Assembly: GCF_004087915.1 (NCBI RefSeq)
Contig: NZ_CP035108.1
Span: forward strand, 868,001 to 932,000
Reading direction: 5' to 3'
Length of the DNA stretch: 64,000 nucleotides
Source: Geovibrio thiophilus
GTDB taxonomy: Bacteria; Chrysiogenota; Deferribacteres; Deferribacterales; Geovibrionaceae
The notes under the pieces were generated by a model. That model made no database searches. It had not been told where the DNA came from and saw only the letters and a list, made by a program, of their open reading frames with translations. The position numbers and the translations under genes are program-made. The stretch's first letter is position 1. Every line of letters begins with the position of its first letter. Positions 1 through 64,000 of the stretch are shown in pieces.

Positions 1-913
1 TTGACGCAAAGCTGAAAGGATAAAAATCGGGCAGCATTCCCACAGATACAGACGGACGGGAGCGTATGAAGGCTTCCTCCGCAGGGGTAAGTTCGATGCT
101 TTCCGCCGCGCTGAAAACCTGTCCGTTATATATAGACCAGAGTTTTTCAAGCTCCTCCTTCCGCGGTTCCGGCAATGCGCTGATCGATTTGTTTATGACT
201 CCCGCCAGAAGCGGATTATTTTTGAGCACGCCGATCCGCAGATCCTCTTCCTTCAGACCGTCTACTTTGAGGTTTCCCACTGATATTATATTGGAGAAAG
301 TGTTTTCCCTTGCTATAAACCTGCCTCCCAGCTCGCTGACGAACACTGCGTCTATCCAGCCGAAGGCTAGGGATTTTATCATATCGACGTTATTGTTGAA
401 CTCCGTGAGGCTCAGGTTATGACCGCGGAGTGTGCCGGCGTAGAAAATGTCCTTTATGTAGCCGACTTTGCGCCCTTTGAGGCTTGTTATGTTATCTGCG
501 GTTCTGATGCCGGAATCGCTGCGGACAAAAACCACCGTTCTGCGGATGTGGTAAGGATCGCTGAATATGATGAACTTTTCCCGTTCGGGCGTGTAGGAAA
601 TTTCATTGATAGCGTCCAGCTCACCGTTGAGAAAGGCGTGGTAAATGTTTGTCCAGTTCCCCATTTTATAGTGAATCTTAAGACCGCTGACCTCCTGAAT
701 CATGTTCATGAAGTCGATTGAATAGCCCTTGATGTTTCCGTTTCTGAAATAAGTGTAGGGTTCGTTGCTGTCAACAACGCCCACGGTGATAACTTTCTTA
801 GCGTTAATATATGCCTGTTCTTCCTCTGTAAACAGTTCGCCGGATGCGTAAACGGGCACCGACAGCAATAAAAGCAGAAAGACGATCGCGAGTTTGTATA
901 GTGCGCGGCTCAT
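1..913 (-). CDS. Periplasmic-binding-domain sensor protein, N-terminal part (runs off the left edge)
   Basis: An open frame of 304 codons begins at ATG 913 and has no stop before the window edge, so the C-terminal part is missing. Residues 1-24 or so form a Sec signal (MSRALYKLAIVFLLLLLSVP). The next 230 residues match a family 3 solute-binding (Venus-flytrap) fold: a VGVVDSNEPYTYF start, then GYSIDFMNMI, then GELDAINEISYTPER followed by FIIFSDPYH. Near residue 285 a second similar domain begins (FIRSRPSVSVGMLPDFYPF). Tandem domains of this kind are typical of EvgS/BvgS-type sensor kinases and of sensory diguanylate cyclases, so a signalling output domain is likely to lie outside the window. 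A plain amino-acid-binding protein is less likely because of the second domain start. The Shine-Dalgarno match (GGAG) is rather far from the ATG. Confidence 0.8.
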   Translation of the reverse strand, partial: MSRALYKLAIVFLLLLLSVPVYASGELFTEEEQAYINAKKVITVGVVDSNEPYTYFRNGNIKGYSIDFMNMIQEVSGLKIHYKMGNWTNIYHAFLNGELDAINEISYTPEREKFIIFSDPYHIRRTVVFVRSDSGIRTADNITSLKGRKVGYIKDIFYAGTLRGHNLSLTEFNNNVDMIKSLAFGWIDAVFVSELGGRFIARENTFSNIISVGNLKVDGLKEEDLRIGVLKNNPLLAGVINKSISALPEPRKEELEKLWSIYNGQVFSAAESIELTPAEEAFIRSRPSVSVGMLPDFYPFSFAS

Positions 914-1044
914 TGTATAAGGCTTCTCCGGGATGTCTTCCATTACGTAACGGTCAGATAAGAACATTTGTTTTATGATATTTTAATACGTATAAAACAA
1001 TTAATCAAAGATTTTAAGAAAAGTTTTCGTTTTTGCTGAAATTA

Positions 1045-1080
1045 AATAAAAAAACGCGCGCACCAATTTGATGCACGCGC
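1045..1080 (-). terminator. Rho-independent terminator of the beta-propeller lipoprotein gene
   Basis: An 8-bp stem with two G-U pairs (plus-strand arms at 1056-1063 and 1073-1080) is followed, on the minus strand, by a run of U (A-run at 1047-1054). It lies 24 bp past the stop of the minus-strand gene ending at 1104. Confidence 0.75.
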
Positions 1081-1103
1081 TCTTTGCTTCTGCCTTGCGG
1101 GGC

Positions 1104-2744
1104 TTACTCAGCGTTTATTTCGTAGGTTGTTACGGTTCCGCTTGTTTCATTGCAGACAACAAGCAGGGCTTTCCCGCTTGGGCTGTCTTTTTTGGAAATG
1201 TAAATCAGCCCTTCGGGCGCGAGGTCGCCTTCGGCTTCAAAGTTGTCTTCGTCAATATCGCCGGTTGCTATATAGTTTCTGTTCTGAACATAAGTAAGGT
1301 GACGGGGCGCTGTGGGGTTTGTGACTTCATACGCCATTATGCCGCCGGCGCGCTCAAGCCCTATGAAGGCTATGGTTTTACCGCCGATCACGGCGATTTC
1401 GGCTCCTTCGGGCTCGGGACCTTTCTTGTTTGAGCGTGAGTCCAGACTGTTGTTTGTGCTGGATGCGTTGAAAACGGTTGTTCCGTCCTCCGCCGCAAGC
1501 GCTATGAGGCGTGTTTCAAAATCATCGCCGCTGTCGAAAACCTGCTCAAGGTTTTCATCCCATATGGAGAAGGAACGAGCGCCGTAGGTGTAAAGCTTGG
1601 TATATTCACCGTTTTCTATGCCGTCAACGGAGGATACCTCAAGTCTTCTGTACCAGTCGTCATCCGCGAATGCCGTGAGCTGGTCTGCTGTGAAAGCCGT
1701 TGCGCTCAGGGGGTAGGGCAGATCTCTTATCTGGCTTGTTTCCGGTTCGTCTTCGGGGTACCAGTCATCTCTGGAATCACCTTCGTTCGCCGTTACAAGA
1801 TATGTTTTCCCGTCTATTTCGTAAGCCGATACGGAGTCAGGCATATACATGCCGAAAACGGGAAGAGTGGCTGTTTCAGCATTGTCGTCACGGCTTCTGG
1901 CATCCATTCCGTTTCCTTCGACCGAGTGGTCTTTGAAGCCGAGTCCTTTAACGAACTCAACCTCGCCTTTTGCTATGTTTATCTTAGCCATGGCGTTGTT
2001 TTCCTGAAGGGTTACGTAGGCATATTTTGAATCTTTGCTTACCGCTATATATTCGGGTTCCGCATCCTTTGCGAATGTTGTGCCCGCTTTTATTCTTACG
2101 GGGATTGAGCCCTGAATGTCTGACTCGGTGAATCCCACACGTTCTTCTGCTGCGTTTGCTATGCCGCCGGATATATTGATGATTGAAACCGTGCCGTCGG
2201 GGTCAATTGTGTAGCCTTCGTTAGGTTCACCTTCATTTGCAGTGAGAACATATTTTCCGTCCGGAGTGAAGGTGATCATATCGGGAAGGGAGCCGACTCT
2301 CACAGTGTTCAGAACCTCACCGGACACATTCATGAAAACCACCCGTCCGCTGCCTGTCTTATTGCCTGCCTGAACTGCTGCTGCCACAACACCGTTGTAG
2401 ACGTCTATGCTGTTGACTTCTCCGTCACCTTCCGCAACATCTATGGAGTCGATTTTAACCGGAGCCGAAGGGTCGGAAAAGTCGATTATTTCAACCAGAC
2501 CCGCGTTAGCGTTTACAAAAAAGAGTCTTTTGCTTGCGGGATCAAAGGTTGCGATTTCCGCAGCAGATTCATCATAGATTCCTGTTGAATAGCTGCTGAT
2601 TCTTGTCAGTGTCAGCCCGAAACCTTCTGCAAGCTGCTCTTCCGGCTCTTCTTCCGCCGGAGGAGTTGTGGTTTTGCTGTCTGAACTGCCTGAGCATGAG
2701 GCAATTGTCAGTGAAAATAACAAAACAGTGAGTATGTGGTGCAT
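1104..2744 (-). CDS. Choice-of-anchor I type beta-propeller lipoprotein
   Basis: This is a 546-residue protein with a lipoprotein signal (MHHILTVLLFSLTIASC; the lipobox Cys is at residue 17) and a Ser/Thr/Glu-rich linker. The body has repeated propeller-like blades such as IATFDPASKRLFFVNANAG, VEIIDFSDPSAPVKID and MITFTPDGKYVLTANEGEPN. This pattern is typical of the choice-of-anchor I / LVIVD-repeat family, whose members are exported and often annotated near alkaline phosphatases. The biochemical role is unknown. The start is supported by AGGAGG five bases before ATG. The gene is monocistronic and has its own terminator. It could be a metal- or substrate-binding surface protein; no catalytic residues are evident. 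Confidence 0.8.
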   Translation of the reverse strand: MHHILTVLLFSLTIASCSGSSDSKTTTPPAEEEPEEQLAEGFGLTLTRISSYSTGIYDESAAEIATFDPASKRLFFVNANAGLVEIIDFSDPSAPVKIDSIDVAEGDGEVNSIDVYNGVVAAAVQAGNKTGSGRVVFMNVSGEVLNTVRVGSLPDMITFTPDGKYVLTANEGEPNEGYTIDPDGTVSIINISGGIANAAEERVGFTESDIQGSIPVRIKAGTTFAKDAEPEYIAVSKDSKYAYVTLQENNAMAKINIAKGEVEFVKGLGFKDHSVEGNGMDARSRDDNAETATLPVFGMYMPDSVSAYEIDGKTYLVTANEGDSRDDWYPEDEPETSQIRDLPYPLSATAFTADQLTAFADDDWYRRLEVSSVDGIENGEYTKLYTYGARSFSIWDENLEQVFDSGDDFETRLIALAAEDGTTVFNASSTNNSLDSRSNKKGPEPEGAEIAVIGGKTIAFIGLERAGGIMAYEVTNPTAPRHLTYVQNRNYIATGDIDEDNFEAEGDLAPEGLIYISKKDSPSGKALLVVCNETSGTVTTYEINAE

Positions 2745-2892
2745 TGCTTCCTCCTGAAAAAATAATTGATAAATCTTTTCATTTGGATGTGAGCAATTTG
2801 TTACGCAAAATACAAATAACAGGCAGAGCTCTCTACAGTAACATTAGTAACATTTTCTTAACGTTTATTTACAATTATTATCCATAAAAGCC

Positions 2893-2953
2893 TTGACAGT
2901 ATGACTGCTCAGTCGTAATTTGACTGCTTAGTCATTATCTGACTAAATGGTCA
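2893..2953 (+). promoter_or_regulatory. Promoter with three 19-bp-phased TetR operators
   Basis: A -35 TTGACA (2893-2898) and a -10-like TAATTT (2916-2921) with a 17-bp spacer precede the TetR gene. Three imperfect 14-bp palindromes of the form TGACTnnnnAGTCA lie at 2902-2915, 2921-2934 and 2940-2953. Their starts are exactly 19 bp apart. The first covers the -35/-10 spacer, the second overlaps the -10 end, and the third abuts the Shine-Dalgarno. This suggests autorepression by the adjacent TetR protein. Confidence 0.75.
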
Positions 2954-2966
2954 CAAAGGAGACCTG

Positions 2967-3548
2967 ATGAACCTTAAAAAAAGAAAAGAAGTTTTGGACA
3001 ACCTTTTTAAAGATAGGATTGTCAAAACTGTTATAGAACTGATTAAGGAAAACGCCGGAATCACCATGGACGAGGTGGCTAAAAGATCCGGTGTTTCCAA
3101 GGGCTCGCTTTATAATTACTTCGAGAACAAGGAGAGCCTTATGGAATATGTACATGCGGAGATGGTATCTCCCATAACAAAGGGAATAGAGGGAATATTT
3201 AAAAGCGGTAAGAAACCGTCTGAAATGCTTTTGGATCTTTTCGAGAGTTTTTTCGATGTCAGCGATGAGGTATGCCTGTATTTCGGCTTTCTGGATTCGC
3301 ACCGCACAGTTGAGGAGGATGCAAAGGAGACTCACTATCTGCTGATAGAGCCTCTGGCAGTTATTTTCAGAGCAGGTATTGAGACAGGAGAGTTCGTAGA
3401 TGTAGATCCGTATATTCTTGCGAACACGTTCGCAGGAATGGTCATAGGCACATTCGGTTCCTACGGGTTCAGAAATGCGGAGAAAACCGACTTTCAGAAC
3501 GCGAAAGAGGAAATGTTGAAGCTGATAAAACGGCTGATAATCACATAG
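2967..3548 (+). CDS. TetR/AcrR family repressor of the efflux operon
   Basis: A 193-residue regulator with an N-terminal helix-turn-helix at about residues 31-55 (ITMDEVAKRSGVSKGSLYNY) followed by the FENKE turn typical of TetR proteins. The C-terminal helical domain would bind a ligand. The ATG has AAAGGAG just upstream. The gene is the first of an efflux operon (13 bp to the next start). The three phased palindromes in front of it are the likely operators, so it probably represses itself and the pump until a toxic ligand binds. The ligand cannot be read from the sequence. Confidence 0.9.
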   Translation: MNLKKRKEVLDNLFKDRIVKTVIELIKENAGITMDEVAKRSGVSKGSLYNYFENKESLMEYVHAEMVSPITKGIEGIFKSGKKPSEMLLDLFESFFDVSDEVCLYFGFLDSHRTVEEDAKETHYLLIEPLAVIFRAGIETGEFVDVDPYILANTFAGMVIGTFGSYGFRNAEKTDFQNAKEEMLKLIKRLIIT

Positions 3549-3561
3549 GAAGGGATATTGT

Positions 3562-4710
3562 ATGAATTCAAAGTTATTGGTTTTCGCAGGTTTAGCTGCT
3601 GCGGTTGTTATTGGTTTGGTTATATGGAAAAGCGGAAGCAGCGCTACCGCAGCCCAGCCGCAGGGCGGGGGGGAAAGACCGCCCGCAGAGGTCACTGTTT
3701 ATACGGTGAAGACGGAGTCGGTTATCTTTACAAAAGAACTGCCCGGACGCACCTCAGCAGTGAGAGTGGCGGAGATACGCCCGCAGGTTTCGGGAATCAT
3801 AATTAAAAGACTTTTTAAAGAGGGCGGCAGTGTAAGTGCCGGACAGCAGCTTTATCAGATAGACTCCGCTCCTTTTCAGGCGGCTTATGACAGCGCTCAG
3901 GCGGAGCTGATGAGGGCTGAGGCGAGTCTCCAGTCCGCAGCTCCCAAAGCTGAGAGATACACCGAGCTTGTAAAAGTGGGCGGTGTCAGCTCACAGGAGT
4001 ATGATGACGCTGTTACCGCTCTGGCGCAGGCAAAGGCATCGGTTGCGGCAGCCAAGGCGGCTGTTGCCACAGCAAAAATTAATCTCGATTACACCAAGGT
4101 TTTTTCCCCTATATCCGGGCATATCGGCAAATCGTCCGTGACGGAGGGCGCTCTTGTTACGGCTAATCAGGCAAACGCCCTTGCGAGGGTTCAGCAGCTT
4201 GACAGCATATATGTCGACGTAAGTCAGTCAGCGGAGGCAGTAATGAAGCTCCGCCGGATGGTTACGGAGGATGGAACACTGGGCTCAAGCGCAGAGGTTG
4301 AGCTTCTCATAGGCAACAAGCCATACGGACATAAAGGTGTCATGCAGTTCTCGGATGTTACTGTGGATGAGACGACAGGAATGGTTCAGCTCCGTGTTCT
4401 TTTCCCCAACCCCGAAAGGGAGCTTCTTCCCGGGCTTTTTGTTAAGGCAAGTGTCGGGCAGGCGAAGGACGATGCCGCTATTCTCATTCCTCAGCAGGCT
4501 GCGGTGAGAAACGCCGACGGCAGCGTGATAGTTTGGGCGGTTGACGCTGAAAACACAGTTAACCCCCGTCCTGTTCAGGTTTCAGACGCTTTGGGCAATA
4601 AATGGCTTGTCAGCTCCGGTCTTCAGTCCGGCGACAGAGTTGTTGTTGAAGGTCTTCAGAAAATAGCCCCCGGCGCAAAAGTAAACCCGGTTGAACAGAA
4701 AGCCGAATAG
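3562..4710 (+). CDS. RND efflux periplasmic adaptor (AcrA/MexA type)
   Basis: A 382-residue membrane fusion protein. It has an N-terminal membrane anchor (LLVFAGLAAAVVIGLVIW), then the lipoyl-like half motif ELPGRTSAVRVAEIRPQVSG, a coiled-coil hairpin rich in Ala/Gln (about residues 100-165), a second lipoyl half (NLDYTKVFSPISGHIGKSSV), and beta-barrel and membrane-proximal domains ending near VEGLQKIAPGAKV. The protein joins the inner-membrane pump to the outer-membrane channel. No lipobox Cys is present, so it is anchored by the N-terminal helix. It lies between the repressor and the RND pump in one operon. Confidence 0.93.
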   Translation: MNSKLLVFAGLAAAVVIGLVIWKSGSSATAAQPQGGGERPPAEVTVYTVKTESVIFTKELPGRTSAVRVAEIRPQVSGIIIKRLFKEGGSVSAGQQLYQIDSAPFQAAYDSAQAELMRAEASLQSAAPKAERYTELVKVGGVSSQEYDDAVTALAQAKASVAAAKAAVATAKINLDYTKVFSPISGHIGKSSVTEGALVTANQANALARVQQLDSIYVDVSQSAEAVMKLRRMVTEDGTLGSSAEVELLIGNKPYGHKGVMQFSDVTVDETTGMVQLRVLFPNPERELLPGLFVKASVGQAKDDAAILIPQQAAVRNADGSVIVWAVDAENTVNPRPVQVSDALGNKWLVSSGLQSGDRVVVEGLQKIAPGAKVNPVEQKAE

Positions 4711-4735
4711 GCGCAAAACATCAGGATGATATAAT

Positions 4736-7700
4736 ATGTCAAATTTCTTCATAGATCGTCCCATTTTCGCATGGGTGATTGCCATCATAATAATGCTTGC
4801 GGGAGTTCTCGCCATTGAGACCCTTCCTGTGGAGCAGTATCCGCAGATCGCCCCTCCCACGGTGACGATCAACGCAAGCTATCCGGGCGCATCAGCGGAA
4901 ACGCTGGAAAACAGCGTTACTCAGGTTATAGAGCAGAAGCTTGTGGGTATTGACTATCTTCGTTACTTCGCGTCCACCAGTGACGGAACGGGTAACGTTG
5001 AGATTACACTGACGTTTGAACCGGAAGCAAATCCGGATATTGCGCAGGTACAGACTCAGAACAAGATTCAGTCCGCAATGTCCTCCCTTCCGCAGGAGGT
5101 TCAGCAGCTCGGTGTTACGGTCGAAAAATCGAACAACAGCTTTCTCATGGTTGTGGGTCTTTACTCTAAAGACGGCTCCATGACCCAGAACCAGATTGGC
5201 GACTACATAAGCTCAAACATGGCAGACCCGCTCAGCAGGGTTCTCGGCGTGGGTTCGCTTCAGGTTTTCGGTCAGCCCTTCTCCATGCGCATATGGCTAA
5301 ACCCTGACAAGCTTAACAGCTATAATCTGAACACCGATGAAATTATAAGCGCTGTCAGTGCGCAGAACGCGGATGTTTCCGCAGGGCAGCTCGGCGGTAA
5401 CCCCGCTGTGGACGGTCAGCAGATCAATGCTACAATCACCGCTCAGTCAAGGCTTAAAACTGTTGAGGATTTTGAAAACATCTTTCTTAAAGTAAACACC
5501 GACGGTTCGCAGATCCGCCTGAAGGATGTGGCAAGGATTGAGCTCGGCGTTCAGAATTATGACTTCGTGTCCCGCTATATGGGTAAGCCTGCCGCGGGCA
5601 TGGCGGTGAGTCTCGCCACAGGTGCGAATGCCCTTGAAACCGCAAACAGTGTTAAGGCAAAGGTCGCTGAACTTGAGGAGTTTATGCCGGAGGGTATGGA
5701 AGTCGTCTACCCTTATGACACTACCCCTTTCGTGAAAATATCTATCGAAGAGGTTGTGAAAACCCTTCTCGAAGCGATTGTGCTGGTGTTCCTCATCATG
5801 TATCTGTTTCTTCAGAACTTCAGGGCAACGCTGATCCCCACGATAGCCGTTCCCGTTGTTCTTTTGGGTACGTTCGGAATACTTTCGGCGTTCGGTTTCA
5901 CCATCAACGTTCTTACGATGTTTGCTATGATTCTCGCCATCGGTCTTCTTGTGGATGATGCCATAGTTGTTGTGGAAAACGTTGAAAGGGTTATGAGCGA
6001 GGAAGGTCTTTCTCCCAAGGACGCCACAAGGAAATCAATGAACCAGATCACAGGCGCCCTTGTGGGTATAGCCCTTGTTCTTTCTGCGGTTTTCGTCCCC
6101 ATGGCGTTCTTCAAGGGATCAACAGGAGCCATATACCGCCAGTTCTCCATTACGATAGTTTCGGCGATGGTGCTTTCGGTTGTTGTCGCCCTAGTGCTTA
6201 CACCTTCCCTTTGCGCGTCAATGCTCAAACCTGTGGAAAAAGGGCACAAGGAGCACATGACAGGCTTCTTCGGCTGGTTCAACCGCATGTTCAACCGCAG
6301 CAGAACCGCTTACAGAACAAGTGTCGGATATGTGGCGGCAAGAGCATTCAGGTTTTTCATTATTTATGTGGTGATCATTGCCGGTCTCGGTTATATGTTC
6401 ACCAAAATACCAACATCATTCCTTCCCGATGAGGATCAGGGTATGATGTTCGTACAGGTTTCCACACCTCCCGGAGCCACTCAGGAAAGAACCCTTGAGA
6501 GCGTGAAGAAGGTTGAGAAATACTTCCTTGAACAGGAGCAGGAAACTGTGGCGAGTATATTCACAGTTACGGGCTTCAGCTTTGCCGGACGCGGCTCCAA
6601 CACCGCAATGGGCTTCGTTCGTCTTAAGGACTGGGAAGAGAGGACAGAAGAGCATCAGAAGGTGTTTGCAGTGGCGCAGAGAGCCATGGTGAACCTCTCC
6701 TCCATAAAAGACGCTTTTGTGTTCGCATTCTATCCGCCCCCAATTATCGCACTGGGCAACGCTACAGGCTTCGATCTTCAGCTTCTTGACAGAGGCGGTC
6801 TGGGGCATGAGGCGCTTGTGAATGCGAGAAACCAGCTTCTCGGCATGGCGGGGCAGGATAAAAGGCTTGTGGGCGTGCGCCCCAACGGCTTTGACGATGT
6901 GCCTCAGTTCAAGATCCATGTGGATCATGAAAAGGCAAGCGCACTCGGCGTTTCCATCAGCGATATAAACAACACTCTGAAAACAGCTTGGGGTTCGTCA
7001 TACATAAACGACTTCCTCCACGAACAGCGTATCAAAAAAGTGTACATTCAGGGTGACGCAGAGTACAGGATGCTGCCTGAGGATATATATAAATGGTACG
7101 TAAAGAACAGCAATGGCGATATGGTTCCCTTTTCTTCTTTTGCGACTGCGGAATGGGAATACGGATCGCCGAAGCTTGAGCGCTACAACGGTGCTTCATC
7201 TCAGGAGATCATGGGTGCTCCCGCTTCGGGGATAAGCTCCGGTGAGGCTATGCAGATCATGGAGGAATACGCAGGGCAGCTTCCCACGGGCATCAGCCTT
7301 GAGTGGACGGGAATATCATATGAAGAGCGTGCGGCGGGCGCCCAGACAGGGCTTCTTTACGGACTTTCGCTTCTCATCGTGTTCCTGTCTCTTGCGGCGC
7401 TGTACGAAAGCTGGTCTGTACCCTTTGCCGTCATGCTCATAGTGCCTCTTGGTATTGTGGGAACCGTCGCGGCGACACTCTCCGCCGGACTTGCCAATGA
7501 CGTTTATTTTCAGGTGGGTATGCTTACCACAATCGGTCTGGCATCGAAAAACGCCATCCTGATCGTTGAGTTCGCAAAAGACCTCCACGACAGCGGCTAC
7601 GGGCTGCTCCGGTCCGCTATGATAGCCTCAGAGCAGAGGCTCAGACCGATCCTTATGACTTCACTGGCGTTCATACTCGGCGTTACTCCCCTTGCCATAT

Positions 7701-7873
7701 CAAACGGCGCGGGCTCAGCCAGCCAGAACGCCATAGGTATAGGCGTTATCGGCGGTATGACCTCCGCCACATTCCTTGCCATACTGTTTGTTCCGATGTT
7801 TTTTATTGTTATAATGAAGCAGTTCGGAAAACGCACAGATGCTGACGCTAAGGAGACTAAGAATGGTAAGTAA
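4736..7873 (+). CDS. RND multidrug efflux pump, HAE1 family (AcrB/MexB type)
   Basis: A 1045-residue proton-driven inner-membrane transporter of the usual family length. It starts with [20 protein letters not shown], has large periplasmic loops after TM1 and TM7, and carries the TM4 proton-relay pair in [15 protein letters not shown] and the TM10 Lys in [13 protein letters not shown]. Both are hallmarks of AcrB-type pumps. The substrate is likely to be hydrophobic or amphiphilic compounds, by family; the specificity is not readable. It overlaps the start of the outer-membrane factor by 11 bp, which indicates translational coupling. Confidence 0.95.
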
Positions 7874-9275
7874 AAGTATAATCACGGCTGCTGCCGTATC
7901 AGTAATCATGGCAGGATGCTCAATGATTCCCGCCTATGAAAAGCCCGCTTCCCCCGTTGCGGCGTCGTTCCCTTCGGGTGCGGCTTACGCAGAGGCGGAC
8001 AACGGAACTGCGAATGTTGCGGAGATTGCGTGGAAGGATTTTTTCCTCGCTCCGGAGCTCAGAGCGCTTATCGAAAAGGCTCTGGAAAACAACAGGGATC
8101 TCCGTGTGGCGGCCCTTAACATAGAATCCGCCAGAGCGGCTTACCGCATTCAGCGCTCAAACCTTCTGCCGGATGTGAATGCCACAGGCGCGTTTACCCG
8201 CCAGCGTGTGCCTGAAAACGCAAGCACAACGGGCAGCGCGTACACGGCGTCAAGTTACAGCGTGGGCATAGGCATTGCCGCTTATGAGCTTGACTTCTTC
8301 GGCAGAGTGAGAAGCCTCAGCGAGAGAGCCCTCGAAAGCTACTTCGCAACGGAAGAGGCGAGAAACTCGGCGCAGATAACCCTCATCTCCGAAGTGGCTA
8401 ACGCTTATATAACCTATCTGGGTGATAAGGAAATGCTGAGACTGGCCGAGGAAACCCTGAGAACTCAGAAGGAATCATACGAACTCATAAAAAAGACATA
8501 TGAGCTGGGCAGCGCCACGAGGCTTGAACTTGAGCAGGCTGCGACAGCGGTGGAAAACGCCAGAATAAGCAAGGTTCAGTACACAAGGCTCACAGCGCAG
8601 GACTTGAATGCCCTTACGCTCCTTGCCGGAATCGACATAGACGAATCCGCCCTTCAGGCAAGCCTGCCTGATGAGGTGACTGCTCTTAGGGCTCTGCCCG
8701 CAGGCGTGCCTTCGGAAACCCTGTTGAACAGACCGGATATAAAAGGCGCGGAGCACTCTCTCAAAGCGGCTAACGCCGACATAGGGGCTGCAAGGGCTGC
8801 CTTCTTTCCGTCCATCACGCTGACAGCCTCCGCAGGGCTCGCAAGCAGCGGGCTTGATGATCTTTTCAGCTCAGGTTCCGGTCTTGCTTGGTCTTTCGCG
8901 CCGAATATAAACATTCCGATCTTCAATGCCGGACGCAACAAGGCTAATCTGGAGGTTGCGAAAGTGAGTCAGAAGATAGCTGCGGCGGAATATGAAAAAG
9001 CTATTCAGACCGCATTCCGTGAGGTTGCGGATCAGCTTGCCGCCAAGGGAACCTTCACAGAGCAGCTTGAGGCGCAGAAATCGCTTGCGGAATCGACCCG
9101 CAGGGTTTATGAGCTTGCCGATCAGCGTTACAAATACGGTGTGTCAAGCTACCTTGAGGTGCTGGACGCCCACCGCTCGCTTTTCGCTGCGGAGCAGGGA
9201 GTAATCTCTGTGAGACAGCAGTATTTAAACAATCTCGTCACCCTTTACAAGGTTCTGGGCGGCGGACAGATATAA
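7863..9275 (+). CDS. Outer-membrane efflux lipoprotein (NodT/OprM family, TolC-like)
   Basis: A 470-residue outer-membrane factor. The start at 7863 is chosen because AAGGAG lies nine bases upstream and a lipoprotein signal follows directly ([19 protein letters not shown]). Two OEP repeats are visible, each with long alpha-helical segments ([20 protein letters not shown] in the first; [16 protein letters not shown] and [20 protein letters not shown] in the second). It would form the trimeric outer-membrane exit duct for the pump encoded just upstream. It is the last gene of the operon and is followed by a strong terminator. Confidence 0.93.
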
Positions 9276-9290
9276 GTTCTCTCACCAAGA

Positions 9291-9326
9291 CCCCGTGCGG
9301 ACATATGTGCCGCGCGGGGATTTTTT
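9291..9326 (+). terminator. Terminator of the tetR-MFP-RND-OMF operon
   Basis: A 9-bp GC-rich stem (arms 9291-9299 and 9311-9319) followed by six T. It lies between the efflux operon and the converging response regulator gene. Confidence 0.85.
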
Positions 9327-10013
9327 CTATATAGTCATTCTCCTGAAAATCCGTTCCGGTCTGCCCACTGTTCCGTAGTCTATGTCTGCGTACAGAAAGC
9401 CTGAGGCGAGCAGATATTCCAGATAGCGTCTTGCCGTGTTGCGGCTGGCGTTTATCTTTCTGCCCACATCCTCAGCGGAGTAGCCGTCTGCTCCTTCCTC
9501 CTCGAACACGGCGCATATCTTCCGCAGCGTTATGGGGTCTATGCCCTTGGGGAGCCCGCCTTCATCCGGAGCCTCCGAAGCGGGGTGAATGAGTCTGTCT
9601 ATCATCTGCTGCTCCAGCACGGAATTTTTCATAAGCTCGGTTCGGTATGTGCGGAATTTTTCCAGCGATGCCTTAAATCTGTCAAAGATTACGGGTTTCA
9701 CAAGGTAGTCAAAAGCGCCGCCCCGCAGAGCCTCCTGCAATGAGCCGACCTCCTTTGCGGCGGTGATCAGAATGACATCCACCGATTTGCCCTTTTCCCG
9801 CATTTTTTTAAGGAGCTGCATGCCGTTCCCTTCCGGAAAAAACAGATCCAGAAGCACAAGCTCCGGCTCAAGCACATCCACCATCTCCTCACCGTTCGGG
9901 AGGCTGTTGGCGATTCCTATTACCTCAAAGCCTTCCACCTTTTCGGTGAAACGCTTGTGGAGCTCGGATATTTTAAGGTCGTCCTCAACTATTACCGTTC
10001 TTATTTTCTTCAT
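9327..10013 (-). CDS. CitB/DcuR family response regulator
   Basis: A 228-residue regulator. The receiver domain (residues 1-125) has the acidic pair VEDD, the phospho-acceptor Asp in LVLLDLFFPEGNG, and the conserved Lys in DYLVKPV. The C-terminal part (about 165-228) has the helix-turn-helix typical of the CitB/DcuR group (INASRNTARRYLEYLLASGF). The start overlaps the kinase gene by 29 bp, so the two are co-expressed. With the DcuB-like transporter upstream on the same strand, it probably regulates C4-dicarboxylate or fumarate metabolism. This is an inference from the family and neighbours. Confidence 0.88.
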   Translation of the reverse strand: MKKIRTVIVEDDLKISELHKRFTEKVEGFEVIGIANSLPNGEEMVDVLEPELVLLDLFFPEGNGMQLLKKMREKGKSVDVILITAAKEVGSLQEALRGGAFDYLVKPVIFDRFKASLEKFRTYRTELMKNSVLEQQMIDRLIHPASEAPDEGGLPKGIDPITLRKICAVFEEEGADGYSAEDVGRKINASRNTARRYLEYLLASGFLYADIDYGTVGRPERIFRRMTI

Positions 10014-11601
10014 GATACATTTCCTTTGGTATTGTCACTCTGAAGGATACTCCGCCCAACCTGCTTTTTGCTATGCCGATGGAGCCCCTCAGCTCCATGA
10101 GGGCGTTCTGCACAAGATAAAGCCCCACGCCCCTGTTCTCGCCCTTGGTGCTTACGCCTTTTTTGAATATATCTTCTGTTATATCAGGCTCAAGCCCGCC
10201 GCCGGAATCCTCCACCTGAAAAACTATGCCTCTGCCCGAATCCTTCATCGTGAGGAGAACCTGCTTTACCGGTGAATCAATAACAGCGTCAAATGCGTTG
10301 TCCAGTATGTTGCCTAGGATTGTCACTATCTTTTCCCTGTCAATATGCGAGGGCATGTCCGTCATGCGGCTGTTTTCCGCTATGGCGAAGTCAATTTTAA
10401 GCTCCCTTGCCCTGCTGTGCTTACCTATGAGCAGGGCGGAGACTATGGGGTCGGGCACGTTGGCGTTCACGAAGCTTATCATCTCCTGATAGATTCTGGT
10501 TTCGGAGAGAATGAGCTCCAGCGCTTCCTGATACGCCTCAAGCTGAATGAGCCCCGCAACTGTATGGAGTTTGTTGGAATATTCGTGCGACTGGACTCTG
10601 AGTATATCGGAGTATTTTTTGATGCGGTTGAGCTCCTGCGCCAGAAGGGTTATTTCGTTTTTCCGTCTGAAGGTTATTACCGCTCCGTGCACCCTGCCCA
10701 TGTGGATGACCGCCATAACGTTGGTGAGAAGCTCAACGCCGTTTACCGTCATGGATGTGTCCTCCATGTTCTCCCTGCTTCTGATCACTTCTGACGAGTA
10801 TTCCGGCGGGAATATTCCGCTTATATGGTGTCCGATATAGTCCTTTTCAAGAGATAGAACCCTGATGGCGTTTTTATTTATCAGCCTTATTTCGTTTTCG
10901 TTGTTTACCGCTATTATCCCCGCGCGAATCGTGTCGATTATGGCGTTGCGTTCAAGGTAAAGATCGGCTATCTCCGCCGGTTCCAGCCCGAGGGTTATTT
11001 TCTTCTGATGGTTAGCTATGAGCACCGCCGCGCCCAGCCCTGTGGCAAGCATCATGAATACGAAGAGCAGCGGCTTCTTCTGGTGCTCAAGGATTGTCGC
11101 CCGCACTCTCTCCTTGAGGTAGCCCACGGCCACGAAGCCGACTATCCTCCCTTCATGGTAAACAGGCGCTATGCCTCTTACGGAGGGTCCCAGAGTACCA
11201 ACGGCTTCGGAAACGTACGCTTCTCCGCGGGTTGTTGCTCTGTCCGTGTCGTCTCCCTGAAACTTTCTGCCAATGTTCTCCTTTATGGGATGTGAAAGGC
11301 GGATGCCGAAATTATCCGCCACGACAACATAGGCGGCGCCTGTTTTATGTCTTATATCCTCCGCCATTGCCTGAACACGTCCGCTCTCATCCTTTCTCTC
11401 GGCGAGGGATTTCTGTATCAGGGGGATAGTGGTCATGGTTTGGGCTATATTCAGCGCCTTTTCACCTATCTGAAACCGCAGGAAATCCGCGACCATGCCG
11501 GAGAATATCAGTCCGCTGATCATAAGCTGGAGCATAAGCACGGCGAAAATCATCATAAGCATCTGCGTCCTTACGGGACGTTCGGAGAAATAGCGCTTCA
11601 T
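9985..11601 (-). CDS. DcuS/CitA-type sensor histidine kinase
   Basis: A 538-residue membrane kinase. It has an N-terminal TM helix (MLMMIFAVLMLQLMISGLIF), a periplasmic sCache/PDC sensor (about 45-170; residues GAAYVVVADNFGIRLSHP are typical of citrate and C4-dicarboxylate sensors), a second TM (LLFVFMMLATGLGAAVLIA), a cytoplasmic PAS domain (about 215-320), a His box of the CitA/DcuS type (SHEYSNKLHTVAGLIQLE) and a C-terminal ATPase (NILDNAFDAV, GRGIVFQVEDSGGG, GVGLYLVQ). It probably senses fumarate, succinate, malate or citrate in the periplasm. It lies about 100 bp after the dcuB-like gene and beyond that gene's terminator. Confidence 0.9.
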   Translation of the reverse strand: MKRYFSERPVRTQMLMMIFAVLMLQLMISGLIFSGMVADFLRFQIGEKALNIAQTMTTIPLIQKSLAERKDESGRVQAMAEDIRHKTGAAYVVVADNFGIRLSHPIKENIGRKFQGDDTDRATTRGEAYVSEAVGTLGPSVRGIAPVYHEGRIVGFVAVGYLKERVRATILEHQKKPLLFVFMMLATGLGAAVLIANHQKKITLGLEPAEIADLYLERNAIIDTIRAGIIAVNNENEIRLINKNAIRVLSLEKDYIGHHISGIFPPEYSSEVIRSRENMEDTSMTVNGVELLTNVMAVIHMGRVHGAVITFRRKNEITLLAQELNRIKKYSDILRVQSHEYSNKLHTVAGLIQLEAYQEALELILSETRIYQEMISFVNANVPDPIVSALLIGKHSRARELKIDFAIAENSRMTDMPSHIDREKIVTILGNILDNAFDAVIDSPVKQVLLTMKDSGRGIVFQVEDSGGGLEPDITEDIFKKGVSTKGENRGVGLYLVQNALMELRGSIGIAKSRLGGVSFRVTIPKEMYHEENKNGNS

Positions 11602-11653
11602 AAGTACCTTTTTCGTTTTTCTGAATAATATTACGATAGTGCTTCAAATCAAA

Positions 11654-11683
11654 TAAAAAAAGGACACGGTTTGCGCCGTGCCC
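11654..11683 (-). terminator. Terminator after the dcuB-like gene
   Basis: An 8-bp stem with one G-U pair (plus-strand arms 11662-11669 and 11676-11683) is followed on the minus strand by a run of seven U (A-run ending at 11661). It separates the transporter gene from the kinase gene. Confidence 0.85.
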
Positions 11684-11707
11684 TTTTCCGGAGGAAGCCT
11701 ATGCCTG

Positions 11708-13033
11708 TCAGATTATGAACAGAGCCAGAGCGTATCCAACGCAGCAGGCTGTTGTCACTCCTATGAGACCGGGAACCATGAAGCTGTGGTTAAAATAAAA
11801 TTTGCCTATCTTTGTGGTTCCTGTGGTGTCGAAAGTACATGTGGCAATATCCGACGGATAGTTGGGTATGAAGAAATATCCGTAGCTGGAGGGCATTATG
11901 CCTATGAGCAGCGCAGGGGGCAGACCCAGACCCAAGCCCACGGGGAGCATCATCTTGCATGTCGCCGCCTGTGAGTTTACCACCACGGAGACAATAAACA
12001 TCGCCAGAGCGAACGACCATGGATATGCCTGCACCATCTCTGTTATGGAAACTTTGAAAACGGGCATGGCGTACTGGAAGTATGTGTCGCTCATCCATGC
12101 AATGCCGAAGATGGCGATGCACGCAACCATACCTGATTTGAAAACCACGCCTTCGGGAATCAGCGAGGGCTTGGTTTTTGTGACTATGAGTATTATACCG
12201 CCGAAGGCGAGCATCATCATCTGTATGAGTGTCGCCATGTCGACAGGCTTGGGCATGCCTTCTATAGTTCGCAAAGAGGGGAACATACCGAAAATTACTA
12301 TTACACCGAGAGAAGCAAGAAACAGGAAAACAGCGTGGCGGGCAGAATCGGGCAGCTTATCGTTAAGGGTTGTTGCAGTGGTATTTTCGATTCTTTCACG
12401 CCAGATGGGGTCCTGCATGCGTTTCTGAAATTCCGGATCGTCCTTAAGCTCCTTGCCCCTGTATATGCTGTATATCGACATTGCGATTGTGCCGAGCAGC
12501 GTTGCGGGCAGTGTTACCGCAAGGATGGAAAGCAGGCTCAGCCCTTCGGTCAGCCCTGAAAGCTCAGAGAGGTAGTAGACCACAGCAGCGGAAATCGGGC
12601 TTGCGGTTATGCCCATCTGCGAGGCGACAGAGGCTGATGCCATGGGGCGTTCGGGGCGTATACCGTTTTTCAGGGCAACATCGCCGATGATCGGCATTAT
12701 GGTGTAGACGGCGTGTCCGGTGCCGAGCATCACTGTCATTGTGTATGTCACAAGAGGTCCTATTATTGTGACTTTCTTCGGGTTCGATCGCAGAATCTTT
12801 TCCGCAATCTGAAGCATATACTTCAGACCGCCGGCCGCTTCGAGTATGGATGCGCATGTCACCACGGCAAGGATTATCAGCATGACTGTTATAGGAGGAG
12901 AGGTGGGGGGCATTTTGAAGATAAGAACCTCAACCAGAAGACCGATGCCCGAAACAACTCCGAGCCCTATACCGCCGAAACGGCTGCCGATGTATAGCAT
13001 GAGAAGAAGAAATAAAAATTCCAAGTACAGCAT
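11708..13033 (-). CDS. dcuB: Anaerobic C4-dicarboxylate transporter, DcuA/DcuB family
   Basis: A 441-residue protein with about 10-12 hydrophobic segments, close to the length of E. coli DcuB. Family-like stretches include MLYIGSRFGGIGLGVVSGIG, AVVTCASILEAAGGL, MLGTGHAVYTIMPIIGDVA and SVASQMGITASPISAAV. DcuB exchanges fumarate for succinate during fumarate respiration. The start at 13033 has GGAGG six bases upstream; the longer frame from 13093 has no such site. The adjacent DcuSR-like pair is its likely regulator. The DcuA versus DcuB assignment rests on general resemblance only. Confidence 0.9.
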   Translation of the reverse strand: MLYLEFLFLLLMLYIGSRFGGIGLGVVSGIGLLVEVLIFKMPPTSPPITVMLIILAVVTCASILEAAGGLKYMLQIAEKILRSNPKKVTIIGPLVTYTMTVMLGTGHAVYTIMPIIGDVALKNGIRPERPMASASVASQMGITASPISAAVVYYLSELSGLTEGLSLLSILAVTLPATLLGTIAMSIYSIYRGKELKDDPEFQKRMQDPIWRERIENTTATTLNDKLPDSARHAVFLFLASLGVIVIFGMFPSLRTIEGMPKPVDMATLIQMMMLAFGGIILIVTKTKPSLIPEGVVFKSGMVACIAIFGIAWMSDTYFQYAMPVFKVSITEMVQAYPWSFALAMFIVSVVVNSQAATCKMMLPVGLGLGLPPALLIGIMPSSYGYFFIPNYPSDIATCTFDTTGTTKIGKFYFNHSFMVPGLIGVTTACCVGYALALFII

Positions 13034-13264
13034 GGTGTACCTCCGTATTTTTCCGCGGCTGAAGTTTTCCCGCGGTTCTATACGGAGTATCATATATGTT
13101 TTGAGTGATAGTTAAAGCATTAGGAATAAAAGGATATTTTGTGTTTAAAGAATATTCTGCTCTTTTTGCTCACAAATATTAAAGCTGGTGTTTTCTGTTT
13201 TGGATTTCTTTTTGTCTTTGCCGTATTATTATATTGTTACAAAAGCTTAAAGACGGTGAATATA

Positions 13265-14269
13265 ATGAGCGGAAAGATAATGATACTCGCAGTCACAGCT
13301 CTGTTGATGTCCGGATGTGCGCCGAAGATAACCGAAAGCGTTCTCATGCCGGCGGGGGCGGAAGGAATATCAGGGATACGCAGTGTGGCGGTTATTCAGC
13401 TTTACGGCAATTACGGAGCGAAAATCACTCCGTCTGTGGAAAATGTGCTGGCATCAGCCGAAGTGCAGGGGAGCAGATATTTCACCGTCGCCGACAGGCA
13501 GAACTTGAACAGAATAATGCAGGAACAGAAGCTTCAGGTTTCAGGGGTGGCTGACGAAGTCACGGCGGTTAAGCTCGGCAGACTCACGGGCGTGCAGGGT
13601 ATTTTCACCGGTTCGGCTGAAATGTCCGTAAGCACGGAACGTTACACGGCAGAGCGGTCAAGGTGCTCCTCGCGGGATAAAAAAGGCAAATGCACCGCTT
13701 ACGTAAACTATACTGTCACCTGCATTGAGAAGAATGCCGAAATTGTCTTTCTGCCAAAGCTCATTGATGTGTCAACCGCTCTGTTGGCGTATTCGGACAG
13801 AATCTCATCCTCTTCAACGGACAGAACCTGCCCGGACAGTTCCATCGCTCCCGCTTCGGATGAATCTCTGCTGTCAGCGGCAGAAAGCGGGGTTCTCAAT
13901 AAATTCAGAAAACAGATAGCTCCTTATACCGCCGGAGTGACCTTCACACTGATGAAATCAGATGACGGAATAAAGGAGAGCGAAGGGAGAAAGCTCCTGA
14001 AGTTCTCTCTGGATTTCGCAGAGGCGGGGCGGATGGACAGGGCATGCGAAATGTGGCTGGAAGGGTCGGAGAAATATCCACAGTCTCCGGCGTTTCTGCA
14101 CAATCTGGGGCTGTGCAGTGAGATAAAGGCTGATTACGACAAGGCTCTGGAGTTGTACAAAAGAGCAGACAGGCTCACGGATGAGCCGGATAAGGTGCTG
14201 GGTGCTGCCCTCTCCAGAACGGAAATGAGAATACAGGAGCGGGAGCTTCTCAAAAAGCAGCTTCAGTAA
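13265..14269 (+). CDS. CsgG/GNA1162-like lipoprotein with C-terminal TPR repeats
   Basis: A 334-residue protein. The lipoprotein signal is MILAVTALLMSGC, preceded by MSGKI. Residues about 35-130 resemble the CsgG/curli-secretion-like fold (SVAVIQLYG, then RYFTVADRQNLNRIMQEQKL, then LGRLTGVQGIFTGSAEM). A Cys-rich loop (RCSSRDKKGKC) follows, then a C-terminal pair of TPR-like helices (DRACEMWLEGSEKYPQSPAF and NLGLCSEIKADYDKALELYK). The Shine-Dalgarno is weak, and a start at 13280 is also possible. It probably sits on the inner face of the outer membrane; the function is unknown. It is monocistronic between divergent dcuB and a convergent activator gene. Confidence 0.75.
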   Translation: MSGKIMILAVTALLMSGCAPKITESVLMPAGAEGISGIRSVAVIQLYGNYGAKITPSVENVLASAEVQGSRYFTVADRQNLNRIMQEQKLQVSGVADEVTAVKLGRLTGVQGIFTGSAEMSVSTERYTAERSRCSSRDKKGKCTAYVNYTVTCIEKNAEIVFLPKLIDVSTALLAYSDRISSSSTDRTCPDSSIAPASDESLLSAAESGVLNKFRKQIAPYTAGVTFTLMKSDDGIKESEGRKLLKFSLDFAEAGRMDRACEMWLEGSEKYPQSPAFLHNLGLCSEIKADYDKALELYKRADRLTDEPDKVLGAALSRTEMRIQERELLKKQLQ

Positions 14270-14320
14270 ACTTTTCAGCCAAGTCTGATAATATAATCCG
14301 ATACGGCTGCTGCGGATGTT

Positions 14321-16372
14321 CTATTTTTTCTGATGCCTGCTGTCGGCAGCCGCTGCCAGCAAATCAATGCCTCTGAGCGTCCTGCCTCCGTTAATCTGTT
14401 TCAGCTTTCTGTACACCGTTGAAGCGCTCACTCCGAGGTATCTGGCTGCGTTCTGCACGTTTCCGGTTTTCTTGACGGTGTTGAGAATAATCTCGTTTTC
14501 TATAGATCTTATATCATCCAGCTCGGAACACTTGCGTCTGCTTTGGATTTCAAAAATATCATCGGGGAGATCCGACGGTTTTATCGTGTTTTTTTCGGCG
14601 ACAGTCACGGCGTATACTATGGCGTTTTCAAGCTGGCGCACATTGCCCGGCCAACAGTATTCTTTCAGAATTTCTTCGGTATCGGGGCACAGCGAGTACG
14701 GCGGAAGACAGAAATGCTCACAGGTGTTTCTTATAAAATGGTCCGCCAGAAGGAGTATATCATCCGTTCGCTGGCGCAGTGAGGGGATTTCAAGATTCAC
14801 CACGGAAAGCCTGAAGTAAAGATCCTGCCGGAACTTGTTATTTAAAATATCTTCCGCCAGCGGTCTGTTTGTGGCAGATACGACCCTGAAATTGACCGGA
14901 ACAGGTTTATGCCCTCCGACACGCACCACTTCTCTCTCTTCCAGAACACGCAGCAGCACCGCCTGAAGCTCAAACGGCATATCACCTATTTCATCAAGGA
15001 AGAGAGTGCCTCCGTCCGCATACTCGATCTTGCCTTTTTTTCCGTTTTTTTCCGCTCCCGTGAAGCTTCCTTTTTCATATCCGAAAAGCTCGCTCTCGAT
15101 CAGGGTTCTCGGAATGGATGCGCAGTTTATCGCTACAAAAGGAGATTTCGGATTATAAAAATTATGTATTGCCCGGGCGAAAAGCTCTTTTCCCGTGCCG
15201 CTCTCTCCGAGAAGGAGCACGTTGACAGGTTTTGCCGCAACGGTTTTGGCTTTGTTTTTAAGCTTTTCCATGACAGTGCTCCCTGAGATGATATTTTCAA
15301 AGGCTATATCACCGCTGCCGTTCTGCTTATGCAGCCCGAACACATCATTCTTGCGTACCATTTTTATTATTGCGCCTTTTGAGTACCTCACGTTTCTGTT
15401 GAAAAACGGGGAAATGTCAAACTCAACTCTGACCGACTGATTGTTGACGATGCCTATTTCCTGTTTTTTTACGGATCTGCCGGTTTTAAGAGCCTGAAAT
15501 ATGCAGGATGAATCTTCCAGAAGAGTGCTGAGCTTGGTTCTGATTTTGGTTTCATCTGCCCGCAGAAGCCTTTTCGCCTCGCTGTTGATATTTATTATAT
15601 GACAGTCCTCATCGATTGATATAAAGCCGTCGTTGGCGTAATCAAAAGTCGCCTTCAGTGTGGAATCCATCAGCTTTAACCGTTTGCTCCTGCGCAGGAG
15701 TTTAACCTGACTGGAAATAGCCTGAGCCGTGGAGATAGTCCATCCCAGCGTATGCTCCAGCATGCTTGATATGTTTGCTTTTTCCTGACTCAGAATAATG
15801 CAGCCTATAATCTCACCGTACTCATTGGTGACGGGTGCGGCGGATGTCACGTTTTCTTCCAGAACTTTCAGATAGTTAACCGGACCGATTATATGAACAG
15901 GTCTGTTGTATTTCAGCGCTAGGGTATGAGCTGTACACCCGACATTTTTTTCGTCCCATATATCTCCTGATGCGCTGATGATATACTTCCAGCTCTTCAG
16001 CTTGTTAAAGTGCATGGGCAGGGTGAGCATTACCCCGTTTTCATCACAGAGGTTCATATCAAATTTTGTGCTTGCGAGTATTTGGGAATAGGTTTTGACA
16101 TAGTCGAAAAATAAATCAATCAGGTACTGCTTTTTGTCCAGAAGGAAATCAAATTCCTTCTCAGGCATCCGCGGCAGGGAAAACTCATGATCCCACGGAA
16201 TGCCGTGATTCCTCGACAGACGCCACATCTCGATAACCTCTTCCGGAAGATGCGGAGCTGGCTCCGGCAAAATGCCTGTTTCGATAAACTTCTTTTTTGC
16301 CTCAGATACCTGCTTCCAGACTAAAGACGCAGTGCTGAAAGCAATTATGGGAGTTTTCATACTACCTATCAT
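14321..16372 (-). CDS. AcoR-like sigma-54-dependent activator
   Basis: A 683-residue enhancer-binding protein. Residues about 75-200 form a GAF-like sensor domain, and about 220-320 a PAS domain (DYANDGFISIDEDCHIININ). The AAA+ domain (about 345-580) has Walker A (GESGTGKE) and Walker B (GGTLFLDEIGD). The C-terminus is a Fis-type helix-turn-helix (ARYLGVSASTVYRKL). The sigma-54 contact loop reads GSFTGA instead of the usual GAFTGA. There is no receiver domain, so it should respond directly to a ligand. It is divergent from the reductase operon, which has a sigma-54 promoter and a large palindrome, so it is the likely activator. The start could be at 16360. Confidence 0.88.
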   Translation of the reverse strand: MIGSMKTPIIAFSTASLVWKQVSEAKKKFIETGILPEPAPHLPEEVIEMWRLSRNHGIPWDHEFSLPRMPEKEFDFLLDKKQYLIDLFFDYVKTYSQILASTKFDMNLCDENGVMLTLPMHFNKLKSWKYIISASGDIWDEKNVGCTAHTLALKYNRPVHIIGPVNYLKVLEENVTSAAPVTNEYGEIIGCIILSQEKANISSMLEHTLGWTISTAQAISSQVKLLRRSKRLKLMDSTLKATFDYANDGFISIDEDCHIININSEAKRLLRADETKIRTKLSTLLEDSSCIFQALKTGRSVKKQEIGIVNNQSVRVEFDISPFFNRNVRYSKGAIIKMVRKNDVFGLHKQNGSGDIAFENIISGSTVMEKLKNKAKTVAAKPVNVLLLGESGTGKELFARAIHNFYNPKSPFVAINCASIPRTLIESELFGYEKGSFTGAEKNGKKGKIEYADGGTLFLDEIGDMPFELQAVLLRVLEEREVVRVGGHKPVPVNFRVVSATNRPLAEDILNNKFRQDLYFRLSVVNLEIPSLRQRTDDILLLADHFIRNTCEHFCLPPYSLCPDTEEILKEYCWPGNVRQLENAIVYAVTVAEKNTIKPSDLPDDIFEIQSRRKCSELDDIRSIENEIILNTVKKTGNVQNAARYLGVSASTVYRKLKQINGGRTLRGIDLLAAAADSRHQKK

Positions 16373-16490
16373 ATTAAACCGCCTAAAATAAAAAACTCTG
16401 ACTTGTTATTATAGTTTAAAAATAGTCGCAGTTTTTGCGCTTATCAACCGATATGATTTTTTCATTTTTGACTGTTTTCTCATTTCTGAC

Positions 16491-16515
16491 ATAAAATACC
16501 GATACGGTATTTTAT
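16491..16515. promoter_or_regulatory. Perfect 25-bp palindrome, probable activator site
   Basis: Perfect 11-bp arms (ATAAAATACCG at 16491-16501 and its complement at 16505-16515) surround a 3-bp centre. It lies 42 bp upstream of the sigma-54 promoter and between the divergent activator and porin genes. This position and symmetry fit an upstream activating site for the Fis-type regulator at 14321-16372. Confidence 0.7.
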
Positions 16516-16556
16516 ATAAACTACTTATATATAACGGTAAAAATATAGACATGCGT

Positions 16557-16572
16557 TGGCATGCGTACTGCT
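16557..16572 (+). promoter_or_regulatory. Sigma-54 promoter of the molybdopterin reductase operon
   Basis: The sequence TGGCATGCGTACTGCT has the invariant GG and GC with exactly 10 bp between them. It lies 36 bp before the porin ATG and downstream of the palindrome. Confidence 0.85.
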
Positions 16573-16607
16573 CCTTCTTAGGCACAACGCTTTAAGGAGA
16601 AGCAAAC

Positions 16608-17864
16608 ATGAGCAGAAACTGTTTATGCACAAATTTTATTTTTCATTTCAGAGCTCTTGCGGCGGCGGTCACACTGCTGCTGACGGCTCTGATGCCCCTG
16701 AATGCCCCGGCTGCGGACACGCTGGCGGAGATGTTCAGCGAAGGGCAGGCGTACGGTGAATTCAGGCTGTATTCATTTAGTACTGATTATTCCGAAAGCA
16801 CCCGGGACGCGAACGACAATGCCGTCGGCGGCATCCTTTCTCTCAGAACTGCCGAGGTGCACGGGATAAGTTTCGGAGCAACGCTGGGCATCGCGGAAGA
16901 TTTTTACAGCGATGACGACAAAGATTCCTTCAAGCTGCTTCAGGAAAATCATGACGGCTACAGAAAGTTTCTTGAAGCTTATATTCAGGGGCACTGGTTC
17001 GACACGACAATCAAATACGGCGCTCAAATCATCTACACACCTTATGCGGACATAGATCCGGGACGCTTTCTTCCTAAAACCTATAAAGGTTTGTCTTTAA
17101 TCAACAGAAGCATAAGAAACCTTGAACTTCACGCTTACTACATAACAGATTTCTCCGACTGGTGTGAAGACTGGTACCGCCCTGTGGGAACAGGCATGAA
17201 TGCCAACAACTATGATGATCCCCTGTACATAGGCGGGTTCAAATACCGTCTTGAGACAGACCCTGTGAATGTTGAGTTTGAGGCATGGGGCTACAACCTT
17301 GCGGACACGTTTAACTTAGGCTTCTTAAAAATGAAGGCTGAAAAGCAGATCGGGGATTTGTCCCTGTTCTTTATGCCTTCCTACACCGTCCAGAAATCCA
17401 TTGGCGATGAAACTTCCGGCAAGATCGACACATACGAAATAGGCTTTGAAACCGGATTCAAGTATGCCGGACTTGAGCTTAAAGGCTTTCTCGCAAAATC
17501 AGGGGACGATGATCTGGCGACTCCGTGGGGTCCCGGAGGCAGGGTAATAAAACAGGAGGAAAGGATCTCAGGCTTTGCCGAAATGGACGCCTATGCCGTG
17601 CGCATGGAGTACAACTTCGCTTCCATTAATCTTTCCGGTCTGACAGCCGCTGTTTACTACGCCGACTACGATTCTCCCTACGATTACAGCGACTCAAAGG
17701 AAACCGACTACGTTCTCAGGTACAACTTCGGCAAAGAGTTCAATAAGGCTCTGGAAGGAGTGAGTGTTGAGCTCACATATGCTGATGTTGATTTTGAACG
17801 CAGCGAAGATTTCAAAAGAACGGATCTCCGCATTAAATTCCCGTTCTCATTCTCAAAACTTTAA
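16608..17864 (+). CDS. OprD-like outer-membrane porin
   Basis: A 418-residue protein with a signal peptide (cleavage probably after PAAD, residues about 35-40). The mature protein starts TLAEMFSEGQAYGEFRLYSF, which resembles the first strand of OprD-family porins of anaerobes and epsilonproteobacteria. Alternating aromatic/polar strands continue to the end (for example VSVELTYADVDF and LRIKFPFSFSKL). The ATG has AAGGAG upstream. It is the first gene after the sigma-54 promoter, so it is probably the uptake channel for the substrate of the reductase or for its co-substrate. The substrate is not known. Confidence 0.75.
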   Translation: MSRNCLCTNFIFHFRALAAAVTLLLTALMPLNAPAADTLAEMFSEGQAYGEFRLYSFSTDYSESTRDANDNAVGGILSLRTAEVHGISFGATLGIAEDFYSDDDKDSFKLLQENHDGYRKFLEAYIQGHWFDTTIKYGAQIIYTPYADIDPGRFLPKTYKGLSLINRSIRNLELHAYYITDFSDWCEDWYRPVGTGMNANNYDDPLYIGGFKYRLETDPVNVEFEAWGYNLADTFNLGFLKMKAEKQIGDLSLFFMPSYTVQKSIGDETSGKIDTYEIGFETGFKYAGLELKGFLAKSGDDDLATPWGPGGRVIKQEERISGFAEMDAYAVRMEYNFASINLSGLTAAVYYADYDSPYDYSDSKETDYVLRYNFGKEFNKALEGVSVELTYADVDFERSEDFKRTDLRIKFPFSFSKL

Positions 17865-17880
17865 ACAGCGGAGGTCTGCG

Positions 17881-18447
17881 ATGGCTGCAAATACGGAAAA
17901 CAGCGTTCAGCCCGAAACGGCTCTGGAGTGCCTGATGGACAGAATCGGGGAAGAGCACGGCGTGCAGGACACTATGTATGAAATACTCGCCTTCTGTTCG
18001 GCTGAGAGAACAACCGCTGAGATCCTGAAACACGTTAAAGAGCTGGGAGCGGATTCCATTCTTTACTCACCGGAGACTCTCATAACATGGCTCTATAACG
18101 CTCAGGGACTCAGGATCGTCAGGGATGAGCCGGAGACTGTCTGGATCAGCAGTTCCATTGGAACGGAGGCTGCCGGCAGACGGCAAAACTCAGACAGGCT
18201 GAAAAGCCTTCTGGAGCAGGAAGCTGTCTTTAATAACCTGTATGTCAGTATTCTCAGAAATTGTGTGATTCCGAAAACCAAAGAAGAGATTGAAGAGATT
18301 ATTGAACCCATTCTTCAGGCAGGAAGCACCGGAATCTACCCCGCCTATTTCATCGGAATGCTTGAAGATGCCGGCGGGCTCAGATGGGACAGTAAATGGC
18401 ACACGACGGAAAATGGAGTGAAGCTGCTGACGGCGGCTGCCTCTTAA
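17881..18447 (+). CDS. Unrecognised protein with two similar winged-helix-like halves
   Basis: A 188-residue cytoplasmic protein with no signal peptide and no Cys-rich motif. Start 17881 is fixed by GGAGG just upstream. I do not recognise a named family. The two halves align with each other: MYEILAFCSAERTTAEILKH with YVSILRNCVIPKTKEEIEEI, and ETLITWLYNAQGLR with AYFIGMLEDAGGLR. Each half looks like three helices and a short wing, as in winged-helix domains. It lies between the porin and the reductase gene. It could be a second regulator, a protein partner of the reductase, or an assembly factor. Confidence 0.7.
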   Translation: MAANTENSVQPETALECLMDRIGEEHGVQDTMYEILAFCSAERTTAEILKHVKELGADSILYSPETLITWLYNAQGLRIVRDEPETVWISSSIGTEAAGRRQNSDRLKSLLEQEAVFNNLYVSILRNCVIPKTKEEIEEIIEPILQAGSTGIYPAYFIGMLEDAGGLRWDSKWHTTENGVKLLTAAAS

Positions 18448-18473
18448 ATATTCACTTCAATAAGGAGAAAAAT

Positions 18474-21152
18474 ATGAAGCAACTCAGGATGAACCGAAGG
18501 GATTTCATTAAGGCAACGGCTGTAACCGGTACCGCGCTTTCCATAAGCGGACTCGGAAGCGGGATGCTTGTTCCGAAAGCGGATGCGGCGGAACAGAGCG
18601 GTGTTCAGATTATCACAACCTGCTGCCGCAACTGCACCGCGGAATGCGGCGTGCTGGCTCACGTCAAAGACGGACGTGTAATCAAAATCGAAGGCAACCC
18701 CGAATTTACAAGAAGCGAAGGAACGCTCTGTGTGAAGGGACTTTCGGGAATTCAGGCACTCTACAACCCCAACAGAAACAAATACCCCCTCCAGCGTGTG
18801 GGAGCAAGAGGGGAAAACAAGTGGAAACGTGTTTCATGGGAAGAGGCAATAGATAAAATTGCCCGCAAGCTTATGGAATTCAGGGGAAAATACGGAGCTG
18901 AGTCTGTTTTTGCCTCGACGGGCGGAGGCGGTAACCCTAACTTCATGAGTCCGGGCAGGTTCTGCAACTCCTTCGATACCCCCAACTGGTTTGAACCCGG
19001 CGCGGCTCAGTGTTATCTGCCCCGAACTCTGATGTTCATGTTCTGCTACGGCGGCGGCACTTTCTACAACAGCGATACGAGCCTCGGCGACAACAACATA
19101 CATGAGGCGTACGATTACAATAACCTTAAAACCAAAGCGGCTGTTCTATGGGGTACTGCTCCGTCATACAGCGGACCTTCTCAGTCGGGCAGAGTTCTTG
19201 TGGAAAACAGGGCGCGGGGCGTCAAAACCGTCGTCATTGACCCCAGATTCACTCCCGATGCTTCTAAGGCTGATGTCTGGCTTCCGATCAGACCGGGTAC
19301 GGATGTTGCCCTTGCTCTGGCGTGGATGCGTTACATCCTTGAGCACAAGCTTTATGACCATGAGTTTTGCCTGAAATGGACAAACATGCCCTATTTAGTT
19401 GATACGAAGACAAAAATGCACCTCCGTGAAAGCGATATAAAGCAGGGCGGCAGAAAGGATGTTTTTGTTGTCTGGGACAGGAAGTCCAAAACGGCGAAGG
19501 CTCTCGAATATCCGTGGAATGACGCGCTTGACATTGCAATGGAAGGCACTTACACGGTTAACGGCAGCGAGTGTAAAACAGGCTTCCAGATGCTTAAGGA
19601 AAGATGTGAGCCTTGGACAATTAAAAAAGCCGCCGAAACATGCTGGCTGAGGGAGGCTGATATTGTTAAAGCAATAGAAATTTACGCTCAGGCACCCTCA
19701 TGGCTTTCTCTCGGCGTGGCAACAGACCAGAATCCCAACTCCACCCAGATGGCACACTGCGCTGCGATTCTCAACATTATAATGGGTAATATAGAAAGAC
19801 CCGGCTCGGCTCTCCAGAGGTTTAAAAACGTATGCAGATCTCCAGTGGGCACGGATCCTCTGATGAACTTCCTCTCTCATGATCAGCTTAAAAAGCGTCT
19901 CGGAGGAAACGAATTCAAGGGTATGATGCAGTGGTGGACGGGCAACGTCGCAAAACATCTTGACGCTCTCAGAACCGGAAAGCCCTACAGACTTAAAGCA
20001 TGGCTTGAGCGCTCAGGCAACAAGATGGGTACAGTGGCTAATACCTATGAATGGTCTAAGGTTGTTCATAACCTTGAGCTTATTGTTCATATGTATATGT
20101 ACCCGACCGGATTTTCACCCTATGCGGATTTCCTGCTGCCCACCAACGAATGGCTGGAAACTGATCTTCCCGTGGACTGTTTCAACAAGTTTTTCCCGCG
20201 TCAGGCGACTACCCATCTCTACGAAACAGTAAACGAGTATGAGATATGGGCATGGATAGTGAAACGCTGCGCCGATCTCGGACATGAGCAGTGCAAGCGC
20301 ACATTCGATCCGAAGGAAACAGCTCCCCAGCACCCGACATTCACTGACTACAATGAGCAGCTTGACTGGTGGTGCAAATCTTACGACATGAAGTGGGAAG
20401 ACCTGAAAAAGGGTCCCATCGAAAAATTCCCTCTGTCGGACATGAAGGAATACTACGTTTACAAACAGACAGATCCCGCAACAGGAAAACCGAAAGGCTT
20501 CAACACCCTTTCAAAAAAATGCGAAATCTATCTGGAAACGCTGATAACTCTGGGCAGAACCGGAGCGCCGTTTGTGCGGAAGCCTCTTCCTCCGGCTCCT
20601 CACGACTATAACCCGCTCCCCTTTTACATTGAGCCCGAGGAAAGCCCCAACAGACCTATCGCCAAGGATTTTCCCCTTGTCATGACAAACGGAAGGCTCC
20701 CATTCTGGCATCACATCACTCTGAGAAACATCCCTTATCTCAGAGAGATACAGCCAGTAGCTGACATCTGGATCAACACTGTCGACGCGAAAAAATACGG
20801 CATATCGCAGAGCGACTGGGTCTGGGTTGAATCTAAACGAGGCAGAATCAACGCAAGGGCACTTGTTACAGAAGGCATAGCGAAAGGTACTGTCTACATG
20901 GAAAGGTTCTGGAACTCTGAAAACATCAATGAGAAAACTCACGGATGGCAGGAGATGAATGTTAACGTTCTCAGCCGAAGCGACGGCCCGTACAACGAAG
21001 TCGTGGGCACGTACACTCTCAGAGGTTATCAGGTGAAAATCTACAAAGCCGACGGCGCCCCGAAAGGAGTATGGATTAAGCCGGAAGAGTTTGAACCTTG
21101 GATGCCTCAGGCTTCCAAATCCACTAAAAGAGTTGCCGGAGTTGTGAAATGA
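18474..21152 (+). CDS. Tat-exported molybdopterin oxidoreductase, catalytic subunit (DMSO reductase superfamily)
   Basis: An 892-residue protein. The Tat signal is MNRRDFIKATAVTGTALSIS. The N-terminal [4Fe-4S] motif is complete (C51, C54, C58, C86), with an additional C50. The Mo-ligand region reads NWFEPGAAQCYLPR, giving Cys180 as the probable ligand. Molybdopterin-binding motifs (VVIDPRFTPDASKADVWLPI, GTDVALALAWMRYI) and a C-terminal MGD-binding domain follow. Start 18474 has TAAGGAG seven bases upstream. The closest general resemblance is the clade with polysulfide/thiosulfate reductases, acetylene hydratase and catechol dehydroxylases, but the substrate cannot be assigned. Its ATGA overlaps the FeS subunit gene. 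Confidence 0.9.
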   Translation: MKQLRMNRRDFIKATAVTGTALSISGLGSGMLVPKADAAEQSGVQIITTCCRNCTAECGVLAHVKDGRVIKIEGNPEFTRSEGTLCVKGLSGIQALYNPNRNKYPLQRVGARGENKWKRVSWEEAIDKIARKLMEFRGKYGAESVFASTGGGGNPNFMSPGRFCNSFDTPNWFEPGAAQCYLPRTLMFMFCYGGGTFYNSDTSLGDNNIHEAYDYNNLKTKAAVLWGTAPSYSGPSQSGRVLVENRARGVKTVVIDPRFTPDASKADVWLPIRPGTDVALALAWMRYILEHKLYDHEFCLKWTNMPYLVDTKTKMHLRESDIKQGGRKDVFVVWDRKSKTAKALEYPWNDALDIAMEGTYTVNGSECKTGFQMLKERCEPWTIKKAAETCWLREADIVKAIEIYAQAPSWLSLGVATDQNPNSTQMAHCAAILNIIMGNIERPGSALQRFKNVCRSPVGTDPLMNFLSHDQLKKRLGGNEFKGMMQWWTGNVAKHLDALRTGKPYRLKAWLERSGNKMGTVANTYEWSKVVHNLELIVHMYMYPTGFSPYADFLLPTNEWLETDLPVDCFNKFFPRQATTHLYETVNEYEIWAWIVKRCADLGHEQCKRTFDPKETAPQHPTFTDYNEQLDWWCKSYDMKWEDLKKGPIEKFPLSDMKEYYVYKQTDPATGKPKGFNTLSKKCEIYLETLITLGRTGAPFVRKPLPPAPHDYNPLPFYIEPEESPNRPIAKDFPLVMTNGRLPFWHHITLRNIPYLREIQPVADIWINTVDAKKYGISQSDWVWVESKRGRINARALVTEGIAKGTVYMERFWNSENINEKTHGWQEMNVNVLSRSDGPYNEVVGTYTLRGYQVKIYKADGAPKGVWIKPEEFEPWMPQASKSTKRVAGVVK

Positions 21153-21754
21153 AAAAGAAATCTTTGCTGATAGACCTTGACCGCTGCATTGGCTGCTTTT
21201 CCTGTGAAGTTGCGTGCAAAAATGAAAACAACATTGATCTGGGAATCCAGTGGAACAAGGTTTTCACGATCGGTCCCACTGGAGTATTTCCTGATCTGGA
21301 AATGTATTTTCTGCCGTCCCTTTGTCAGGCGTGCGATTCCGCCCCTTGTGTGGCGGTATGCCCCACCGGAGCCTCACATGTCAATGACGAGGGCGTAATA
21401 CTCGTGGATCACCAGAAATGTATAGGATGTATGGCGTGCATTACCGCCTGCCCCTACAGAGCCCGTTCATTCAACATGAAAACCGCAGTTGTGGAAAAAT
21501 GCACTCTCTGCGACCATCTGAAGGCTCCCGATAAGCCCGCGTGTGTTAAAGCATGCTGCGCAAAAGCCAGAACAGTAGGCGATTTTGATGATCCTGACGG
21601 CGAAATCCGGCAGAAGATTAAAAAAGCAGGAGAGAAAAATGTTCATGCCCTGCCGGATGCCGGAAACAGCCCGACTGTGCGGTATATTCTCAGCGAAAAA
21701 ACCGCCAAATGGCATGACAGGAAAACGTGGGTATTCTTCCCTGAGAAAAACTGA
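21149..21754 (+). CDS. Four-cluster FeS electron-transfer subunit (PsrB/DmsB type)
   Basis: A 201-residue protein with the four Cys groups of the family: CIGCFSCEVAC (near residue 12), CQACDSAPCVAVC, CIGCMACITAC and CTLCDHLKAPDKPACVKAC. It overlaps the catalytic gene by the ATGA motif. It has no signal peptide and is probably co-exported with the Tat-bearing catalytic subunit. It would pass electrons from the membrane subunit to the Mo site. Confidence 0.92.
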   Translation: MKKKSLLIDLDRCIGCFSCEVACKNENNIDLGIQWNKVFTIGPTGVFPDLEMYFLPSLCQACDSAPCVAVCPTGASHVNDEGVILVDHQKCIGCMACITACPYRARSFNMKTAVVEKCTLCDHLKAPDKPACVKACCAKARTVGDFDDPDGEIRQKIKKAGEKNVHALPDAGNSPTVRYILSEKTAKWHDRKTWVFFPEKN

Positions 21755-21793
21755 AATCTCTTTCAGAGAGGAAGAGACACTGGTTAGCGAAAA

Positions 21794-21819
21794 GGAGAGC
21801 GGAGCTTTATCCGCTCTCC
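21794..21819 (+). terminator. Strong intra-operon hairpin without a U-tract
   Basis: A perfect 10-bp stem (21794-21803 with 21810-21819) and a 6-nt loop lie in the 107-bp gap between the FeS subunit and the chaperone gene. No U run follows. It may be an mRNA-stabilising or processing element that raises expression of the upstream catalytic genes rather than a full terminator. Confidence 0.6.
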
Positions 21820-21861
21820 GTTAATACAAAACTACAGCCGACAAATACCGGGGGTTTATCC

Positions 21862-22548
21862 ATGAGCAATTTGGCAGCGTATTCAGATGTAATTTCAAAC
21901 AGAGAGAACATGTATCTGTTTCTGACCAACCTTTATAAAACGGAAGTCACCGAAAGCTTTTATAAGATCATAAGAGATCTGGATTTTTCGGCGGAGCCGC
22001 GGAATGAGCTTTCCGATGGCTATGAAAAGATTCTCAGCTTCTGCCGTGCCGAGAGGCATGATCCCATTACCGATCTCGCCGTTGATTATGCGAGAATTTT
22101 TCTGGGAGCCGGATCTGTTGAAACCGAAAAAAGCGCTTTCCCATACGAATCTGTTTATACGAGCGAAAAACGCCTGATAATGCAGGAGGCTAGGGATGAA
22201 GTTCTTGCTCTCTACCGTAAATACGGTCTGGGGGTAAGCAGCAAATACAGCATTCCCGAGGACCATTTAGCCTTGGAGCTGGAGTTTATGGCTCATTTGT
22301 GCGGTCTTGTCAGGCAGGCTGCCGAAAACGGAAAAATGGACGAAGCGGTGAGACATCTCGGCGAACAGAGAGAATTTCATGAAAAGCATCTCATGAGGTG
22401 GGTTCCGGATTTCTGCAAAGATATTAACAAAGTCGCATCAACAGCGTTCTATCAGGGAGTGGCGGAGCTTACTGTTTCCTTTCTTAATATGGACGCTGAA
22501 ATCGTCAATGATCTCCTTGTGAGTTTACAGCAGGAACAGGAAGGATAA
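21862..22548 (+). CDS. TorD/DmsD-family redox enzyme maturation chaperone
   Basis: A 228-residue all-helical cytoplasmic protein. Family traits are the DYARIFLGAG segment, the following SAFPYESVYTSEKRLIM, and PEDHLALELEFMAHL. These match the TorD/NarJ-type signature (Y-x-x-x-F and E-x-D-H). It probably binds the Tat signal of the 892-residue reductase and helps Mo-cofactor insertion before export. It is followed after 4 bp by the membrane anchor gene. Confidence 0.88.
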   Translation: MSNLAAYSDVISNRENMYLFLTNLYKTEVTESFYKIIRDLDFSAEPRNELSDGYEKILSFCRAERHDPITDLAVDYARIFLGAGSVETEKSAFPYESVYTSEKRLIMQEARDEVLALYRKYGLGVSSKYSIPEDHLALELEFMAHLCGLVRQAAENGKMDEAVRHLGEQREFHEKHLMRWVPDFCKDINKVASTAFYQGVAELTVSFLNMDAEIVNDLLVSLQQEQEG

Positions 22549-22552
22549 CGCC

Positions 22553-23371
22553 ATGAACACAAAGTGGAATATGACATTTTTTATGTTTATCGGGCTCGTG
22601 GGGGCGTCTTTGCTGCTTTATTCGTCAGCGGCGGGATATTTTAATAAGGCGAATGTCTGTAAGCACAGGATTTATTCTTTGTCGGCGGGTATCAGCTGTA
22701 CAACGGCAGCCTTAATCGTTTTGCTGGGCATAAATGAATTTTCCAGAATGCTGAATATCCTTATGCGTCCTTATTCCGGTTTGAGCAGCGCTGTTCTGGC
22801 TCTGCTGGCTGCCGGTTTTGCGGGTTTTATTCTGTTTTTCAAAAATTCAGGGAAGCAGACCCTCAAAGGAGTATCGATGCTGCTGAGTGTGGTTTCCGTA
22901 TTCTGCATTGCCAGATATTACATGATGGTCGCCAGACCAGCCCTCGACACGCATATTCTGACCTTGCTGCTTATTACATCCGCCGTATTCGGAGCGTGGC
23001 TTCAGATGAGCATCAACGCGGATCTTGATTTCAGAACGGATTTGGCTGTTAAAACAGGACTGGGGCTGGTTTCCCTGTGCGGGATACTGCTTGCCGTCTT
23101 TGTAGTGAGAATGGCTTTTCTGACTGCTGAAGACAGGATCCTCTCCGCCGGCAAGCTTTTAACCGGAGATTACTCGTTTCTGTTCTGGGCTTCGGCGGCT
23201 CTGCTTTTTCTTGTTCCTTTTATTATGTTTATTATTTCACTGATAAAAAAGAAGCCTGCCATGCCGCTGCTTAGCGGGGTGTCCTTTGCCGCCGGCGTGT
23301 TTCTGCTCTGTGTGCTTATCAACCAGATGCCGGTTGTGAAAGACAGCATAAACAACAGGATTATATTTTAA
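22553..23371 (+). CDS. DmsC-like integral membrane anchor
   Basis: A 272-residue protein with about eight TM helices and short loops. The pattern (helix pair near the start, LLVPFIMFIISLIKK-like C-terminal helices) resembles the DmsC family of quinol-oxidising anchors, rather than NrfD/PsrC (10-helix) proteins. No haem-binding His pair can be assigned with confidence. It is probably the membrane anchor and quinol oxidation site for the reductase. It directly follows the chaperone gene. Confidence 0.7.
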   Translation: MNTKWNMTFFMFIGLVGASLLLYSSAAGYFNKANVCKHRIYSLSAGISCTTAALIVLLGINEFSRMLNILMRPYSGLSSAVLALLAAGFAGFILFFKNSGKQTLKGVSMLLSVVSVFCIARYYMMVARPALDTHILTLLLITSAVFGAWLQMSINADLDFRTDLAVKTGLGLVSLCGILLAVFVVRMAFLTAEDRILSAGKLLTGDYSFLFWASAALLFLVPFIMFIISLIKKKPAMPLLSGVSFAAGVFLLCVLINQMPVVKDSINNRIIF

Positions 23372-23386
23372 ACCCAAGGCATTGAA

Positions 23387-24004
23387 ATGATTTTTACAAG
23401 AAGAAATTTTATAAAAACAGCCGTCATATCGCTGATGTCTCCGGCGGAGGTTTTTGCGGGGAGTGAGTCAAACCCTCCGCTGAGACCTCCCGGAGCATTG
23501 TCCGAAAATGAGTTTCTTTCAAGGTGCAACAGGTGCCAGAAATGCGTTCAGGCATGTCCGACAAAAGTTATTGTTCCGGCTTCCTTCAGTCATGGAATTA
23601 TTGCCGCCAATACTCCGGTAGTGTCTTTCAGGCACGGATACTGCAATTCTTGTCTGAAATGCTCGGAAGTCTGCCCGACGGACGCCCTCCTGCCTGTTAC
23701 AAAGGAAACTCTGGATATAGGCATTGCGGTGATAATCGAAAAAGACTGCGTGGCGTGGGACTGGACAGGCTGCACCGTGTGTGTGGATAACTGCCCGCTT
23801 AAGGCGATATATCTTGATGAGCACAAACGTCCGGTTGTTATTCCCGAGAAATGCAACGGCTGCGGGATTTGCGAGCTTAAATGCCCTTCCTCTTCACTGA
23901 GAGCATCCATTCAGGGGAAAGGGGTTATTGTAATGAAAAGACCGTCCGGCGTTCCGCCGAGAAATGCGGATTCCGCTGAAACGGAAAAAGGGCAAAAGTC
24001 TTGA
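23387..24004 (+). CDS. NapG-like periplasmic ferredoxin with Tat-like signal
   Basis: A 205-residue protein with a twin-Arg signal (MIFTRRNFIKTAVISLM) and four Cys clusters: CNRCQKCVQACP, CNSCLKCSEVCP, CTVCVDNCP and CNGCGICELKCP. It resembles NapG/MauM, which pairs with NapH in quinol oxidation. It overlaps the next gene by TTGA. In this operon it would form a second electron route to the reductase in addition to the DmsC-like anchor. Confidence 0.85.
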   Translation: MIFTRRNFIKTAVISLMSPAEVFAGSESNPPLRPPGALSENEFLSRCNRCQKCVQACPTKVIVPASFSHGIIAANTPVVSFRHGYCNSCLKCSEVCPTDALLPVTKETLDIGIAVIIEKDCVAWDWTGCTVCVDNCPLKAIYLDEHKRPVVIPEKCNGCGICELKCPSSSLRASIQGKGVIVMKRPSGVPPRNADSAETEKGQKS

Positions 24005-24786
24005 AAAAAATAAAATATTCCAAAATAAGATACTATGTGCTGGCAGCGGGTATTATTGCTGTTGTCGCGGCGGATTCAGGCAATTTCGGGTTGGGTACGC
24101 TCTGCGGCATGTGCCCTGTAGGTTTTCTTGAAGTATGGGCAGCCTCAAAAAGCATCCCATCGGGCATGCTGCCGGCGGTGCTGGTTTTTATCGGGGCGGC
24201 GTATGTATTCGGGAGAATCTTCTGCTCTTGGCTTTGCCCCACTGCTTTTACAGTTAAAACCCTCGGCGCTTCCCAAAAAGCAGTATCGGGCAGAGCGGAG
24301 AACTTTCCCTATGTTATTCTGGCTGTGTCGCTTATTGCCTCATTTTTCGCAGGGTTTCCGGTATTTTGTCTCATTTGCCCGATCGGGCTTTTTTTCGGGT
24401 TTGTTTTTGCAGTGCTTAAGGTGACCCATGTTTTTGAACCCGGTATAACGCTTCTGATCTTCCCGCTGGTTATAGCTTTGGAGCTGATTTTTTTCAGAAA
24501 GTGGTGCTCCGCTGTTTGCCCTGTGTCAGCATTGATAACACTTGCATCAAAGATCCCCGGGCTGAAGCTGAGGCTGAGAGTGAACAGAGAAACCTGTCTG
24601 CTCAGTCAGGAAACGCTCTGCGGTCTCTGTTCAGCGGGCTGTAAGGAAAAAATCAGAATAACCGAAGGCGATAAACGCTTTTTTGAAAAATGCACAAGCT
24701 GCATGGAGTGCGCCGATAATTGTCCTACGGGTTCAATATCATTTACGGTGAACAAGAAAACGGCGGCAGAGAACCGCCGCCTCTGA
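24001..24786 (+). CDS. NapH-like membrane FeS protein
   Basis: A 261-residue protein starting with TTG that overlaps the previous stop. It has about four TM helices and the NapH-type internal Cys motifs (CGMCPVGFLE, CSWLCPTAF, CLICPIG, CSAVCPVSAL). C-terminal ferredoxin motifs are CGLCSAGC and CTSCMECADNCPTGS. NapH oxidises quinol and passes electrons to NapG. It is the last gene of the operon; a weak CGGCGG/CCGCCG hairpin lies at 24761-24779 near the end of the coding region, eight bases before the convergent acr3 stop. Confidence 0.85.
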   Translation: MKKIKYSKIRYYVLAAGIIAVVAADSGNFGLGTLCGMCPVGFLEVWAASKSIPSGMLPAVLVFIGAAYVFGRIFCSWLCPTAFTVKTLGASQKAVSGRAENFPYVILAVSLIASFFAGFPVFCLICPIGLFFGFVFAVLKVTHVFEPGITLLIFPLVIALELIFFRKWCSAVCPVSALITLASKIPGLKLRLRVNRETCLLSQETLCGLCSAGCKEKIRITEGDKRFFEKCTSCMECADNCPTGSISFTVNKKTAAENRRL

Positions 24787-24793
24787 TATATTA

Positions 24794-25978
24794 TTATGCT
24801 TCAAACCACGATGCTGTTCTTTTGCATATCCCGACCAGCATGAGCATCACCGGAACCTCGATAAGCACGCCGACAACAGTGGCAAGAGCGGCGCCGGAGG
24901 AAAGTCCGAACAGCATTACCGCTGTGGCTATGGCTACCTCAAAGTGGTTTGAGGCGCCGATCATCGCCGCAGGAGCCGCATCCTCATATTTGAGTCTGAG
25001 CATTTTAGCGCCTGCGTAGCCCAGAGCGAATATCAGCACAGTCTGGAGAAAAAGCGGAACAGAGATCCATAAAATAGTCAGCGGGTTGGCGAGTATCACC
25101 TCACCTTTGAAGCTGAACAGCAGCACAAGGGTGAGCAGCAGGGCGCCTATTGTTACCGGAGTGAGCAGATGGAGGAATTTTTCCCTGAACCATTCCTCTC
25201 CTTTTGCGCTGATTATAAGCTTTCTGGAGAAATATCCCGCAACCAGAGGCAGAGCCACATAAATGCCGACCGAAAGCAGAAGTGCCTGCCACGGAACGGG
25301 AAGCTTGCCCACACCGAGGAGAAACCCGCCGAGAACTCCGTAAAGCACGAGCATCGTAAGCGAGTTGATAGCAACCATCACAAGGGTCAGCCCGTCGTTC
25401 CCCCTTGAGAGGTAGCCCCATACAAGAACCATCGCCGTGCAGGGAGCTATGCCCAGAAGAATGCACCCCGCGAAGTAGCTGCGCCAGAGGGGTATTTCAA
25501 GCATCTTCACTCCGTCCGCAAGGACAACTGTGCCCGCTCCGTGCGCACTGCCCACGGGAAGATCAAGCCCGAAGGGCATTCTGACGAGATCGACCGCCTC
25601 GGCTCCTATGAAGCCCCTGAACAGAAAACCAAGAAAGAACAGGGCTATAACGTACATTGTGAACGGCTTTACGCACCAGTTTATAAAAAGGGTGAGGAAT
25701 ACCGGTTTTCCGCTTCTGCCCGCCTTAACTACCTTTTCAAAATCTATCTTCACCATAATCGGGTACATCATGAAGAAAAGGCACACGGCAATGGGTATCG
25801 ACACAACGGGGCTGCCGTTCACGATGACCGACATGCCGTCCAGCGTTTTAGCCAAATCCGGCGCGATTTTCCCCAGAGCGATACCGCCGATTATGCAGAG
25901 CCCTACCCAGAGGGTGAGGTATTTTTCAAATATGCTTGTCATTCTGCGTTCATCTGCGCAGTTTACATTGCTCATCAA
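24794..25978 (-). CDS. acr3: ACR3-family arsenite efflux permease
   Basis: A 394-residue protein with about 10 TM helices. The family signature is in [20 protein letters not shown], which contains the Cys needed for arsenite transport, and in [20 protein letters not shown]. Acr3 exports arsenite with the proton-motive force. The N-terminus is about 25 residues longer than usual; the likely start is at 25978 or a few codons inside. It is downstream of arsM on the same strand (15 bp gap), so the two form one unit. Confidence 0.93.
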
Positions 25979-25992
25979 ATCTCTCCCGAAAG

Positions 25993-26790
25993 TTATTTTA
26001 CAGCTTTAACCACTGCGGATACCACATAGTCTTCAATGCTGCTGCCCGGAGACCACTCTGAGATAAACTCACGGCTTTCACCCTTAGGCTTTATGCTGAT
26101 GCCGTGGAATCCGCTTCTGCGCATCATTTCCTCAAGATCTTTTATGTGAGACGCGCCCGCCATGCAGCCTGTGTACATTGCAAGGTTGTTTTTAACATCA
26201 TCCGGCAATGCTGCTGTTGCCACTATGTCCGAAACGGCGATTCTGCCTCCCTTTTTCAGAACACGGAAGCATTCCCTGAAAACCTTTTCCTTATCAGGCG
26301 AAAGGTTTATTACGCAGTTGGATATTACTGCATCAACTGTGGAGTCGCCTGCGGGGAGGTTTTCTATTTCACCCAGACGAAAATCGACATTATTAAAGCC
26401 GCTCTCTTCGGCAGTTTTGCGTGCCTTGCTTACCATCTCCGGCGTCATGTCCACACCTATCACCCGCCCTTCGGCACCTACGGCTCTTGAGGCGAGAAAG
26501 CAGTCAATCCCGCCGCCGCTGCCCAAATCCAGAACGGTTTCGCCCTGTTTCAGCTCCGCTTCGGCTATGGGGTTGCCGCAGCCTAAGCCCAGATTGGCGC
26601 TTTCCGGGATGGATGCCAGCTCTTCCGCGGAATAGCCGAGGACAACAGAAATTGATTCTGCGTTTGCCGCTTTTCCGCTGCCGCAGCAGGATTCAGTCTC
26701 GCATCCGCACCCAGCGGGTTCAGCTACGGCGAATTTCCTGTAATTATTTCTCACTGCTGCTCTTATACCGTCTTTACCGCTTTGGTTCAT
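25993..26790 (-). CDS. arsM: Arsenite S-adenosylmethionine methyltransferase
   Basis: A 265-residue protein. The SAM-binding motif is [15 protein letters not shown], with the acidic residue in GVDMTPEM. The three Cys residues that bind As(III) in ArsM are present: C71 ([10 protein letters not shown]), C159 (VISNCVINL) and C209 (MYTGCMAGA). An N-terminal Cys group (CGCETESCC) is also present. The start at 26790 has GGAGG six bases upstream. It methylates arsenite to less toxic or volatile forms and is the first gene of the arsM-acr3 unit. Confidence 0.93.
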
Positions 26791-26843
26791 GCTTAACCTC
26801 CGGATTTTTGACATTTATTTGTATTCTTCATGAGAATTTCTTA

Positions 26844-26861
26844 TTTCTATATTTATAGAAA
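26844..26861. promoter_or_regulatory. Perfect 18-bp palindrome in the arsM/arsC divergent region
   Basis: Arms TTTCTATA (26844-26851) and TATAGAAA (26854-26861) surround TT. It lies between divergent arsM and arsC and is the best operator candidate for the detoxification genes. No arsR gene is present nearby, so the binding protein is unknown. Confidence 0.55.
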
Positions 26862-26910
26862 TGAAAGTATGAAAATGCAAGTCAAAATTAAGTCAGATTT
26901 CGGAGGAGCC

Positions 26911-27339
26911 ATGTCCAGAAAAAAAGTTCTTTTTGTATGCGTGCACAACAGCGCAAGGAGCCAGATGGCGGAAGCCCTGCTCAACAGCATTGCCCCTGAC
27001 AGATTCATAGCGGAAAGCGCCGGGCTGACCCCGGGTACGCTGAACCCGTTTGCGGTGGAGGCGATGAAGGAGACGGGCATTGATATTTCAGAAAACACTG
27101 TGGACAGTGTTTTCGATTTTTTCAAAGAGGGCAAGGTGTTCAGCTATATCATCACTGTCTGCGACGCGGAAGCCGCTGAGAGATGCCCTCTCTTTCCCGG
27201 CGTTGAGGTAAGGAGAATCCATTGGACATTTCCCGATCCTTCCGCTGCCGGAGGCGGTCATGAGGAAAAGCTTCAGGCTGCAAGAGAAGCGAGGGATATG
27301 ATCAGGGCGAAGCTTGAAGAGTGGCTTAAAACAGTGTAA
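26911..27339 (+). CDS. arsC: Arsenate reductase, low-molecular-weight phosphatase (thioredoxin-coupled) type
   Basis: A 142-residue protein with the P-loop C-x5-R at residues 10-16 (CVHNSAR), the second Cys pair in [14 protein letters not shown], and the DP loop in [10 protein letters not shown]. These are the catalytic elements of the ArsC (LMW-PTP) class, which reduces cytoplasmic arsenate to arsenite using thioredoxin. The start is set by CGGAGGAGCC just upstream, and it is divergent from arsM-acr3. It is followed by a terminator. Confidence 0.93.
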
Positions 27340-27348
27340 ATCTCTATT

Positions 27349-27374
27349 GCAGCCGGAGAATCCGTTCCGGCTGC
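27349..27374 (+). terminator. Hairpin terminator after arsC
   Basis: A perfect 9-bp stem (27349-27357 with 27366-27374) and an 8-nt loop are followed by a moderately T-rich tail, ten bases past the arsC stop. Confidence 0.7.
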
Positions 27375-27495
27375 ATTCTTAATCTGCTAAATTATTCTTC
27401 CAATTCTTTTATTTTTATGGTTATCATAATGAAACTTCGGACACTTCATAGGGATGAAAAAAAACATATTCCGTCCTGACACAGGAGAAGAGTCA

Positions 27496-28356
27496 ATGAA
27501 ATCATCTGCAATTTTATTTTGCCTGTCAGTATTTTTGTTTTGGTCGACATCTGCCCGGGCTCAGGAAAAGGAAACCATCCATTTCGGCGTTGCCTCGGTT
27601 ATTTCACCGGGCGAAAGCTACAGCCAGTACAGTGCCCTCAGTGAATATCTCGGGAAGAAGCTTAATATGAAGGTTGCGTTCTTTCAGAAGGACAGCTATG
27701 CCAAAATGAACTCAATGATACGGGAAGGAGAGGTGGATGTAGCCACTGTCTGTACCGGCGCTCTTCTCGATCTGAATGAAAAGGATTATAAAGTCCTTGC
27801 CATTCCTGTCGTGCGGGGCAAATCGTCTTATCATTCGTATATAATAGTTTCGGAGAAATCGGGCATTAAATCGGTTGACGGGCTTAAGGGACAGACATTC
27901 GCCTTTACCGACAGCCTTTCCAACAGCGGAGCGCTCTATCCCACCTACCTAATCACAAAGAACACTAATCAGAGTCCGGAACGTTATTTTTCAAAAGTCT
28001 ACTACACCGGAAACCATGACAAGTCCATATTCCTTGTGAACAGCGGAGTGGTGGCGGGTGCGGCTGTGGACAGCCTGATATTTGAGTATTTCAGGGAAAA
28101 ATATCCCGAAAAAGTTGCGAACATCCGCATTATTGATACTTCCCCTGAGTTTCTCGCGCCGCCAATTGTCGCTTCCGGCAAGGTTAATGACACGCTTTTT
28201 AAGAAAATGCAGAGCATACTGGTAAATATGCACAAAGACGATGAAGGGCGCAGGATACTCGGCGGCATTCTCGTCGACAGGCTTATTCCGCCGGACAGTC
28301 ACAGTCTGGACAGCATGATAGAGATGAAGAAGTTTTTAGATGCGCATTCCCGCTAG
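27496..28356 (+). CDS. PhnD/AioX-like periplasmic binding protein of a three-component oxyanion sensor
   Basis: A 286-residue protein with a Sec signal (MKSSAILFCLSVFLFWSTSA) and a PhnD-type fold: IHFGVASVISPGESYSQYSA at the start, then REGEVDVATVCTGALLDL and TFAFTDSLSNSG. The mature protein has a single Cys (residue 86) in ATVCTGAL. The AioX family that works with an arsenite-sensing kinase has the same domain and uses a Cys. Start 27496 has GGAG eight bases upstream. It overlaps the kinase gene by 17 bp. The ligand is probably arsenate or arsenite, by context. Confidence 0.82.
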   Translation: MKSSAILFCLSVFLFWSTSARAQEKETIHFGVASVISPGESYSQYSALSEYLGKKLNMKVAFFQKDSYAKMNSMIREGEVDVATVCTGALLDLNEKDYKVLAIPVVRGKSSYHSYIIVSEKSGIKSVDGLKGQTFAFTDSLSNSGALYPTYLITKNTNQSPERYFSKVYYTGNHDKSIFLVNSGVVAGAAVDSLIFEYFREKYPEKVANIRIIDTSPEFLAPPIVASGKVNDTLFKKMQSILVNMHKDDEGRRILGGILVDRLIPPDSHSLDSMIEMKKFLDAHSR

Positions 28357-29719
28357 ATTCATCCCCGATTCCTTTCGGAACCGGGTTCTTATGCTGATAG
28401 TTTTTCTGGGGATTTCGGCTATGGTGCTTGAGCTTGCCATAGTCACATCCTTCCAGTACCAGTTCATACGCAGAGGGGCGGAGAATACACTCGCCAGCCA
28501 GCATAAGGTCATAGAGTCCTACATATCCGAGGCGATGCTCTATGACAATATCTTTGACATGTACTCCCTGCTGAAAGCCTCAACCGATGCCCACGAATTC
28601 ATAAAGAATATTTACCTTTTCGACAGCTCCGGAAGGCTTGTTGTGGATGCCCTCACGGAGGGCGGCTGGGATGAGTCCATGCGTGAGGGCTGGTATTTTG
28701 AATATAAGATACTAGCTAAAAACGAAGTGATAGGCGAGGTGGTGTACGTTCTGAACAGCGGCTATGTAAATAATGCCGTTGCGCTTCAGTTTCTGGAAAC
28801 ATGTCTTTTCTTCCTTATTCTTCTGGGAGCGGGGCTTGTGTTCGCCACAAAAATATCCGTATTCATCACGGAGCCTCTTCTTTCACTTTCAAACGAGATA
28901 AACAAGTTTACTCTGGACAACCTGCCGGAAAAGATTGAAACGGATAAATACGCCACAACCGAGATAAAGGCTCTTGCGGAAACTCTGGGGAATATGTCTC
29001 GCACGCTCAAGGACGCCCTGAATGAGATTTACCGCCAGAGTGAACAGCTTAAAAGAAGCGAAAGGCTTGCTACAGTGGGAACAATGGCGGCGGGACTTGC
29101 CCACGAGCTTAAAAATCCTATTATGACAATAAATCTGCTTTCCATGAGCCTTAAGGAGAATCATTCAGACCCTCAGTCCGCGGAGGATCTCGCTGTTATG
29201 CGCAAAGAATCGGACAGGATAGTGGCGACGCTTAACGACTTCCTCAGCCTCTCCCGTCCCATGGAGGTGAAGCCTGAGAAAATTTCCGCTCATGCCGTAA
29301 CAGCCTATCTTGTGCAGTATGTCAAAAGCAGATTTAAGGACAGCCTCACCGCCACGGTTCAGGCGGGAAGCAACATAGGCTTTGTGAGTGACCCTGAAAA
29401 GCTGTATCAGGTTATGATCAGCATGGTTCATAATTCCGCAGAGGCCGGAGCTACAAAGGTTCATTTCGGTTTCGGCAGGGAAAGCGGTTTTGCGGTGTTT
29501 GAAATTTCGGACAACGGATGCGGAATCCCGCAGGAGAAGCAGTCTAAGATCTTCATGCCGTTTTACACCTCCAAGGCGACCGGCACAGGGCTGGGGCTGA
29601 CATATACAGAAATGATTCTGGAGATTCTCGGCGGCGGAATAGAACTGGATAAAGAATACTCAGGCGGTGCAAAATTCATTATAAAAGTGAAGGATCATGA
29701 AAAAGATACTGATAATTGA
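28340..29719 (+). CDS. Sensor histidine kinase of the arrA three-component system
   Basis: A 459-residue membrane kinase with two TM helices (RVLMLIVFLGISAMVLELAI and FLETCLFFLILLGAGLVFAT), a periplasmic region of about 115 residues, a HAMP-like segment (about 180-235), the His box in MAAGLAHELKNPIMTINLLS, and ATPase boxes (MVHNSAEAGA, FEISDNGCGIP, GTGLGLTY). It overlaps the binding protein upstream and the regulator downstream by 17 and 23 bp. It should phosphorylate the NtrC-type regulator in response to the binding protein. Confidence 0.9.
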   Translation: MRIPARFIPDSFRNRVLMLIVFLGISAMVLELAIVTSFQYQFIRRGAENTLASQHKVIESYISEAMLYDNIFDMYSLLKASTDAHEFIKNIYLFDSSGRLVVDALTEGGWDESMREGWYFEYKILAKNEVIGEVVYVLNSGYVNNAVALQFLETCLFFLILLGAGLVFATKISVFITEPLLSLSNEINKFTLDNLPEKIETDKYATTEIKALAETLGNMSRTLKDALNEIYRQSEQLKRSERLATVGTMAAGLAHELKNPIMTINLLSMSLKENHSDPQSAEDLAVMRKESDRIVATLNDFLSLSRPMEVKPEKISAHAVTAYLVQYVKSRFKDSLTATVQAGSNIGFVSDPEKLYQVMISMVHNSAEAGATKVHFGFGRESGFAVFEISDNGCGIPQEKQSKIFMPFYTSKATGTGLGLTYTEMILEILGGGIELDKEYSGGAKFIIKVKDHEKDTDN

Positions 29720-31076
29720 TGATGATACGTCCCTCTGCTACGGCATGAAGCGGGTTCTCTCCGGCAGATACTCCGTTTCCACCGTCTCATCCTCGGAGGA
29801 GGCCTTCGAGCATCTGGGAAACGGCAGTTTCAGCCTTATTCTGCTTGATTACAGGCTGGGCTCCGAGAACGGTCTTGAGGTTCTGGAAAAAATAAAAGAG
29901 CTCTCCCGTACTGTTCCGGTGGTCATGCTCACCGCCTTCGGCACAAGTGACACCGTGCTTGACTCGTTTAAACTCGGAGCGGCGGATTTCCTCGTGAAGC
30001 CGGTTGATTATGAAGAGCTTACCGACTGCATAGAAAAGTACGCCCGCCCCGAAAAAATATCCTGCGGGGAGGATGCGCTGCCTGTGGAGGAGCTCGGTGA
30101 AACAGGCTCCGCCTTCGTGGGCTCATCACGCAAGATCCGCGACGTGTTCAAACTGATCGCCACAGTCGCAAACTCAAATACGCCAGTGTTCATAACAGGG
30201 GAAAGCGGGACGGGCAAGGAGTTGATAGCCGGTCTTGTTCATGAAAGGAGCCACCGCAGGGACAAGCCCTTTGTGGTGATAAACTGCGCGGCTATCCCCC
30301 GTGAGCTCCTTGAGAGCGAGCTCTTCGGGTATGTTAAGGGTGCGTTTACCGGAGCCCATCAGGACAGAACGGGCAAATTTGAAGCAGCCCACACCGGAAC
30401 CCTGTTTCTGGACGAAATAGGGGAGCTGCCCGTGGAGCTTCAGTCTAAGATGCTGAGAGTGCTCCAGAACGGCACAATAGAGAGGCTGGGTTCAAATAAG
30501 TCCGTTCATGTGGACGTACGCATTGTTTCCGCCACAAACAGGAACATCGCAGAACTCATAGCCGCAGGGGAGTTTCGTTCGGATCTCTTCTACAGGCTGA
30601 ATGTTGTGGACATAAAGCTTCCTCCCTTAAGGGAAAGAACGGACGACATACCGCCGCTTGCAGCGTTTTTTGCCGCGAAATATTCCCTTGAGGCGGGAAA
30701 AAGCATCTGCTGCATAGACAGGGAGGTGGTGGATATATTCAGAGCCTACTCTTGGCCGGGAAACATCAGAGAGATGCAGAACGTTATCAAAAAGGCGGTT
30801 ATACTCTCCTCCTCAAACCGTATCACCGAATCGGACATACAGCTTGCGGGGCAGGAAGCGGAAAAGCCCGAGAGCAGCTCTGCCGCCGTGTGGGAATACT
30901 TTTTTGCAAAATTCCCGTCAGATACGCTTAACAGCAGCGTTGAGGAGCTGGAAAAGATACTCATAGAGAAAAGTCTGCTGAAAAACTCAAATCACCTGAC
31001 ACATACAGCTGAGGAGCTTGGAATAACCAGAGTAACCCTGAACGCGAAAATGAAGAAATACGGCATTAATATTTAA
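29697..31076 (+). CDS. NtrC-family sigma-54 response regulator controlling arrA
   Basis: A 459-residue regulator. The receiver (1-120) has acidic DDD near the start, the phospho-acceptor in LILLDYRLGSENG and the Lys in DFLVKPVDY. The AAA+ domain (about 140-375) has GESGTGKE, intact GAFTGA (GYVKGAFTGAHQ) and GTLFLDEIGELP. The C-terminal Fis-type helix-turn-helix ends EELGITRVTLNAKMKKYG. The gene is 150 bp upstream of arrA, whose promoter is of the sigma-54 type with two symmetric sites in front. Confidence 0.92.
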   Translation: MKKILIIDDDTSLCYGMKRVLSGRYSVSTVSSSEEAFEHLGNGSFSLILLDYRLGSENGLEVLEKIKELSRTVPVVMLTAFGTSDTVLDSFKLGAADFLVKPVDYEELTDCIEKYARPEKISCGEDALPVEELGETGSAFVGSSRKIRDVFKLIATVANSNTPVFITGESGTGKELIAGLVHERSHRRDKPFVVINCAAIPRELLESELFGYVKGAFTGAHQDRTGKFEAAHTGTLFLDEIGELPVELQSKMLRVLQNGTIERLGSNKSVHVDVRIVSATNRNIAELIAAGEFRSDLFYRLNVVDIKLPPLRERTDDIPPLAAFFAAKYSLEAGKSICCIDREVVDIFRAYSWPGNIREMQNVIKKAVILSSSNRITESDIQLAGQEAEKPESSSAAVWEYFFAKFPSDTLNSSVEELEKILIEKSLLKNSNHLTHTAEELGITRVTLNAKMKKYGINI

Positions 31077-31085
31077 CATTAATTT

Positions 31086-31121
31086 GTATAGTTTTTATAC
31101 AAAATCGTATAGAAACTATAC
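31086..31121. promoter_or_regulatory. Paired upstream activating sites for arrA
   Basis: Two 15-bp palindromes, GTATAGTTTTTATAC (31086-31100) and GTATAGAAACTATAC (31107-31121), have centres 21 bp apart, two helical turns. They lie 52-87 bp upstream of the sigma-54 promoter. They are the likely binding sites for the NtrC-type regulator encoded just upstream. Confidence 0.8.
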
Positions 31122-31172
31122 TTAGATATGTCTAATTATTCAGTTTTATCAATATGTTACAGTGACAGTACA

Positions 31173-31188
31173 TGGCATCCGTTTTGCA
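31173..31188 (+). promoter_or_regulatory. Sigma-54 promoter of arrA
   Basis: TGGCATCCGTTTTGCA has GG and GC separated by 10 bp and a strong match to the consensus TGGCAC-N5-TTGCA. It ends 37 bp before the arrA ATG. Confidence 0.9.
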
Positions 31189-31225
31189 TTAAACGATTAA
31201 GTTAAGTTTAACTTAGGAGGAACGG

Positions 31226-33757
31226 ATGCGTATAAGCAGAAGGAATTTTATTAAAGCTTCCGCCGCCGCAGGTGCCATAGCCGCGGTGGGCTGCGGTGTT
31301 TCCGGCAACGCCCTTGCCCCGGCAAAAGGCGAAAAGAAAATAGGCGAGGCTCCCGGCAAATGGATTTCCACATCCTGTCAGGGCTGTACAACGTGGGATC
31401 CAATACAGATTTTCGTTCAGGACGGAAGAGCAGTAAAGGTAAGGGGTAACCCCAACAGCAAGTCCAATCATGGAACATGCTGTCCAAGAGCGCACCTCAC
31501 ACTTCAGCAGGTCTATGACCCAGACAGAGTTAAAGTGCCGATGAAGAGAACAAACCCTAAAAAAGGCAGAGGCGTTGATCCCCAATTCGTGCCTATTTCA
31601 TGGGACGAGGCTCTCAACACCATAGCGGATAAAATGATGGAGCTGCGCAACAACGGCGAGGCTCACAAATACATGCTGAACCGCGGGCGCTACACGCACA
31701 TGAATGTTCTTATTTATGACGCGATGACAAAGATCTACGGTTCACCCAACAACATCAGCCACTCATCAATCTGTGCCGAGGCTGAGAAGTCCGGCTCATT
31801 CTTCACTGAAGGTCTCTGGGATTACCGTGATTATGACATGGTCAATACCAAGTTTATGCTGATCTGGGGTCTTGATCCGCTCAGCTCAAACCGTCAGGTT
31901 CCGTACACAATCAAAATGTTCGGTGATATTCTTGACCGTGCCAAGGTTGTGGTTGTTGATCCCAAGATGAACGCCTCATCCGCAAAGGCTCACGACTGGC
32001 TTCCAGTTATTCCCGGTGAAGACGGAGCGCTTGCTGTGGCTATGGCTCACGTTATCCTCACTGAGGGTCTTTGGTATAAAGAGTTTGTGGGTGATTTCAG
32101 CGATGGGGTAAACCGTTTTAAAATGGGTGAAACCGTTGCGGAAGACACATTTAAGGAGATCCAGACCAACGGTGTGGTCAAATGGTGGAACATAGAGCTT
32201 AAGGACAAAACCCCCGAATGGGCTGAGAAGCTCTGCGGTGTTCCTGCCTCTAAGATTTACCAAACGGCGCGGGATATGGCAAAAGCGGCTCCGAATGTTG
32301 CCGTATGGCTCGGACCGGGTGCGGCTATGCACGTGAGAGGAACTTACTCCGCCATGTCAGTTCACGCTCTCAGCGGACTGATGGGCAGCAGCGACAACAT
32401 AGGCGGCTCACTGGCAGGAATGAAAGTTCTCGGTAACGGTCTTCAGAAGCTTGACGGCTATCTTGATGAAACAGCAAAGAAAAAGAATAAGAAAATAGAC
32501 CAGAGAGGAACCCTTGCCTTTCCGGCGATGGCAAGCGGCAAACCGGGCAGCGGTGTTATCACGAATAACCTGCCCGATGCGATAATGGCTAAAAAACCCT
32601 ATGACATCAAAATGGGTCTCGGCTATATGAACAACTTTCCCTTCTCCGGCACAGGCGCTCAGAGATGGGAGAAAATGTTCGCCGAAAACGAAATTTTCTA
32701 TGTTCACCTCACAACCCATGCCTCAGAACTTACAATGTTCGCCGACATTGTGCTTCCTGCCGCTCAGACAACCACAGAAAAGTGGGCATACCTGAAGAAC
32801 AAGGGCGGTCAGTTCGGTTACAGCACAATTCTTCAGCCTGTAATCAAGCCTGTATGGGACGTTAAGGCGGATGAAACGGAAATTCCTTTCCTTCTGGCGA
32901 AAAAGTTTGCCGAAAGGGGATTTACAAACCTTCTGGATTTTTACATGAACGAATTTAAAGATGTCGAAACCGGAAAAGCACCCGCAGACGAGAAAGAATT
33001 TACCGTAAACGCCGTGAAATACTATACCCAGCCCGCATGGGCAAACGCAGACCCCGCTCAGGGCGATGTGATCGGCTCATGGGAAAAATTCAAAGAGGTC
33101 GGTGTGTGGAACTCTGCTTCCTATAAATTCAAAGGGCGCTGGGGCAAATATAAAACCGTAACTCAGAAATTCGAGTTTTACAGCGAAACGCTTAAAAAAG
33201 CTCTCAATGAGCATGCCGCAAACAACAAAGTTGATGTGGATAAGGTTCTTGAGGTCTGCAATTACGAAGCCAGAGGAGAGAAAGCGTTTGTTCCTCATTA
33301 TGAGTCTCCCTTCCGTTACGGAAGCATGGAAGAATATCCTTTCACCTTTGTTGATCATAAGTCACGTCTGAATAAGGAAGGAAGAAGCGCCAACTGTACA
33401 TGGTACATGGAGTTCAAGAAGGTTGACGCAGGCGACGCAAGCTGGGAGGACGTTCTCAAGATGAATCCCGCAGATGCTCAGAAACTCGGTATTGCCGACG
33501 GCGGAATGGCGAAAATATCTTCCGTATCCGGAACATTCCTCACCAAAGTTCGCTACTGGGAAGGCATACGCCCGGGAACAGTGGCTAAGGCTTACGGTCA
33601 GGGGCATTGGGCATACGGTAAGGTCGCTTCCAAGAAGTTCGGCAAAGAGGCTTACACATTCAATAATAACGAGCTCATCCCCGCTGACTACGACAGGCTC
33701 ACCGGAGCGACAGCAAGAAACGGCGGTCTTTGCGGCGTCAAAATCGAGAAGGCGTAA
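31226..33757 (+). CDS. arrA: Respiratory arsenate reductase catalytic subunit
   Basis: An 843-residue Tat-exported molybdopterin protein (MRISRRNFIKASAAAGAIAA). ArrA hallmarks are RGRY (153-156), SHSSICAEAEKSG with Cys183 as probable Mo ligand, VYDPDRVKVPMKRTNPKKGR and VVVDPKMNASSAKAHDWLPV. ArrA reduces arsenate to arsenite in the periplasm as a terminal electron acceptor reaction. An odd point is the N-terminal cluster motif: C51, C54 and C86 are present but the third ligand is Asp58 (CQGCTTWDP). Start 31226 has AGGAGG six bases upstream. The related arsenite oxidase ArxA or a tetrathionate/selenate reductase is a less likely alternative. Confidence 0.88.
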   Translation: MRISRRNFIKASAAAGAIAAVGCGVSGNALAPAKGEKKIGEAPGKWISTSCQGCTTWDPIQIFVQDGRAVKVRGNPNSKSNHGTCCPRAHLTLQQVYDPDRVKVPMKRTNPKKGRGVDPQFVPISWDEALNTIADKMMELRNNGEAHKYMLNRGRYTHMNVLIYDAMTKIYGSPNNISHSSICAEAEKSGSFFTEGLWDYRDYDMVNTKFMLIWGLDPLSSNRQVPYTIKMFGDILDRAKVVVVDPKMNASSAKAHDWLPVIPGEDGALAVAMAHVILTEGLWYKEFVGDFSDGVNRFKMGETVAEDTFKEIQTNGVVKWWNIELKDKTPEWAEKLCGVPASKIYQTARDMAKAAPNVAVWLGPGAAMHVRGTYSAMSVHALSGLMGSSDNIGGSLAGMKVLGNGLQKLDGYLDETAKKKNKKIDQRGTLAFPAMASGKPGSGVITNNLPDAIMAKKPYDIKMGLGYMNNFPFSGTGAQRWEKMFAENEIFYVHLTTHASELTMFADIVLPAAQTTTEKWAYLKNKGGQFGYSTILQPVIKPVWDVKADETEIPFLLAKKFAERGFTNLLDFYMNEFKDVETGKAPADEKEFTVNAVKYYTQPAWANADPAQGDVIGSWEKFKEVGVWNSASYKFKGRWGKYKTVTQKFEFYSETLKKALNEHAANNKVDVDKVLEVCNYEARGEKAFVPHYESPFRYGSMEEYPFTFVDHKSRLNKEGRSANCTWYMEFKKVDAGDASWEDVLKMNPADAQKLGIADGGMAKISSVSGTFLTKVRYWEGIRPGTVAKAYGQGHWAYGKVASKKFGKEAYTFNNNELIPADYDRLTGATARNGGLCGVKIEKA

Positions 33758-33768
33758 GGAGGTAGAAA

Positions 33769-34524
33769 ATGGCTCAATACTGTATGGTAATAGATCTTCA
33801 GAAATGCGCAGGGTGCGGAGCGTGCGGAATCGCCTGCAAAACGGAAAACAACACCCCCGACAGAAAAAACGGGCAAACCTTCAACTGGGCTGATTACGTG
33901 ATCAAGATGGAAGGCAGGTTCCCCGATGTGAGCTTCGCTGCCATCCCCGTTCTCTGCAACCACTGCTCAAACGCGGCATGTGTCGAGGCGTGCCCCGTTG
34001 AGCCCAAGGCGATGTTCAAAACGCCCGAAGGCATAACTATGCACAACGATGAACGCTGCATCGGCTGCCGTTCCTGTCAGATAGCATGCCCTTACAGCGC
34101 GGAGGATATTGAGGCTGAAAAAGCGGAGTACAGCGTAATCAGCTTTAACTTTGACGGTGAGGATGTGCAGTCCGCCTACACTTCAAAGGCAGCCCTTATT
34201 CCCGGCGGAACATCTGCAGGCGCTGAAATCGCTAAGAAAACCGGCGGGCTTCCTCCTTATAAAACAGACTACTCCCACCCTGAGTATGAGGCAGTGCGCA
34301 GAGCGGGTGTCACTGAGAAGTGCTACCTCTGCCACCACAGACTGATGGTTAATGAAAAACCATGGTGTGTGAAATCCTGCCCTTCAGGCGCAAGGGTTGT
34401 GGGTGATAAGAACGACCCGAGCAGCGAAGTAAGCAAACTGCTTGCGAAGTATCCCTCCATGGTGCTTAAACCCGAGGAAGGAACCAAGCCAAATGTTTAC
34501 TATATAAGGAACTTTAAGGTGTAG
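33769..34524 (+). CDS. arrB: Respiratory arsenate reductase FeS subunit
   Basis: A 251-residue protein with four Cys groups: CAGCGACGIAC, CNHCSNAACVEAC, CIGCRSCQIAC and CYLCHHRLMVNEKPWCVKSC. This is the usual four-cluster ferredoxin subunit of ArrAB. It has no signal peptide and is expected to be exported together with ArrA. The gap to arrA is 11 bp with GGAGG. A hairpin follows before the chaperone gene. Confidence 0.9.
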   Translation: MAQYCMVIDLQKCAGCGACGIACKTENNTPDRKNGQTFNWADYVIKMEGRFPDVSFAAIPVLCNHCSNAACVEACPVEPKAMFKTPEGITMHNDERCIGCRSCQIACPYSAEDIEAEKAEYSVISFNFDGEDVQSAYTSKAALIPGGTSAGAEIAKKTGGLPPYKTDYSHPEYEAVRRAGVTEKCYLCHHRLMVNEKPWCVKSCPSGARVVGDKNDPSSEVSKLLAKYPSMVLKPEEGTKPNVYYIRNFKV

Positions 34525-34553
34525 CACACCTGCTGCGCTTTGAATAAACCATC

Positions 34554-34582
34554 GGCGGAGGGAAATCCCTCCGCCACTATTT
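34554..34582 (+). terminator. Terminator or attenuator between arrB and the chaperone gene
   Basis: A perfect 9-bp stem (34554-34562 with 34567-34575) with an AAAT loop is followed by a T-rich tail. The chaperone gene starts only 22-30 bp later on the same strand, so partial read-through is likely. Confidence 0.7.
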
Positions 34583-34603
34583 ATTTTTTATAACGGAGTG
34601 AAT

Positions 34604-35212
34604 ATGGAAACGAAATTCCCCGAAACGGCAGCGATAAAAACGGAAGCTTACAGGCTTCTCGCACTGTGTTTTTATCCGCCGAAAGAAACAGTACTGGAAG
34701 AGAAAACAATCACCGAATCCCTTGCCTGCGCCTTGGATTCGCTTGGAATACATAAAGAAGCGGAAGAGCTGAAAGCGGCTTTCGCCGAAACGCCTGAAGA
34801 TGCTCTGGAGCTTGACTTCGCCAGACTGTTTGTCGGTCCCTTCGAGCTTCCCTGTCCGCCTTACGGTTCTGTTTATCTGGAAAAAGACAGGCAGATTATG
34901 GGGAAAACCACCATGGACGTAGCGGCGATATACGAAGCCGCGGGTCTTCAGGTTGAAGAGGAAATGCACGAGCCCGCAGATCACATAGCTATCGAGCTTG
35001 AGTTTATGCACCTGATGGATATACGCATAAGGAATGCTGAGCAGGCTGATAACAAAGAGGACGTCGATGCTTTGTCCGAGCTAAGGAGAATGTTTCAGGA
35101 ATCATATTTCGTTCCGTTCGCGTCAAAATTCGCTGACGCAGTGGCAGAAAATGCCGAAACTTCATTTTACAGAGCGGTCGGCAAGGCTTTCAATAAATTC
35201 ATTGCTTCCTGA
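34604..35212 (+). CDS. arrD: TorD-family chaperone for ArrA
   Basis: A 202-residue helical protein with the TorD motifs LDFARLFVGPFELPCPPYGS and EPADHIAIELEFMHLMD. It is probably the dedicated chaperone for the ArrA Tat precursor. The start is at 34604 (five bases after GGAG); an in-frame GTG at 34598 is less likely because it overlaps the ribosome site. It follows arrB beyond a hairpin and ends at a terminator. Confidence 0.85.
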   Translation: METKFPETAAIKTEAYRLLALCFYPPKETVLEEKTITESLACALDSLGIHKEAEELKAAFAETPEDALELDFARLFVGPFELPCPPYGSVYLEKDRQIMGKTTMDVAAIYEAAGLQVEEEMHEPADHIAIELEFMHLMDIRIRNAEQADNKEDVDALSELRRMFQESYFVPFASKFADAVAENAETSFYRAVGKAFNKFIAS

Positions 35213-35244
35213 TATATAACGCCGACATGGTTTTCCCTCCATTT

Positions 35245-35285
35245 CCTGCCTGCTCTTTAACCGCAAAAGGGCGGGCAGGTTTTTT
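35245..35285 (+). terminator. Terminator of the arr operon
   Basis: A 13-bp stem with two G-U pairs (35245-35257 with 35267-35279) is followed by six T. It sits between the chaperone gene and the convergent response regulator. Confidence 0.85.
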
Positions 35286-35288
35286 AGG

Positions 35289-35963
35289 CTATTCTTTTAC
35301 GATTCCTTCACGCCATGCGTAAACGGCGGCTTGGGTACGGTCTGTTAAATAGAGCTTGCTCAGAATGTTGCTTACGTGGGATTTCACGGTTTTTTCCGAG
35401 ATATTCAGGCGTGCCGCAATATCCATGTTTGACAAACCTTCCGCGATACGCTGGAGCACCTCCATCTCACGTTCGGTTAAATCTTCGTGGAGCTGGTTTT
35501 CCTGTGTCTTTGCCGCCCGAGCCCGTGTAACGACGGTCACAAGCGCCTTGGCGACGCGCGGACTGATGGTGCTTTCTCCCGCAGCCGCTTTCCGCACGGA
35601 GCGGATGAGGTCTTCAGGCGTTGTGTCCTTCAATATATAGGAGATTGCTCCTGCCTGTGTTGTAGGCACAACATATTCATCACCTTCGTGGGAGGTGACC
35701 ATGATAATCTGGCTGCGCGGGCTGACCTTTTTAATCTGGCGCACGGTTTCGACCGCAGGCTGATCAGGCATGAACAGATCCAGCAGCACCACATCCGGCG
35801 CATGCTTTTCAGCGGCTTCCACCGCTTCGGCGCCTCCGGAGGCAACACCCATCACTTCAATATCTTCGGCAGTGGCGAGAAAGGCGGTTAATCCCTTGCG
35901 AACCATTGCGTGATCATCGGCAAGAATGAGTGTGATTTTCTCGGTCATGTCTCGTTCCTCCAT
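35289..35963 (-). CDS. NarL/LuxR-family response regulator
   Basis: A 224-residue regulator with a receiver (phospho-acceptor in VVLLDLFMPDQP, Lys in ISYILKDTTP) and a LuxR-type helix-turn-helix (LTEREMEVLQRIAEGLSNMD then ISEKTVKSHVSNILSKL). The length and domains fit the LiaR/NarL group. Translation may start at residue 6 (MTEKITLI). It overlaps the kinase gene by 19 bp and is divergent from the MipA-MFP-RND operon, which is its likely target. Confidence 0.9.
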   Translation of the reverse strand: MEERDMTEKITLILADDHAMVRKGLTAFLATAEDIEVMGVASGGAEAVEAAEKHAPDVVLLDLFMPDQPAVETVRQIKKVSPRSQIIMVTSHEGDEYVVPTTQAGAISYILKDTTPEDLIRSVRKAAAGESTISPRVAKALVTVVTRARAAKTQENQLHEDLTEREMEVLQRIAEGLSNMDIAARLNISEKTVKSHVSNILSKLYLTDRTQAAVYAWREGIVKE

Positions 35964-37405
35964 GAGATCTTGATAAGAGTTCCGCTGTTTTCGGCGCTTT
36001 CGATTTCAAATTCTCCGCACGGCAAATGACGCGCCCTGTCACGCATTGAGGTAATGCCGAATCCTCCGGTTTTTTTGCCTGTATCAAACCCGCTGCCGTT
36101 ATCGGTGATCGTCAGTACGGAAGCTGCGTGGTCGATTCTGCTTTCAATTATAATTTGAGAAGCACTGCCGTGACGAATTGCGTTCATCAGCGCCTCCTGC
36201 ACAATCCGCAGCACATGATGCTCGGTGTGAGCGTTAAACCGGACAGAGTCAAAACAGCTTAATTCGATATTCACGCCGAAGCGCCGTCTGAAATCATCCG
36301 CAATCATGCCGATACGCTCAAAAAGTGATGTATCGTCGGTTCCTGCGGGGCGCAGTTGGGTGATGATCTCCATCAGATCGTGCTGCGCTTCCCGGGTAAT
36401 GGTTTCAGCCTCAAGAATATGTTCCTGCGCTGCCTCCATCACCGCAGGCTTGGACTTGGCGGTCGCCAATTGCAGCCCCAGCGCGAAAAGTTTTTGTTTT
36501 ACCGTGTCATGCAGTTCTCTCGCCACACGGCTGCGTTCGTCGCTTACCGCAAGATTTTGTTTCAGACTCAGATACATCTCCAAGTCCTGAGCCATGTCGT
36601 TGAGCTGTCGGCTGTGCCTTATGAGCACATCGTCATCCGGCAGCTCGATACGCGGCTCAAAGTTGCCCTGCCGCCAGCTTTCCGTGACCTCATTCATTTT
36701 CTGAAGCTGTTTTGTTACATAGCGGGAGGCTATCAAACCGCAGGCGATGCCGATAGGTATAGAGAGCAAAAGTAAATTATCGGTGATGAACATAAGAAAA
36801 TGAAAGATACTTTTGATCTGCACCCAAAGATTAAATTCTGCGATATATAATATACGCAAACGTCCGATAACAGTTCCGCTGCTGTCAGTTACGGGCATGT
36901 CCACCCAGATGGAACCGTTTTCTGTCAGCCGCTTGGAGCTGCTTTGTGCGGCAGGCAGTTGCTGTTGCTGTTGCAGAAGAAACTCGTGTGCGGCTTTTTC
37001 GGGAAGGTCGACAGGGTCAGACATCAGGAGGCGATCATTTTTATCGGTAATCTGAATATACACTTCGGGGAGGCTGGAATTGGTAATGCGGTATATCGCA
37101 ATGCCGTCGTCATTATCTTCTGTTATGTTTATCAGTTTTTTACGGATGTTATCCCGTGCTTTATCCAGCCATTCAGTATTATCCGTGTCACGGATTCCCT
37201 GTGAGATAATGAGTTTCTCGTCGGCTGCAAGTCTTTCAATATTTTCAGGGGTTATGGCTGCGCGGAAATCTCTGTAATCACTCATTCCGTATTGCATCAC
37301 TATAACCAGTGACATTGCGCAGATTGCGAGCAGGGAATAACTTACGGCAAGCTGGAACCACAGGCGCTTCGTAAAGGTCAGGCAGTACTCAATCCATTTC
37401 TTCAT
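35945..37405 (-). CDS. HisKA_3-type sensor histidine kinase (LiaS/NarX-like)
   Basis: A 486-residue kinase with two TM helices (LWFQLAVSYSLLAICAMSLV and FLMFITDNLLLLSIPIGIAC), a periplasmic sensor of about 160 residues with a five-Gln run near LLQQQQQLPAAQSS, a HAMP segment, the HisKA_3 His in RSRVARELHDTVKQKLFALG and the ATPase boxes (LRIVQEALMNAIRHG, ITDNGSGFD). The periplasmic domain suggests a direct envelope or ligand signal. It is the partner of the adjacent regulator. Confidence 0.9.
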   Translation of the reverse strand: MKKWIEYCLTFTKRLWFQLAVSYSLLAICAMSLVIVMQYGMSDYRDFRAAITPENIERLAADEKLIISQGIRDTDNTEWLDKARDNIRKKLINITEDNDDGIAIYRITNSSLPEVYIQITDKNDRLLMSDPVDLPEKAAHEFLLQQQQQLPAAQSSSKRLTENGSIWVDMPVTDSSGTVIGRLRILYIAEFNLWVQIKSIFHFLMFITDNLLLLSIPIGIACGLIASRYVTKQLQKMNEVTESWRQGNFEPRIELPDDDVLIRHSRQLNDMAQDLEMYLSLKQNLAVSDERSRVARELHDTVKQKLFALGLQLATAKSKPAVMEAAQEHILEAETITREAQHDLMEIITQLRPAGTDDTSLFERIGMIADDFRRRFGVNIELSCFDSVRFNAHTEHHVLRIVQEALMNAIRHGSASQIIIESRIDHAASVLTITDNGSGFDTGKKTGGFGITSMRDRARHLPCGEFEIESAENSGTLIKISWRNET

Positions 37406-37565
37406 TCCTTCACTATACGGATTTTATTTTGAAAAAACATCATCCTTGAGGCGGATATATTATTTTTTAAAGACTCTCCGCCTTAAGACCGATGCGCCCA
37501 AAATAATACCTCTCTATACTTCGGTTCACAAAGCACAAATATAATCCGAACCGGAGGATCATCCT
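37406..37565. promoter_or_regulatory. Divergent intergenic region with an inverted repeat over the mipA leader
   Basis: This 160-bp region separates the two-component system from the mipA-like operon. CGGTTC (37522-37527) and GAACCG (37548-37553) are complementary, and the right arm abuts the GGAGG ribosome site of the mipA-like gene. It could be an operator for the adjacent regulator or a leader hairpin that hides the ribosome site. Confidence 0.4.
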
Positions 37566-38330
37566 ATGTTGTACAATTTACGTTCAATCGTATTCACAAG
37601 CCTGTTGCTTGCCATTTTAACAGCCGGAGTAAGAGCAGAGGAAAAAGACTGGAACTATAGTGTGGGCGGCGGAGTGATGTACGGCGCCGCATATGAAGGT
37701 TCCGACAAGTATGTGGTTAAAGCTGTTCCCGATGTTTCCGTTGAATATAAGGAAGGGGTATTCTTTGCGGGTATTATGGGCGGAATCGGCGGTTACCCCG
37801 TTCTGACTGAAGATTATAAGCTCGGCGCGGCGGTAGGTTTTGATTTCGGGCGTTCCGAGGATGATGACAAAGGCAACCTCCGCGGAATGGGTGATATAGA
37901 CATGTCCGCAACTCTCAGCCTCATGGGTGAATACAGCTTCGGTCCTTTGCAGGTTTCAGGCAAAGCCACAAAAGGAACCGAGGACTACGGCACAACTGCG
38001 ACTGTGGAGCTCGGAACGATGTTTCCCATTGGCGACAAGCTGATGATCATGGCATCGGTCGGTTCCACATGGGCGGATAATGATCATATGGAGAGCTATT
38101 TCGGCGTTTCACAAAAGCAGGCGGCACGTTCAACATACAGCCGCTATGATGCCGAAGCCGGGCTCAAATCGGTAGGCTTCGCCCTAGGAGCGTTTTATAA
38201 CATCACTGAAAGCTGGGATGTTAAGCTTATGATAAACGGAGATCAGTTTCTCGGTGATGCGGCAGACAGCCCTTTAACAAAAGATGATTTTAATCCGTCC
38301 GTATTTTTTACAACAGGTTTCAATTTCTAA
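37566..38330 (+). CDS. MipA/OmpV-family outer-membrane protein
   Basis: A 254-residue protein with a Sec signal (about residues 1-24, ending VRA) and alternating beta-strands. The family start is YSVGGGVMYGAAYEGSDKY, and it ends in DDFNPSVFFTTGFNF with a terminal Phe for outer-membrane insertion. MipA/OmpV proteins are outer-membrane barrels sometimes linked to peptidoglycan enzymes and antibiotic response. It is the first gene of an operon with an MFP and RND pump but no TolC-like protein. Confidence 0.82.
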   Translation: MLYNLRSIVFTSLLLAILTAGVRAEEKDWNYSVGGGVMYGAAYEGSDKYVVKAVPDVSVEYKEGVFFAGIMGGIGGYPVLTEDYKLGAAVGFDFGRSEDDDKGNLRGMGDIDMSATLSLMGEYSFGPLQVSGKATKGTEDYGTTATVELGTMFPIGDKLMIMASVGSTWADNDHMESYFGVSQKQAARSTYSRYDAEAGLKSVGFALGAFYNITESWDVKLMINGDQFLGDAADSPLTKDDFNPSVFFTTGFNF

Positions 38331-38384
38331 TTGACCGAAAGCGTGAGAAAAAGCCTTCAATTTCAACCAGATAAAGCAGGAACG

Positions 38385-39458
38385 ATGAAAAATAATATAT
38401 TAACAATATCTCTTGTCATTGCGGTGTTTGCCGCAGCCGCCGTCTTTTGGATGCTGAAAAACCCGGGTAAAAAGGAAACGCCGAAGGCGTCTGTGTCTGC
38501 GGTTCTCACTGTCAGTGAAGCAGCAGTAACCGAGGCGGAATGGACGGAGAGCATAAAAGCCACAGGGCAGGTTGCCGCTTGGCAGGAAGCCGTTATCGGT
38601 ACGGAAATTTCCGGACAAAGACTGATCGCTGTTCCGGCTGATGTGGGCGATGTCGTGAAAAAGGGGCAGGTTCTGGCAAAATTCAACTCCGAAACGCTTC
38701 TGGCTGAATACGCTGAGCTGGAAGCAAATTGGATAGCCGCGGAATCAAACCGGAAGCGCGCGCTGAATCTTAAGGTCTTTGACGCAATCAGTGAGCAGTC
38801 TGTCGAGGATTACATCAATAAGGCGGCAGTGGCGAAGGCACAGATGGACGCAAAGGCGCTGCACCTGAAATATACAAATATCACCGCCCCGGATGACGGG
38901 GTTATCAGCGTCCGAAATGCAACACTGGGAGCAGTGGGGGCGGCGGGCGAAGAGTTGTTCAGGCTTATCAGACAAAACAGGCTTGAATGGCGTGGTGAAC
39001 TGACTGCAAATCAGGCTGCGCATATAGTCAAAGGGCAATCCGTTATTCTTGCCCTGCCGAACGGAGACAAGGCGGAGGGGACGGTAAGACAGATCGCGCC
39101 CTCTTTCGATCCTGAAACCCGTCTGATTACAGTGTTTGTTGATATTAAAGCAGGGAGCGGCGCTCAGGCAGGGATGTACGCAGAGGGACAGATCCGGCTC
39201 GGAAAGCGAACCGCCCTGAAGGTTCCCGCGAAGAGCGTTGTCATCCGTGACGGGCACAGCTACGTTTTCAGCATCATCAGCAATGCTTCCGGCGCGGCGG
39301 TAAGCCGGCATGAGGTCATGCTCGGGCAGACACGGGGAAATGAAGCTCAGATATTATCCGGTTTGTCCAAGGGCATGCGCATTGTTTTACAGGGCGCCGG
39401 ATTTTTAAATGACGGGGATATTGTAAGAATTTCTGCTGAAAAAGGCGGTCGGGAATGA
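38385..39458 (+). CDS. RND efflux periplasmic adaptor
   Basis: A 357-residue membrane fusion protein. It begins with a membrane anchor (ILTISLVIAVFAAAAVFWML). The lipoyl halves are QEAVIGTEISGQRLIAVPAD and LKYTNITAPDDGVISVRNAT, separated by an unusually short coiled-coil segment. The start at 38385 has AGGA upstream; the frame opens with TTG directly after the mipA stop but lacks a ribosome site. The ATGA overlaps with the pump gene. The adaptor connects the pump to an outer-membrane channel encoded elsewhere. Confidence 0.88.
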   Translation: MKNNILTISLVIAVFAAAAVFWMLKNPGKKETPKASVSAVLTVSEAAVTEAEWTESIKATGQVAAWQEAVIGTEISGQRLIAVPADVGDVVKKGQVLAKFNSETLLAEYAELEANWIAAESNRKRALNLKVFDAISEQSVEDYINKAAVAKAQMDAKALHLKYTNITAPDDGVISVRNATLGAVGAAGEELFRLIRQNRLEWRGELTANQAAHIVKGQSVILALPNGDKAEGTVRQIAPSFDPETRLITVFVDIKAGSGAQAGMYAEGQIRLGKRTALKVPAKSVVIRDGHSYVFSIISNASGAAVSRHEVMLGQTRGNEAQILSGLSKGMRIVLQGAGFLNDGDIVRISAEKGGRE

Positions 39459-42400
39459 ATTTTGCCACATGGTCGATACAAAATCCCATCCCGCCGATAC
39501 TGCTGTTCATGCTTCTCACACTGGCGGGGCTTTATGGTTTCAATAAATTCACAATTCAGGATTTGCCGGATATTGAGTTTCCTGAAATAGAAGTATCTTT
39601 GTCTCTCCCCGGCGCTGTTCCCTCTCAGCTTGAAACAGAAGTCGCCCGTAAGGTTGAGGATTCCATTGCCGGAGTTTCCGGCGTGAGGCATATATCAACT
39701 TCAATCACAGAAGGCAGCGTTTTAATCTCCGTAACATTTGTTCTGGAAAAAGCGGTCTCTGACGCTCTCATAGAAACAAAAGACGCTGTTGAACGCATCC
39801 GGTCAGACCTGCCGGCTGACCTTGAATCTCCGATAGTCTCTGCCGCGCGGATCAGCAATGATTCCTTAATGACATATGCCGTCTCTTCCTCAAGCCTGAA
39901 CGAAGAAGCCCTGTCATGGTTTGTGGACGATACTCTGGGGAAAATCTTTATGTCTGTGAACGGCGTGGGGCGTTTCAGCAGAGTCGGCGGGGTCAGCAGA
40001 GAGATCAGGATTGAAGTCGATCCGGTTAAGCTGGCATCGCTGAATGTCACTGCGGCTGATGTTTCAGAAGCCGTAAGGCGGGTTCAGCTCGAATCTTCAG
40101 GCGGACGAATCAATATAGGTCAGGCGGAGCAGTCTGTAAGGACAATCGCGACTGCGGCACTGGCATCAGATTTGAATGCTCTGCCTGTTGCGCTCCCTGA
40201 CGGGCGCTATCTCAGGCTGGATCAGGCGGCGAATATCTCAGATACTTACGCCGAGCGCACAGAGGCTGCCCTGTTAAACGGCAGGGAGAGTGTCGCATTC
40301 CGGATATACGGCTCAAAGGGGGCAAATGAAGTAAAGATAGCAGAAGATGCTGCCCTGATCATTGAGCGCCTGAAACAGGAATACCCTGATTTAACGATTA
40401 CTCCCGTTGTAAATTCTGTTACCTATACGCTGGAGCAGTACGAAGGCTCCATGCGCATGCTGTATGAGGGTGCTGTCCTTGCCGTCATAGTGGTCGGATT
40501 TTTCCTGCGTGACTGGCGTGCGACAATTATTTCAGCGTCGGCTCTGCCTTTATCAATCATCCCCACTTTCGGGATCATGTACTGGCTAGGTTATTCTCTC
40601 AATACTCTTTCTCTTCTTGCTTTGGCTGTTGTAGTGGGCATCCTGATTGATGATGCCATTGTGGAGGTGGAGAACATAGTGCGTCATAAGCGGATGGGGA
40701 AATCCACTCTTGCCGCCACAAAGGATGCGGTAAATGAAATTGCTCTGGCGGTGATCTCCACAACTATGACGATTGTCGTCGTGTTTCTGCCGACTGCTCT
40801 CATGGGAGGCGTTACGGGGCTTTTCTTCAAACAGTTCGGCTGGACAATCGTTATCTCAGTCCTGATGTCACTGATGGTGGCTAGGCTGCTGACTCCTCTG
40901 ATGGCAGCGTATTTCCTGAAAAACGACAGTCATTACCGGCATGAGGAAGACGGTTTTATTATGAGGAAATATCTTGATGCCGTGCGGTGGTGCCTGATTC
41001 ATAAAAAGAAAACCCTGTTCATGGCAGCGGCTTTTTTCGGAGTATCTCTTTTTTTGGCGGCTCAGCTTCCTGCGGGTTTTGTTCCGTCTTCCGATCAGGG
41101 ATACACAAACCTGAGCATCGAACTGCCTCCGGGGAGCACTCTGGAGGACACATTGGCAACTACTGAAACTGTCCGCAAGTCTTTATTGAAAGTGAAAGGG
41201 ATCGAAAATATTTTTGCGGTGGCGGGTTCAGCAGAAGAAGGAGGTGTGGGAGACCTGCGCAAAGGATCAATGATTTTAACTTTCCTGCCGAAGGACAAAC
41301 GTCCGCCGCAAGGCGTTATTGATGCTGAGATCAGAAAAATACTGCCTGAGATACCGGGCGCCAAATTTACACTGAAAAACGACGGACCCGGTGAAGATTT
41401 TTCAATCCTTCTTTCGGGCGGGAGCATGGGCGCTTTGACTGATACTGCTGCGTCTCTGGAAAAAGAACTGCGCGGGATAAAAACCTTATCCAATGTTAAC
41501 TCGACCATCAGTCTCCAGCGTCCGGAGATCAATATCCGTCCGGATTTTGCCAGAGCCGCTGAATTGGGAATAACGACAGAGGATATAGCCGATACGGTGC
41601 GCATAGCGACTTCAGGCGATTTTGATCCTTATCTCTCCAAGCTGAATCTTGATAACAGACAGATTTATATCCGGGTACGCATGGCGGAGGACGAGTTGCA
41701 GGATATTGATACTATTGCGGGTCTTCGTATTCCCTCCCGCGCGGGGCAGACGGCGCTTTCCGGTATAGCGGAAATTTCCATAGGCAACGGTCCGTCACAG
41801 ATAGACCGTTACGACCGCCGGCGGTATGTCACCGTCAGCGCGGACTTGGACGGTATGTCACTCGGGCAGGCTCTGGAACAGGCAATGGCGCTGCCGTCCA
41901 TAGCAAATATGCCTTCCGGTGTGAAATTGATAGAAACGGGTGACGCCGAATTCATGAATGAGATATTCTCCGGTTTCAGCACTGCCATGCTCACCGGAGT
42001 CCTGTGCGTATTCTGTGTTCTGGTGCTTTTGTTCAAAGACTTTTTTCAGCCGGTAACAATTCTCTCCGCCTTGCCTCTGTCTTTCGGCGGGTCGATTATC
42101 GCGCTTTTGATAATGGACGGAGAGGTGAACCTGCCCGCATTGATCGGCATTATCATGCTGATGGGAATTGTCACCAAGAATTCCATCCTGCTTGTGGAAT
42201 ACACAATAGTCGGGATGAAGGAAAGGGGGATGGAGCGCTGTGAGGCTGTTATTGACGCCTGCCATAAGCGGGTACGTCCCATCGTCATGACGACAGTCGC
42301 CATGATTGCGGGAATGGCTCCCATAGCCATCGGGATGGGCGGCGATAAGTTCAGGCAGCCTATGGCGGTTGCGGTAATCGGCGGATTGATCACATCCACG

Positions 42401-42517
42401 GTTCTCAGCCTTCTGATCGTTCCGGTTGTTTTTACTTATATCAATGCCGCTGAGGGCTGGTTCGCAAGGCGGATCCGGAACATTAATATTTCTCCGGAAG
42501 AGTCTGAGCGGGGATAA
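39455..42517 (+). CDS. RND efflux pump, HAE family
   Basis: A 1020-residue inner-membrane pump. It has the TM4 Asp pair in VVGILIDDAIVEVENIVRHK and the TM10 Lys in LMGIVTKNSILLVEYTIVG. The first periplasmic loop starts ITIQDLPDIEFPEIEV-like, as in the MexF/MdtC-like branch of HAE pumps. Substrates cannot be inferred. It is the last gene of the operon and is followed by a long inverted repeat. Confidence 0.93.
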   Translation: MNFATWSIQNPIPPILLFMLLTLAGLYGFNKFTIQDLPDIEFPEIEVSLSLPGAVPSQLETEVARKVEDSIAGVSGVRHISTSITEGSVLISVTFVLEKAVSDALIETKDAVERIRSDLPADLESPIVSAARISNDSLMTYAVSSSSLNEEALSWFVDDTLGKIFMSVNGVGRFSRVGGVSREIRIEVDPVKLASLNVTAADVSEAVRRVQLESSGGRINIGQAEQSVRTIATAALASDLNALPVALPDGRYLRLDQAANISDTYAERTEAALLNGRESVAFRIYGSKGANEVKIAEDAALIIERLKQEYPDLTITPVVNSVTYTLEQYEGSMRMLYEGAVLAVIVVGFFLRDWRATIISASALPLSIIPTFGIMYWLGYSLNTLSLLALAVVVGILIDDAIVEVENIVRHKRMGKSTLAATKDAVNEIALAVISTTMTIVVVFLPTALMGGVTGLFFKQFGWTIVISVLMSLMVARLLTPLMAAYFLKNDSHYRHEEDGFIMRKYLDAVRWCLIHKKKTLFMAAAFFGVSLFLAAQLPAGFVPSSDQGYTNLSIELPPGSTLEDTLATTETVRKSLLKVKGIENIFAVAGSAEEGGVGDLRKGSMILTFLPKDKRPPQGVIDAEIRKILPEIPGAKFTLKNDGPGEDFSILLSGGSMGALTDTAASLEKELRGIKTLSNVNSTISLQRPEINIRPDFARAAELGITTEDIADTVRIATSGDFDPYLSKLNLDNRQIYIRVRMAEDELQDIDTIAGLRIPSRAGQTALSGIAEISIGNGPSQIDRYDRRRYVTVSADLDGMSLGQALEQAMALPSIANMPSGVKLIETGDAEFMNEIFSGFSTAMLTGVLCVFCVLVLLFKDFFQPVTILSALPLSFGGSIIALLIMDGEVNLPALIGIIMLMGIVTKNSILLVEYTIVGMKERGMERCEAVIDACHKRVRPIVMTTVAMIAGMAPIAIGMGGDKFRQPMAVAVIGGLITSTVLSLLIVPVVFTYINAAEGWFARRIRNINISPEESERG

Positions 42518-42524
42518 TGTAAGT

Positions 42525-42567
42525 ATATGTTCCGCTTCGCCGTATAATACGCCGAAACGGAACATAT
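42525..42567. terminator. Long imperfect hairpin between convergent genes
   Basis: Arms of about 19 bp with two mismatches (42526-42544 against 42548-42566) form a stem with a 3-nt loop in the 64-bp gap between the RND pump and the convergent aldehyde dehydrogenase. No U-tract is visible, so it is a probable bidirectional termination element. Confidence 0.55.
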
Positions 42568-42581
42568 CGCAGAAATAGATA

Positions 42582-44090
42582 TTACCCGACTTTTATCACA
42601 AAGTTTTTGGTCTCAAGAAAATGCTCAAGCTGTTCGGCGCCGCGGTCTTTGCCGAAGCCTGATTCCTTATATCCGCCGAAGGGAAGGGCGCTGTCATCAG
42701 GATCGTGGCAGTTTACGCCGACGGAGCCCGCCTTAATCTGCGGAACAATACGCATAGCCCGGCTTATGTCGTCGGTCCAGACACTGGCTGCCAGACCGTA
42801 TATGTTATCGTTTGCCATGCGTATAACCTCCTCTTCGGTTTTGAAGGAAGCTATGCAGAGAACAGGTCCGAAGATTTCCTCCTGCATCACAGTCATGCCG
42901 TTTTTGCAGTCGGCAAACACTGTAGGCTCCACAAAATAGCCCGGACGGTCAACAGCTTTTCCGCCGCAGACGAGGCGCGCGCCCTCATCCACACCCTTTT
43001 TGATGTAGCCGAGGATCGATTCCTGCGCTCCCTTGGAGATAACCGGTCCCATGTCGCACTCGGGATCAAGCCCGGGGTGAAGGCGAATGCTTCCAGCCAC
43101 TGCGGCAACAGCTTCCACAGTTTCATCGTAAATGCTTTCATGAACATACATCCGTGAGCCTGCGCTGCATATCTGACCGGAGTTATAAAAAATGCTGTAG
43201 CGTGTCGCGTCCGCAACGGTCGCAACATCAGCGTCCTCAAACACCAGTATCGGCGACTTGCCGCCAAGCTCCAGCGTCATGCGGGTCATATGCCTGAGCG
43301 CGGCGTATCCCACTTCACGACCGACTTCGGTTGAGCCGGTGAAAGACACTTTATTTACCTGCGGGTGTCCGGCGAGGTATTTGCCTATCACGCTGCCGGA
43401 GCCGGTAATAATATTGATTACACCCTTGGGAATGCCCGCTTTCTCACAAAGCGAGGCGAAAAAGATCATGCTGAGCGACGTGAGCTGAGCAGGTTTAAGC
43501 ACTATGGTGCAGCCCACAGCCAGAGGCGCTGCGAGCTTCCACACAGCCATGTTCAGCGGCCAGTTCCATGGAACAATCGCAGCCACAACGCCTACTGGCT
43601 CTTTAAGGGTGCAGGAAAAGTACTGACCGGGAATGGATACTTGAGAAGTGTTCCCGCGGATTTTCGTTGCCCAGCCAGCCATATATCTGAGCAGGTCAGC
43701 GGCTCCGAGAACATCGTAATCTATGCAGCCCTGAAGCGCTTTTCCGTTATCCAGAGTCTCAAGCTCAGCTATGGTTCTTACGTTTTCTTCCAGAAGATCC
43801 GCAAGCCTGTGCATTATTCTCTGGCGTTCGTTAGGCTTCATGGCTGCCCACGGACCTGAGTCGAAAGCGGAGCGGGCGGCGGCTACCGCCCTGTCTACAT
43901 CATCGCAGGTGGCAGAAGGTATTGTGCTGAGCAATCCGCCCGTGGACGGTTCATATACATTGATAACTTCTCCTGATGAAGAAGCGCACCATGCGCCGTC
44001 AATATACATTTGAGGAACGGCGGCAAGAAATTCCTGCGCCTTGGCACTGACTTTGTACTTCGTAATCATTTCCCGTACGGCTGCATCCAT
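42582..44090 (-). CDS. NAD(P)-dependent aldehyde dehydrogenase (aminobutyraldehyde type by context)
   Basis: A 502-residue protein with the catalytic Cys in NSGQICSAGSR, the general-base Glu in LELGGKSP, the NAD loop GSTEVGREV and the structural motif VPWNWPLNM. It belongs to the ALDH superfamily. It lies 39 bp downstream of a putrescine aminotransferase gene, so it probably oxidises 4-aminobutanal to GABA and may also oxidise succinate semialdehyde. AAGGAGG lies eight bases before the ATG. Confidence 0.88.
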   Translation of the reverse strand: MDAAVREMITKYKVSAKAQEFLAAVPQMYIDGAWCASSSGEVINVYEPSTGGLLSTIPSATCDDVDRAVAAARSAFDSGPWAAMKPNERQRIMHRLADLLEENVRTIAELETLDNGKALQGCIDYDVLGAADLLRYMAGWATKIRGNTSQVSIPGQYFSCTLKEPVGVVAAIVPWNWPLNMAVWKLAAPLAVGCTIVLKPAQLTSLSMIFFASLCEKAGIPKGVINIITGSGSVIGKYLAGHPQVNKVSFTGSTEVGREVGYAALRHMTRMTLELGGKSPILVFEDADVATVADATRYSIFYNSGQICSAGSRMYVHESIYDETVEAVAAVAGSIRLHPGLDPECDMGPVISKGAQESILGYIKKGVDEGARLVCGGKAVDRPGYFVEPTVFADCKNGMTVMQEEIFGPVLCIASFKTEEEVIRMANDNIYGLAASVWTDDISRAMRIVPQIKAGSVGVNCHDPDDSALPFGGYKESGFGKDRGAEQLEHFLETKNFVIKVG

Positions 44091-44129
44091 TTACTTTTCC
44101 TCCTTAAAGACTTTGTACAGCTTGCGCTG

Positions 44130-45530
44130 CTAAATGCTTTTAAATGTATCCTCAAGCCTGTTCAGAACCTCATCCAGAAGATTGTAGGGGATGTTCAGCG
44201 CCGGCTCTATGCGTATCGCTTTTGCGTTTGTGAGTGTGCCTGCGGTGAGAACCTTCTTCTTAAAAAGACCGGAAGCGACTTGATAACCGGTTTCATCAGT
44301 GGGAAACTCCATGCCGATAAGCAGTCCCATTCCGTGGTAGTCCTTGAGGATGTGGGGGTATTTCTTTTGCAGTCCGCCGAGAGCCTTCATAACATACTCG
44401 CCCTTTTCGGCTGCCTGAGCAGGCAGATCCTCTTCTATCATAACATCTATATAAGCAAGAGCCGCAGCGCATGCCAGCGGGTTGCCGCCGGTGGTTGAGG
44501 TGTGCATAAACGGATTGGGCTCCATCACTTTCCATATTTTAGGATTGGTTATGAACGCTGAAATGGGCATTACCCCGCCGCCCAGTGCCTTACCCAGAGC
44601 CATGATGTCGGGAACAACATCCCAGTTGTCCAGTCCGAACAGCTTGCCTGTTCTTCCGAGTCCGGTCTGCACCTCATCAGCTATGAGAAGCACACCGTAT
44701 TTATCGCAGATCTGTCTCACACGGCGCCAGTAATCATCAGGCGGAACCACGGCTCCAGCCTCGCCCTGAACAGGTTCGGCTACGAAAGCCGCAATATCGT
44801 CGCCTACCTGTTCGGCTATGGCGAGCTGCTGCTCAAGGGCATCCGCATCACCGAAGGGAACATGGCGGACATTTCCTATGAGCGGCATAAGCGGTTTCCT
44901 GAAAACGCTTTTTCCCATAAGGGAAAGCGAGCCCAGAGTTTTTCCGTGGAAGCCCGCGGTGGTTGAAATGAAGCCTGATTTGCCGGTGTAAAACTTAGCC
45001 AGCTTCATAGCTCCCTCTATCGCCTCGGTTCCGCTGTTTATGAAAAACATATTCTGGAGATCTCCGGGGGTGAGGTGAGCCAGCACCTTTCCCAGATGGG
45101 CACGGAGGGGATCGAGCATTTCCTGTGAATACTGGGGGCTGCGGTCAAGCTGGGCTTTCACTGCGGCGACGATTTTAGGATGCCTGATTCCCGCTGAGTA
45201 TATTCCGAATCCGCCGAGAACATCAATAAACTCACGCCCCAGCGCGTCGGTCATTATAGAGCCCTGTCCCTTCCATTCGGCCACGGCAAATTCCCCTGCC
45301 TCGGTAACGGATTTGCGGTACTCCAGAAATCCTTTATTAATATACCCGGCGAAGTTCTCCGCAACTTCCTTGGCGACACGCTGGCGTTCCTCAAGGGTTA
45401 CCTCGCTTTCGGGCTTTTTAATAAGCTCAACCATGCGGGACGCTTCTTCTTTGGCGTATTTAATATTACGGAATATGTTCATGCTTCTGTGCTGAGGCGC
45501 AAATTCAGAAGCTGTATTCTGATCATTCAT
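44130..45530 (-). CDS. patA: Putrescine aminotransferase (class III)
   Basis: A 466-residue PLP enzyme. The PLP Lys is in MALGKALGGG, and the DEVQTGLGRTGKLF motif is present. The C-terminal pattern (LPAQAAEKGEYV, then VLTAGTLTNAKAIRIEPALN) closely follows E. coli YgjG/PatA. It transfers an amino group from putrescine to 2-oxoglutarate, giving 4-aminobutanal. The start at 45530 is fixed by AAGGAG nine bases upstream. The longer frame from 45614 would start inside the sigma-54 promoter. Acetylornithine aminotransferase is a less likely reading. Confidence 0.87.
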   Translation of the reverse strand: MNDQNTASEFAPQHRSMNIFRNIKYAKEEASRMVELIKKPESEVTLEERQRVAKEVAENFAGYINKGFLEYRKSVTEAGEFAVAEWKGQGSIMTDALGREFIDVLGGFGIYSAGIRHPKIVAAVKAQLDRSPQYSQEMLDPLRAHLGKVLAHLTPGDLQNMFFINSGTEAIEGAMKLAKFYTGKSGFISTTAGFHGKTLGSLSLMGKSVFRKPLMPLIGNVRHVPFGDADALEQQLAIAEQVGDDIAAFVAEPVQGEAGAVVPPDDYWRRVRQICDKYGVLLIADEVQTGLGRTGKLFGLDNWDVVPDIMALGKALGGGVMPISAFITNPKIWKVMEPNPFMHTSTTGGNPLACAAALAYIDVMIEEDLPAQAAEKGEYVMKALGGLQKKYPHILKDYHGMGLLIGMEFPTDETGYQVASGLFKKKVLTAGTLTNAKAIRIEPALNIPYNLLDEVLNRLEDTFKSI

Positions 45531-45602
45531 AAAAATGGCTCCTTGTTCTTGTTTTGGTGTACCGAGCGAAAAATAATAAAACTTTTCTTCCTGACTTACC
45601 GA

Positions 45603-45618
45603 AGCAGAACCCATGCCA
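45603..45618 (-). promoter_or_regulatory. Sigma-54 promoter of the patA-aldehyde dehydrogenase unit
   Basis: Read on the minus strand: TGGCATGGGTTCTGCT, with GG and GC 10 bp apart, 73 bp before the patA ATG. The activator gene and a palindromic site lie just upstream. Confidence 0.85.
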
Positions 45619-45746
45619 TTTTTAAGTGATCAGGATTGATATAAGCGCTATTTGGTTTATAAATAAGAGGAAAGATAAAGATTTGCTGTCCGTTCCCGTC
45701 TCCTTACGCAAAAACAGGCGGCAGTCTCAGCGGATTAATACGTGAG

Positions 45747-45768
45747 CATGATGCAGTTTTGCATCATG
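45747..45768. promoter_or_regulatory. Palindromic activator site upstream of patA
   Basis: CATGATGCA (45747-45755) and TGCATCATG (45760-45768) form a perfect 9-bp inverted repeat around GTTT. A near copy lies at 47634-47651 before the activator gene. It is about 130 bp upstream of the sigma-54 promoter on the minus strand, the usual enhancer position. Confidence 0.75.
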
Positions 45769-45775
45769 ATGGAGG

Positions 45776-47539
45776 CTATAATTCGATTTTATACTTTTGC
45801 AGCTTTCTGGCGATGGTTGATTGGTTTACGCCGAGAGCCTTCGCCGCCTTGTGCTGGCTGCCGTATTCCTTTACGGCGTTTGACAATATCGACCTTTCGT
45901 AGGAGTCCATCGCCTCCTGAAGGGATATGTTTCCGGCGGGAAGCATTTCGATAACAACGGTTCCCTGCATTCTCTGAGGCAGATCCTGAATGCCGAGAAG
46001 ATCAGTCTCGGACATAACAACCATGCTTTCGCATATATTGACCAGCTCCCTGACGTTTCCGGGCCAGCTGTATGAATGCAGAATATCAAGGGCGGCGTTT
46101 GATATGCGCTTTTTAACCCCTCTTTTCGCGCTGAAGAGATCCAGATAGTGGCGCACAAGGAAAATAATACATTCCCTGCGCTCACGCAGCGGCGGAACAT
46201 GAAGCTGAATAACGTTAAGCCTGTAAAAGAGATCCAGCCTGAACTTGCGATCCGCTACCATTTTTTCAAGGTTCCTGTGAGTGGCGGCAAGAATCCGCAC
46301 ATTGAGCGATCTTGATTTTGTCGCTCCCAGACGGGTAACTCTTCCGTCCTCAAGAAACCTCAGCAGCTTTACCTGTGAGGCAAGGGGAAGCTCGGCTATT
46401 TCATCCAGAAAAAGCGTGCCGCCGTCAGCCATCTCCAGATACCCGGGCTTTGCCGCCTGAGCGCCTGTGAACGCTCCCTTTTCATGCCCGAAAAGCTCTG
46501 ATTCAATTAAGGATTCAGGTATTGCCCCGCAGTTGATTTTTATGAGCGGCTTCAGGCTTCGGGAGGAGTTCTGGTGTATGAGATCGGCGAAAAGTCCTTT
46601 TCCCGTGCCCGATTCGCCGAGGATAAGCACGGTGGAGTCAGACGTGCTCGCCTTAAGCGCTCTGGCGAGAGATTTCACCATAGCCGGACTTTTTGCGATT
46701 ATCTGTATGGACTTAAGCTCAGACTGCTGCATCTGCACCATTTCATTCTGGAGCTGGCTGCTGAGTGCCGCCTGCTCCTCCAGCTTGCGCTGAAGATCGT
46801 CTATTTCAGTAATATCACGCTCGGAGACAACAACCCTGAAAAGCTCACCGGATTCGTCAAACACAGGGATGCCCGTTTTGATGATCTTCCTGCCGTCATC
46901 GGTCATTTCGAGCATGTTTACCACTTCTTTATGCTTAAGCACCCTTGCCGCCGCAGACTGCTTCAGCATTCTTGCGTCCAGAAGATCCGCTATATGAAGC
47001 CCCACGACCTCTCCGGACTTCAGGTTGCTTATCCTCTCGGAGGCGGGGTTTATGCGGAGAATAACCCCGTCCTTATCGCACACTGTAAGACCTTCGGATG
47101 TTGCGTTAAGGATGGCGGAAAGCTCTCTGGAAAATTCCTTGAAGCTCTGCATCGCTCTTGAGACGGCTTCAAGCTCGGTATTCGGGCTGAATATGCACAC
47201 TGCGCCTATGACGTCGGATTCAGCGAAGATCGGGCGCACATTGACCGTGTACTCCAGCTCTCCCTTGTTTATGTGTATTTCGGTTTTGGCTCTTTTGTTT
47301 TTCAGAACAGTCTGAACCACTTCCCACAGCGCAGGATAATGGTTGCAGAGGAGGTGCCCGGGGAATATATCCAGATTATTTTTTGTCACCATATCCGCAA
47401 GAATCACGGTTCCGTTGAGGTCAACAGTTATAACGCCGTCGCCGCCTATATCCACCTGTGTTTTATGAAAAGCCTCCAGATGGAGTTTGCCGGTATTTTC
47501 AAAATTATCCGAGAAGGAGCGCCGTTCGCTGTTGTCCAT
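45776..47539 (-). CDS. PAS-domain sigma-54 activator of the polyamine regulon
   Basis: A 587-residue enhancer-binding protein. PAS-like domains occupy about residues 25-130 and 135-255; the AAA+ domain (about 275-505) has GESGTGKG, intact GAFTGA (GHEKGAFTGAQA) and GGTLFLDEIAELP. The Fis-type helix-turn-helix ends AAKALGVNQSTIARKLQKYK. No receiver domain is present, so it probably binds a small metabolite, possibly a polyamine or derived amine. The start at 47539 has GGAG eight bases upstream; the longer frame from 47680 would cross the operator at 47634-47651. It lies between the patA unit and the divergent pot operon. Confidence 0.88.
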   Translation of the reverse strand: MDNSERRSFSDNFENTGKLHLEAFHKTQVDIGGDGVITVDLNGTVILADMVTKNNLDIFPGHLLCNHYPALWEVVQTVLKNKRAKTEIHINKGELEYTVNVRPIFAESDVIGAVCIFSPNTELEAVSRAMQSFKEFSRELSAILNATSEGLTVCDKDGVILRINPASERISNLKSGEVVGLHIADLLDARMLKQSAAARVLKHKEVVNMLEMTDDGRKIIKTGIPVFDESGELFRVVVSERDITEIDDLQRKLEEQAALSSQLQNEMVQMQQSELKSIQIIAKSPAMVKSLARALKASTSDSTVLILGESGTGKGLFADLIHQNSSRSLKPLIKINCGAIPESLIESELFGHEKGAFTGAQAAKPGYLEMADGGTLFLDEIAELPLASQVKLLRFLEDGRVTRLGATKSRSLNVRILAATHRNLEKMVADRKFRLDLFYRLNVIQLHVPPLRERRECIIFLVRHYLDLFSAKRGVKKRISNAALDILHSYSWPGNVRELVNICESMVVMSETDLLGIQDLPQRMQGTVVIEMLPAGNISLQEAMDSYERSILSNAVKEYGSQHKAAKALGVNQSTIARKLQKYKIEL

Positions 47540-47633
47540 GATTATCTCCGGAGCGGGCAAAAAAGCTTCTGTTGTAATAAGATATTGCGAAATAAAACGT
47601 TTTGCCCGTATTTTCGTGAGTTTAGAGCCCTTG

Positions 47634-47651
47634 TGATGCAATTTTACATCA
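47634..47651. promoter_or_regulatory. Second palindromic operator copy before the activator gene
   Basis: TGATGCAATTTTACATCA nearly repeats the core of the 45747-45768 site (GATGCA-N-TTT-N-CATCA). A further half-like ATGATGCAG follows at once. It lies 95 bp upstream of the activator start and about 250 bp upstream of the pot sigma-54 promoter, so it could serve autoregulation and pot activation. Confidence 0.7.
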
Positions 47652-47896
47652 ATGATGCAGTGTGGAATCATTTTCGTCAATATACTTCTTGCTTCCTCCG
47701 CTCCTTTTTTAATCTGCGGATACGCAAAACGCGCTGCCCGTTTTCCGCGCGGAAAATATTACGATAACGCAAAGCATGTTAAACAGACGGACAGAGCAGA
47801 GAAAACCCGTGTGAAACATGGTTAATTTCATTCTCCGGCAAACCGCCGTCCGAACATGGAAATAAGCATGCTTTCATTTTTACGGCTTTTTCTTTG

Positions 47897-47912
47897 TGGC
47901 ATGCAATGTGCT
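47897..47912 (+). promoter_or_regulatory. Sigma-54 promoter of the potABCD operon
   Basis: TGGCATGCAATGTGCT has the GG and GC pairs 10 bp apart. It is 161 bp upstream of the potA start. Confidence 0.8.
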
Positions 47913-48072
47913 TAAAACTAAGTGGCTGAACTCTGCCGTTGTCACACAGAAAGCACATAACGGATCGGCTGAATACCACTTATTATTTTTTTTCGTAGCG
48001 GGCAGACACTTACTCACGATTTTGCTAATTATAGCCTGATGACTTATATCATTCGGGCGGGGAAGTGCAGTC

Positions 48073-49107
48073 TTGAACAGGAATGCCAAAAATCTTCTGA
48101 TATGCGCCGTTTATAAAGATTTCGGCGAAGTTGCAGCATTAAAAAGTGTAGATCTGGAAGTCCGTCAGGGTGAGTTTTTCACGCTGCTCGGACCTTCCGG
48201 CTGCGGAAAAACAACTCTCCTGCGTATTATCGCCGGTCTTGAAATACCCAGCGACGGTTCAATAATTCTTAATAATCAGAATATTACCTCGCTCCCCGCT
48301 TCCAAAAGACACGTCAACACGGTTTTTCAAAGCTATGCTCTTTTTCCTCATCTTTCTATTTTTGACAACGTTGCCTTCGGGCTCCGCTCAAGAAAGGTGC
48401 GTGAGGACGATGTACGCAAACGTGTGAGCGAGTCGCTTGAACTGGTGGAGATGGGAGCCTTGATAAACAGAATGCCCGATCAGCTTTCCGGCGGGCAGAG
48501 ACAGCGTGTGGCAATCGCCCGCGCCATAGTCAACGAGCCTGAAATACTTCTTCTGGACGAGCCCATGTCCGCGCTTGACGCCAAGCTCCGCAATCAGGTC
48601 CAGGAGGAGCTGAGACGCCTCCAGCGCAAGCTGGGAACCACCTTCATCATGGTAACTCACGATCAGGCGGAAGCCCTTGTGTGCAGTGACCGTATAGCGG
48701 TTATGAGCGCAGGCGAGATTGTTCAGTGCGGAACCGCGGAAGAGGTTTATGACTATCCCCGCAACCGCTTTGTGGCGGAGTTTCTGGGAGCCGCAAACAT
48801 TCTGAAATCCAAGCGTGTGGACGGCGGCGTTCAGACTGAGGCGGGATTTCTCGCGCTGGACAAACCCCCTGAATGGGAAGAAGGCTTAATCGCCATAAGA
48901 CCCGAATGGATAAAAATAGGCGATCAGCCTCAGATAAACGGGGTGCACGCCGTTGTTCAGGAAATTGTTTACCGCGGCTCAAATTTTGACCTCACTCTCA
49001 GCCCGGGAAATCTTCGTGTGAGAACAAACGCCTTTAAGCACTTCAAAATAGGCGATAAAGTGTGGCTGGAACTTCCTCCCACCGAACTTGTTGTTCTGGA
49101 GGACTGA
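48073..49107 (+). CDS. potA: Polyamine ABC transporter ATPase
   Basis: A 344-residue ATPase with Walker A (GPSGCGKTT), signature ([14 protein letters not shown]), Walker B ([12 protein letters not shown]), the switch His (THDQAEAL) and a C-terminal TOBE-like domain (about 275-344). These traits and the gene order give PotA. The start is TTG at 48073, because no in-frame ATG lies near and the core begins 10 residues later. It energises uptake of putrescine/spermidine. Confidence 0.92.
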
Positions 49108-49108
49108 C

Positions 49109-50017
49109 ATGAAGAATGAAAGGATCCTCTGGCATGGTGAAATGACCACCGCAAACGCACTGAGAAGGCGCGGGTCTTCGTTTCTTTCCAGCGGAACATT
49201 CTGGCTTCTGGCGTTTCTTATTCTGCCGTCGCTGATCTTTATCGCTTTGAGCTTTGCCGAGAGAGGGGTTTACGGTGAGGTAATATGGAGATTCACCCTT
49301 GAAAACTACAAGAGGCTTCTGGGGTTCAGCACCTTCGGCTGGACGCCGGACTATCTGCTTATTCTGGGGCGTTCTGTCGTGGTCGCGGGCGTTACAACGC
49401 TTATAGCTGTTCTTCTGTCATATCCTCTTACCTTTTATATAGCCTCACGCCCGAAAAGAACACGCTTCATATGGCTCACAATCCTTATTGTTCCCTTCTG
49501 GACAAATATGGTCATCCGCACATACGCATGGATTCTGCTTATGTCGCCTGAGCTGCCGTTTGCGAAGCTTGCCGCTTTTCTTAAGCTGATACCGGACGGA
49601 ACATCCCTTTACCCGGGTGCGTTTGCCGTGTACGTGGGGATGATAACGACTTATCTGCCGTTTCTGGCTCTGCCCTTGTACGCCAGCGTGGAACGCATGG
49701 ACTGGACGCTTGTGGAGGCGGCGCAGGATCTTTACGCCTCCAAGTTTAAGATATTCACGCAGGCTATTCTCCCTCAGACAGCCCCGGGGCTTACTGTGGG
49801 TATAATACTTACCCTTGTGCCCGCCATGGCTACTTTCGTTGTGCCGGATCTTCTGGGCGGGGCTAAGTATATGCTTGTGGGCAACCTTATCCAGCAGCAG
49901 TTCAGCACAAGCAGAGACTGGCCCTTCGGCGCAGCCATAAGCATGGCTTTGATGCTTCTGACTCTTCTGTCCATGAGACTTTACAGGCGCAAAGGAACTA
50001 AGGTGGACATAGCATGA
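49109..50017 (+). CDS. potB: Polyamine ABC transporter permease PotB
   Basis: A 302-residue permease with about six TM helices and the inner-membrane coupling motif EAAQDLYASKFKIFTQAILPQ. Start 49109 lies one base after the potA stop with GGAGG upstream. It ends with a four-base overlap with potC. The domain order and family resemblance indicate PotB. Confidence 0.92.
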   Translation: MKNERILWHGEMTTANALRRRGSSFLSSGTFWLLAFLILPSLIFIALSFAERGVYGEVIWRFTLENYKRLLGFSTFGWTPDYLLILGRSVVVAGVTTLIAVLLSYPLTFYIASRPKRTRFIWLTILIVPFWTNMVIRTYAWILLMSPELPFAKLAAFLKLIPDGTSLYPGAFAVYVGMITTYLPFLALPLYASVERMDWTLVEAAQDLYASKFKIFTQAILPQTAPGLTVGIILTLVPAMATFVVPDLLGGAKYMLVGNLIQQQFSTSRDWPFGAAISMALMLLTLLSMRLYRRKGTKVDIA

Positions 50018-50802
50018 AAAGACACCCTGTACTAGCGTCAGTCGCAATCTTCACCATAGGCATGCTTTACCTGCCTCTGATAGGGGTTGCGATTTTTTCT
50101 GTGAACTCCGCCAGATACGGTTGGGTATGGAAGGAATTTACCTTCAAGTGGTACATAAGTCTTTTCAGCAATGAATATATTCTTGAGGCGGCGAAAAACA
50201 CCTTTGTGCTCGCCATAGTCTCAACCGCAGTATCCACAGTGCTCGGAACACTGCTTGCCATAGGCATAACCCAGTTCCCTTGGAAAAAACGCACGGAAAG
50301 CGCTCTTGATCTGCTTCTGCATTTCCCTGTGGTTATACCGGATATAGTAATGGCAGGTTCGCTGGTTGTTGTTTTCGCAATACTGAGAGCGTATTCGGGC
50401 ATATTTGAACCGGGCATGGCAACCATGATCATAGGTCACATCACATTCCAGATAGCCTTTGTTGCTCTCATCGTGCGAAGCCGTCTTGTCGCCATAGGCA
50501 CAGACCTCCTTGAGGCGGGGCGTGATCTGTACGCGAACAACTGGTACATCATGCGAAAAGTGATGCTTCCTCTCCTTCTGCCCGGCATAGTGGCGGGAAG
50601 CATGCTGGCATTCACTCTTTCACTGGACGACTTCGTTATAAGCTTCTTCACCTCCGGTCCTACATCGCAGACCCTGCCCATTTACATCTACTCCGCCGTA
50701 AGAAGGGGAGTAACCCCGCAGATCCACGCGCTGTCCACCGTTATCGTGCTTGTAACAGTTGTGCTTGTTGTTCTCGCTGAAAGATTTTCCAGAAAGAAGT
50801 AA
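50014..50802 (+). CDS. potC: Polyamine ABC transporter permease PotC
   Basis: A 262-residue permease with about six TM helices and the coupling segment EAGRDLYANNWYIMRKVMLP. The start ATG overlaps the potB stop. It pairs with PotB to form the transport channel. Confidence 0.92.
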   Translation: MKRHPVLASVAIFTIGMLYLPLIGVAIFSVNSARYGWVWKEFTFKWYISLFSNEYILEAAKNTFVLAIVSTAVSTVLGTLLAIGITQFPWKKRTESALDLLLHFPVVIPDIVMAGSLVVVFAILRAYSGIFEPGMATMIIGHITFQIAFVALIVRSRLVAIGTDLLEAGRDLYANNWYIMRKVMLPLLLPGIVAGSMLAFTLSLDDFVISFFTSGPTSQTLPIYIYSAVRRGVTPQIHALSTVIVLVTVVLVVLAERFSRKK

Positions 50803-50850
50803 ACCCGTAAGCCTCTGCCTTCGGGAATAAAAATAATAAGGAGTCAGATT

Positions 50851-51900
50851 ATGAGAAAGCTGGTCGCACTGATGGTGCTGTTTCTGTTTTGTACAGGCAT
50901 AGCCTCCGCCGCGAAAAATGAACTGCGTATTTTCACATGGTCAGAGTACATGGACGAAGCGAAATTTGCCGCTGATTTCCAAGCCGCAACAGGTATCAAG
51001 GTTATCATCGACAACTATGAAAGCAATGAGGACATGCTCGCGAAACTTCAGGCAGGCGGCGTAAGCCAGTATGACATTATTATTCCCTCAATGTACGTAC
51101 TGCCCATACTGAAAGGGCTTAAGCTCATTCAGCCCATAAACCACAGCAAAATACCGAACCTTAAAAACCTTATGCCGCAGTTTAAGAAAATTTCCGATGA
51201 CATGGACAACAAATACTCCGCCGCATGGCAGTGGGGAACAGTAGGCGTTATGTATAACAAGGAGCACGTAACCGATGCCGCCGCCGCTGACTGGTCAATA
51301 GTTTTCGATCCCGCCAAGCAGGCAAAGTCGTTCTGGCTCATGGACGACATAAGAAGCAGCTTTAATCAGGCTTTTTGCTACCTCGGTCTTCCCGTTAACT
51401 CCACCAATCCTCAGGACATAAAAAAAGCCGCTGATCTTCTCAGAAAAGTTAAAAACAGCAAAAACTGCCTCGGCTTTAAGACAGGCGTGGGCGGCAAGAA
51501 TGATGTAGTGGCAGGCACGGCTGATGTGGCTATAGTCTACAACGGCGATGCCATGCGTGAGGTTTTGGAAAACCCCAAAAAATTCGGCTATGTGGTACCC
51601 AAACAGGGCGGCGACTTCTGGGTCGATGTTATGGCGGTTCCCGCAAAGGCTCCCAACCCCGAAGCGGCTCATAAATGGATCAACTGGATACTTGATCCCA
51701 AAATAGGCGCCGAGCTCTCCAACTACAACAGCTACGCCACTCCTAATCAGGCATCTCTTCCCTTCATTGAAAAGGAACAGCGTGAGAACACCGGCATTTA
51801 CCCCAGCGATGATGTTATGAAAAAACTTAACCCTATCATAGACGTGGGCAACGCTATGCGTCTTTACGATGAGGCGTGGACTTACGTTAAGTCACGTTAA
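50851..51900 (+). CDS. potD: Polyamine-binding periplasmic protein PotD/PotF
   Basis: A 349-residue protein with a Sec signal (MRKLVALMVLFLFCTGIASA) and a PotD/PotF-like mature start: ELRIFTWSEYMDEAKFAADF, then ATGIKVIIDNYESNEDMLAK and YDIIIPSMYVLPIL. It binds putrescine or spermidine and delivers it to PotBC. Acidic residues typical of the pocket are present, but the preferred polyamine cannot be assigned. A terminator hairpin follows. Confidence 0.9.
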   Translation: MRKLVALMVLFLFCTGIASAAKNELRIFTWSEYMDEAKFAADFQAATGIKVIIDNYESNEDMLAKLQAGGVSQYDIIIPSMYVLPILKGLKLIQPINHSKIPNLKNLMPQFKKISDDMDNKYSAAWQWGTVGVMYNKEHVTDAAAADWSIVFDPAKQAKSFWLMDDIRSSFNQAFCYLGLPVNSTNPQDIKKAADLLRKVKNSKNCLGFKTGVGGKNDVVAGTADVAIVYNGDAMREVLENPKKFGYVVPKQGGDFWVDVMAVPAKAPNPEAAHKWINWILDPKIGAELSNYNSYATPNQASLPFIEKEQRENTGIYPSDDVMKKLNPIIDVGNAMRLYDEAWTYVKSR

Positions 51901-51911
51901 GCATATAATTG

Positions 51912-51936
51912 CCGGCTTCCCGCTGCGGGGAGCCGG
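51912..51936 (+). terminator. Hairpin after potD
   Basis: An 11-bp stem with one G-U pair (51912-51922 with 51926-51936) lies 11 bp past the potD stop. The T-tail is weak, so read-through into the next gene is possible. Confidence 0.65.
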
Positions 51937-51969
51937 ATTATTTCTGATAATTTAATTACGGAGCATTTT

Positions 51970-53181
51970 ATGAAAAAAGTTCTGGTTCTGGGACTCGGAG
52001 CACAGGGCAGCACCATTGCCAAGCACCTTAACAGCCACCCCGAAGTTGAAAAGATTATATGTGCGGATTACGACGGCGCTCTTGCTGAGCACATGGGGGA
52101 AACTCTCTCCAAGGCGGACTGGAAGCAGGTCGATGCTAATCAGCTTACGTCTGTTATCGCGGCAGCGGAAGGATGTGACCTGATTATCAACGGGCTGCCG
52201 CTTGCGTACAACCTTAAGGTTATGGAAGCAGCGCTTGAAGCGGGAGCAGACTATATGGATCTCTCCGGTCCCATGGAGGACATAGGATTTGTGGAAAGCT
52301 ACAGATGGCTCATGGATGAGTGGAGCAGGCGTTTCCGTGAAAAGGGGCTTCTGGCTCTTGTGGGCTGCGGCATTGCTCCCGGGCTTGCCAATGTTATTGT
52401 CCGTGAATCCGTGGAAAAACTTGATAAGTGCGATTTCATAGGTATTTATTTCTACGACGGATTTATCAGCAGTCACTTTGTCCCATTCTGGTGGTCGCCT
52501 GAGGTGGCATTGGGCGATATGATGTACAGAACCTTCCGCTATGAAGACGGAAAGTTTGTTACGGACACCCCTTTCAGCCGCCCTGTGTATATGAAGTTTC
52601 GGGGCATAGACAAAGAGATACGCATGGTTGACCATGAACACGACGAGCCTGTGACCATGGGGCTTCTGGCTGATTCCGTGCTGAAAGGCGCAAAGGATAT
52701 AGAGTTCAAGTACGGCGGTCCTCAGATTGAGATGTCCGAATATCTGTACAAAGCAGGTATACTCAATAAAGATACTGTTCAGGTAAAAGGGGTGGAAGTC
52801 AGCCCGTTTGATGTGCTTATGAAGGTTATTCCCCGTGCTCCCCGTTATGAGCATGAGATTCAGGCTGTGATAGATAAGGGAATTATCAAGGACGAAGGCG
52901 CTTTCCTTGTGCGTGTCAAAGGCTCGGTCGGGGAAAAAGGTGTTCAGATAGACAGCTATACCAACTTCCCCGGGCTTGAGGAGGCGTTCCGCAAAGCGAA
53001 AATGACTCATGAATCATACTCCACAGGTCAGTGCGCCGCGGTTTTTGCGTCTCTCATGGTTGAGGATCTGTGTGAAGAGAACGGAGTGATAGTGCCGGAG
53101 CAGCTTGATGAAAAAGGCAGAAAATATGTTTTAAGAGAACTCGGGAAGCTCAGCATCACAGTTGATGAATATGTGAGCTGA
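51970..53181 (+). CDS. Saccharopine-dehydrogenase-like NAD(P)-binding oxidoreductase in the polyamine operon
   Basis: A 403-residue protein with an N-terminal Rossmann loop (VLVLGLGAQGSTIAKHL) and the family pattern DLIINGLPLAYNLKVMEAAL followed by GADYMDLSGP and ALVGCGIAPGLANVIV. It belongs to the saccharopine / carboxynorspermidine dehydrogenase family. These enzymes reduce or oxidise secondary amines made from an amine and an aldehyde or keto acid. It is 69 bp after potD and shares its direction. It could act on a condensation product of 4-aminobutanal or on a lysine-like substrate. The exact reaction is unknown. Confidence 0.8.
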   Translation: MKKVLVLGLGAQGSTIAKHLNSHPEVEKIICADYDGALAEHMGETLSKADWKQVDANQLTSVIAAAEGCDLIINGLPLAYNLKVMEAALEAGADYMDLSGPMEDIGFVESYRWLMDEWSRRFREKGLLALVGCGIAPGLANVIVRESVEKLDKCDFIGIYFYDGFISSHFVPFWWSPEVALGDMMYRTFRYEDGKFVTDTPFSRPVYMKFRGIDKEIRMVDHEHDEPVTMGLLADSVLKGAKDIEFKYGGPQIEMSEYLYKAGILNKDTVQVKGVEVSPFDVLMKVIPRAPRYEHEIQAVIDKGIIKDEGAFLVRVKGSVGEKGVQIDSYTNFPGLEEAFRKAKMTHESYSTGQCAAVFASLMVEDLCEENGVIVPEQLDEKGRKYVLRELGKLSITVDEYVS

Positions 53182-53237
53182 CGTGCAGTGTCCGCCGCAC
53201 ACGCTTGTGATGACACGGCAGTCCGGTTTTAAAAAAC

Positions 53238-53269
53238 AAAGCCCCGAACCTTGAAGGTTCGGGGCTTTT
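53238..53269. terminator. Bidirectional terminator
   Basis: A near-perfect inverted repeat with 15-bp arms around one G (AAAGCCCCGAACCTT and its complement) is flanked by A-rich and T-rich ends. It ends both the saccharopine-dehydrogenase-like gene and the convergent gabT gene. Confidence 0.88.
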
Positions 53270-53275
53270 CAGGTT

Positions 53276-54622
53276 TTATTTTTTCAGCACTTTACGCACG
53301 GAAGTTTCAAATATGTCCATAGCCTGCTTAAGCTGTCCGTCAGTCAGCACCAGAGGGGGCAGGAAGCGGATAACATTTCCGTAGATTCCAGCGCCGATTA
53401 TCAGAAGCCCCTGTTTGACGCATTCGGCTATTACAGCCGCCGCAGAAGCCTTATCCGGCTCCTTGGCGGCGGGATCCTTCACAAGTTCGATGCCTATCAT
53501 AGCGCCGAGACCACGGGTATCTCCTATCTGCGGGAACTCAGCCTGAAGCTTTTTAAGCCTTGCCATGATTTTTTCACCTATGGCAAGCGCCTTGGAAGCG
53601 AGATCATTTTCCTCCATAAAGCGGATGGTGGCAAGAGCCGCCTCGCACGCAAGGGGATTGCCGCCGTATGTTCCGCCTATTCTGCCTGCGCCGGCTGAGT
53701 CCATTATCTCTTTTTTGCCTACAACAGCGGAAAGGGGCATTCCTGAGGCGATGGACTTAGCCAGAGTCATAAGATCCGGAACCACATCAAAATGCTCGAC
53801 GGCAAACATTTTTCCGGTGCGGCAGAAGCCTGTCTGCACTTCGTCCGCGATCAGAAGGATCCCGTGTTTATCGCAAATTTCTCTCAGACCTTTCCAGTAT
53901 CCTTTGGGCGGGATATTGAAACCGCCTTCCCCCTGCACCGGTTCAAGTATTATTGCCGCTATATGGCTGGGATCAGCCTCGGCTACGAAGAAACGCTCAA
54001 AATAATCAAGGTAAGCCCTGCAGGCTTCATCCTCGGAGACGTGAAGCTGACCCCTGTAAACATTGGGGAAGGGGACTTTATATATTTCAGGCGCATAGGG
54101 ACCGAAGCCGTGCTTGTACGGCTTAACCTTGCTGGTAAGGCTCATGGTGAGGAGCGTTCGCCCGTGAAATCCCGACTCAAAGGATATTATACCCTGACGC
54201 CCTGTGTATGCTCTGGCGATTTTGACAGCGTTTTCCACTGCCTCCGCTCCGCTGTTTACGAACATTGCCTTTTTGGGCATATCACCCGGAGTTATTTCCG
54301 CAAGCTTCTGCGCCAGTTTGACATAAGGCTCATACATTGAAACCATAAAGCATGAATGCAGAAGTGCTTCCGCCTGATTTCTTATAGCGTCCACAACTGA
54401 GTCCGGACAGTGTCCGGCAGTGGTTACGCCTATTCCGGAATAGAAATCAAGATAGCGGTTGCCGTCTATATCCTCTATCACCGCTCCCTTCGCCTGCTTT
54501 ATGAAGATAGGCACAGAGCTTGAGATCCCCTCTGCAACATATTCCGATTTAGCTTTTATGAGAGCCGCTGTCCTGCCGCTTTGCTCTGAAACAACTGCTG
54601 CCAGTTCGGTACCTTTTAACAT
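53276..54622 (-). CDS. gabT: 4-aminobutyrate aminotransferase
   Basis: A 448-residue class III PLP enzyme. The PLP Lys is in MTLAKSIASGMPLSAVVG, with DEVQTGFCRTGKMF and GGTYGGNPLACEAAL. The C-terminal motif GNVIRFLPPLV is common in GABA aminotransferases. It converts GABA and 2-oxoglutarate to succinate semialdehyde and glutamate. The start at 54622 is set by GGAGG five bases upstream; the longer frame would overlap the promoter. It has its own sigma-54 promoter. Confidence 0.88.
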   Translation of the reverse strand: MLKGTELAAVVSEQSGRTAALIKAKSEYVAEGISSSVPIFIKQAKGAVIEDIDGNRYLDFYSGIGVTTAGHCPDSVVDAIRNQAEALLHSCFMVSMYEPYVKLAQKLAEITPGDMPKKAMFVNSGAEAVENAVKIARAYTGRQGIISFESGFHGRTLLTMSLTSKVKPYKHGFGPYAPEIYKVPFPNVYRGQLHVSEDEACRAYLDYFERFFVAEADPSHIAAIILEPVQGEGGFNIPPKGYWKGLREICDKHGILLIADEVQTGFCRTGKMFAVEHFDVVPDLMTLAKSIASGMPLSAVVGKKEIMDSAGAGRIGGTYGGNPLACEAALATIRFMEENDLASKALAIGEKIMARLKKLQAEFPQIGDTRGLGAMIGIELVKDPAAKEPDKASAAAVIAECVKQGLLIIGAGIYGNVIRFLPPLVLTDGQLKQAMDIFETSVRKVLKK

Positions 54623-54665
54623 TGCTCCTCCTTTTAAAAGAACACTTATTCTTACCTTGATACTA

Positions 54666-54681
54666 AGCAAGCAGAGTGCCA
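54666..54681 (-). promoter_or_regulatory. Sigma-54 promoter of gabT
   Basis: Read on the minus strand: TGGCACTCTGCTTGCT. It is the closest match to the consensus TGGCAC-N5-TTGCA in this window. It lies 44 bp before the gabT ATG. No GATGCA-type palindrome is evident near it. Confidence 0.9.
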
Positions 54682-54738
54682 GATGTTCCAGAGAGGGTGT
54701 TGTCCTTATTATTTATATCAGCCTTTCTCTATCATCTT

Positions 54739-55875
54739 TCAGTAACCGTATTGTCCGTCATTGACATGCTCCATCCATTGAACCGTCGAACCGTTGAGAG
54801 GTGCTGAGATTGCGACATGAGACATGGGGCTGTCCGGTGCGGCTCCGTGCCAATGGCGTTCATTCGCCGGAATCCAGACGACATCGCCCGGCAGAATTTC
54901 CTGAACAGCTTCTCCTTCAGACTGAACCAGACCATGCCCTGAAATGACAATCAGAGTCTGTCCTAAGGGATGGGTATGCCATGCTGTGCGTGCCCCAGCT
55001 TCAAAGTTTACGATTCCTCCCTGATAACCGTCCTGCTGTTCTGATGAGAATCTGGATTCAACCGTGACACTGCCTGTGAAATAATTTACTGAACCCTTCG
55101 CAGGTTTTTCATTTCTGATGACTTTTGCCGATTTCATCCTGTTCGCAGGAAGGTCTGCACCGAGCAGATCGTAGAGAGTCTCAGCGGCTCTTTCTGCACT
55201 TTCGGCACTGACTTCTTGTCTGAGCACAGCAAGAAAATCTTCGAGCTTAGTTTTATCCAGCCCCACATTCATTGAAATTCTGAGGTGCCCTTTAAGCTGC
55301 GCTTCCGTACCCGCCATTGCCGCCAGAATGCTTATGGTCACCAATTCCCGTTCCTGATGGCTGAGCACATCCCGATAAAATATGTCGGCAAAAAGGTGAT
55401 CCACTAAAAACTGGTCAATGACAGGGGTAAAAGCCGAATAACCGGTTGTACGTTTTGACATATCAAAACCGGCGAGAGAGTTTCTGATATTATGACCGTA
55501 CGTTGTTTTATCGAAACCGGAGGGCATAGGAGCTGCCTCTCTGCCTGTTTTGTCATTTACCCCTTGCTCTTTTCGTTTTTCCAAAACAGCCATGAAAGCA
55601 TTAATACCGTTCAAGGCACGGGGAAAGCCTGCATAAGCATATGTATGCACCAGTATTTCCTTAACTTCATTAACCGTCAGTCCCGCATCCATCCCCTGCT
55701 TAAGGGCTGTTTCCAGCTTCGGCATGTTTCCTGTGGCAGTGAAAGCCGCAATTGGAATTGTCGCTTTCTGACGTGCATTTAAGCCCTTGTTGGTTTCAGC
55801 CGCGGCTTCAGAGACAGCGGTAACACAAAATATCGCGGCGAGCAATGTCAGTATATTTTTTTTGAAAGTATTCAT
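54739..55875 (-). CDS. Exported protein with two carboxymuconolactone-decarboxylase-like domains and a cupin
   Basis: A 378-residue protein. Signal peptide about 1-26 (ends AAAE). Residues about 30-105 and 140-250 are CMD/AhpD-like helical domains (GLTVNEVKEILVHTYAYAGFP in the first, ELVTISILAAMAGTEAQLKG in the second). Residues about 275-365 are a cupin with metal-ligand His residues in TAWHTHPLGQTLIVISGHG and the second motif in NERHWHGAAP. The composite is common in stress or carbonyl-detoxifying gene clusters. The substrate is unknown. It is the distal gene of a five-gene minus-strand cluster. Confidence 0.85.
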   Translation of the reverse strand: MNTFKKNILTLLAAIFCVTAVSEAAAETNKGLNARQKATIPIAAFTATGNMPKLETALKQGMDAGLTVNEVKEILVHTYAYAGFPRALNGINAFMAVLEKRKEQGVNDKTGREAAPMPSGFDKTTYGHNIRNSLAGFDMSKRTTGYSAFTPVIDQFLVDHLFADIFYRDVLSHQERELVTISILAAMAGTEAQLKGHLRISMNVGLDKTKLEDFLAVLRQEVSAESAERAAETLYDLLGADLPANRMKSAKVIRNEKPAKGSVNYFTGSVTVESRFSSEQQDGYQGGIVNFEAGARTAWHTHPLGQTLIVISGHGLVQSEGEAVQEILPGDVVWIPANERHWHGAAPDSPMSHVAISAPLNGSTVQWMEHVNDGQYGY

Positions 55876-55931
55876 AATGCTTTCCTCTATTAAATTGGCG
55901 GTTCGGGGCAGTCAGTTTTTTTGAAAAAGTA

Positions 55932-57020
55932 TCAGTTCAGTCCTTTTTCAACTAGCCAGTCCGACATAAGATCTGCGATTTCAATATTGTTCAGATCAGA
56001 GAACGGGAAGTGAGTGTTGCCATGTATACCTATTTCCGGCAGATGTACCACTTCTGCATCACCTCCGTGACTGTTCACTGTATTTGCCCATTGGCGAGCC
56101 ATCTCCAAGCGTATCCGCCATTGATCCTGACCGGGATTTTCAATCGGCTTCTCCGGAATGTTATCACCGTAGTAAATAACAATCGGGATCTTGGTTAATT
56201 TCATAAAGTCGGACAAGGGGATCCCAATAGCCCCAAGGGTTCCGCCGGAGCTGGCTTTCGGAGCGGGAACCTCGCCTTCGGGGAAAACAAAATTACTTCC
56301 GGGCTCATATGAGACCACTGCGCGAATATTGGAGCTTTTTATAGCTGTTTGCCAGCCCATGCCTCCGCTATTGGAATGGGTGACAAGAATGCCCTGACCA
56401 ATCTTTTCAAACAACGCTGCGACTGCATCCGAGTTTAAATTTATATCTATTGTTCCGGTATCCGGTGTCATTTGGCGGAAATACTGGTTCAGTGATTCCT
56501 GATCGCGGGGGAACTGTACTCCGTCAAAGTATTCAGGCCATATTCCCACACGGAAAATATTGAACCATTTCTGCTCATCGGGCACAGGATTGATAGTAAC
56601 TGACTGAGTGCTGCGTCCCGCATTGCCTCTGCGCGGCTGATCAAGCACATAAACGCCGTAGCCGCGGCGCAGAAAAATATTCTGATAGCCTTCTCGCCCG
56701 TCCGGTGTTGTCTCCCATGTCTTTGAGAACTGTCCGAAGCCATGCCAGAACACGAGAGGCAGTCTGCGGGCTTGTTCAGGAATCTGGTAAAATACGTAAG
56801 CATGATCTCCGTGAAATGTTTGCCCCTCGGGAGTCATTTTGACAGGATTGAATGTTCCGGGGTTGGTGACCACTGAACCGCCAGCGGCAAAGCTTCCCTG
56901 CTCTTTGAGGATAATTGGTGCGGTTTTACCGCTGTGTTCTGTGGTTGCGCATGCGGAGAGGCTCATGCTGACGAAAGTCAGCATGAGAACAACTACCAGT
57001 TTTTTGAAACTTATGTTCAT
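55932..57020 (-). CDS. Alpha/beta hydrolase lipoprotein
   Basis: A 362-residue protein with a lipoprotein signal (MNISFKKLVVVLMLTFVSMS, Cys in LSAC). The hydrolase fold is visible: LPLVFWHGFGQFSKTWE (oxyanion HG), the nucleophile elbow THSNSGGMGWQ, and a C-terminal His in GIHGNTHFPF. The nucleophile Ser sits in an S-N-S-G-G variant of the usual G-x-S-x-G. It is probably an esterase or lactonase-like enzyme in the periplasm. The next gene upstream on the strand starts beyond 57032, an 11-bp gap. Confidence 0.82.
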   Translation of the reverse strand: MNISFKKLVVVLMLTFVSMSLSACATTEHSGKTAPIILKEQGSFAAGGSVVTNPGTFNPVKMTPEGQTFHGDHAYVFYQIPEQARRLPLVFWHGFGQFSKTWETTPDGREGYQNIFLRRGYGVYVLDQPRRGNAGRSTQSVTINPVPDEQKWFNIFRVGIWPEYFDGVQFPRDQESLNQYFRQMTPDTGTIDINLNSDAVAALFEKIGQGILVTHSNSGGMGWQTAIKSSNIRAVVSYEPGSNFVFPEGEVPAPKASSGGTLGAIGIPLSDFMKLTKIPIVIYYGDNIPEKPIENPGQDQWRIRLEMARQWANTVNSHGGDAEVVHLPEIGIHGNTHFPFSDLNNIEIADLMSDWLVEKGLN

Positions 57021-57031
57021 GGTTCATCTCC

Positions 57032-58087
57032 TTATTTCAGTGTATTACCAAAGAATTGGATTAATTTTTCCATAGACTGGTTCACATACTGCGGTTTCCA
57101 ATAGGTTTCGATGTGGGTTGCACCGTCTATCAGAAATAATTCTTTGTTTTTCGCATTGACAGCCTTTTTAAAGGCATCCTGAGTCATGTACAGCGAATCG
57201 GCATTGCTGCCTGCCATCATAAGCAGTGGCTGGTTGATCAGATCCATGTTGTTGGTTGCGTCAAAATTCATTAAGTCAAGGAGACTGCTCATGGTGTATC
57301 TGAAAGTTGAATTCGGATGAGCGTGAGTCTTCCAGTAGTATTCAAAGCCTTGGCGGTATAAATCAAACGGCAGTTTGGCAATCTGTTCATCAGTCAGCTT
57401 GGTGTCGGCAGCATAGATAACCGCGCCGCCGGCGGCCTCTTGCGCGCGGGCGTCTGAGGCTTGCTGCAAGCGCTCCTGTATGGTTGATAACTGCGAGTCC
57501 ATATAGCCGTTTCTCCTGACCAGACCCGAGTTAAACATGCTCAAAGTGGCGATCGTTTTAAAACGTTTATCAGTTTGAGCGGCGCTTAAGGAATATCCGC
57601 CACCGCCGCAGATACCCAGTAAGCCTAAACGACCGGCATCCACTCCCGCATATTGAGTGATGAAGTCAGCCATCCCCCGAATATCTTCAATCCGGTTTGC
57701 AGGCTTATCCACATTGCGGGGCAGACCGCCGCTGGCACCCTGATACGCAGCGTCCGCAGCAATGGTGATGTATCCTTGTTCAGCCAAACGCTGAGCAAAC
57801 AGCCCGGCGACCTGCTCCTTTACGCCGCCATTGGGGTGGGCCACAACCACCGCTGGGTACTTGCTGCTGGGGCTGTAGTCGGCAGGAGTGTAGACATTGG
57901 CAGAAATAGCTGTGCCATTAAGCTTGTAGGTGACCGGATGAATATTAACTTTGCCTTTTACGTTCTTGGAGATAGCTCCTTCATAAACAAGAGTAAACTG
58001 GTTAAGCTTATAGTCTGCGGCAATTGCTGCCTCCGGTGAAATAATTGTTGCCGCCAGCAACAAAAATATGGCTTTTAAATTTAACAT
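57032..58087 (-). CDS. Exported dienelactone-hydrolase-like alpha/beta hydrolase
   Basis: A 351-residue protein with a Sec signal (MLNLKAIFLLLAATIISPEA). The fold shows YPAVVVAHPNGG, YITIAADAAYQGASGG and the nucleophile elbow LLGICGGGGYS. The nucleophile position is Cys rather than Ser, as in dienelactone hydrolases. A C-terminal Asp and His are in IDGATHIETYW. Start 58087 is chosen because GGAGG lies seven bases upstream; the longer frame overlaps the upstream reductase gene. The substrate is unknown. Confidence 0.85.
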   Translation of the reverse strand: MLNLKAIFLLLAATIISPEAAIAADYKLNQFTLVYEGAISKNVKGKVNIHPVTYKLNGTAISANVYTPADYSPSSKYPAVVVAHPNGGVKEQVAGLFAQRLAEQGYITIAADAAYQGASGGLPRNVDKPANRIEDIRGMADFITQYAGVDAGRLGLLGICGGGGYSLSAAQTDKRFKTIATLSMFNSGLVRRNGYMDSQLSTIQERLQQASDARAQEAAGGAVIYAADTKLTDEQIAKLPFDLYRQGFEYYWKTHAHPNSTFRYTMSSLLDLMNFDATNNMDLINQPLLMMAGSNADSLYMTQDAFKKAVNAKNKELFLIDGATHIETYWKPQYVNQSMEKLIQFFGNTLK

Positions 58088-58145
58088 TATTTTTCCTCCG
58101 TTTTTTTGCATTTTTAATACCTCGCCTCTTATTTTGAGCCTCAAC

Positions 58146-59794
<1,649 letters not shown>

Positions 59795-59873
59795 AATCAT
59801 ATCTCCTTGCGATTGTACATACGCATCCATTATTCAGTCTGCTCCCGTTATTAAAGCTAACAGCTTACACAAA

Positions 59874-59911
59874 AAACAGGTAGACCAATGCTGTCTGTTC
59901 ATTGCCTGTTT
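59874..59911. promoter_or_regulatory. Bulged inverted repeat in the flavodoxin/araC divergent region
   Basis: AAACAGG (59874-59880) pairs with CCTGTTT (59905-59911), and CAATG (59886-59890) pairs with CATTG (59900-59904). It lies between the divergent flavodoxin and AraC-type genes and is a candidate operator for the regulator. Confidence 0.45.
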
Positions 59912-59999
59912 CTCTGTGAGGTTATAAATAATATTGAAATTTAGTGAATGAACGGATAGCTTAGTACAGTTCATCAAGGTTGGAAAAAGGGGATAGCTT

Positions 60000-60923
60000 G
60001 TGGAAAAAAGTAATATTTTGTTAGATTTCACAATCGATAACTTAGCAGAAAGCATTGCCCGATTAACTGAAAAGGGAGAGTTGCGCACAACGGATGTTCC
60101 CGGTTTGTCGCTTTTTCGAAGAATTGAACCCTCCTGTCCGGTCACCGGAATGTATGAACCCAGTGTCTGCCTGATTGCGCAGGGTGCTAAACAAGTGCGT
60201 TTAGGCGGTGATATATTCACATATGATTCAAGACATTATTTATTTTCCGGATTACACCTTCCCGTTATTGCACAGGTTACAGAGGCGAGCCGCGAGAAAC
60301 CATACTTAGGTCTCAGGCTTACTTTTGACTATCGAAACATATCCCAGTTGATGGCGGACAGCCAGCTGCCTCCGCCTCTGATACATAAAACTGACAGAGG
60401 CATGGCTACAGGTGACTTGACCGTTCCGTTAGTCAACGCTTTTCAAAGGTTGGTTGATCTTATTGACGAAAAACAAGATATTCCTATTTTGTCTTCGGTC
60501 ATTCAGCGTGAGATTTTTTATCGGTTACTGGTAGGTGAACAGGGGATCAGGCTGCGTCAGCTCGCAGTGACCGGTACCCAAAGCCAGCAGATTGCCCGGG
60601 CAGTGCTGTGGCTTAAAGCAAATTTTTCACAGCCATTAAGAGTTAATGATCTGGCTGAAATGGCGAATATGGGTACCTCAACCTTTCATCACCATTTTCG
60701 CAGTATGACGGCACTCAGCCCTTTGCAGTACCAGAAGCAACTGCGGTTGCAGGAAGCCCGCAGACTGATGCTGACCGAGCATATTGATGCTGCCTCAGCA
60801 GCGTTTCAAGTCGGCTACGAAAGCCCCTCTCAGTTTAGCCGTGAATACAGCCGGCTGTATGGAGCGCCACCGGTACGAGACATTGTGGCACTGCGTTTGC
60901 AGGCTGCCGGAGTGGAAGAGTAG
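60000..60923 (+). CDS. YqhC-like AraC-family activator
   Basis: A 307-residue regulator. Residues about 25-160 are an AraC_N type 1 sensor domain (EPSVCLIAQGAKQVRLGGDI). The C-terminal pair of helix-turn-helix motifs is in VNDLAEMANMGTSTFHHHFR and AASAAFQVGYESPSQFSREY. YqhC of E. coli has this layout and regulates aldehyde reductase genes. The start is GTG at 60000. It is divergent from the aldo-keto reductase cluster and should activate it when aldehydes or electrophiles are present. Confidence 0.88.
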   Translation: MEKSNILLDFTIDNLAESIARLTEKGELRTTDVPGLSLFRRIEPSCPVTGMYEPSVCLIAQGAKQVRLGGDIFTYDSRHYLFSGLHLPVIAQVTEASREKPYLGLRLTFDYRNISQLMADSQLPPPLIHKTDRGMATGDLTVPLVNAFQRLVDLIDEKQDIPILSSVIQREIFYRLLVGEQGIRLRQLAVTGTQSQQIARAVLWLKANFSQPLRVNDLAEMANMGTSTFHHHFRSMTALSPLQYQKQLRLQEARRLMLTEHIDAASAAFQVGYESPSQFSREYSRLYGAPPVRDIVALRLQAAGVEE

Positions 60924-60990
60924 GCATTTTTCATTATTTTTGCCGTTCTCTATCATTTAATTCATTTCGTATGATTGTTTTTACTCTCAA

Positions 60991-62139
60991 CTATCTTACA
61001 TTTATAGCAAATGATGCCATCAGGGCGCAGAGGAGAAGGGGAACCATCATAAGCCCTGCCGTCTGCCACGAATAGTGACCGGCTAAAAAGCTGAATAACA
61101 CAGGACCGCAAAACATTCCGGCATTCTGCCCGAGTGCTATGGCAGACATCCCTTTACCGGTAAGATGCGGCTCTTTCATTATTTCTGAGACTGATGAGAA
61201 AGTTGCCGTGGGTACAACCCCTCCTGTAATCCCCAGAAGGATAAGCAGAAAAGGAAAAGCGGCACTTCCTGCTCCGAAAAGAAAAAACATCACGAAACAG
61301 ACGATGATAAGACCTGCGATCAGAATTATTTTCCTTGATTTGAGCAGATCGGAAAGCCACCCGCATAGAGGTGCGGAGGCAAGAGAAAAAAGCATAATCA
61401 GTGCAGTAAGCATTGAGGCTTTCAGCAAAGAAAGCCCGTGTTCCTGCTCAAGAAAAATCGGAGCGTAGGTCTTAACAGATACGATAACAATATTATAAAT
61501 CATAAAAACTGCGGCGAGAAGCCAAATGCTTTTATTTGAATAAAGGCTGCCGCTGATGTTTCCGTCCGTTTTATATTTCATTTTAAATCCATCGGGCATA
61601 CGAAAAAACAAAAGAAAAGCAGCAAGCGCCGCCAATGTGTAAACAGAGGTGAATATCCACGCGCTCTGCCATACACCCAGTGCGGGAGCGGCAATAAACA
61701 TAGTAATTGTTCCGATAGGAACCCACGTTGCCCATACACCCATTGCCGCACCTCTCCGTTCCGGCGGAAACCATGCTGAAATAGCAGCAGGACCTGTAAC
61801 AGAAATGAGACAGAGCCCTATGCCTTCAATTATACGGCTTGAAATCAGCATAAGCAGGGAGGTTGACATGCCCCCCATGACAGACCCCGTCAGAAGTGCC
61901 GTAAGGGCAATGGTTCCGGAGGCTTTCATTCCTATCCTGCCTATAATGTGACCGGAAGGAAGAGCAAACAGCATCCCGACAAGAGCAAACAAGGACATAA
62001 GCCAGCCTGAAACCGCAAGGCTCATATCAAAATGCTCCACGAGCTGCTGCATCATGGGCGGTACCTTAAACTGGTTAAGCGGAGCCGCCACGCCGGCGGC
62101 AAATACTATGAGTAAAATAAAATAACGATTATTGAGCAT
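60991..62139 (-). CDS. Major facilitator superfamily transporter
   Basis: A 382-residue protein with about 12 TM helices. It carries the loop motif GHIIGRIGMK between TM2 and TM3 and the repeated LCGWLSDLLKSRK between TM8 and TM9. The start at 62139 has GGAAGG three bases upstream. The substrate cannot be read. It follows the MocR-like gene on the same strand after a 100-bp gap. Confidence 0.88.
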   Translation of the reverse strand: MLNNRYFILLIVFAAGVAAPLNQFKVPPMMQQLVEHFDMSLAVSGWLMSLFALVGMLFALPSGHIIGRIGMKASGTIALTALLTGSVMGGMSTSLLMLISSRIIEGIGLCLISVTGPAAISAWFPPERRGAAMGVWATWVPIGTITMFIAAPALGVWQSAWIFTSVYTLAALAAFLLFFRMPDGFKMKYKTDGNISGSLYSNKSIWLLAAVFMIYNIVIVSVKTYAPIFLEQEHGLSLLKASMLTALIMLFSLASAPLCGWLSDLLKSRKIILIAGLIIVCFVMFFLFGAGSAAFPFLLILLGITGGVVPTATFSSVSEIMKEPHLTGKGMSAIALGQNAGMFCGPVLFSFLAGHYSWQTAGLMMVPLLLCALMASFAINVR

Positions 62140-62239
62140 TTTCCTTCCACAAAATGAGCGCCTCTTTTTGAAGCAGGTGTTGTTGTATCTCTGCGAAAGC
62201 TTTTCATGATGCCTGCACGGATGGAGGCTGTCGAAAAAC

Positions 62240-63655
62240 TCAGCAGCTCTTCTCGACAAGAAGCCTTATTCTGCTTATTGTTTCCTCAAGCTTTTCTTCC
62301 TCTATTGAAGCAGGGCAGAGAAGTATGTGGCTTGTGTCATTTCTGTCAAAGAAGTAGCCCGGATAAGCGTCTGTCATGATGCCGTGCCTGTTGAATATCT
62401 TGCGGATATTTACTCCCGGAAAGTCAAGCCAGAAGTGGAAATAACAGTTTCTTTCATCCCACTCCGCTTTAGGTTTAAGATGCTTTTCACACAGCCTCAG
62501 CGCCGCTTCACGTCTTTTCAGCACAAAAGCTTTAATATCCTTCATCATAACATACATCATGCCACTTCTGAACATCTCATCGGCCACAATCTGCATAAAA
62601 AAGTTTGCTTTGACACCGTTCTGGATAAAAACATTGCTGAAATGCTCAATGAGGTATCTGTCCGCAATGATCCATGAGAGCTGGAAGTCAAAGGGATAAC
62701 ATTTAAGCATGCTTCCCATATAAATAACGTTTCCGTGAGTATCAAGTGATTTAAGAGGGTTCAGAGAAATTCTTGAGTGCCATATATTGGCAGAGTGGTC
62801 TATTTCTACTACCGGAATTACGTATTTATCCACCAACTCAATGAGTTCAAGCCTTCTCTTTCTGCTCATGACAATTCCGGTAGGTCCCTGATCGGTCGGA
62901 TCGAGATGAAGGATCGGACAGCACCTGTGCTTAGCAATTTTTTTTTCAAGATCAGAAACGGAGATTCCATGTCGGTCAAGCTTGATGGGAGTCATGTTCA
63001 TTCCAAGGGAGTGAATGTTTGAAATAGTATTGATTATGTTTGTCTGTTCGTATAAAAAACTTGAATTGGTATTCAGAAGCGATTCATAGACATAATAGAG
63101 CCTCTGGATAGTCTCAGAGGATATAAGAACGTTTTCCACATCCGTTTTTATACCCATGCGTTCAACATGACGCACCACTGACTCCCGCAGAGCGGTGAGA
63201 CCGTATTTTGTAAGCTCAAGGTTTTTTTTTTCGTTTATCCTCAATGCGGATGTTTTCATGGCATCATGAAGATACTCCGCTGTATGAAAGCTGTTGCTGA
63301 GACTGAAATTGGTAAGCCCGTTGGAGTTTCCCCAAAACCTGTATTCTTCAAAGCTGGTTTTGTGTCTCGCCTTTTTTATATAGCTTTGCCAGTTCACCTG
63401 TTTGCTGTCGAGCCTGTTTGTTATTACATAGCCTGATTTAGGGTAGGAAACCAGCAGTCCTTCATGCTGAAGCTGGCTGAAAGCAGAAATCAATGTAGTT
63501 TTACTTATCCCGAGCTTGGTCATAAGTTGTTCCCGACCGGGCATTTTTGTTCCGTTTTTGAGTTCCCCGTTTTTTATTTTTTCTCTGAAAAAATTTGCAA
63601 GCTGCATATACATTGGGAGTTTTGATGTACTGTCTGCTTTCCATTCATATAACAT
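62240..63655 (-). CDS. MocR-like GntR/aminotransferase-fold regulator
   Basis: A 471-residue protein. The GntR winged helix is at about residues 14-80 (PGREQLMTKLGISKTTLISA). The remainder is an aminotransferase-I-like fold (LHLDPTDQGPTGIVMS, then EIDHSANIW, then YMGSMLKCYPFDFQLSW). The Lys in GSMLK may bind PLP, but the usual downstream Arg (RLG) is replaced by QLS and the D-x-Y Tyr by His, so PLP binding is uncertain. Start 63655 has AGGAG seven bases upstream. It probably regulates the adjacent MFS gene. Confidence 0.85.
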   Translation of the reverse strand: MLYEWKADSTSKLPMYMQLANFFREKIKNGELKNGTKMPGREQLMTKLGISKTTLISAFSQLQHEGLLVSYPKSGYVITNRLDSKQVNWQSYIKKARHKTSFEEYRFWGNSNGLTNFSLSNSFHTAEYLHDAMKTSALRINEKKNLELTKYGLTALRESVVRHVERMGIKTDVENVLISSETIQRLYYVYESLLNTNSSFLYEQTNIINTISNIHSLGMNMTPIKLDRHGISVSDLEKKIAKHRCCPILHLDPTDQGPTGIVMSRKRRLELIELVDKYVIPVVEIDHSANIWHSRISLNPLKSLDTHGNVIYMGSMLKCYPFDFQLSWIIADRYLIEHFSNVFIQNGVKANFFMQIVADEMFRSGMMYVMMKDIKAFVLKRREAALRLCEKHLKPKAEWDERNCYFHFWLDFPGVNIRKIFNRHGIMTDAYPGYFFDRNDTSHILLCPASIEEEKLEETISRIRLLVEKSC

Positions 63656-64000
63656 AAATACACTCCTGATCAGGAATAAAAAATTCAATTGTTTGTGACT
63701 CTCTCTGCAAAAAACGGAACTGCTTTTCTATAAAATAGCCTGAAACAGCTCTTTCCGAAAGTCCCAGATTATCTTCAAGTATAGGGACAAGATTGCGGAT
63801 ACCTCAGTTAACTTGTGGGATTTAGCAGCACCTCCACGCAGCGGAAGGTACTGAACCCTCATTTGCGTTCATGAGTAACTATTCGGTATATACTCCTTGT
63901 ATATATAGAATATTTAATCATATGCGAAACAGTATGAATCCGCTGTTTTGCCTATGCTTGTCTCTTGAATATTACCTTATCTGGACCTTTTTATTAGTCA
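63656..64000. other. Right-edge intergenic sequence
   Basis: I see no supported coding region, RNA gene or clear terminator in these 345 bases. The stretch is AT-rich near the right end. Confidence 0.6.

Follow-up and report, generated by a model that had tools for sequence, protein, structure and literature searches.

The catalytic subunit of the respiratory arsenate reductase (ArrA) encoded in a 64,000-nucleotide stretch of Geovibrio thiophilus DNA (hereafter, the window) carries an Asp in place of the third Cys of the motif for the iron-sulfur cluster FS0. This substitution, Asp58, is real and is conserved in the Deferribacterales clade. From the sequences and by analogy with solved enzymes, we read the protein, with moderate confidence, as a working respiratory arsenate reductase whose FS0 would be held by three Cys and Asp58. 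The gene and the codons that matter for this reading are the following:

31226..33757, forward strand: arrA, Tat-exported molybdopterin catalytic subunit (843 aa)
31376..31378, forward strand: codon of Cys51, first FS0 ligand, invariant in all homologues covering the site
31385..31387, forward strand: codon of Cys54, second FS0 ligand, invariant in all homologues covering the site
31397..31399, forward strand: GAT codon of Asp58, which replaces the third FS0 Cys (Asp in 9/9 Deferribacterales genomes, Cys in 81/81 others)
31478..31480, forward strand: codon of Cys85, an extra Cys adjoining the fourth ligand (Cys in all Asp58 proteins and in 25/82 others)
31481..31483, forward strand: codon of Cys86, fourth FS0 ligand, invariant in all homologues
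31772..31774, forward strand: codon of Cys183, predicted Mo ligand in the motif HSSICAE, invariant in all homologues and aligned to SSVCAE of 6cz7

Translation of 31226-33757(+) yields the motif C51-x2-C54-x3-D58-x27-C86, within the stretch WISTSC51QGC54TTWD58PIQIFVQDGRAVKVRGNPNSKSNHGTC85C86PRAH. The solved ArrA 6cz7 matches residues 43-842 of the window protein (E = 2e-290) and the motif is aligned without gaps: D58 stands against the Cys of WCAKQ and the three remaining motif Cys align. There is no alternative third Cys and no indel in this alignment, and the sole extra Cys nearby is C85. A first-pass annotation of this DNA had proposed that Asp takes the place of the third [4Fe-4S] Cys, which translation and alignment bear out, and had correctly placed the GAT codon two substitutions away from a Cys codon (TGT or TGC). 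It had also argued that the change is not a simple error, and the Asp is indeed common to nine independent genomes, encoded by both GAT and GAC. We give practically no weight to a sequencing or assembly error, or to a misalignment hiding another third Cys: the nine genomes, the two codons and the lack of an indel rule these out, and the genomes of the window and of Denitrovibrio acetiphilus each consist of a single contig.

We analyzed the distribution of the substitution across genomes. Full-length ArrA was found in 12 of the 51 genomes searched from the same phylum. The Deferribacterales arrA encodes Asp in all nine genomes (five genera and three families; 63-95% identical), among them the type strain of D. 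acetiphilus (G018), and the mixture of GAT and GAC reflects synonymous drift under a constant residue. Cys was found at position 58 in 81 of the 81 other ArrA homologues covering the site, including three from a sister family (f10; same phylum but outside the class) in which it is encoded by TGC; L065, which is cut before the motif, was left out of this count. L009 is the only Asp58 sequence in the set of 80 named homologues taken from the genome collection (L009 and L095 in G014 are one contig, counted once). A DNA pattern reading Cys or Asp codons after CQGCTxW was further searched in 345 genomes of Desulfobacterota, 198 of Nitrospirota and 398 of Bacillota. In these samples of three phyla the strict motif matched 17, 16 and 8 sites, respectively, with Cys at 41/41 and Asp at none. 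No second arrA with Cys was detected in the window's genome or in nine sister genomes without this arrA. The trait is therefore lineage-specific, as had been supposed from the window alone: all the Deferribacterales ArrA found share a fixed Asp, which the other ArrA lack, those of the sister family in the same phylum included. The first-pass annotation had called for an alignment scoring residue 58 across homologues; in ours Asp is confined to Deferribacterales, and neither of the two outcomes that it had named as refuting the reading was observed. Surveys can use Asp58 to recognize Deferribacterales arrA by sequence. The gene itself is patchy in the order, with several genomes lacking it (G022, G024-G028, G006, G013 and G015), one of them in the window's own genus. 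Arsenate respiration is known from the isolate Seleniivibrio woodruffii.

In a maximum-likelihood tree of 91 ArrA, the Asp58 proteins are monophyletic (SH-aLRT 98) and nested among Cys proteins. This nesting suggests that Cys changed to Asp most simply once and that Asp was then kept, and a single origin is most likely given these sequences. Close Cys58 relatives are ~64% identical to the Asp58 proteins. The change from Cys to Asp takes two base changes, via Tyr or Gly, and neither intermediate was seen at position 58 among the homologues examined. The alignment of 798 columns contains 123 columns that are fixed in the Cys group, 111 of which are also fixed in the Asp clade; column 58 is the only one of these 111 where the residue differs. 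This, with the Asp common to nine independent genomes, goes beyond chance. Around the fourth ligand, the deepest member of the clade (L096) retains the usual residues Y84 and G89, which indicates that T84 and A89 of the remaining clade arose later.

The genes surrounding arrA are listed below:

24794..25978, reverse strand: acr3-like transporter (Pfam SBF family), with a putative arsenite efflux role judged from the locus
25993..26814, reverse strand: arsM-like methyltransferase (Pfam Methyltransf_31), the arsM role being likewise presumed from the locus
26830..27339, forward strand: arsC-like gene of the low-molecular-weight phosphatase family (Pfam LMWPc)
27454..28356, forward strand: arrX, periplasmic arsenate-sensor protein (Pfam Phosphonate-bd)
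28340..29719, forward strand: arrS, histidine kinase (Pfam HisKA, HATPase_c)
29697..31076, forward strand: arrR, sigma-54-dependent response regulator (Pfam Sigma54_activat, Response_reg)
33769..34524, forward strand: arrB, four-cluster ferredoxin-like electron-transfer subunit (NF041715; 16/16 cluster Cys present)
34598..35212, forward strand: conserved gene directly 3' of arrB (arrD), putative TorD/DmsD-type chaperone

With arrXSR, arrAB and genes of the ars type, the predicted content is that of a locus for arsenate respiration. The best PDB match of ArrX is ArrX 6x6b (E = 9e-41), ahead of phosphonate binders. At the Asp58 loci, as well as at the other arr loci that were inspected, arrB is followed by a homologue of the gene at 34598..35212. 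The gene's position and sequence character make a TorD/DmsD-type chaperone likely. arrC was not identified among the locus proteins examined. The arrXSR-type sensor module lies directly upstream of arrA in the window (27454-31076) and downstream of arrAB in L009. Its presence upstream of arrA contrasts with a 2018 paper that stated arrXSR to be absent from Deferribacteres (PMC5908839). The arr operon is followed, at window 35289-42517, by a NarXL-type two-component pair, a MipA/OmpV-type outer membrane protein and an RND efflux pump.

The AlphaFold2 model of the window ArrA, which was built without the cluster, has a mean pLDDT of 81 and a pTM of 0.84, and aligns to 6cz7 with a TM-score of 0.92-0.93. 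The protein also presents a Tat signal (TIGR01409; 24.3 bits for a cut-off of 16.7). Residues R155, Y156, H179, S180, C183 and K188 are invariant across the Asp58 clade; we take C183 to be the Mo ligand and the other five to be conserved pocket residues. Full-length homology, fold, Tat signal, Cys Mo ligand and a neighbouring ArrB all correspond to ArrA, and the four-Cys FS0 motif is the feature that is missing. The marks of the type II DMSO reductase family (NarG/NxrA), namely H/C-x3-C/D-x3-C and an Asp Mo ligand, were not found; the protein has C-x2-C-x3-D and Cys183 instead. We filed it as a variant ArrA because these other features are present, bar the NF041714 cut-off, and because the clade is nested inside ArrA.

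That cut-off bears on a further reading, in which FS0 or the activity has been lost, or the substrate is not arsenate, and position 58 is a relic. The window ArrA scores 1102 bits with NF041714 (NCBIfam ArrA), below the curated cut-off of 1600, and we know of no assay of an Asp58 enzyme. However, all eight proteins that were run score between 1049 and 1285, thus below 1600, and six of the eight are Cys58 proteins. Those of the sister family (1049-1071) score no higher than the window ArrA, so the low score does not single out the Asp58 clade. Moreover, a relic position would vary. The three ligands, the predicted Mo ligand, the residues of the pocket and every cluster Cys of ArrB are invariant, and the arsenic context of the locus is strong. 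Together, these observations make a relic quite improbable.

In the enzymes of this superfamily, FS0 relays electrons between Mo and the ferredoxin-like subunit, and in NarG and DmsA it is assembled before the Mo cofactor is inserted (PMC10609526). A conserved working enzyme is thus expected to keep the cluster. FS0 is probably kept in Asp58 ArrA, since its three remaining ligands, the region of the Mo ligand and the 16 ArrB Cys are intact, and the combination of a fixed Asp with three intact ligands is best read as Asp58 being a ligand itself. Cys51, Cys54 and Cys86 would then bind three of the FS0 irons and the carboxylate of Asp58 the fourth. Electrons would follow an unchanged path from the quinol pool through the ArrB clusters, FS0 and Mo to arsenate. 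The oxygen ligand would shift the potential of FS0 and perhaps its spin state, and ligation by Asp58 may couple FS0 reduction to a proton; we make no confident prediction about the direction of the shift. Asp ligation, a retained 4Fe form, a retuned potential and arsenate as the substrate are all points that we infer. The chances seem even that the arsenate respiration of the whole order runs through an FS0 with a third-position Asp that retunes electron delivery to Mo or couples it to protons.

Alternatively, FS0 might be a [3Fe-4S] cluster or interconvert between 3Fe and 4Fe forms, in which case the three Cys would bind, Asp58 would hold no stable fourth iron, and the different potential of a 3Fe cluster would alter electron delivery to Mo. 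Three of the four motif Cys are left, consistent with such a cluster, and an Asp instead of Cys at a ligand position is typical of 3Fe and interconvertible 3Fe/4Fe ferredoxins. A lost ligand should vary freely, yet Asp is invariant over 63-95% identity, and the solved precedent with Asp in the superfamily is a 4Fe cluster (PMC8387239). Taking that residue, Asp71 of nitrite oxidoreductase, as the nearest precedent (PMC8387239), Asp ligation is more likely than a 3Fe cluster, which we regard as unlikely though it is the leading alternative.

It could also be proposed that the ligands were swapped, Cys85 giving the fourth thiolate and Asp58 being only in the second sphere. Indeed, Cys85 is fixed in the Asp58 clade, and the closest Cys58 relatives mostly present Val or Leu at this position. 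However, the 25 ArrA with Cys85 outside the clade include the same-phylum sister family with Cys58, which indicates that Cys85 does not depend on Asp58. It would also be geometrically unusual for a single cubane to be bound by two neighbouring Cys such as Cys85 and Cys86. We consider such a swap very improbable.

A cluster ligated by Asp58 can be compared to several known systems. The ArrA of Shewanella sp. ANA-3 (6cz7) and the NF041714 family resemble the window ArrA in fold, length, Mo-ligand motif, ArrB partner and Tat signal, and about half of the residues of the Shewanella protein are identical. The third FS0 Cys is present in this protein and in all other ArrA examined, whereas the Deferribacterales clade has Asp. 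To our knowledge, Asp is not known at the third FS0 ligand position of any molybdoenzyme. No earlier report of Asp at this position of ArrA was found in the literature searched, although with partial coverage at title and abstract level this is weak evidence. In the solved structure of Kuenenia stuttgartiensis NxrA (7b04), FS0 is bound by C67, D71, C75 and C115, and the authors argue that ligation by Asp71 tunes its redox potential (PMC8387239). The likeness is a DMSO-reductase-superfamily FS0 with three Cys and one Asp, a ligation that is predicted from sequence position in Asp58 ArrA. The Asp of NxrA occupies the second ligand position of C-x3-D-x3-C, and NxrA is a type II enzyme whose Mo is bound by an Asp, whereas that of ArrA is the third of C-x2-C-x3-D, with Cys on Mo, in a different enzyme branch. 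NarG and ethylbenzene dehydrogenase have a 3Cys/1His FS0 (PMC8840923). Their cluster closest to Mo likewise has a ligand other than Cys, but their His is at the first position and is conserved across the whole subfamily. In the small ferredoxin of Pyrococcus furiosus, Asp completes the ligand set of a [4Fe-4S] cluster as its fourth member. The same role is played by Asp in the regulator NsrR (PMC5411485). Unlike ArrA, neither of these is a molybdoenzyme.

No compensating Cys change was found in the ArrB of the Asp58 clade, where 16/16 cluster Cys are kept. Elsewhere in the window's genome, the cluster-bearing molybdoenzymes present the usual Cys or His ligand sets, without a third-position Asp among the motifs read, so the change is specific to ArrA rather than a general loss of cluster chemistry. 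The premise of the first-pass annotation that this position is normally Cys therefore holds in these enzymes and in other ArrA. Asp58 bears on the questions of what FS0 does in this superfamily and why certain lineages carry His or Asp where others have Cys. It represents a single natural swap in an otherwise conserved enzyme; with relatives that carry Cys at ~64% identity and with D. acetiphilus in culture, what one ligand does to potential, assembly and arsenate turnover can be tested directly.

The window's genome contains more than 12 molybdopterin oxidoreductases, several of which lie within ~100 kb around the arr locus (window 18396-21152; G000:C1:836500-842300 and 932074-942000). Finally, the ArrA of a Clostridia MAG (L032:2711-5242) has an in-frame stop at the Trp of its relatives (GVWNS), and in the ArrB of this MAG one cluster Cys is replaced by Asp. 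The MAG is weak, and both changes are most likely errors of its assembly.
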